From positions 1 to 26,333 of IMG/VR virus record IMGVR_UViG_3300036884_000233: DNA of 26,333 nucleotides, one strand, 5' to 3'. Shown piece after piece: positions 1 to 26,333 of the stretch (positions are counted from its first letter, which is position 1; each line of letters begins with the position of its first letter). The notes under the pieces were generated by a model that was not told where the DNA came from, did no database searches, and was given only the letters and a program-made list of their open reading frames with translations. Source of the DNA: a virus. The position numbers and the translations under genes were made by a program.

Positions 1-1
1 C

Positions 2-727
2 TTTCCACTACAACCTATAAATTCTAGGTTCAATATTGAGTCACTAAATGCTATTATGATACAAGCATCAGCTTTGCCTCAGTTTTACTTTGTAGAGCAG
101 GACTCATTTCAAATCTGGCCTATTCCACAGGCGGCCTATACAGGGAAAATTTACTACCACTATAGAGATAGAAACTTAAGCGTTGCCGACTATACGGGCG
201 GAACAGTAGCCTTAACTCAAAACTCAAATATAGTAACTGGTTCAGGCACTACTTTTACTCCTGCTATGGTAGGCCGATGGTTTACTATTTCAGATCCGAC
301 AGTCCCGGGACAAGGATATTGGTTTAGAGTTATCGGATACACTAGCGCAACTCAAATAACACTTGGAGCGAATGATGGCGTAACACAAACTCCGTGGCCT
401 TATGCCTCAACTAGTGGAATTAGTTCGTATAGAATAGGCGAGACGCCTGAAATCCCAGAGGAGGGACACGTAATACTATCATGGGGAACAGCAGCTGATT
501 TCTACGGTTCAATGAGAAAAGATATAAAAGGATTTTCTTTCTATAACAATATGTTTTATACAGGCGATCCAACTAACAAAAGTAAAAACTTCTCGGATAG
601 AACAGTAGATGGAGGACTTATAGGATTAATAGATACTTATAGAGATAGAGACAATAGAACTGTAATTAGACGAAAACCACGCTTGAATCCGCTACAAAGC
701 AAAGTTTTTGCTTCCACCTTGTCTTGA
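2..727 (+). CDS. Head-tail adaptor-like virion protein, 5' end outside window
   Basis: The frame is open to the left edge, so the gene is cut there and the in-frame ATG at 56 is probably internal. The visible 241 residues contain a segment typical of phage neck/adaptor proteins (FYFVEQDSFQIWPIP, then KIYYHYRDRNL). It is followed by a beta-rich stretch (GTVALTQNSNIVTGSGTTF) and a basic, Tyr/Arg-rich C-terminus. The placement just before the large tail protein supports a connector role like T7 gp11. The stop TGA lies inside the -35 box of the next gene's promoter. The family assignment rests on pattern memory and gene order; another minor structural protein is possible. Confidence 0.5.
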   Translation, partial: FPLQPINSRFNIESLNAIMIQASALPQFYFVEQDSFQIWPIPQAAYTGKIYYHYRDRNLSVADYTGGTVALTQNSNIVTGSGTTFTPAMVGRWFTISDPTVPGQGYWFRVIGYTSATQITLGANDGVTQTPWPYASTSGISSYRIGETPEIPEEGHVILSWGTAADFYGSMRKDIKGFSFYNNMFYTGDPTNKSKNFSDRTVDGGLIGLIDTYRDRDNRTVIRRKPRLNPLQSKVFASTLS

Positions 728-752
728 CAAGGATTAAGTTTTCTGATATACT
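724..752 (+). promoter_or_regulatory. Sigma70-type promoter for the HNH gene at 759
   Basis: TTGACA at 724-729, a 17-bp spacer and TATACT at 747-752, with TG at 744-745 forming an extended -10. The ATG at 759 follows after only 6 nt, so the expected transcript starts at or beside the ATG and has no ribosome-binding site. The -35 box covers the stop codon of the preceding gene (725-727). Confidence 0.7.
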
Positions 753-758
753 TTTGGT

Positions 759-1391
759 ATGTCAAAATCAGGAGATACAAGAAAAGGTAAAAAACGAGGC
801 AAATATACTCTTCATAAAGAAAATTCTTCTTTTTTCAAAAAGGGATTTACACCATGGAATAAGGGAAAAGGAAAACCAATAAGAGGGGATTCAATTTGTT
901 CAGTCTGCAATAAAGATTTCCATTGGGAAATTAAGCCTTTTGTACGAAAAGATGGTTACATAACTTATGTAGGTACTTCTCCTAAAACTTGTTCTAAAGA
1001 GTGCCGTTATAAATCAACCGCTATCAATCAAGAAGGTATATTAAGACCTCATATGCAAGGGAAAAATTCTCATCTTTGGCGAGGAGGAACTACTACTTTA
1101 ACGAATCAAATTAGAGGATGTGCAAAATATACTTTATATAGAAAACAATGCTTCGAAAGAGATAATTATACTTGTACTAATTGTCATAAGAAAAAGGGAG
1201 GCAATTTAGAAGCAGATCATATTATTTCTTTTGCACAAATATTAGACTTTTATAAAATAACTACCTTTGAACAAGCTTTGAAATGTCCTTTATTGTGGGA
1301 TTTGCGAAATGCTAGAACTCTTTGTCATAATTGTCATTCAAAAACTCCTACTTATATGACTCCTTTACGCAAACACCCAAAATCCATTTAG
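759..1391 (+). CDS. Free-standing HNH homing endonuclease
   Basis: The 210-residue protein has an HNH nuclease core near its C-terminus: C139-x2-C142, D153-H154, N184 and C189-x2-C192. A second Cys cluster (C47-x2-C50, C78-x3-C82) looks like another zinc site. The N-terminus has a TPWNKGKGKP stretch, and NSHLWRGG at 103-110 is a NUMOD-like DNA-contact motif seen in phage HNH endonucleases. Such enzymes cut DNA lacking the insertion and spread by repair. The gene has its own promoter and sits between adaptor and tail genes; its stop directly abuts the promoter of the tail gene. The assignment is secure, the target site unknown. Confidence 0.9.
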   Translation: MSKSGDTRKGKKRGKYTLHKENSSFFKKGFTPWNKGKGKPIRGDSICSVCNKDFHWEIKPFVRKDGYITYVGTSPKTCSKECRYKSTAINQEGILRPHMQGKNSHLWRGGTTTLTNQIRGCAKYTLYRKQCFERDNYTCTNCHKKKGGNLEADHIISFAQILDFYKITTFEQALKCPLLWDLRNARTLCHNCHSKTPTYMTPLRKHPKSI

Positions 1392-1400
1392 TGCTATAAT
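1392..1400 (+). promoter_or_regulatory. Extended -10 promoter for the large tail gene
   Basis: TGCTATAAT (TGn plus a perfect -10) begins at the base after the HNH stop codon. No good -35 lies 16-18 bp upstream. The transcript should start near 1407 and must pass a terminator-like hairpin before the ATG at 1441. A 15-bp dyad (ATACTC-AAG-GAGTAT, 1401-1415) covers the predicted start point and could be an operator. Confidence 0.6.
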
Positions 1401-1416
1401 ATACTCAAGGAGTATT

Positions 1417-1440
1417 TCCACCTATTATGGTGGATTTTTT
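1417..1440 (+). terminator. Terminator-like leader hairpin abutting the start codon
   Basis: TCCACC (1417-1422), loop TATTAT, GGTGGA (1429-1434), then T6 (1435-1440) and immediately ATG at 1441. This has the form of a rho-independent terminator, but it lies downstream of the extended -10 promoter at 1392-1400, so it may act as an attenuator. It also separates an AAGGAG (1407-1412) from the ATG; when folded, the effective distance is about 10 nt. Confidence 0.55.
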
Positions 1441-4400
1441 ATGGCAAAAGATATCGATGTAAAAAGTCAAAAAAGATTTCAGGGGATTTCGGACTATCCA
1501 AAGGAATCCTCAAACGGTCAAATTCCCGATACTTATTACTTTGGCCGAGCCGTAAATTATAGGGATGATCCACAGTCTTTAACCCTAATGCCAGCATCAT
1601 TAAAAGAGTCAGGATCCGTAGTCACCGACTTTCTAAAATGGGCAGATATTGTACCTGTTACTTTGACCTCATTTCACTATGGGGATGTTGGCAATGTTTA
1701 CTCTAGAACCTCTGCCGGATCGTGGGCCAATTTGTTTACGGTTCCTGCATCCCACGGTAATGGATTAGCTTACTTCTCAGGGGATGATTATATCTATGTT
1801 ACTTCGGATGCTAATATTTCACGCTACGGACCGACACAAAACAGCCCAGCATTCACCGCAAACTTTCTAACAGCGCAGGGTGGTATTCCACAAAATACTG
1901 CTTCTCTTGTTTTGGCTTCCGCTTCGTCTATGTATGCACACGCTGCAGATTCTGCTTCTTTATCGATAACCGGCAACCTAACCCTAGAAACCTATTTTAA
2001 GGCTAACTCATTGCCCGCAGTGGGGTCGTCTATGACTCTATTAGGTAAATGGGATGAATCGGGAGCGCTAAGAAGCTACAAGCTTGATTTATTTGGAGTA
2101 TCCGGCTTTTTTGGAGACGGATCCGATGGAAGCAAAACAATATCGGTTGACACTACAGAGGCTCCTATCGACTCAGCTTGTACGGGAACAGCAGGATTAC
2201 AAAGTTTATCTGCAACTAACGTATCCTTTGCGGTAGGTCAAAAAATATTAATTATTCAAATGCAGGGCACAGGTGCCGGCCAATGGGAAACAAAAACAAT
2301 TCAGGGATATACAGCGGGAACAATAACACTAGATACTCCCCTTACAAATACTTATGTGTCTGGAGCGCAGGTACTTGTAGGAAAAAGATATACAAATGTT
2401 ACCGTAAATAGTGGTAAAACTTGGAAACCTAAAGCTTGGAATGGAACAGTAGGGGGTATTTTATTCTTTTATGCAAACGGGACTGTTACCGTAACAGGAC
2501 ATATAGTTGCAGATAATACAGGGTTTAGGGGAGGACAAGCAGTTAACCAGCAAACAGCGGGATGGTCTGGGGAGGGTACAACAGGCGCTTCCCTACAGCA
2601 AACCGCAGCTAATGGAAATGGAGGAGGTGGAGGCCAAGGACAAGGAGGTGGCCCGGGATCTCCAATTGGCGCCGGTGGTGGAGGAGGTAATGCTACTAGT
2701 GGAGTAACTGGGGGTGCCGGGGGAGGAGGAACAGGGGGAGCGGGTGGTAATAGTTCGGGGGCTACTGATTTAACAACGATGACCTTAGGAGGCGGAGGAG
2801 GTTCGGGTGGAGCAGGAGATAACTCAGGGGCTGATGCAGGAGGCGTAGGGGGAGGAATTATTTTTATCAATGGAGTTACAATAACTGTTACAGGTACAAT
2901 TACCTCTAACGGTATAAATGGAACAGCTACGCAGGCAGGTTCAAATGCAGGATCGGGAGGAGGTGCGGGTGGCTCTATTCTTCTTAAAACACAAACCGCA
3001 ACTTTGGGAAGCGGACTTATAACAGCAAGTGCGGGAACAGGTGGTATTACAGGAGGATGGTCATCTGCAAACGGAGGTAACGGTTCTGTGGGAAGAATAG
3101 ATATTAACTATCTAACATCTTATACAGGCACAACAACACCGACAATTAATGCAATTCAGGATAATACTTTAGTTACTACAACTACAATTCAAGCTAGACT
3201 AGGTATTTCAAATGATGGCACAGCTTTTGAATATCTTACTCAGAACTTAAATACACTGACTACAGGGACTTGGAATAGACTTTCTATTGCATGGACAGCT
3301 TCTACATCTACAGCGCAGTTTTATTTTAACGGACTATATATTGGGCAGAGCATTGGAACTAAGACATCTATTCATGATAATGCTTCACTTCTTTATATAG
3401 GAGCAAATAAAGGGGCATCTACTATCGTAAATTACTTTGATGGTCTTTTAAATGACACAAGAATAATTAATAATGTTCAAACTGCTGGACAAATTTATGC
3501 GAATCTTAATCAACAATTATCCGTAACTTATGCTGGGCTTCAGGCATATTATAAATTTAATTCCGCTTATACTGATGCAACTGGGAATAGCAACACTTTA
3601 ACCCCAGTCAACTCGCCAACATTTTCAGCAGATGTGCCTTTTGCTGCCCCAACAACAAGACTGGATATCGATACTACTCAAAACTTAACAGGTCAAACAT
3701 ACACTTTATTAACTGCTATAAGCGAATCCTCAAATGACCTGCTTCCTTTTACTCCCGTAAACGATCCGCAGGACTCAGTTGGGTTCTACGTGGATACTAA
3801 GGGGACTGGCAATTGGACTTTGACAATTCACGATCAACAGAATAAAGTGGTAGCCAGTCAAACTATCGCCGCTGCCAATATTCCCGCCAGTGGATTTATA
3901 GAGTTTATTTTTGCTACTCCTTGGCGACTAATTACAAATAAAAGCTATCATATGCATTTGACCGTTTCTACAGGAACGTCAAACGTGGTTACAGGAACAA
4001 CGGCCAACTTTTCAACTGCCGAGTACACTTCCTACTTTGGATTTTTGGTTACAGATACGCAGTTTCACCCTGTCCATCAGTTCCAATATCAACCGTTAGG
4101 AGGTAGTTTAACAGGGGCAGAAATTATAGGTAATGAGCGATATTTAGCAGTCTGGGATGGTGCCAATTATCTGCCCAATTTTATTACTTTTCCACCGGGA
4201 TGGCGTGTCCGATGTTTTGCACAGTGGCGACAATACTTAGCTATTGGAGTATGGAGAGGCGGTAATATCTATGACTTCCATCAGGGCCGGATATACTTTT
4301 GGTCAGGTTACCAGCCAGCTTACGATTTCTTTATAGATGTCCCCGAGGGACAGATAAACGCTCTATTTGGAGTTGACTCCGACTTGTATATGTTTGCCGG

Positions 4401-5112
4401 ATTTAGAGGAATCTTGCTTGATTACAAAGGTGGTTATTTCTATAATACAGGAAACTCCTCATCAAATAAATTAAAGAGAATGCCTTTATTATCGGCTGCT
4501 GACTATACCGAGGTTTACCCTGGAGCTTTGAATATGTGGAGAGGACTCTTACACTTTGGACTTTATGCAAACTCTAACTCAACTACAGCGCAAAAGGGTG
4601 TCTACTCATTTGGTACTTTAAACCAGTATTACCCGGACACTCTTTCCTATGATTATGTTATTTCTACAGGAAACAAAGCATCCACTGTATCTATTGGCTT
4701 AGTCTATCCCGTAGGACAGAACTTGATAATCGGCTGGAAAGACGGCTCGGCCTACGGCGCTGATATGGTAAGTTTCTCTAATCCTCCTGCATCAAGTGGA
4801 GAAGTCGATCTTCTAATTATTGACGATAATGCTATCTGGAATCAAAATGCTAACTTCCAAGTTAAGGCCGATTTTGAACCGCTTAAAACAGGAGAAAGTA
4901 TAGACACTAAGGTAAGTCTAGATAGGGGAGCATTCGCTTTTTCAACCCCAGACGGTACCGTAGGCGATATGTTTACTAAAGGGCAGGTAAGTAACGGAAG
5001 AGGTAGAGAAGTGCAGTTCGGAGCAGATCTATATGCTACTGGCTCTACAAGCCCTACATTACTGGCAATATCACTACTTAGAAACGGACTGGCAGAGGAG
5101 GAACAGTTCTAA
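1441..5112 (+). CDS. Large tail protein with LamG fold interrupted by a glycine-rich domain
   Basis: 1223 residues. The N-terminus (to about 140) and the C-terminal 450 residues are beta-rich, with propeller-like repeats of aromatic strands, as in tail nozzle or hub proteins. A LamG/concanavalin-like sandwich starts at about 150 (NLTLETYFKA) and resumes near 580, then GTWNRLSIAW and FYFNGLYIG. Between these lies an inserted domain of about 350 residues that starts GFFGDGSDGSKTIS and includes a Gly-Gly-rich run around 395-475. LamG and Gly-rich modules commonly bind carbohydrate, so receptor or virion-surface contact is inferred. The gene follows the adaptor and overlaps the next start as TAATG. 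A shadow Pro-rich frame runs on the opposite strand. Confidence 0.75.
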   Translation: MAKDIDVKSQKRFQGISDYPKESSNGQIPDTYYFGRAVNYRDDPQSLTLMPASLKESGSVVTDFLKWADIVPVTLTSFHYGDVGNVYSRTSAGSWANLFTVPASHGNGLAYFSGDDYIYVTSDANISRYGPTQNSPAFTANFLTAQGGIPQNTASLVLASASSMYAHAADSASLSITGNLTLETYFKANSLPAVGSSMTLLGKWDESGALRSYKLDLFGVSGFFGDGSDGSKTISVDTTEAPIDSACTGTAGLQSLSATNVSFAVGQKILIIQMQGTGAGQWETKTIQGYTAGTITLDTPLTNTYVSGAQVLVGKRYTNVTVNSGKTWKPKAWNGTVGGILFFYANGTVTVTGHIVADNTGFRGGQAVNQQTAGWSGEGTTGASLQQTAANGNGGGGGQGQGGGPGSPIGAGGGGGNATSGVTGGAGGGGTGGAGGNSSGATDLTTMTLGGGGGSGGAGDNSGADAGGVGGGIIFINGVTITVTGTITSNGINGTATQAGSNAGSGGGAGGSILLKTQTATLGSGLITASAGTGGITGGWSSANGGNGSVGRIDINYLTSYTGTTTPTINAIQDNTLVTTTTIQARLGISNDGTAFEYLTQNLNTLTTGTWNRLSIAWTASTSTAQFYFNGLYIGQSIGTKTSIHDNASLLYIGANKGASTIVNYFDGLLNDTRIINNVQTAGQIYANLNQQLSVTYAGLQAYYKFNSAYTDATGNSNTLTPVNSPTFSADVPFAAPTTRLDIDTTQNLTGQTYTLLTAISESSNDLLPFTPVNDPQDSVGFYVDTKGTGNWTLTIHDQQNKVVASQTIAAANIPASGFIEFIFATPWRLITNKSYHMHLTVSTGTSNVVTGTTANFSTAEYTSYFGFLVTDTQFHPVHQFQYQPLGGSLTGAEIIGNERYLAVWDGANYLPNFITFPPGWRVRCFAQWRQYLAIGVWRGGNIYDFHQGRIYFWSGYQPAYDFFIDVPEGQINALFGVDSDLYMFAGFRGILLDYKGGYFYNTGNSSSNKLKRMPLLSAADYTEVYPGALNMWRGLLHFGLYANSNSTTAQKGVYSFGTLNQYYPDTLSYDYVISTGNKASTVSIGLVYPVGQNLIIGWKDGSAYGADMVSFSNPPASSGEVDLLIIDDNAIWNQNANFQVKADFEPLKTGESIDTKVSLDRGAFAFSTPDGTVGDMFTKGQVSNGRGREVQFGADLYATGSTSPTLLAISLLRNGLAEEEQF

Positions 5113-5534
5113 TGGAAGAGGATTTCAAAAAACAGGGTATAGACAATACTAACAAGACGGATAATGTTTCCAATAATAATCCTAGTATTAATACGGAACC
5201 ACAACAGGCAAGAGCGCCTCAGCCATTTCTATTCCCACAGGACTTGGCGCCGGGGTCAGTAGTTCAACAACATTTAGTTCCTAATCCGTCAAGTAAAGGC
5301 GATATTTATTTCGGGCTAGATGGAGTAAGATTTGCAAGAATAGCTATAGGCAAAATAGGACAGGTATTAACGGTGGCGTCAGGAGTTCCGGCATGGTCTT
5401 ATCTTTTAACAACAGGGATTGCCTCAGCACGGCCCACAACAGGTGCGTTCACGGGCGCACAGTTTTTTGCAACGGATACTAAAGTTTTAAGTATTTGGGA
5501 TGGAGCAACTTGGCGCACTACTACCTTGACATAG
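5112..5534 (+). CDS. Small tail fibre-like virion protein
   Basis: 140 residues. The start overlaps the previous stop (TAATG), and AGGAGG at 5097-5102 gives a good SD. The first 50 residues are Asn/Gln/Pro-rich and probably disordered. The remainder (GDIYFGLDGVRFARIAIG, then LSIWDGATWRTTTLT) has the short beta-strand pattern of the C-terminal end of phage fibre or tail-surface proteins. Its coupling to the large tail gene suggests an accessory part of the same structure. No enzyme motif is visible. The last two codons before the stop form part of the -35 box of the next gene. Confidence 0.5.
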   Translation: MEEDFKKQGIDNTNKTDNVSNNNPSINTEPQQARAPQPFLFPQDLAPGSVVQQHLVPNPSSKGDIYFGLDGVRFARIAIGKIGQVLTVASGVPAWSYLLTTGIASARPTTGAFTGAQFFATDTKVLSIWDGATWRTTTLT

Positions 5535-5554
5535 TGGACAGGAATAGCTATAAT
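5526..5554 (+). promoter_or_regulatory. Perfect-consensus sigma70 promoter for the HNH gene at 5562
   Basis: TTGACA at 5526-5531, a 17-bp spacer and TATAAT at 5549-5554 match both consensus boxes exactly. The ATG at 5562 is 7 nt past the -10, so the message should be leaderless. The -35 overlaps the last codons of the preceding gene. Confidence 0.8.
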
Positions 5555-5561
5555 CGTGGAA

Positions 5562-5987
5562 ATGAAGCTAATACCACTAACTAAGGGTTTATCCGCAAAA
5601 GTAGACGATGAGGATTTTGAATATCTTAATCAGTTTCATTGGCACGTAGACTCCAAAGGATATGCTGTTCGAAATAAACCTCGTCCCCGACAAGGAAATC
5701 ATGCTATTTATATGCATCGTGTTGTCAATAATACACCCGATGGTTTACAAACTGACCACATCGATAGAGACAAGCTCAATAATCAAAAAGGCAATCTTAG
5801 AAATGCAACTCAAAGTCTTAACAATTACAATAATGGTTCAAAAGGATATGGATTCCACAAGGCAAGTGGAAAATGGAGAGCTTATATCGATATAAAAGGA
5901 AAACATATGCATTTAGGATTATTTTTAACAAAAGAAGAAGCAATGAGAGTAAGGGAAACCGCACTTAAATCAGTTACTTTGAGTTAA
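5562..5987 (+). CDS. HNH endonuclease with AP2-like DNA-binding tail
   Basis: 141 residues from the ATG at 5562; a GTG six bases earlier is in frame but would place the start too near the -10. The order is a short N-terminal beta module with VDDEDFEYLNQF (14-25), the HNH core (MHR at 51-53, D65-H66, N78-L79-R80), then a compact AP2-like region (GYGFHKASGKWRAYI, HLGLF, 95-125). The same architecture recurs in the genes at 12330 and 24794, with clear sequence similarity between the three. Homing endonuclease function is inferred from the family. Confidence 0.88.
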   Translation: MKLIPLTKGLSAKVDDEDFEYLNQFHWHVDSKGYAVRNKPRPRQGNHAIYMHRVVNNTPDGLQTDHIDRDKLNNQKGNLRNATQSLNNYNNGSKGYGFHKASGKWRAYIDIKGKHMHLGLFLTKEEAMRVRETALKSVTLS

Positions 5988-6006
5988 TTGTAAGAAGTGC
6001 TATAAT
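5979..6006 (+). promoter_or_regulatory. Extended -10 promoter for the internal-protein operon
   Basis: TTGAGT (5979-5984), a 16-bp spacer and TATAAT (6001-6006), preceded by TGC. The -35 overlaps the end of the HNH gene. The distance from the -10 to the ATG (40 nt) nearly equals that at 1400 and 13239, and again a terminator-like hairpin lies between. Confidence 0.65.
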
Positions 6007-6015
6007 ACTAATAAG

Positions 6016-6045
6016 ACGCATTGTCGAAAGACGGTGTGTTTTTTT
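6016..6045 (+). terminator. Terminator-like leader hairpin abutting the start codon
   Basis: A 10-bp stem (6016-6025 with 6030-6039) closed by a GAAA tetraloop, with three G-T wobble pairs, followed by a run of T to 6045 and ATG at 6046. It lies downstream of the 6001-6006 promoter, so it should act on that transcript. No SD is visible between the hairpin and the start. Confidence 0.6.
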
Positions 6046-6858
6046 ATGTTTAAACGATTACTACCACGATATGATAATGCAGCAGACATGACTACTGCAC
6101 AAAATAGCATCAATAATGCTGCTAATTCGGGAAATGCGGCTATAAATAGTTATGATCCAACAGCTGCCGGAAATAGTTCTACAGGTGCCGTGACAAGTAA
6201 CTTTAATACAAATCAAGCACAAAATGCTAGTGCCGTAGATCCTCTCCAAAAGGTTATAAATAGCAATCCTACGGTAACTTCTCTTTATCAACAAGGCAAC
6301 GCCTTATATAACGTACCACAATTAGCAACACAGGCTACTGACTTAAGCAATAGATTAACCGATGTAACCCCTAACGCTTATCAGGCAGCAAAAGGTTTTG
6401 ATATTGATAGCACTGATATTGGTAACGGTATTGCTAATGCTTCAGCTTACTTAGGACCACAGTCGGGACGTGCCACAGCTAACTACAACACTGCAGCAGG
6501 TTTAGCATCAAATTTCGTAAATGCAGGACAACTACAAAATGCGCAGAACTTAATTCCGGCGCAGGAGAATGCTACACTTATAGCGCAAAATATGGCTGCC
6601 GAGCAAACAGGATGGAATCAGGCGCAGAAATCTATCCTTGATGGATTATTGGCTAAAATGCAGTCGGGAGTACAACTATCGCAAACTGAAATGACAACTG
6701 CACAACAGTTAGCCGCAACGGAGGAGGCCTACAATGCCCAAGTTTCAGTAAATCAGACTGCGGTACAAACTGCTCAAATTGGGCAGCAATACAAAATACT
6801 TAACCCCGCACAGACTCTTGCCAACACTTTTACAGGTAAGAGTGTAAAAGCAGCATAA
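6046..6858 (+). CDS. Q/N/A-rich internal virion (ejection-like) protein
   Basis: 270 residues from ATG 6046. A GTG at 6034 is in frame but inside the hairpin stem. The sequence is very rich in Ala, Gln and Asn, with few charged residues and no Cys after the start. It appears alpha-helical with Gln-heptad-like stretches (QNLIPAQENATLIAQNMAAE). It heads a run of three virion genes and is joined to the hydrolase gene by TAA-T-ATG. Composition and position match small internal core or DNA-ejection proteins of short-tailed phages. No conserved motif was recognised, so the role is inferred from context. Confidence 0.5.
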   Translation: MFKRLLPRYDNAADMTTAQNSINNAANSGNAAINSYDPTAAGNSSTGAVTSNFNTNQAQNASAVDPLQKVINSNPTVTSLYQQGNALYNVPQLATQATDLSNRLTDVTPNAYQAAKGFDIDSTDIGNGIANASAYLGPQSGRATANYNTAAGLASNFVNAGQLQNAQNLIPAQENATLIAQNMAAEQTGWNQAQKSILDGLLAKMQSGVQLSQTEMTTAQQLAATEEAYNAQVSVNQTAVQTAQIGQQYKILNPAQTLANTFTGKSVKAA

Positions 6859-6859
6859 T

Positions 6860-7321
6860 ATGGATAACCCAATTCTAAAAATAATGCAAAGCGGTGATAC
6901 TGCTTCTGTTCCCGCAGATGTTACTAAGGCTGTAAATGATACAGGCGATCAAAGCTATAATGGGTGGTGTCAAGCTTTCGTAGAACAAGTTACTGGTGTT
7001 AAACCGCAGGGAGATAGTAGTTCTGCGGTTAATGCATGGAATAGCTTTGCAAAGAACGGACAGGCAGTACCTAGTACGCAAGGTATGAAAGCGGGGGATT
7101 TAGTTTATTTTAGTCCTAATGCTTCAAATAACAATGACGGTCATGTCGGTATTTATCAAGGGAATGGAAAATTTGTATCTGCTACAGACAATGGCGTTAA
7201 TGTGCAAGATATGACAGACTGGCAAAAGAAAACGGGACAGCAAGTCTTAGGTTATATACCTCAAAATACAATAAGCGATAATCCCATTTTATCTATCATG
7301 AAAGGAGGGACTATACAATGA
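6860..7321 (+). CDS. CHAP/NlpC-type virion peptidoglycan hydrolase
   Basis: 153 residues with a Cys-His hydrolase pattern: NGWCQAFV puts the catalytic Cys at C37, GMKAGDLVYF follows at 75-84, and GHVGIY places the His at H95. These motifs fit CHAP or NlpC/P60 amidase/endopeptidases, which cut peptide cross-links in cell wall. Its place among virion genes rather than beside the GH25 lysin suggests it opens the wall during DNA entry. Both ends carry a near-copy of one motif (DNPILKIMQSG at 2-12 and DNPILSIMKGG near the end). The start follows the previous stop by 1 nt with no SD; the stop overlaps the next ATG. Confidence 0.7.
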   Translation: MDNPILKIMQSGDTASVPADVTKAVNDTGDQSYNGWCQAFVEQVTGVKPQGDSSSAVNAWNSFAKNGQAVPSTQGMKAGDLVYFSPNASNNNDGHVGIYQGNGKFVSATDNGVNVQDMTDWQKKTGQQVLGYIPQNTISDNPILSIMKGGTIQ

Positions 7322-9549
7322 GTTTACCCACAACACCACCAGCATTCCCATCACTAGGAGGATTCTTAGGAAACGCCGCTAATGACGTGGGAAATATAAT
7401 AAATGGAGTAGTATCATTGCCAGGACAAATTAATGAAGCAATTAAAAGTCCTGCAAATGCTATTAAAGCTGGTAAAAACTTCTTGGGTGGAATTGCTACC
7501 GAAGCAAATCAATTTCTTGGAGATCCTATTCATAATGCACAATTAGTAGGTATTCAAACTCCAGAACAACTTATGAATCAAACTAAAGCACAAGCTTCTC
7601 ATGCATATGAGCATCCAGTAAACACTGCTCTTGATTTAGGAGCAGCGGTTGGTTTGCCCGGAGGAGCACCCGCAAAAGTGGCAGAGGAACCAGCCGTTAC
7701 AGATGTACTAAGAACTCCACCGCCTGTTTCGAAAGTGGCATCTGATGTATATATGAAGGCTTACACAGTACCAACAGGTTTAGATGTAAATCCAGAAGCA
7801 ACAGGTAAATGGATGATAAACGATAATCCTAACTTAGCTAAAATACAGGATTTTCATAATCAAGTTAACGGACTCAAAGAACAAGTAACTAATGATGCAA
7901 CTTTACAAGGAAAACAAGTTAACACTGATACTGCTACTGCGATTGCAAGTAAAGGGATTAAGGATATCCCACAATTGAAAGATAATCCTAGACAAGTTAA
8001 GGGATATAACTCAGAATTAAGTGCTATGATGCCCGCCGTGCAAACTGCTCCTCCAACTTATGCCGGGGATTTAAGAATAGGGGGCGCAACTCCTCTTGAT
8101 ACAGTTAAGTCTATTAAAAATATTGAAAGTCAAGGATATGCTTATAGGGATGCTGCAAGAGATGCGTACGGAAACGTGACAAATGTAGCTTTAGATAAAG
8201 TGGCAAAAGTTTATCTGGACACTGCAACTGAATTACAAACTCAACTGGATACAGTGATCGGAAGAGATAATGTACAAAAATTTACACAAGATCCATTAAC
8301 TCTTTCTCAGATGTCAGAGTTTAGTCCAGCAGCAGCAGCACGATTAAAAGATAATGTAGAAACATACAGTGATTTGAGATCCTTTCAGAAGCCATATGTA
8401 GATATGAGTAAAATACTTAACTGGACTCAAAAAGCTGGGCATAGTGCGTTTGCTAACTTAAGTGGTGGCGCTACAAGGGCTGGGGCAACCGGAATAGGAA
8501 CTGCGATTGGGGCTTTAGCAGGAGGACCTATAGGAGCAGCAGCAGGAGGTATGGCAGGATTTTTAGGAGAACCTTTTATAGGAGCTGCGTTGAATAAAGT
8601 TTTGCCTCCTCTTACGGGTACTGTAGCTAGAAATTTAGAAAGAGTAGGAACTACTGCAAATATAGCTAAAAACGTAGGTAAATATGGAGGGGCCGCAATG
8701 GGCGCACAATCACCCGTGCTTAATCCCGTACCCGAAGGCGTAAACAATAATCCCAACAATCAACAAAATCCACATAGCAACAGTATAACACAGGGAGTCA
8801 ACCCTGATGGCTATTTTTCTGTAACAAATATTCCCGCTAGTTCGGGAGAGATTAAATTAGATGCTCAAGGAAAACTTACTCTTCCTTCCCCATCTCAAAT
8901 AAAAGATGCCAGTGGAAAGGTTATCGGGATGGATACTAATTCATATAATCAACAGGTAGATAAAATTCAAAAAGATATCTCCGCTAACGAATCAAATGCC
9001 TATTCTTTAGATCCTACAATTGCTAATCCGGCGCAAGCATCCATAGCCTCAGATAAGGCACAGCTTGAGAGTTTAAAAACATTGCATGATTCATCAGCTC
9101 CTCTTAACACAGGATACACTTTTGCTAATACGGTAAGTGGAAAAGTATCAACAGCCTTGGATATGCTAAACACAACCGCTCCTAATGTAGTCAACTTAAA
9201 CGCAAATATTAATGACTTAAGAAAAGCTCTAGATCCAGCCTATGCGGGACTTTCTCAACAACTTGCTATCATACAAAAAGAGGTCGGCAATAACTTAAAT
9301 GCTGCTACAAAGCAGGTATTGCAAAACGAGCTAATGACTATTAATCAACAAATAGGCTATGACTATTTAACAGCGGTTAAGACATATGTTGGAGGAAATA
9401 CTACACCTGTCAATCCGATGGCCCCAGGTCCGAATGGTGTCCCGGCATTTCCAACAGCAGGTGTACAACCAGCAGGATCAACTGGCTCACAAGACTTTAG
9501 CGCAATAACAGGTGGTACTCCACCAGTTATGCAATTTCCGAGTCAATAA
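7318..9549 (+). CDS. Large internal virion/ejection protein
   Basis: 743 residues, coupled by ATGA to the hydrolase gene and preceded by a strong AAAGGAGGG SD. The N-terminal 100 residues are Gly/Pro/Ala-rich. The middle is helical. Around 380-425 a long Gly-Ala hydrophobic stretch (GTAIGALAGGPIGAAAGG) could insert in a membrane. After it come an Asn/Pro linker and a helical C-terminal domain with QQLAIIQKEVGN. Size, position and the membrane-active segment suggest an internal core protein ejected with DNA, analogous to T7 gp16. No transglycosylase motif is seen; that activity seems to sit in the preceding gene. Confidence 0.5.
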   Translation: MSLPTTPPAFPSLGGFLGNAANDVGNIINGVVSLPGQINEAIKSPANAIKAGKNFLGGIATEANQFLGDPIHNAQLVGIQTPEQLMNQTKAQASHAYEHPVNTALDLGAAVGLPGGAPAKVAEEPAVTDVLRTPPPVSKVASDVYMKAYTVPTGLDVNPEATGKWMINDNPNLAKIQDFHNQVNGLKEQVTNDATLQGKQVNTDTATAIASKGIKDIPQLKDNPRQVKGYNSELSAMMPAVQTAPPTYAGDLRIGGATPLDTVKSIKNIESQGYAYRDAARDAYGNVTNVALDKVAKVYLDTATELQTQLDTVIGRDNVQKFTQDPLTLSQMSEFSPAAAARLKDNVETYSDLRSFQKPYVDMSKILNWTQKAGHSAFANLSGGATRAGATGIGTAIGALAGGPIGAAAGGMAGFLGEPFIGAALNKVLPPLTGTVARNLERVGTTANIAKNVGKYGGAAMGAQSPVLNPVPEGVNNNPNNQQNPHSNSITQGVNPDGYFSVTNIPASSGEIKLDAQGKLTLPSPSQIKDASGKVIGMDTNSYNQQVDKIQKDISANESNAYSLDPTIANPAQASIASDKAQLESLKTLHDSSAPLNTGYTFANTVSGKVSTALDMLNTTAPNVVNLNANINDLRKALDPAYAGLSQQLAIIQKEVGNNLNAATKQVLQNELMTINQQIGYDYLTAVKTYVGGNTTPVNPMAPGPNGVPAFPTAGVQPAGSTGSQDFSAITGGTPPVMQFPSQ

Positions 9550-9550
9550 A

Positions 9551-9559
9551 TGATATAAT
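9551..9559 (+). promoter_or_regulatory. Extended -10 promoter for the HNH gene at 9567
   Basis: TGATATAAT begins 1 nt after the previous stop codon. ATG 9567 follows after 7 nt, predicting a leaderless message. No convincing -35 lies at 9531-9536. Confidence 0.6.
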
Positions 9560-9566
9560 ATAACAT

Positions 9567-10121
9567 ATGATTATAAATTGTTTAATTTGCAAAAAAGAGA
9601 AAGTTACTTATCCCTCACGACTTAAAGTTGGTAAAGGTAAATTTTGTTCAAAAAAATGTATGTACATTTTTATAAAAGGGCGCATTTCCAATAGAAAGGG
9701 CGTCTCTCTTTCTTCAGAAACTAAAAGAAAAATTAGTTTAGCTAATATAGGTAAAAAAGTCTCATTAGAAACAAGATTAAAATTAAGTAATAGTCGGAAA
9801 GGGGAAAATAATCCAGCTTGGAAGGGTGGTATGACAAGATTACATTATGGTTCAAATAAAGTAGAAAGAATTAGATTTAGAAAAGAAATGCAAAAATTAG
9901 TCTTTAAAAGAGATAATTATACTTGCCAAATGTGTGGTTCAAATGGAGACTTACAGGTAGATCACATTCAGTCTTGGGCAGATTATGTAGAACTTAGATT
10001 TGAAATGAGTAATCTTAGAACTCTTTGTATGGATTGTCACTATTTAATAACTTACGGAAAGCCTAAACCAAAAGACATAGTTTGGGGACATAATTTATCG
10101 AAAGCGAGGGTACAACTATAA
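9567..10121 (+). CDS. Free-standing HNH endonuclease with NUMOD3-like repeats
   Basis: 184 residues. The HNH core is C120-x2-C123, D132-H133, N149 and C154-x2-C157. The N-terminus has a small Cys cluster (C5, C8, C27, C31), followed by NUMOD3-like segments (SSETKRKISLANIGKKVS, KLSNSRKGENNPAWKGG) that bind DNA in homing endonucleases. It is related to the genes at 759 and 16804 through the N-x-x-x-W-(K/R)-G-G motif. It separates the large internal protein from a small virion gene. The next gene starts 14 nt after its stop with only a weak SD, so insertion may have changed how that gene is started. Confidence 0.9.
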   Translation: MIINCLICKKEKVTYPSRLKVGKGKFCSKKCMYIFIKGRISNRKGVSLSSETKRKISLANIGKKVSLETRLKLSNSRKGENNPAWKGGMTRLHYGSNKVERIRFRKEMQKLVFKRDNYTCQMCGSNGDLQVDHIQSWADYVELRFEMSNLRTLCMDCHYLITYGKPKPKDIVWGHNLSKARVQL

Positions 10122-10135
10122 ATCCACCACAGGGA

Positions 10136-10540
10136 ATGCTAGGACAACTTAATCAGAGTATGCAGGCAGGAACACCAGCTATTGATCAGGTTAGTGGAAG
10201 TTCTCCTAATTTCGATCCAAATCTTCAGCCAATGGGTCCATCTCCTATGCCTGAAAAAAGTGTTGGGACTATGATGCACTTACACGGTGCATTAAAGCGA
10301 AGAGGTATAGATCCTGCTTCTCTTCCGCAACTATCACAAAATGCGTCAGGTATGGTTACTATGCCTAACGCTGCCGAGGGAGATCATAATCCTGCACAAC
10401 CCGGCGTTCAAGTTCCCGTTACAGAGGCCGAGTTAATAATTAAAGCTTTAACTACACGCTTAGGCCACCATTCAAAGTTAGAGGCTTCAATAGCTGATGC
10501 GTTACTTCCTCAACCTCAACAGGAGGTGGCAAATGCCTAA
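10136..10540 (+). CDS. Pro/Gln-rich protein of the virion module, unknown role
   Basis: 134 residues of unrecognised family. The N-terminal half is low in charge and rich in Pro, Met, Gln and Ser (NLQPMGPSPMPEKSVG), likely extended. The C-terminal half contains a predicted helix (VTEAELIIKALTTRLGHH). It lies between internal virion genes and the lysis module and overlaps the following start. The frame stays open for five codons upstream of the ATG (to the HNH stop region), so an earlier non-ATG start cannot be excluded. A minor virion component is inferred from position only. Confidence 0.45.
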   Translation: MLGQLNQSMQAGTPAIDQVSGSSPNFDPNLQPMGPSPMPEKSVGTMMHLHGALKRRGIDPASLPQLSQNASGMVTMPNAAEGDHNPAQPGVQVPVTEAELIIKALTTRLGHHSKLEASIADALLPQPQQEVANA

Positions 10541-10802
10541 ATCTGAAGAAGTATCCAGAGCCGCTCAATTAATTAAGCAAACAGCCCAAGAGACTGCTAC
10601 AGCTTTAAATATTCAGTATATTCAACGGGATATATCAGATCTGAAGAGTGCATACACCAAACTAGCTGAAAGTCAGGATGGTAAAGCAGGTAGATTAGAA
10701 ACTCAAATACAAGGACAGGCGAAAATAATTTATATGGGAATAGGAGCTTCAATGGCGTTTTCTATTTTTGTCCCCTTACTCGTTCACTTTTTTGTTAAAT
10801 AA
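10533..10802 (+). CDS. XhlA-like coiled-coil protein with C-terminal membrane anchor
   Basis: 89 residues from ATG 10533, chosen because AGGAGGTGG lies just upstream; a longer in-frame start at 10497 has no SD. The first 60 residues are helical and polar (SDLKSAYTKLAESQDGKAG). The last 25 form one membrane segment (IYMGIGASMAFSIFVPLLV) ending in HFFVK. This arrangement matches XhlA/hemolysin-type lysis accessory proteins, which sit beside holin and endolysin genes. The GH25 endolysin follows after 23 nt. Assignment to the lysis module is likely; the exact function is inferred. Confidence 0.55.
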   Translation: MPKSEEVSRAAQLIKQTAQETATALNIQYIQRDISDLKSAYTKLAESQDGKAGRLETQIQGQAKIIYMGIGASMAFSIFVPLLVHFFVK

Positions 10803-10810
10803 CTACAAAA

Positions 10811-10819
10811 TGTTATAAT
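10811..10819 (+). promoter_or_regulatory. Extended -10 promoter for the endolysin
   Basis: TGTTATAAT with a TTGTTA (10792-10797) 16 bp upstream as a possible -35. The endolysin ATG (10826) is 6 nt past the -10, so its message is expected to be leaderless. Confidence 0.65.
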
Positions 10820-10825
10820 ATACTA

Positions 10826-11692
10826 ATGATAGTCGGTAACGATATATCCTCATACCAAGGCCAGATAGATTGGCCTACTTTTAAGAATAATATTAACTTT
10901 ATTATTGCTAAGGCTACGGAGGGAGTAGGTATTATAGACGCATGGTATGGCAACAACAGACAGCAAGCTAGAGATTTCAATATTCCTAGAGGTTGGTACC
11001 ACTTCGCACATCCCGAGTTAAACTCCCCGGAGGACGAGGCTAACTGGTTTCTAAAAGTATGCTACGATATTCAGCCAGGAGAGATTCTATTTCTAGACTA
11101 CGAACCACTTGCCGGAGCATTTACGGGTAATGATGTTGATTGGGTTACGAGATTCTTTAAAGTAATATCAGATAGACTAAGCGGATATAAGGCTGTTTTT
11201 TACTCTTTTCAAAATATGCTTACAAGACAGGACTGGTCATCGGTAGTAAAAGAGGGACATGGTCTTTGGGTAGCGGCTCCAACTAATGATCCAAACAATA
11301 ATAACTTTGATACCGGCGCATGGCCTTTTGCTATGATGCAACAATGGGGAAACGAGACTGTCCCCGGCGTTAAGGGTATAGTCGATGCCGATGTATTTTT
11401 TGGTACACCGACTCTTTTTACTGCCTATGGTTATCACTTGCCAAATCCAGCACCTATGCCTTCAACTAATCCAGATCCTATTCCCAATCCTGTAACGCCT
11501 ACGGAACCTGCACCTATACCAACTGTACCAACAACCCCGACAGTGCCGCCAGTTACGCCACCTCCTACTATCCCGCCAGTCGTAGTGCCACCTGTTGAGC
11601 CAAGTACCCCTCCTACAGGTACAGTGGCCGTTCCACGTAATTTTTTAGTAATGCTTTTCAACTTATTAAAAAAATGGCTAAATCTCAAATAG
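10826..11692 (+). CDS. GH25 lysozyme endolysin
   Basis: 288 residues. The glycoside hydrolase 25 fold spans about 1-200: DISSYQG (D6), FIIAKATEG, FLDYEP (D91 and the presumed catalytic E93), MMQQWGNE and VDADVF (D187/D189). GH25 muramidases cleave the MurNAc-GlcNAc beta-1,4 bond in peptidoglycan. A Pro/Thr/Val-rich linker (208-270) follows, then a short hydrophobic-basic tail (NFLVMLFNLLKKWLNLK), which may be a wall or membrane contact rather than a classical wall-binding domain. No signal peptide is seen, consistent with holin-dependent release. The next gene overlaps its 3' end by 19 nt. Confidence 0.92.
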   Translation: MIVGNDISSYQGQIDWPTFKNNINFIIAKATEGVGIIDAWYGNNRQQARDFNIPRGWYHFAHPELNSPEDEANWFLKVCYDIQPGEILFLDYEPLAGAFTGNDVDWVTRFFKVISDRLSGYKAVFYSFQNMLTRQDWSSVVKEGHGLWVAAPTNDPNNNNFDTGAWPFAMMQQWGNETVPGVKGIVDADVFFGTPTLFTAYGYHLPNPAPMPSTNPDPIPNPVTPTEPAPIPTVPTTPTVPPVTPPPTIPPVVVPPVEPSTPPTGTVAVPRNFLVMLFNLLKKWLNLK

Positions 11693-12069
11693 ACTTCTTT
11701 AATCAAAACGAAGAAATTAAATCAGAACTCCTAAAATTAAACAATAATTTCACGGAGCTTTTTAAACAACTTTCCTCAATAGTAAATAGTATCCGACTAG
11801 TTTATGAAGACCGGGATCTATTAAAGGATATTTATACTCAAGGGGAGAGTACGCAAGCCGCAATTAGGGTTTTTGATAAGCATAATGAAACATTAACTCA
11901 AGATGTAAAAGCTGATGTCCTAGAAACTAAAGACAAGGTAGGGCAACACTCGGAAAGCGTAAAAGATGTGATACAATATGAAGTAGGAGAAATCAAAGAG
12001 GGATTAGAAGATAAAAATATTATAAAGAAAAAAGGTTTATTTAATTTTTTAAAGAAAGGAGGAAAATAA
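11674..12069 (+). CDS. Coiled-coil protein of the lysis region, unknown function
   Basis: 131 residues, highly charged and helical, with heptad-like segments (IKSELLKLNNNFTELFKQL; later EVGEIKEGLEDKNIIKKK). It has no Cys and no clear membrane segment, and ends in FNFLKKGGK. The ATG lies within the end of the endolysin gene and has no SD. The next gene is joined by TAA-T-ATG with a strong SD inside this gene's last codons. It could be a lysis accessory or virion protein; no family was recognised. Confidence 0.45.
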   Translation: MAKSQIDFFNQNEEIKSELLKLNNNFTELFKQLSSIVNSIRLVYEDRDLLKDIYTQGESTQAAIRVFDKHNETLTQDVKADVLETKDKVGQHSESVKDVIQYEVGEIKEGLEDKNIIKKKGLFNFLKKGGK

Positions 12070-12070
12070 T

Positions 12071-12271
12071 ATGGACGACCAAGCACAACCAGTAGTAGAA
12101 CAGCCAGTAGAGGCACCAGTCGTAGAACCAGTTGTAGAGGTCCCAGCAGTTGAGACACCAGTTGAAGCTCCTGTTGAACCAGTGGTTCCAGAAGTAGCAC
12201 CTGAAGTTCCAGCAGTTGAACCTGAAGCACCAGTAGTAGAGGAACCAGTAGCTGAAACTCCAGCTGTATAA
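12071..12271 (+). CDS. Pro/Val/Glu-repeat low-complexity protein
   Basis: 66 residues built almost entirely from P, V, E and A in degenerate repeats such as VEPV, VEAP and VEVPA. It is acidic and likely an extended polyproline-type rod. The SD AAAGGAGG (12055-12062) is strong. Similar Pro-Glu-Val rods serve as spacers in envelope-spanning proteins, but here the protein stands alone without signal peptide or anchor. The frame is real: other frames lack starts, and the ribosome site is well placed. Function unknown. Confidence 0.45.
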   Translation: MDDQAQPVVEQPVEAPVVEPVVEVPAVETPVEAPVEPVVPEVAPEVPAVEPEAPVVEEPVAETPAV

Positions 12272-12291
12272 GATTTGAGCTTAAATCTTTA

Positions 12292-12315
12292 CTTAGTAGA
12301 TTACGGTCTACTAAG
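12292..12315 (+). other. Perfect 9-bp hairpin upstream of an HNH gene
   Basis: CTTAGTAGA (12292-12300), loop TTACGG, TCTACTAAG (12307-12315). No T-run follows; instead an AAGGA SD and ATG 12330 come next. A weaker stem (AGATTT/AAATCT, 12271-12288) lies just upstream. Possibly an mRNA stabiliser, a processing site or the terminus of an inserted element. Confidence 0.5.
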
Positions 12316-12329
12316 ATAAGGACTTAATT

Positions 12330-12779
12330 ATGAAGTATATTAAATTAACTCAAGGAAAACTCGCATTGGTAGACGATGAGGATTTTGAATATCTAAATCA
12401 ATGGAGGTGGAGATATTTAAAAATTGGCTATACCAATGCTAGGATAAATGGTAAATATGTTTATATGCACCGACTCTTAATGAAAACTCCTAAAGGTTTA
12501 TACACAGACCATATAAACATGAATAAACTTGATAATAGAAAATCCAATCTTAGGAACGTTACTAACTCTTTAAATAATTTTCACAAACCCCTGAGAAAAA
12601 CTAATGCCTCGGGTTATACTGGTGTTGTTTTAGATAAACGAAGAAATAAATGGATTGCTCAGATAATATTTCATAGAAAATTAAAGTTTTTAGGATATTT
12701 TAATAATATAACTGATGCAATTTATAAAAGAAAAGAAGCAGAATTATTTTATTTTAGAGAAAATTTAATAAACTTGTAA
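12330..12779 (+). CDS. HNH endonuclease with AP2-like domain
   Basis: 149 residues. The VDDEDFEYLNQW motif (14-25) and the HNH core (MHR 46-48, D60-H61, N73-L74-R75) precede an AP2-like DNA-binding region (ASGYTGVVLDKRRNKWIAQI, then KFLGYF, 93-125). It is a clear paralogue of the genes at 5562 and 24794. Unlike the 5562 copy it has an SD (AAGGA) rather than a leaderless promoter. It separates the Pro/Val/Glu gene from the small holin-like gene, whose SD follows at once after the HNH stop. Confidence 0.88.
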   Translation: MKYIKLTQGKLALVDDEDFEYLNQWRWRYLKIGYTNARINGKYVYMHRLLMKTPKGLYTDHINMNKLDNRKSNLRNVTNSLNNFHKPLRKTNASGYTGVVLDKRRNKWIAQIIFHRKLKFLGYFNNITDAIYKRKEAELFYFRENLINL

Positions 12780-12793
12780 AGAAGGTGATTTAT

Positions 12794-12949
12794 ATGATTT
12801 ATTTTGTAGCACTTTTACTATTCGTTTTAGCATTTGTTATAGTCAACTTTGTGTTCTCAAAAATCCCATCACTCGCTCCAATCGCAGAGGTATTAGCAGT
12901 GGTTATAGGAATTTTAGTAGCACTTTTCGTTGTAGGATTTATACATTAA
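12794..12949 (+). CDS. Small two-segment membrane protein, holin-like
   Basis: 51 residues with two hydrophobic segments (about 2-21 and 34-50) separated by a short polar turn (SKIPSLAPIAEV). AAGGTG at 12782-12787 is a good SD. Size, topology and adjacency to a second membrane protein and a GH25 endolysin suggest a holin or antiholin that permits endolysin release. No signature motif identifies the class, so a different small membrane protein remains possible. Confidence 0.55.
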   Translation: MIYFVALLLFVLAFVIVNFVFSKIPSLAPIAEVLAVVIGILVALFVVGFIH

Positions 12950-12962
12950 AAGGGGGTGAATT

Positions 12963-13238
12963 ATGCAAAAAGGTTATCAAACAAGTGAGTTTTATATCAC
13001 TATTGTTACAATGATAGTTGGTATTTTAGTTAGTGCAGGAGTAGTTGTACCAAGTCACGCTAACGATTTAGTTAATGCAATTACAACTCTAGTAGGAGGA
13101 GTAGTTACTTTAACACCAGTGATCGTTTATATAATAAACAGAACATGGTTAAAATCAAAAGTGTTAACGGTTACTCAAACTATTACGGACCCTGTTACTC
13201 CTAAAGTAACAGTAGTAACACAAACTCCTGTGGTATAA
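12963..13238 (+). CDS. Putative holin
   Basis: 91 residues. The N-terminus KGYQTSEFYITIVTMIVG resembles phage holins that begin with a TSEFW-like motif. Two membrane segments (about 10-30 and 42-60) are linked by a polar turn (SHANDLVN). A basic and Thr/Val-rich tail (RTWLKSKVLTVTQT) follows and would lie in the cytoplasm. AGGGGGTGA just upstream is a very strong SD. It pairs with the 51-residue membrane gene before it. The stop codon lies inside the TATAAT of the next promoter. Confidence 0.65.
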   Translation: MQKGYQTSEFYITIVTMIVGILVSAGVVVPSHANDLVNAITTLVGGVVTLTPVIVYIINRTWLKSKVLTVTQTITDPVTPKVTVVTQTPVV

Positions 13239-13239
13239 T
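13231..13239 (+). promoter_or_regulatory. Extended -10 promoter for the gene at 13283
   Basis: TGGTATAAT overlaps the stop codon of the holin gene. The ATG lies 44 nt past the -10, with a terminator-like hairpin between. This is the same geometry as at 1392-1441 and 5998-6046. Confidence 0.6.
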
Positions 13240-13246
13240 ATTAAAA

Positions 13247-13277
13247 AGGCCTACGACCTGCCTTGTAGGTCTTTTTT
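13247..13277 (+). terminator. Terminator-like leader hairpin with GACCTGCCTT loop
   Basis: Stem 13247-13254 with 13265-13272 (8 bp, one G-T pair), 10-nt loop GACCTGCCTT and T-run 13272-13277; flanking A's (13243-13246) can extend the stem into the T-run. It may end transcription of the lysis genes and also attenuate the transcript from the promoter at 13231. The same loop occurs in a hairpin at 21373-21402. Confidence 0.65.
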
Positions 13278-13282
13278 AATTT

Positions 13283-13513
13283 ATGAAAGAGAGTGATTTG
13301 GATTACAGTTTTGAGGCATTTATAATAAATCACGTGCCTAGTTGGGGAATTAGATTTAAATTTCCAGATGAAGAGATTGTTTTCCCTATTGGATTAGAAC
13401 TTGACACTGATATTGCGATTATACATGGAGTAAATCCTGATCCTCCTAGAAATAAAAAGGGCGAACACGCTGTAAGCGCAAAGAAGGTGAGAATTAATGA
13501 AGGAGAATATTAG
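13283..13513 (+). CDS. Small protein of unknown function, start of early region
   Basis: 76 residues: an N-terminal acidic stretch, a beta-rich centre (WGIRFKFPDEEIVFPIGLEL) and a basic tail. No family recognised. Its ATG lies 5 nt after the leader hairpin's T-run and has no SD. It overlaps the next gene by 17 nt, and that gene's SD (GGTGA) lies within its last codons, so the two are co-translated. Confidence 0.5.
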   Translation: MKESDLDYSFEAFIINHVPSWGIRFKFPDEEIVFPIGLELDTDIAIIHGVNPDPPRNKKGEHAVSAKKVRINEGEY

Positions 13514-13778
13514 AGAAAGAACCTATAATCACAATCACGCTGGGAAAGCGAGTGAAAGACGTGGATTGGATAGGATCCGCTATGAATTATCGATGTGGAA
13601 AAACGAACGTATCGCCTCCCACGAACAGGGACACAAAGAGTCCGAGTTATGTTTCCCAGGAGAAATAGGAGGTCACGGTTTAGAGGAAAATCCTCAAGAC
13701 CAAGAGATTGTTTTATTTGACTATACCAAAGAACCAATGGACACGGGAGAGTTTGATTCAGATGGAAATAAATTCTAA
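13497..13778 (+). CDS. His/Glu-rich small protein of unknown function
   Basis: 93 residues, rich in charged residues and His (NHNHAG, SHEQGHKESE), with an acidic C-terminus (EPMDTGEFDSDGNKF). The SD GGTGA lies about 7 nt before the ATG. It overlaps the preceding gene. The repeated His residues could bind metal, but no recognised motif supports an enzyme. The next promoter starts 3 nt after its stop. Confidence 0.5.
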   Translation: MKENIRERTYNHNHAGKASERRGLDRIRYELSMWKNERIASHEQGHKESELCFPGEIGGHGLEENPQDQEIVLFDYTKEPMDTGEFDSDGNKF

Positions 13779-13781
13779 AAT

Positions 13782-13808
13782 TTGACAAACCTATAAAATA
13801 GGTATAAA
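13782..13808 (+). promoter_or_regulatory. Promoter with embedded operator for the replication initiator
   Basis: TTGACA (13782-13787), a 15-bp spacer and TATAAA (13803-13808). The spacer consists largely of a 15-bp dyad, ACCTAT-AAA-ATAGGT (13789-13803), placed where a bound repressor would block RNA polymerase. The leader is about 90 nt long. Confidence 0.6.
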
Positions 13809-13823
13809 TTTAAATAAGTCTAG

Positions 13824-13901
13824 CATTGGGGAACAGGATTTTTTTTATTTTAGGCTTGAATTCAAACCCAACCCCTTTACCCAATGTAGAGGGGTTTTTT
13901 T
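13824..13901 (+). terminator. Leader attenuator: terminator hairpin with candidate antiterminator strand
   Basis: The terminator stem pairs 13871-13880 with 13886-13895 (10 bp, one G-T), loop CCAAT, then T7 to 13901 and ATG 13902. Upstream, CATTGGG (13824-13830) is the exact complement of CCCAATG (13880-13886), which forms the loop and closing pair of the terminator. Pairing of the two would block or kiss the terminator. Between them lie a T8 run and the palindrome TTGAATTCAA (13856-13865). Confidence 0.6.
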
Positions 13902-14612
13902 ATGCAAGGATTTTATATTGAAATATCAAATGGTCTTTTAAGAGGTCACCGGAAGAGAATGGGTACTGCTGTTTGGGAGTTTATGTGGTTATTGGATAAA
14001 ATGACTAAAATTGACGGAGAAGTGGGTTTTGTATTGGGAGGTAAACCTATCAAATTAAAAGAGATAGCGGAAGATTTAGAAACTAATGAAGTAAATATCT
14101 CTAAAAACCTCAATAAATTGAAATTACAAGGCTATATTCAGATAATAAGAACCGGGAGAGGACTAATAATTAAGGTAATAAAAGCGAAAAAGAGATTTAA
14201 TCAAAAGATTAAATCAGATTTAATGATATCGTTAAATCAGACTTTCCAAAACATCAGTTCTAATAAGACAAGACAGTATAGACAAGACAGTAAGACTATT
14301 ACTAAAGTAATAAAAGAATTTGGAAATCCATTAATAAATGAAATTTCTAAATATTTCTTAGAAGTAATGAAACTTCCCTTAGAGGATTGTACTCAACGAC
14401 AATCCAGGCAATATTGGAATCTTCTTTTAAAAGAGAGCAAAACCGGGATAGAGGGTGTTAAGTGGTTAATCAATTTAGCCAGTAATGATGAGTTTTATAA
14501 AAGCAACATAACATCGAGTAAGGATCTTTATTATAAGCGTGTTAAGATAATTTCAAGAAAGAGAGGTGAACATGGAAAATCAAGAGTCAGCATTGACGTT
14601 ACCAAAATCTAA
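13902..14612 (+). CDS. Replication initiator with winged-helix N-terminus
   Basis: 236 residues. A winged helix-turn-helix lies at about 45-95 (IKLKEIAEDLETNEVNISKN, then LQGYIQIIRTGRG), as in phage replication initiators of the O-protein/DnaD-like type. The C-terminal part is helical and ends with LYYKRVKIISRKRG, a common end in replisome-organiser proteins. These bind origins and recruit helicase loader or helicase. The gene starts immediately after the leader T-run with no SD, and its expression seems controlled by an operator and an attenuator. The next gene's SD and start lie inside its last 45 nt. A transcription regulator is the alternative. Confidence 0.6.
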   Translation: MQGFYIEISNGLLRGHRKRMGTAVWEFMWLLDKMTKIDGEVGFVLGGKPIKLKEIAEDLETNEVNISKNLNKLKLQGYIQIIRTGRGLIIKVIKAKKRFNQKIKSDLMISLNQTFQNISSNKTRQYRQDSKTITKVIKEFGNPLINEISKYFLEVMKLPLEDCTQRQSRQYWNLLLKESKTGIEGVKWLINLASNDEFYKSNITSSKDLYYKRVKIISRKRGEHGKSRVSIDVTKI

Positions 14613-14853
14613 CAATTTTTTAAGCGCTACGGATCCTCTAAGAGTGTGGATATTAACATATCCTGATAGAACTACATTTTATCTAACTGATGAGGAAAGA
14701 GAGCAATTTCTGAGAGAATTGGCAAATGATAAAACCATTATACAAATAGGTAGTCTTACATTAACCGGAAGATTTACTCATCTATATCAATTTAAAAATA
14801 AACCAACCAATAAAGAATATGTGATTGAGGGAAATATGGCGAGGGAAAAATAA
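14572..14853 (+). CDS. Early small protein of unknown function
   Basis: 93 residues from ATG 14572; GAGGTG just before it is a good SD, while the in-frame GTG at 14566 lies within that SD. The middle is a pattern of strands and one helix (RVWILTYPDRTTFYLTDEER, then IIQIGSLTLTGRFTHLYQF). No family recognised. It overlaps the initiator gene, suggesting coordinated expression with replication functions. Confidence 0.5.
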   Translation: MENQESALTLPKSNNFLSATDPLRVWILTYPDRTTFYLTDEEREQFLRELANDKTIIQIGSLTLTGRFTHLYQFKNKPTNKEYVIEGNMAREK

Positions 14854-14864
14854 TATTGGGGGTG

Positions 14865-14885
14865 TTTGATATAGTTTGTATCAAA
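14865..14885 (+). other. 21-bp inverted repeat, possible operator
   Basis: TTTGATA (14865-14871), spacer TAGTTTG, TATCAAA (14879-14885). It has no T-run and lies just upstream of a weak promoter, so it may be a protein-binding site. Confidence 0.4.
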
Positions 14886-14893
14886 AGAGACTA

Positions 14894-14920
14894 TTTACAC
14901 AGCCATAAAACGGGTATAAG
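14894..14920 (+). promoter_or_regulatory. Possible promoter for the recombination cluster
   Basis: TTTACA (14894-14899), a 15-bp spacer and TATAAG (14915-14920). The ATG at 14931 follows after 10 nt, giving a leader of only a few bases. The spacer is shorter than ideal. Confidence 0.4.
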
Positions 14921-14930
14921 CTAGATATAT

Positions 14931-15011
14931 ATGAAAGAACTAAACGTCAAAGAAAACTTAGCGATAATAGCATTTTTCACATTTTGGATAGCAGTAATAC
15001 TTTTTAAATAA
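14931..15011 (+). CDS. 26-residue single-pass membrane peptide
   Basis: A tiny ORF with a charged N-terminus (MKELNVKENLA) and one hydrophobic helix (IIAFFTFWIAVILF) ending in a single Lys. Its stop is followed after 1 nt by the next ATG, the junction type used by several real genes here, and a promoter-like sequence lies upstream. It is plausible as a phage micro-protein acting in the membrane, but so short an ORF could be chance. Confidence 0.4.
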   Translation: MKELNVKENLAIIAFFTFWIAVILFK

Positions 15012-15012
15012 T

Positions 15013-15231
15013 ATGTACGATCAAATGAAACATCAACATAAATACATAGCTACCGGGGAATATATATCAACCGGAAAAAACCTGGTAGGAAAAACAGTCT
15101 CGGCAGTAATTGAAAAAGTAGTTTGCACGGATCCGGAATGCCAAGAGGATAATATTAGAATAAAACAGGGATTGGGATTACAACAGTACTTGCAAAAAGA
15201 TATGGAGGAAGCGGCAGCAACCGGTAACTAA
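15013..15231 (+). CDS. Small protein of unknown function, early cluster
   Basis: 72 residues with a beta-rich first half (YIATGEYISTGKNLVGKTV), a CTDPEC motif in the middle and a helical acidic end. One pair of Cys is not enough to call a zinc finger. It is joined to neighbours on both sides by TAA-T-ATG without a near SD, so translation probably depends on coupling. It sits upstream of two genes that look recombination-related. Confidence 0.5.
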   Translation: MYDQMKHQHKYIATGEYISTGKNLVGKTVSAVIEKVVCTDPECQEDNIRIKQGLGLQQYLQKDMEEAAATGN

Positions 15232-15232
15232 T

Positions 15233-15664
15233 ATGAATAAACAACTTTTAACAATGACACCTAAAAGCCCAATGATGAAAGCGGCAAAGCTAGTCGAGTT
15301 AGGAGTAATAGCTAAAGAACTCCGGGAAAAACTATCGCTAGTAACCGATGAAATGCAGGTCTATAAAGACGATCTCCTAAAAATAACCCAAGACCTAGAT
15401 GTATTATCTCTTAAAACAGGGTCCTATACAATCTCCCGGGCCATAAGAATAACTCCCCAAGTTGAGGATTTTGTCAAACTAAAAGTATCTCTAGAAAAAG
15501 CCGGAGTCCCGGTAATGACAGTTGAGGCCTTCGCACCGCAAATGGATGAGGTATTTAAAGAAGCGCTAAAAGAGGGGAAAGAGTTTGACGGCCTAGGCAA
15601 AAGAGAAACTCAGTATATAGCGGTCCGCATAAGCGATAAAAAGGAGGCAGAAAGTGGAAAATAA
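15233..15664 (+). CDS. Recombination-associated coiled-coil protein
   Basis: 143 residues. The first 55 are helical (ELREKLSLVTDEMQVYKDDL), followed by a compact domain (LKTGSYTISRAIRITPQVED, then KRETQYIAVRIS). It overlaps the next gene by 11 nt and carries that gene's SD, so the two are made together. Small helical proteins next to annealing proteins in phages often modify host nucleases or bind DNA, but no specific family was recognised. The role is inferred from the neighbour. Confidence 0.45.
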   Translation: MNKQLLTMTPKSPMMKAAKLVELGVIAKELREKLSLVTDEMQVYKDDLLKITQDLDVLSLKTGSYTISRAIRITPQVEDFVKLKVSLEKAGVPVMTVEAFAPQMDEVFKEALKEGKEFDGLGKRETQYIAVRISDKKEAESGK

Positions 15665-16442
15665 TAAATTACAGGTATTACCTTCTATAAGAAAACCACA
15701 AAGGGATACAAAGTTTGCTAAAAGGGCAGCGGATATCCTAGTAGACATAGTCAAACAAAACAAATGGGCGATAAAGTTGGGTGGCGACAAAGAGCACTTA
15801 GTTTATGAAGCTTGGCAGACTTTGGGTAAATACTACGGATATACAGTTGAAACCTACGAAGCAGAAGAGGTAGAAATAGCCGGAATCGCTGGATTTAAAG
15901 CCAAGGCTAGAGTGGTAAACGAAAACACAGGAGTTGAGGTAGGAGGCGCTGAGGCATATTGTATGCGAGACGAGGGAAATTGGACTAAAAAACCTACATT
16001 TCAACTAGCAAGTATGGCACAAACCCGAGCCGGAGCTAAAGCTTTACGACAGATATTAAGTTTTGTAGTAGCGCTAGCGGGTTACAATCCAACCCCGGCA
16101 GAGGAAATGACAGGGGACGAGCATATAAACGGCGCAGAAACTTCCAGGACAGAAACAGGTAAACTTGCCAGCGCAAAACAAACAGCATTTATATTTAGGC
16201 TCTTAAAAGAAAAAGGGCATACGGAAAAAGAGTTGACTATAAAATATGGAGTATCAATAGCTGGGTTAAGTAGTCAACAGGCCAGTACGATAATTGAAAA
16301 CTTAATGCAACTTCCGGGGAAAACAAAAGAAAGCCCTGAAGAAGATGGCACGGAAACTACGGACCCGGAGATAAATATAGATGAGGTAGCGGAGGCAATA
16401 GATCAAAACGATAAATCAATGGCAGAGCAAACACCTTACTAA
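15654..16442 (+). CDS. Rad52/ERF-like single-strand annealing protein (putative)
   Basis: 262 residues, GTG start with AAAGGAGG (15640-15647) 6 nt upstream. The N-terminal domain contains a segment typical of phage annealing-type proteins (LASMAQTRAGAKALRQILSF, then VALAGYNPTPAEEM, about 120-155). The second part (ASAKQTAFIFRLLKEKG, about 172-220) is a helical module found at the end of several phage recombination proteins. The C-terminus is acidic, as is common for ssDNA-associated proteins. Such proteins pair complementary strands during phage recombination and replication. Subfamily assignment needs profile comparison. Confidence 0.55.
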   Translation: MENNKLQVLPSIRKPQRDTKFAKRAADILVDIVKQNKWAIKLGGDKEHLVYEAWQTLGKYYGYTVETYEAEEVEIAGIAGFKAKARVVNENTGVEVGGAEAYCMRDEGNWTKKPTFQLASMAQTRAGAKALRQILSFVVALAGYNPTPAEEMTGDEHINGAETSRTETGKLASAKQTAFIFRLLKEKGHTEKELTIKYGVSIAGLSSQQASTIIENLMQLPGKTKESPEEDGTETTDPEINIDEVAEAIDQNDKSMAEQTPY

Positions 16443-16443
16443 T

Positions 16444-16728
16444 ATGACACAACCGGAAAATGTAGCGGCGTATATAAAAGAACATTCAATAGCAACTACG
16501 GATGAGTTAAGAAATAAGTTTCACTACGCAGATGTTCCGAAGGCAGTCAGTCTTGCGATCCACAAACTACACTATCCGATTGTAGCTAAAAGAAATCCAA
16601 ACGGAAGTGCCACTTATTATTGGGGAAAATTACCGGAAAAGAAAGTGTATAATGCTGATGATTATGACTGGTCTAATGGAAGAGCAAGATTAAAAAAAGA
16701 TATTAAGCCAGAACAGTTACATATATGA
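16444..16728 (+). CDS. Small helix-turn-helix-like protein
   Basis: 94 residues. The N-terminal half fits a winged-helix layout (NVAAYIKEHSIATTDELRNK, then a recognition-like helix and an ATYYWG wing). The tail is basic (RARLKKDIKPEQ). It follows the annealing gene by 1 nt (TAA-T-ATG) without an SD. It could be a small regulator or a DNA-binding partner of the annealing protein. Its stop overlaps the next mini-ORF as ATGA. Confidence 0.45.
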   Translation: MTQPENVAAYIKEHSIATTDELRNKFHYADVPKAVSLAIHKLHYPIVAKRNPNGSATYYWGKLPEKKVYNADDYDWSNGRARLKKDIKPEQLHI

Positions 16729-16802
16729 AAAAGAAAAATAAAAAATCAGAGAGACTTTGGAAAATAGCAGTCGCTATTTATTCAGCATACAAACAATTAT
16801 AA
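16725..16802 (+). CDS. 25-residue basic peptide
   Basis: A tiny ORF: a Lys-rich start (MKKKNKKSERLWK) then a short amphipathic or hydrophobic helix (IAVAIYSAYKQL). It overlaps the previous stop (ATGA) and its own stop is 1 nt before the HNH ATG. Because both junctions are of types used by real genes here, it may be translated. No function can be inferred. Confidence 0.35.
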   Translation: MKKKNKKSERLWKIAVAIYSAYKQL

Positions 16803-16803
16803 T

Positions 16804-17307
16804 ATGTTTACAAAAGGACACACAATAAATTTAGGGAGAAAACATTCATTAGAAGCTAAAAATAAAATGAGTAAAATTAGATTATCAAATCCAACTAGAT
16901 ATTGGAAAGGGAAAGAATTTTCTAAAAAGCATAGAGAAAGATTAAGCATTATGAACAGTAGGCCAAGATTAAATACTCGTGGAATAAATAATCCTTTATG
17001 GAAAGGTGGAATTAGTAAAGATAAAAAACATGTAAATGAACAAAAGAAAATGTCTGATTTAAAAAGAAGAATTATTAAAATGAATTTAATAAGTTCTTTT
17101 ACATTAGGAGAATGGGAATTACTTAAAAAACAATATGGTTATATTTGTCCATCATGTTATATAAAAGAACCAGAAATTAAATTAACTATTGATCACATAA
17201 TACCTTTATCAAAAGGTGGTTCAAATATTATTGAAAATATACAACCATTATGTAGAAGTTGTAATAGTCGCAAGCATACAAAAATAATTAAATATGAAAT
17301 GGTTTAA
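16804..17307 (+). CDS. HNH endonuclease with NUMOD3-like repeats
   Basis: 167 residues. The N-terminal half has NUMOD3-like DNA-contact repeats (GRKHSLEAKNKMSKIR, GKEFSKKHRERLSIM) and NNPLWKGG. The HNH core is C115-x2-C118, D130-H131, N145 and C150-x2-C153. It belongs with the genes at 759 and 9567. The composition is more AT-rich and Lys-rich than its neighbours, which fits recent acquisition. It overlaps the next gene by 14 nt, so it has become part of the cluster's translation order. Confidence 0.9.
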   Translation: MFTKGHTINLGRKHSLEAKNKMSKIRLSNPTRYWKGKEFSKKHRERLSIMNSRPRLNTRGINNPLWKGGISKDKKHVNEQKKMSDLKRRIIKMNLISSFTLGEWELLKKQYGYICPSCYIKEPEIKLTIDHIIPLSKGGSNIIENIQPLCRSCNSRKHTKIIKYEMV

Positions 17308-17785
17308 AATATTAATTTGGATAGGAATAATTTATGGAATCTATGGCCACCAACAATTATATTTTAGTACGATTAAACAGGAGAACAAAAATATTAATGA
17401 AATTAAACGAGTACAACTCTTTTTACAAAAGTACAATTCGCCACTCCAAGCGTCTGCAAAAGACTTCATTGAGGCAGCAAAAACATATAAAATTGATTAC
17501 AAAGTACTGGTTGGCATTGCGGGAGTTGAGTCGGGATTTTGTAAGCATCCTGCGCCAGGGACTGCGTACAACTGTTGGGGTTTCCGCAGCTATTCTTCTC
17601 CTTCCGGTTGGTGGCGCTTTGCTAGTTATAGAGAGGGTATTTTCAAAGTCGCCAAAACACTCGGAACTGACAGAACTTACCAGGCCTTCCAAAGAAGTGG
17701 GAAAATCTCAGAACTTGCCTGCCCATATAACAACTGTTCGGAAGATTGGACACAGAGTATAGAATATTTTATAAGTAAAATATGA
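17294..17785 (+). CDS. Membrane-anchored lytic transglycosylase-like protein
   Basis: 163 residues. One hydrophobic segment at 4-18 (FKILIWIGIIYGIYG) acts as signal anchor or signal peptide. The lysozyme-like domain has VLVGIAGVESGFCKH with the presumed catalytic Glu at E79, NCWGF at 93-97, and two Cys pairs that could form disulphides outside the membrane. Related phage proteins cleave glycan strands by a lysozyme or transglycosylase mechanism. It is far from the lysis cassette and beside DNA-processing genes, so it might remodel the wall or act as a second lysin. Alternative frames in this span are shadows. Confidence 0.65.
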   Translation: MKWFKILIWIGIIYGIYGHQQLYFSTIKQENKNINEIKRVQLFLQKYNSPLQASAKDFIEAAKTYKIDYKVLVGIAGVESGFCKHPAPGTAYNCWGFRSYSSPSGWWRFASYREGIFKVAKTLGTDRTYQAFQRSGKISELACPYNNCSEDWTQSIEYFISKI

Positions 17786-18225
17786 TAGGGTTTCCAAAAC
17801 CAGAAAAATTAAATAGACCAAAAATAAACTTTATGAACAATGGTTCTTATCCAAATGTTCAACGAGGTACTTATTTATGCTCTAAGGGAGATGTATACTT
17901 TAGAAGTAAGTGGGAAGCCAATTATGCTCTAGTGTTAGATTTTATGGTTAAGCAAGGCGAGATTAAAAGTTGGGAATATGAGTCAAGGACTTTTGTATTT
18001 AATGAAGTAGATTTTGGAATCAGACGATATTTACCGGACTTTGAAATATTAAACAATGACGGGAGTACGGAGTTTCACGAAATAAAAGGCTACTTTGATA
18101 AGGCAAGCAAAACTAAGATTAAACGAATGGCTAAATATTATCCGGATGTAAAACTAAAGGTAATTGAAAAAGACGAATATAACGCTTATAAAAAACAACT
18201 AGGTAAGGTTTTACATTTTTATTAA
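17782..18225 (+). CDS. PD-(D/E)XK-type nuclease (DUF1064-like)
   Basis: 147 residues. The catalytic pattern is visible: FRSKWEANY (E45), RYLPDFEI (D86) and FHEIKGYF (E100-x-K102), in the order of the restriction-enzyme fold. The middle SWEYESRTFVF fits this family, which includes phage Holliday-junction or branched-DNA nucleases. The N-terminus (20-35) carries a short Tyr/Gly segment. The start overlaps the previous stop (ATGA). The location near replication and recombination genes supports a role in DNA processing. Confidence 0.65.
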   Translation: MIGFPKPEKLNRPKINFMNNGSYPNVQRGTYLCSKGDVYFRSKWEANYALVLDFMVKQGEIKSWEYESRTFVFNEVDFGIRRYLPDFEILNNDGSTEFHEIKGYFDKASKTKIKRMAKYYPDVKLKVIEKDEYNAYKKQLGKVLHFY

Positions 18226-18248
18226 TGGATTTAGCACCTAGTAAGTAA
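18225..18248 (+). other. Seven-codon ORF remnant carrying the APSK tail
   Basis: The reading frame MDLAPSK-stop starts within the preceding TAA (TAATG). It is too short to be a normal gene, but ends with the same 17 bases that close three genes downstream. It looks like the surviving 3' end of a lost or rearranged cassette. Confidence 0.4.
18232..18248 (+). repeat. Repeat TAGCACCTAGTAAGTAA, copy 1 of 4
   Basis: 17 bases identical to copies at 18856, 19061 and 19346, ending in a stop codon. Here it closes only a 7-codon ORF. Confidence 0.85.
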
Positions 18249-18279
18249 AGGAGTAGATTAAGCAATTTATTATAGGTTA

Positions 18280-18308
18280 TTGACAAACCAAAGCGTTTAG
18301 GATATAAT
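18280..18308 (+). promoter_or_regulatory. Perfect-consensus sigma70 promoter heading the small-gene array
   Basis: TTGACA (18280-18285), a 17-bp spacer and TATAAT (18303-18308). The ATG at 18315 follows after 6 nt, so the first message is predicted leaderless. It likely drives the whole run of coupled small genes downstream. Confidence 0.8.
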
Positions 18309-18314
18309 GTAAAT

Positions 18315-18440
18315 ATGGATTACGATTATTTAAAGATAAACACAATTTGCCGACATTGTAAAAAGGATTTAAAAACTCCCACTAAGTTTATTTATCATGT
18401 TTGTAAGAAAATGAGAAAGTCAGCAATAGCAACTGTATGA
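18315..18440 (+). CDS. 41-residue Cys-containing small protein
   Basis: It begins MDYDYLKINTICRHCKKDL and has C-x2-C at residues 12-15 plus a later HVCKK, compatible with a small zinc knuckle; the rest is basic. The gene lies directly behind a perfect promoter and is joined by ATGA to the next gene, both of which argue that it is expressed. No family recognised. It is too short for confident function; nucleic-acid binding is a guess from charge and Cys pattern. Confidence 0.5.
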   Translation: MDYDYLKINTICRHCKKDLKTPTKFIYHVCKKMRKSAIATV

Positions 18441-18565
18441 ATAAACACGCTCAAGCATTAGGCAAACTGGGTGGAAAAGTAAAATCAGAAGCTAAGGCGA
18501 AAGCCGTAAGAGAGAATGGTAAAAAAGGTGGTAGACCTAAGTTTGAGGCTGTAATAAAAGAATGA
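18437..18565 (+). CDS. Small KGGRPK-type protein
   Basis: 42 residues. The pattern LGKLGGKVKSEAKAKAVREN followed by GKKGGRPKF is typical of many short phage and bacterial proteins whose KGGRPK segment resembles an AT-hook-like basic motif. It may bind DNA, but the family has no firm function. ATGA overlaps occur at both ends. The last codons (FEAVIKE-stop) are part of a repeat also found at 18699 and 20969. Confidence 0.55.
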   Translation: MNKHAQALGKLGGKVKSEAKAKAVRENGKKGGRPKFEAVIKE

Positions 18566-18567
18566 AA
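18540..18567 (+). repeat. 28-bp direct repeat, copy A
   Basis: Matches 18699-18726 in 27 of 28 positions. The core GAGGCTGTAATAAAAGAA (18545-18562) recurs exactly at 20969-20986. Copy A codes FEAVIKE-stop. Confidence 0.8.
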
Positions 18568-18705
18568 TATATTTGTAAAGTTTGTAAAGATAAAGGTTGT
18601 TTAAGAAAAGACCATGTAAGAGGGCAACCAAGAAATCAGTTTTGTGATAAATGTTATGCCTGTAAAGGGAAAACTGCTCCTTATAAAAGATTAAGGGGAG
18701 TTTGA
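18562..18705 (+). CDS. 47-residue zinc-ribbon-like protein
   Basis: Four Cys pairs or single Cys residues (YICKVCKDKGC and FCDKCYACKG) and His at residue 18 suggest one or two zinc sites; the remainder is basic (RGQPRNQ, KRLRGV). The start overlaps the previous stop (ATGA). The gene is bracketed by the two copies of a 28-bp repeat, so it may be an inserted cassette. Nucleic-acid binding is a reasonable inference from the composition, not shown. Confidence 0.5.
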   Translation: MKYICKVCKDKGCLRKDHVRGQPRNQFCDKCYACKGKTAPYKRLRGV

Positions 18706-18726
18706 GGCTGTAATAAGAGAATGAAA
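18699..18726 (+). repeat. 28-bp direct repeat, copy B
   Basis: Copy of 18540-18567 with one A to G change. Here the frame that codes FEAVIKE is closed by a TAA just upstream, so this is DNA-level duplication rather than a translated tail. It is followed directly by an AAAGGAGG SD. Confidence 0.8.
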
Positions 18727-18734
18727 GGAGGATT

Positions 18735-18872
18735 ATGAATTGTAATTGCAGTTGCCATATAACAGACGAAGAAGCAAAAGCTTGGAATTACCAACAAACT
18801 TGTAAGCATTGTAGGATTAGAAGAAAAGCGTGGGAAAAAGAACAAACCAAGTTAGTAGCACCTAGTAAGTAA
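18735..18872 (+). CDS. 45-residue Cys-rich protein with VAPSK tail
   Basis: It begins MNCNCSCHITDEE and continues with TCKHCRIRRKAW, giving five Cys and two His residues that could bind zinc. The C-terminal half is basic. AAAGGAGG (18724-18731) is a strong SD, which makes expression likely. It ends TKLVAPSK, sharing its last 22 bases with the gene ending at 19362 apart from flanks. Function unknown. Confidence 0.55.
   Translation: MNCNCSCHITDEEAKAWNYQQTCKHCRIRRKAWEKEQTKLVAPSK
18856..18872 (+). repeat. Repeat TAGCACCTAGTAAGTAA, copy 2 of 4
   Basis: Identical 17 bases; with TTAG before and T after it matches copy 4 over 22 bases. It codes APSK-stop with the preceding codons. Confidence 0.85.
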
Positions 18873-18876
18873 TTAT

Positions 18877-19077
18877 ATGATAGTAACAATTTCAAAAAAA
18901 AATAATCAATATAACAACAATTATTATGTGCTTGAGGTTCAGGCACAAGCTAAAGGATTTACGAAAGAAGAATATCAGATAATTTATGAAGCAATGGGGG
19001 TAATTGTCAAAATAATGCAACCTAAAATTTATAGGGAAAGAAGAAAAGCAAAGAAGAAAGTAGCACCTAGTAAGTAA
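18877..19077 (+). CDS. Small basic protein with VAPSK tail
   Basis: 66 residues: a beta-hairpin-like start (MIVTISKKNNQ, YYVLEVQAQAKGF), a helix (KEEYQIIYEAMGVIVKIM) and a very basic end (YRERRKAKKKVAPSK). No SD is evident; the start lies 4 nt after the previous stop, so re-initiation is probable. No family recognised. The basic tail suggests nucleic-acid contact. Confidence 0.5.
   Translation: MIVTISKKNNQYNNNYYVLEVQAQAKGFTKEEYQIIYEAMGVIVKIMQPKIYRERRKAKKKVAPSK
19061..19077 (+). repeat. Repeat TAGCACCTAGTAAGTAA, copy 3 of 4
   Basis: Identical 17 bases closing the gene that begins at 18877, in the same reading frame as the other copies. Confidence 0.85.
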
Positions 19078-19083
19078 TAGAAT

Positions 19084-19362
19084 ATGAAAGAAGAAATAGT
19101 AAATCAAAATATAGATAGAAATTGGGAAAGGTTTATGTTAGCTCTATGGGGTTGGGCAAGTCATTATACCGAATATTGGAAGAAAAGACCAAGTGCTTCT
19201 GCTCCTTTTTATTCAGAGAACGCAATTAAAAGAGCTATTAAGAATATGGTTTTTACAGGAAAAGTAGATAGTGATAGTCAATCCCTAGATGAATGGATAA
19301 AATATGGAGAAGAATTTATGAAAACATTACAAATTAAAAAATTAGTAGCACCTAGTAAGTAA
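19084..19362 (+). CDS. 92-residue protein with VAPSK tail, unknown function
   Basis: A mainly helical, Trp-rich protein (NWERFMLALWGWASHYTEYW) with a central basic stretch (AIKRAIKNMVFTGKVDSD) and the tail KKLVAPSK. The start lies 7 nt after the previous stop with no clear SD. It is not similar to the other VAPSK-tailed ORFs except at the end. No family recognised. Confidence 0.5.
   Translation: MKEEIVNQNIDRNWERFMLALWGWASHYTEYWKKRPSASAPFYSENAIKRAIKNMVFTGKVDSDSQSLDEWIKYGEEFMKTLQIKKLVAPSK
19346..19362 (+). repeat. Repeat TAGCACCTAGTAAGTAA, copy 4 of 4
   Basis: Identical 17 bases closing the gene that begins at 19084; the next gene starts 1 nt later. Confidence 0.85.
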
Positions 19363-19363
19363 T

Positions 19364-19519
19364 ATGAAAAATAAAGCATTTGTAGAATTAAAAGATTTAT
19401 TTAAATTAAGAGATGCAGACGGGAATGTTTTAACCCTAAAACAAGGTAAGTTTAAGAAAACTAAAAGACAAAGTAATTATGGAACTTGGTTTAGGATGTT
19501 ATCTCAGGAAGAAGAATAG
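19364..19519 (+). CDS. 51-residue protein of unknown function
   Basis: It starts 1 nt after the preceding TAA. The sequence reads as a small beta-rich domain (FVELKDLFKLRDADGNVLTL) followed by a basic stretch (GKFKKTKRQ) and an acidic end (LSQEEE). It lacks the VAPSK tail, so the repeat array ends before it. No family recognised. Confidence 0.45.
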   Translation: MKNKAFVELKDLFKLRDADGNVLTLKQGKFKKTKRQSNYGTWFRMLSQEEE

Positions 19520-19527
19520 ATTAAATT

Positions 19528-19710
19528 ATGAAAAATTTAAGAAAAAGATTTATTAAAATGTATGCAAACATTCCTATGGGAGCAAGGAATGAGATAGTTG
19601 CGGTAGTAGGCGATACGACTTTTACTTATAGTCAGTTATTTAATAGCATAAATAGCTTAGACAAAGTTGATAGGGCACTTGAAAATATGGAAAGAATGGA
19701 GATTTTATGA
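19528..19710 (+). CDS. 60-residue protein of unknown function
   Basis: A basic N-terminus (MKNLRKRFIKMYANI), a central beta stretch (NEIVAVVGDTTFTYSQLF) and an amphipathic C-terminal helix (SLDKVDRALENMERM). Its stop overlaps the phosphatase start (ATGA), and the SD of the phosphatase lies in its last codons, so the two are probably co-translated. No known family. Confidence 0.45.
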   Translation: MKNLRKRFIKMYANIPMGARNEIVAVVGDTTFTYSQLFNSINSLDKVDRALENMERMEIL

Positions 19711-20459
19711 ACACACAAGGGAATAACCCTATACAAAGAGAGAAGATGAAAACATTTGCAATATCAGATATACACGGATGCTACAAGGAGCTTATGCTTC
19801 TTTTCAAACAGCTTCCAATAGAACCTGAAAAGGATAGAATAGTCTTTCTTGGCGATTACATTGACCGAGGCAAGGACACTAAATCTGTAATTCAGCAGAT
19901 GATTGACTGGGAGAAGCAATATCCGCATTGGGTATTCTTACAGGGAAATCACGAAGATATGCTTTTAGACGCATTAAGTCCCGACCATTTGAAATATGGC
20001 GACTACTATCAATGGTTTAATCAGGGTGGCAAGGAAACAAAGGAAAGCTACCGACAAGAGGGTATGACAAACTATGATATGGCAACCGCAAAGATTGAAG
20101 ACTTAATGCCTAAAGAGCATTTGAATTTTATATCAAGACTTCCGCTTTGGTTTGAAGATGAGAAATATGCTTTTGTTCACGGAGGCTTCAAGCCTAATGT
20201 AGATTTTTGGAGAACCGCACCGCAAGATTTAATTTGGATAAGAGATGAGTTTATTGATAGCGACTTTGACTGGGGGAAGAAAGTCATTTATGGACACACG
20301 GCTCATAGAGATATAGACCCTAAAAAGAATTTAGAACCTTATGTTCAAGCAAACAAAATTGGAATTGATACAGCAGTTTGTTATTCAGCTAATAATAAAA
20401 TGACGGCTATTGAATTACCAAGTGAGAAGTTTTATTTTCAAAATAATATAGGAAGTTAG
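19707..20459 (+). CDS. PPP-family metallophosphatase
   Basis: 250 residues. The signature motifs of the PPP superfamily are complete: SDIHG (20-24), GDYIDRG (49-55), GNHED (80-84), FVHGG and YGHTAH. They coordinate two metal ions for phosphoester hydrolysis. The length and motif pattern are close to phage lambda phosphatase and to symmetrical Ap4A hydrolases. Possible substrates are phosphoproteins or dinucleoside polyphosphates; these cannot be separated from sequence alone. Either the ATG at 19707 (SD GGAG, ATGA overlap) or the one at 19746, directly before the first motif, could be the start. Confidence 0.9.
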   Translation: MNTQGNNPIQREKMKTFAISDIHGCYKELMLLFKQLPIEPEKDRIVFLGDYIDRGKDTKSVIQQMIDWEKQYPHWVFLQGNHEDMLLDALSPDHLKYGDYYQWFNQGGKETKESYRQEGMTNYDMATAKIEDLMPKEHLNFISRLPLWFEDEKYAFVHGGFKPNVDFWRTAPQDLIWIRDEFIDSDFDWGKKVIYGHTAHRDIDPKKNLEPYVQANKIGIDTAVCYSANNKMTAIELPSEKFYFQNNIGS

Positions 20460-20518
20460 ATAACGATTGGTGTATCTAGCAACCAACAGAGTGTAGCACA
20501 GACATTACAGTTAGATTT

Positions 20519-20992
20519 ATGAAATTAAATACTAAGAAAACAGAGGGGGAGAAACAGAAAGAATTAAAAAAAGCAGAGCAAAGTTTTAAAAAATCTATGC
20601 AATGTGCGTTAATTTGCTCTAGTGGTGCAGGAGAAAAGATTACAGAACATTTCATTGGTTGCCCTTATTTTGTTGCTACCGAAAAGCCAATGGACAAATG
20701 GGGATTACCACTTGATAGATTTGCAAGTTATTATGTTCCTACTAAGAAAGGAAGAAAATTATTATTTGAACTTATCAAAGACCTTTTGAAAGAGGAAAGG
20801 GAAAAAGAGGAAAGTAGATGGTTAAATCAAACAGCCAATGAACACGATAATAAAATTAAAGCAGAATATAAACAAAAACTAATTAAGAGAATAAGGAAGA
20901 TGAAGAAAAATGATGGAATAATGAGTAAATATTGGAATCAGGGAAAAAAGTTTGCTTTATATGAAGTAGAGGCTGTAATAAAAGAAGTATGA
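20519..20992 (+). CDS. Charged protein of unknown function
   Basis: 157 residues. An N-terminal Lys/Glu-rich helix precedes a small globular part (CALICSSGAGEKITEHFIGC, then KWGLPLDRFASYYVP). The C-terminal half is strongly charged and probably a long helix (ELIKDLLKEEREKEESRW). The end (EVEAVIKEV) is coded by an 18-base sequence identical to the 3' end of the gene at 18437, although the proteins are otherwise unrelated. No SD is obvious. No family recognised. Confidence 0.45.
   Translation: MKLNTKKTEGEKQKELKKAEQSFKKSMQCALICSSGAGEKITEHFIGCPYFVATEKPMDKWGLPLDRFASYYVPTKKGRKLLFELIKDLLKEEREKEESRWLNQTANEHDNKIKAEYKQKLIKRIRKMKKNDGIMSKYWNQGKKFALYEVEAVIKEV
20969..20986 (+). repeat. 18-bp repeat, third copy of the 18545-18562 core
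   Basis: GAGGCTGTAATAAAAGAA is identical to 18545-18562 and translated in the same frame (EAVIKE), here followed by one more codon before the stop. Confidence 0.75.
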
Positions 20993-20995
20993 GAT

Positions 20996-21024
20996 TTGAC
21001 AAATTAGAGAATAAAATTAATAAT
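20996..21024 (+). promoter_or_regulatory. Promoter for the basic-protein gene, with long leader
   Basis: TTGACA (20996-21001), a 17-bp spacer and AATAAT (21019-21024; 5 of 6 matches). The leader to ATG 21194 is about 160 nt. It holds a mini-ORF (MKLSENILKG, 21034-21066) and a hairpin at 21141-21163. I see no known riboswitch in it. Confidence 0.5.
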
Positions 21025-21140
21025 AAATTAACTATGAAACTCTCCGAGAACATTTTAAAGGGATAGGACAGCTCGTTGAGTTTAAGACCGGAAGGGCGTT
21101 TTTATTTGTAACTTTTCTCCCGTGAAATACGTGTTGAGAA

Positions 21141-21163
21141 GCCATAAGTTACGGTACTTAGGC
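21141..21163 (+). other. Hairpin in the leader of the basic-protein gene
   Basis: GCC(A)TAAGT pairs with ACTTAGGC (8 bp with one bulged A) around the loop TACGGT. It lies 16 nt before a GGAGGAGG ribosome site. The TTACGGT at its apex is shared with the hairpin at 12292-12315. Confidence 0.45.
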
Positions 21164-21193
21164 TCTAAAGGTCCAAAAGGGAGGAGGCGACAC

Positions 21194-21364
21194 ATGAAAA
21201 AAACTATTAAGGTTAAAAAGGGAGCATTGCATAAAGAGCTAGGAGTTAAACAGGGCAAGAAACTTACTAAGAAACAAATAACAATTCACAAGGGTGACAG
21301 TAAGTTAGAAAAGAAAAGAAAAGTTTTTGCACAGAACTTTGGCGGTAAAAAGAAAAAGAAATAG
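21194..21364 (+). CDS. Lys-rich small basic protein
   Basis: 56 residues from ATG 21194, chosen because GGGAGGAGG (21179-21187) lies 6 nt upstream; an in-frame GTG at 21122 would add a basic stretch without an SD. The sequence KVKKGALHKELGVKQGKKLT, then KRKVFAQNFGGKKKKK, matches a type of short phage protein of unknown function with a GALH-LG-GKK pattern. About 40 percent of residues are Lys, so DNA or RNA binding is likely. It precedes groES, separated by a hairpin. Confidence 0.6.
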   Translation: MKKTIKVKKGALHKELGVKQGKKLTKKQITIHKGDSKLEKKRKVFAQNFGGKKKKK

Positions 21365-21372
21365 TTAGTTCT

Positions 21373-21402
21373 CACTAGACTTGACCTGCCTTAAGCCTAG
21401 TG
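21373..21402 (+). other. Hairpin with GACCTGCCTT loop between basic protein and groES
   Basis: CACTAG-A-CTT pairs with AAG-C-CTAGTG (one A-C mismatch) around the 10-nt loop GACCTGCCTT (21383-21392). No T-run follows, so it is a poor terminator on this strand. The loop is identical to that of the hairpin at 13247-13272. Confidence 0.55.
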
Positions 21403-21422
21403 AAAAGTAATTATTGCAAATA

Positions 21423-21431
21423 TGTTATAAT
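21423..21431 (+). promoter_or_regulatory. Extended -10 promoter for groES-groEL
   Basis: TGTTATAAT, with the groES ATG (21441) 9 nt past the -10, leaving a leader of 2-3 nt at most. No CIRCE-type inverted repeat, which controls many bacterial groE operons, is visible. Confidence 0.6.
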
Positions 21432-21440
21432 ATAAATAAG

Positions 21441-21743
21441 ATGCATTATCATTTTACACCATCACCTGGAATTGTAATCATATCCCCACTTAAAAAAGAA
21501 GAAGCTTCAATTATAGGATCAGATAAATCTCAAGGAAGAATAATTAAAGGCAAGATTATTGCTATAGGTGGAGATGATACAACTACAATGGGAGAGATTA
21601 TTAAAGCAAGTAAATATGGTAAGACGGGAGATATAGTTTGGTTTTTAAGTTATTACACAGAGGGTGGTTATGACAGAATGGAAGTAAATGGAGAATTATT
21701 ATATTGTGTTAAATTTGCAGATATAAGAGCTGTAGAAAAATAA
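21441..21743 (+). CDS. groES: GroES-like co-chaperonin
   Basis: 100 residues from ATG 21441; an in-frame ORF extends to 21414 but would include the promoter. The Cpn10 pattern is clear: FTPSPGIVIISPLKKEEAS at the start, a mobile-loop region (IIGSDKSQGRI), KGKIIAIGG, KTGDIVWF, NGELLYCVKFADIRAV at the end. GroES caps the GroEL ring to close the folding chamber. It is followed after 1 nt by groEL, the normal gene order. Phage versions are known to help fold capsid or other phage proteins. Confidence 0.85.
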   Translation: MHYHFTPSPGIVIISPLKKEEASIIGSDKSQGRIIKGKIIAIGGDDTTTMGEIIKASKYGKTGDIVWFLSYYTEGGYDRMEVNGELLYCVKFADIRAVEK

Positions 21744-21744
21744 T

Positions 21745-23331
21745 ATGTTACCAACAGATATTTTATTTGATAAACAAGCACGTGAGAAACTCCTAGAGGG
21801 TATAAGGATAATGTAGCGGGCTGTTGCCTCAACTTTAGGTCCCCGGGGCAGAAACGTTGCTATTGCCCGGGCCACTCCAAAGGGAGAGATTTATGATAGA
21901 ACTACACTTCATGACGGCGTTTCAGTTGCCCGGTCTATAGAGTTAGCCGATGAGTTTGAAAATATGGGCGCTAAACTACTTTTAGAGGCTTCACAGCGCC
22001 AAGTAGATTTAGTAGGAGACGGCACCACAGTCGTTATGATACTAGCCCGAGCTATAATCGAGGAGTGTATGACCTTAATCGCTGCAGGAGTTAATCCAAT
22101 GGCACTCCGAAAAGGTTTAGAAGAGGGATTAGATAGACTGATCAAACAGTTGGAGCCGATGGCAATTCCTGTTAAGGATAAAAAAGAGTTAAACTTTGTA
22201 GCTTCTATTTCAGCCGGAAATGAAGAGCTAGGCCAAATGATTTCAGAGGCTTTCACGATAGTTGGTAAAGACGGAGTGGTTACAGCTGAAAACTCAAAGA
22301 GTCCGAATACTACGTTAGAGCATCAAAAGGGGATGCAATTAGATAAAGGAATGCTCCACGCTTGGCTTATTACCAATCCACAGCGAATGGAGGCTGTTCT
22401 AGAGAATGCTTATTTCTTAATTACCGATAAGCCTATTGCCTCGTTTGCCGATATTCAAAAATTCTTAACAGAGTTTGTAAAAGTTTCACGCCAACTAGTT
22501 ATTATCTCCCCGGATATTTCCGGTGATGCTTTGCCGCTTCTAATTCAAAATAAACTAGAGGGAAAGTTTGGTGTTATTCTTATCCAAGCGCCAAGTTTTG
22601 GGGAGGATCAAAAAGCTATCTTGCAGGATATTGCTACATTAACTGATGGTAAGTTCCTGTCTCAAGATGCGGGATATAAGTTTGATGACTTAACTATTGA
22701 GGATTTAGGTTTTGCAGAGAGTATTACCTCAACTAAAGACGAAACAATTATTGTTAAGGGCCGGGGAACTAAAAAGGCGCTAGATACTAGAATAGCCTCG
22801 ATTAAAAAACAGTTAGAGGATGAAGATTCGGACTTTAATATAGAAAAACTAAAATCAAGACTAGGTAAACTGACAAACGGAGTGGTAATAATTAGAGTAG
22901 GCGGCCAAACAGAAATAGAAATGAAAGAAAGACGTGAAAGAGTACTTGACTCAATAGCCGCCACACGAGCCGCTATGGAGAAAGGAATCGTCCCAGGAGG
23001 CGAGGTTGCATTCTTACATATAAGAAAAATACTTAAAGGTGTAGATACTCTTGCAGATAAGATTTTATACAACGCCTTATATAAACCGTTTCAAAAGATA
23101 CTGGAAAATGGTGGTCTTTCCGAAGTTGAGGTTGCGCTTGCGATGCAGGGTAAAAGTAAAAACTTCGGAGTAGATCAGACAAACGGTGAGGTTAAGGATA
23201 TGATTGAGGCTGGAATAGTAGATCCAGTTCTAGTGCCTATTAACGCTTTGAAAAATGCTGTGTCCGTAGCTTTGCAAATTATAATGAGTGGCACTATAAT
23301 AGTTCCACACAAAGAGGAGGTGGACAAATAA
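21745..23331 (+). CDS. groEL: GroEL-like chaperonin with in-frame TAG at codon 24
   Basis: 528 codons in GroEL register. Before the stop the frame reads FDKQAREKLLEGIRIM; after the TAG (21814-21816) it continues RAVASTLGPRGRNVAIA, both standard GroEL N-terminal sequence. The ATP site is kept: STLGPRG (29-35), HDGVSVA (D57), GDGTT (91-95). Later motifs (KAILQDIATLTDG, ERRERVLDSIAATRAAMEKG) also fit. The Gly-Gly-Met tail of bacterial GroEL is absent. The first ATG after the stop is 21964, which would remove 73 residues including the first ATP-site motifs. So the gene is either read through, mutated, or mis-sequenced at one base. Confidence 0.8.
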
Positions 23332-23332
23332 C

Positions 23333-23389
23333 ATGGCAAAAAAATGCAAAAAACACGGTAAAACAGATTGCAGGAAATGCAGCAAATAA
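23333..23389 (+). CDS. 18-residue Cys/His micro-ORF
   Basis: MAKKCKKHGKTDCRKCSK: a very basic peptide with C-x2-H, then C-x2-C, compatible with one zinc site. AGGAGGTG lies 12 nt before its ATG, inside the end of groEL. It overlaps the next gene's start. Translation is plausible but not certain at this length. Confidence 0.35.
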   Translation: MAKKCKKHGKTDCRKCSK

Positions 23390-23706
23390 TTTGTCCAGTT
23401 TGTCAAAAGAACCCGGCGCAGTGGGATGAATATTATGGATGGTTACCGTGTAGGCCATGCCAAGATAGACAGTCTAAGTTAGAAAAGCCAAGGGCTCAAA
23501 TAGAGTTTACAAGTGATAGTATTAAAGAAAGTAGAAAGGCAAATGCTGATGATATAGAGCCTCAGCATATCAAAGGAAATCTAAATAAAAAATGGGTAGA
23601 TATTTACGGCAAGAAAAGAGCAAAGGAATTAGGATATACAGACAAGGAAATTAAAAATGCAAAGTATGTCGCAAATGAAATAAGATATTATAAAGAAGGT
23701 AATTAG
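23377..23706 (+). CDS. Zinc-ribbon-type small protein
   Basis: 109 residues from ATG 23377; an upstream TTG is in frame but unlikely. The N-terminus has two CxxC pairs (ICPVCQKNPA and LPCRPCQD), a zinc-ribbon layout. The rest is charged and helical (KRAKELGYTDKEIKNAKYV). Similar short phage proteins are common and uncharacterised. It follows groEL closely and may share its message. Confidence 0.55.
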   Translation: MQQIICPVCQKNPAQWDEYYGWLPCRPCQDRQSKLEKPRAQIEFTSDSIKESRKANADDIEPQHIKGNLNKKWVDIYGKKRAKELGYTDKEIKNAKYVANEIRYYKEGN

Positions 23707-23721
23707 AGGCATTCTCAAAAT

Positions 23722-23979
23722 ATGGAAGAACAAGATGTAAGAATTAACTGGAAAGTTAATGACAGAATAAGAAACAAAGAAACAGGAAAACCCTTTTTAG
23801 TCCTGCATGTATCAAAGTATTATTGTCAGTTAGTTGATTTAGAAGATAAACAACCGCTAGTGCAACCTCTTATTCTTTTACAGCGCAATTTTGCTGACTA
23901 TGCCAAGGATCAGGATATGGAACTCGTAAAAAAAAAGAGTAGTATAATGGAATGGGAATTTCATCCTGTATATTTATGA
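23722..23979 (+). CDS. Small beta-rich protein of unknown function
   Basis: 85 residues, with a strand pattern like a small barrel (VNDRIRNKETGKPFLVLHVS, then YYCQLVDLEDKQPLVQPLIL). No family recognised. Its stop overlaps the next start (ATGA). No good SD; the preceding stop is 16 nt away. Confidence 0.5.
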   Translation: MEEQDVRINWKVNDRIRNKETGKPFLVLHVSKYYCQLVDLEDKQPLVQPLILLQRNFADYAKDQDMELVKKKSSIMEWEFHPVYL

Positions 23980-24299
23980 TAGAATTTGTAATTACAATCA
24001 CAAGTTTATTGATAGGTTACTATCTCGGTAGTAAGCGAGAGCTTAAGCGAGATTTGCAAACCTTAGAAAAAGAAGTTAAGGCTAAGGGTGGAGATATAAT
24101 CTTGAGAAAAGAGACTATTCCAACAGGAGTCATTCATACTCCTACGGCTCAGGAAATAGCGTTTAAAAATCTACCGGAAAAGAAAAAAGAAGGTATTAAG
24201 GCAATGAAGGAAACCCTAGACAATGATCCAGCAATGCAAGCACATCGTAAATTAGTGGAAGATTTAAAAAAGAGTAATGAAGTACCAGCAATAGTATGA
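23976..24299 (+). CDS. Membrane-anchored coiled-coil protein
   Basis: 107 residues from ATG 23976, which overlaps the previous stop; an earlier in-frame start (23952) adds residues before the membrane segment and lacks support. Residues 2-18 form a membrane segment (IEFVITITSLLIGYYLG), followed by a charged helix (SKRELKRDLQTLEKEVKAKG) and a polar tail. Such proteins can be lysis accessories or membrane-located early proteins; function unknown. Confidence 0.5.
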   Translation: MIEFVITITSLLIGYYLGSKRELKRDLQTLEKEVKAKGGDIILRKETIPTGVIHTPTAQEIAFKNLPEKKKEGIKAMKETLDNDPAMQAHRKLVEDLKKSNEVPAIV

Positions 24300-24454
24300 G
24301 AACAATATTAGGACCTAAATTTGTTAAAAAAGCTAATATGTGGTGCGTTACTATTATTATTCAAGGAAAAGAAGGCAAGCAAGAGGTCACTTGGTTTGAG
24401 ACAGAAAACGAAGCAAAAGAATTTTATAGGAAAAGTTACAGGGAAATTATATGA
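24296..24454 (+). CDS. 52-residue AP2-like fold protein
   Basis: It overlaps neighbours on both sides by ATGA. Strands (FVKKANMWCVTIIIQGKEGK, then EVTWFETENEAKEFYRK) end with a helix, the three-strand-and-helix layout shared with AP2 and integrase arm domains. It could bind DNA, but stand-alone proteins of this type in phages are uncharacterised. Confidence 0.5.
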   Translation: MRTILGPKFVKKANMWCVTIIIQGKEGKQEVTWFETENEAKEFYRKSYREII

Positions 24455-24807
24455 CAGACTTTGAATTAAGAGTACAACATTTTCAGGAGTTATTCGGTTT
24501 AGAAAACTGGAAGATTATAGTGGTTGAGTCGCCAAGTCCAGTGGAAAATAGAACCGCTATGACTTTAGCTAATCCGCAGTATTATACCGCAACAATGACA
24601 GTCTATCCTAGACTATTAACCGACTTTGCTCTTTGGGATGAGACAATAGTGCATGAAATGATACATATTGTTTATGCTTTATATGATTTTTATTGTGATA
24701 ATTTAGGTAAGGAAGGTAGCGATGACTTATTTTTTACAGCACGAGAAGGCGGAACATCTCAAATGACGGCAGTTATTATGAGATTATTAAAAAATGAAAA
24801 AACTTAA
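24451..24807 (+). CDS. Zincin-like metalloprotease domain protein
   Basis: 118 residues. HEMIH at 68-72 is a zinc-binding and catalytic HExxH motif, preceded by the helix start WDETIVHE and the strand TATMTVYPRLL, as in SprT-like and similar phage zincin proteins. A third ligand could lie in the following helix (Tyr/Glu-rich, FTAREGG). It could cut a host or phage protein; the target is unknown. The 3' end holds the start of the HNH gene (14-nt overlap). Confidence 0.65.
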   Translation: MTDFELRVQHFQELFGLENWKIIVVESPSPVENRTAMTLANPQYYTATMTVYPRLLTDFALWDETIVHEMIHIVYALYDFYCDNLGKEGSDDLFFTAREGGTSQMTAVIMRLLKNEKT

Positions 24808-25273
24808 GCTTACTAAAGGAAAATTTGCTTTAATTGATGACGAAGATTTTGATTATTATAATCAATTCAAATGGTATTTTAGTGGAAACGGATATGCAGC
24901 ACGAAGAGTATTTCCTGAAAATAAAGTATTCTATCTACATCAATTTATATCAAATACCCCAAAGGGAATGGATACAGACCACATAAACGGAGATACATTG
25001 GATAATCGCAGAAGTAATTTAAGAATAGTAACGCATCGACAGAATATGCTTAATAGTAAAATACCTAAAAATAATACAAGTGGATACAAAGGAGTAACTT
25101 TTAAGAAAAGTAATAAGAAATGGCAAGCACAAACTGAGGTAAAATTTGGAAAAACAAGGATACATATTTTTATTGGATACTTTGATTCTAAAGAAAAAGC
25201 TAATGAAGCGTACAAAAAGAAAGTATTAGACCTTTATAATTCTAAGCAAATTTATAATAGTTTATATCCATAA
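24794..25273 (+). CDS. HNH endonuclease with AP2-like domain
   Basis: 159 residues: the IDDEDFDYYNQFKW motif (14-27), an HNH core with LHQ in place of MHR (49-51), D62-H63 and N75-L76-R77, then an AP2-like region (TSGYKGVTFKKSNKKWQAQ, FIGYF, 95-130). It is a paralogue of the genes at 5562 and 12330. The reading starts inside the zincin gene and stops inside the next start (TAATG), so it is fully embedded in the translation chain. The LHQ change leaves the first His in place. Confidence 0.88.
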   Translation: MKKLKLTKGKFALIDDEDFDYYNQFKWYFSGNGYAARRVFPENKVFYLHQFISNTPKGMDTDHINGDTLDNRRSNLRIVTHRQNMLNSKIPKNNTSGYKGVTFKKSNKKWQAQTEVKFGKTRIHIFIGYFDSKEKANEAYKKKVLDLYNSKQIYNSLYP

Positions 25274-25434
25274 TGATTGAATTTAATTCAGACAAAGTAA
25301 AAGTTAAAACAGGTAAGGCAGACAATTCAGCTGAGGTAGTGTTTGAAATTGGAGAATATCAATTAGATAATATAAAAGACTTAATAAATATAGTAGGAAA
25401 GAATTTAAAAATTACAGTAGAAATTGTAGAATAA
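25273..25434 (+). CDS. 53-residue small beta-rich protein
   Basis: It starts within the HNH stop (TAATG). The protein alternates strands (DKVKVKTGK, AEVVFEIGEY, LKITVEIVE) around one helix (LDNIKDLINIVGK), a compact alpha-beta fold. It is acidic, with no motif. It precedes the terminase genes by 17 nt. Function unknown. Confidence 0.5.
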   Translation: MIEFNSDKVKVKTGKADNSAEVVFEIGEYQLDNIKDLINIVGKNLKITVEIVE

Positions 25435-25451
25435 CAGGAAAATAACAGGAT

Positions 25452-25778
25452 ATGAGTAATGAGGCAACACAATTTCAACCCGGTCAATCAGGAAATCCTA
25501 AAGGTGCTCCCAAAAGGAATTGGACTTGGAGTGGAGTACTTGAAAAAGCTTTAAAAAAAAGAGATAAAGAAACTGGGAAGACTTTAAAAGAATTAGTTTC
25601 AGCGGCTTTAATAAGAGAAGCCCGAAAGGGAAATACTCTTGCGATTAAAGAAATAATGAACAGAATGGACGGAATGCCAAAGCAAGAAACCGATATAACA
25701 ACTGGAGGTAAACCTTTAATTATTTTTGATATAGATGGAAAAACAAACGATAACACAACTGATAAACCCGCAGCCTAA
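25452..25778 (+). CDS. Terminase small subunit-like protein
   Basis: 108 residues. FQPGQSGNPKGAPKRN (8-23) is the hallmark of a family of small phage proteins placed directly before the large terminase. The middle is helical (LKELVSAALIREARKGNTLA, IKEIMNRMDGMPK) and may form the DNA-recognition part. The small subunit binds packaging sites and hands DNA to the motor. The large terminase starts inside this gene, 44 nt before its stop. Confidence 0.65.
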   Translation: MSNEATQFQPGQSGNPKGAPKRNWTWSGVLEKALKKRDKETGKTLKELVSAALIREARKGNTLAIKEIMNRMDGMPKQETDITTGGKPLIIFDIDGKTNDNTTDKPAA

Positions 25779-26333
25779 GCAGTTAGAAGCGCTTAAGGTA
25801 TTATTAAATCCCAAATGTAAATATTTGTTATACGGTGGTGCTATGAGTGGAGGTAAAAGCTATCTATTGCGCTGGGGTGCCTTGGCCTACGCTTTATATA
25901 TCTATTTGCATACAGGAATTAAGGGCGTTCCTATTGGCCTATTTTCCGAAGACTATCCAACACTTAAGGATAGACAAATATCAAGAATAGAGCGGGAGTT
26001 TCCTAAAGAGTTGGGGGAGTTAAAAGAAACTAAAATAGACGGTCTGGCTTTCAATATAGCCGAGGAGTACGGCGCAGGACGCATACTACTCAGAAACTTA
26101 GACGATCCCAGTAAATATATGTCTACCGAGTTTGCTGGAGAGTTTGTAGAGGAGTTGACACGTAACCCAGAGCAGACTTTTATAGACCTACGCAACAGAC
26201 TTAGATACCCGGGAATAGACGAGGTCAAGTTTATGGGAGCCAGTAACCCGGGAGGAATAGGTCACGGCTGGGTAAAGAAACTATTCATCTCTAGGAACAC
26301 ACAGGATAATGAGCAAAATCGCTTTTTTTATGT
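25735..26333 (+). CDS. terL: Terminase large subunit, 3' end outside window
   Basis: Open to the right edge; 199 complete codons. GGAMSGGKSY (34-43) is the Walker A motif of the packaging ATPase. The adenine/arginine region follows (LFSEDYPTLKDRQISRIER), then EFAGEFVEELT with the acidic pair of Walker B and GASNPGG as coupling motif, ending in GHGWVKKLF. The nuclease domain lies outside the window. The motor translocates DNA into proheads. ATG 25735 overlaps the small subunit gene by 44 nt. Confidence 0.9.
   Translation, partial: MEKQTITQLINPQPKQLEALKVLLNPKCKYLLYGGAMSGGKSYLLRWGALAYALYIYLHTGIKGVPIGLFSEDYPTLKDRQISRIEREFPKELGELKETKIDGLAFNIAEEYGAGRILLRNLDDPSKYMSTEFAGEFVEELTRNPEQTFIDLRNRLRYPGIDEVKFMGASNPGGIGHGWVKKLFISRNTQDNEQNRFFY

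Follow-up and report, generated by a model that had tools for sequence, protein, structure and literature searches.

GroEL homologues are known in phage genomes, among them the chaperonins of phages EL and OBP (PMC5934643), and 251 records of the phage collection searched here gave a chaperonin match. Phages in which TAG has been recoded (genetic code 15) are also known, among crAss-like phages and others (PMC9523058, PMC10607447), and in these phages many genes contain TAG and a suppressor tRNA is often present. An altered code is also known from Patescibacteria phages, where a suppressor tRNA accompanies the reading of UGA as glycine (PMC13059738). The window analyzed here, a virus record of 26,333 bases, shares features with the first two of these systems. 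Like EL and OBP it encodes a GroEL/Cpn60 homologue, although in this case the gene has a groES-like partner, lies in a probable Patescibacteria phage and contains a nonsense codon. An in-frame TAG in a conserved gene is what it has in common with the TAG-recoding phages, but here one gene is affected and TAG otherwise serves as a normal stop. In contrast to the UGA-recoding Patescibacteria phages, TGA ends seven genes of the window. We conclude, with a probability of about 0.88, that the locus is a phage groES-groEL pair in which groEL, as assembled, carries one isolated, unprogrammed nonsense codon, being either a wrong base or a very recent null allele. The features on which the analysis is based are as follows.

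21441..21743, + strand: groES-like co-chaperonin gene, 100 aa, directly upstream of groEL.
21745..23331, + strand: groEL (Cpn60) frame of 528 codons with one interruption; matches PF00118 and PDB GroEL chains, 51-52% identity to contigs L002 and L003.
21814..21816, + strand: in-frame TAG, groEL codon 24; a sense residue in 106 of 106 aligned relatives.
21964..23331, + strand: longest uninterrupted ORF from a standard start within groEL, 455 aa, without the first ATP-site motifs.
23368..23706, + strand: small cysteine-rich (zinc-ribbon-like) gene downstream of groEL, terminated by a genuine TAG; syntenic in relatives.

The part of the groEL frame that follows the TAG matched the Pfam Cpn60_TCP1 model (PF00118) with an E value of 2.4e-62, the match covering positions 3-487 of the 490 in the profile, and PDB GroEL chains matched query residues 3-522. 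The Cpn60_TCP1 domain covers the full length of the GroEL frame, as is expected of a group I chaperonin, and alignment located the ATP-site motifs TLGPRGRNV, HDG, GDGTT and PGGE within it. The window protein is a group I chaperonin of the kind already known from phages. Its relatives include the viral IMG/VR contigs L002 and L003 (51-52% identity) and L036, on a 39.8-kb contig of the Patescibacteria MAG REEB91 (46%). The REEB91 contig is syntenic with the window through the groES-like gene, groEL, the small cysteine-rich gene and the small gene that follows it; the L002 and L003 loci show the same gene order, with further small genes after groEL. Unlike the window, all three of these loci (GroEL identity ~46-52%) have a sense codon at the TAG column and an intact frame. 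While the groES-like gene on its own gave no Pfam match, it shares 35% identity across 110 residues with the ORF that precedes groEL on the REEB91 contig, and L002 and L003 have a groES-like gene in the corresponding place. Homologues of the gene at 23368..23706 were found in L002, L003, G005 and L036.

Two further observations concern these genes. In the apical domain of the window GroEL, at ~22345-22375 (around codons 202-210), the motif GMLHAWL is found where most relatives have GYxSPYF or similar; the equivalent positions are known to bind substrate in E. coli GroEL, and substrate choice may be altered. By eye, an AT-rich, -10-like sequence (TATAATAT...ATG) lies a few bases before several starts, including 9567, 10826, 21441 and 21745, with no clear ribosome-binding site at these starts, an arrangement that would fit leaderless transcripts.

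The groEL frame begins with ATG at 21745 and ends at 23331. The sequence-only reading had described the TAG at codon 24 as the sole break in this frame, with strong conservation on either side and no standard start before 21964, so that a restart would cost the first ATP-site motifs. Each of these points was borne out, by translation, by homology to the GroEL of relatives across both flanks, and by a start scan combined with the alignment. The frame contains neither a second stop nor a frameshift and is otherwise a complete GroEL, and the 23 codons before the TAG align with GroEL N-termini (ILFDKQAREKLLEGI versus IIFDDEAREKIYRGV in L002). The uninterrupted frame that a functional GroEL product needs is nevertheless lacking, owing to the TAG at 21814-21816. 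Translation could in principle restart at the ATG at 21964, the earliest in-frame ATG, GTG or TTG after the TAG, and the 455-aa open frame from there would then encode a truncated GroEL-like protein that has taken on a new role. Such a product would be without TLGPRGRNV and HDG, both of which sit after the TAG yet before 21964, although the stretch between these two points is still conserved as protein, and no clear ribosome-binding site was seen by eye before 21964. A restart with a new role is thus most improbable. Restart from a non-standard codon within the same interval is likewise unlikely, the only in-frame candidates being ATT (21862, 21889) and ATA (21937). Scans for promoters and terminators near the TAG produced none beyond chance.

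The column occupied by the TAG was compared among 106 aligned GroEL relatives, mostly cellular with ~26 from viral contigs. Alanine was found in 86, serine, threonine and valine in five each, cysteine in two, and aspartate, glycine and tyrosine in one each; an additional phage (G001) has tyrosine. The column is moderately variable, with well conserved flanks (nearby Gly 100%, Val 99%, Thr 99% and Gly 99%). None of the 106 relatives has a stop at this column, and the TAG is therefore not a conserved signal. A comparison of relatives for a sense codon in an intact frame had been proposed in the sequence-only reading, and its outcome, sense in 106 of 106, argues against a conserved programmed event. 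Programmed readthrough, by which the stop would set the amount of GroEL made, would be in keeping with the intact and constrained frame after the TAG; not only is the stop absent from all aligned relatives, however, but RNA folding near the TAG was also no stronger than that of shuffled sequences (z -0.10, 0.62, 0.87), which does not indicate a stimulatory structure. We consider this explanation very unlikely.

The frame has also been kept in good order. At columns that are near-invariant, with conservation of 95% or more, the GroEL of the window deviates at 4 of 67, while its five closest relatives (L002, L003, L007, L036 and L009) deviate at 5 to 9 of the same columns, and two of the four deviations, A427G and G473E, also occur in close relatives. 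Gradual pseudogene decay was ruled out, as near-invariant residues are kept. Since groEL is undecayed and has no second stop or frameshift, a nonsense change, if real, must be recent. No alanine codon lies one base change from TAG, so a single-base origin from the prevalent residue is not available and a different predecessor is needed; serine and tyrosine, which both occur among the relatives, have one-step codons. No relative above ~52% GroEL identity was found by which the TAG change could be dated, and a DNA pattern search for a nearly identical version of this region gave no match in viral contigs.

Whether TAG is read as sense more generally was addressed through gene ends. Among the 37 genes listed for the window, 23 end in TAA, seven in TGA and six in TAG, and one runs off the window. 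Eight gene ends had been put forward from the sequence as true TAG stops; all eight are TAG, but the open frames that end at 13513 and 19519 are short, with 77 and 56 codons. The protein closed by the TAG at 23706 terminates at about the same point in L002, L003 and L036, and reading this codon as sense would fuse it with the next gene, which is separate in these relatives. Of the window genes that could be compared with relatives, groEL alone carries an internal TAG and the others are unbroken in their own frames; the remaining stop-containing matches in that comparison came from antisense frames, from the stops that close genes or from alignments running beyond the end of a gene. The genome of the window uses TAG as an ordinary stop, in agreement with the earlier view that the code is unlikely to have changed genome-wide.

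These data also bear on suppression, in which an amber-reading tRNA supplied by the host, or by a part of the phage outside the record, would allow full-length GroEL to be made. The window is probably a fragment and related phages carry tRNA genes, so a tRNA gene could sit elsewhere; the TAG column tolerates varied residues, tyrosine included; and the TAG is followed by C, a stop context that generally gives weak termination, the effect of C at +4 being documented especially for UGA (PMC5289835). Against this, no tRNA gene was found in the 26,333-base window, itself probably a fragment, and no tRNA with a CUA anticodon was found in the related phage records fetched, in which the tRNAs are Asn, Gln and Trp, or among the tRNAs found in the REEB91 MAG, where one ambiguous tRNA (anticodon printed 'gc') was judged by eye to be of GCA type and not CTA. 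Rfam identified no RNA family in the window. In addition to the six window genes that end in TAG, with the overrun past 23706 that suppression would bring, a single gene is affected here, as opposed to TAG in 41 ORFs of a known TAG-recoding phage (PMC10607447). An undetected CUA tRNA of host or phage, with GroEL made only in those hosts or at those times where the suppressor is present, is accordingly quite unlikely. With no CUA tRNA where one was sought, no unusual RNA structure and a stop that is not conserved, neither of the options of readthrough and host suppression raised in the sequence-only reading has positive support.

As to the source of the DNA, both ends of the window lie inside open frames, from which the record is probably a phage fragment. 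Among its gene products are a terminase fragment and a DnaD-like helicase loader, together with a lysin of glycosyl hydrolase family 25 and tail-fibre-like matches. The large structural genes at 2-11692 show ~57-59% identity to the REEB91 contig (G007:C1; L125, L126). Because structural genes are common to both, the 39.8-kb REEB91 contig is probably a phage relative that was binned together with its host, and on the strength of this binning Patescibacteria are the likeliest host of the window phage. Queries with the terminase fragment and with the gene at 15654-16442 found no relatives, the 1223-aa structural gene found one (43%), and the segment 16500-26333, compared with the phage collection as nucleotides, gave no match. 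Six HNH-type genes (759-1391, 5556-5987, 9567-10121, 12330-12779, 16804-17307 and 24794-25273) are scattered among the phage genes, a high number for a 26-kb stretch; they are probable homing endonucleases, and for two of the six the score against their Pfam model reaches the cut-off at best or falls just short of it.

In view of the sense residue in all 106 relatives, the best explanation is still a nonsense codon in groEL that is isolated and unprogrammed, and both of its possible origins, wrong base and null mutation, were among the options first listed. The two predict an identical sequence. We assign about half the probability to a single wrong base in the metagenome consensus, and a somewhat smaller share to a null allele that arose very recently in the phage population. 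Of the single-base changes possible in the window genes, about 5.3% create a stop, and assumed per-base error rates of 1e-4 to 1e-5 would give 0.12 to 0.012 expected nonsense codons in the window, a figure that is unremarkable across many scanned windows. If the TAG allele is real, translation would end after 23 residues and no functional chaperonin would be made. Host GroEL could cover the loss (the one Patescibacteria MAG examined, REEB91, encodes a further GroEL on a different contig, C9), and a null allele of the phage gene could survive if host GroEL suffices.

The case is a reminder that a lone stop in a metagenome contig should be backed by reads before a change of code is put forward. 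Recoding would be of importance if true, but the results speak against it. The locus then stands as the chaperonin operon of a probable Patescibacteria phage, by which the list of known phage chaperonins is modestly extended.
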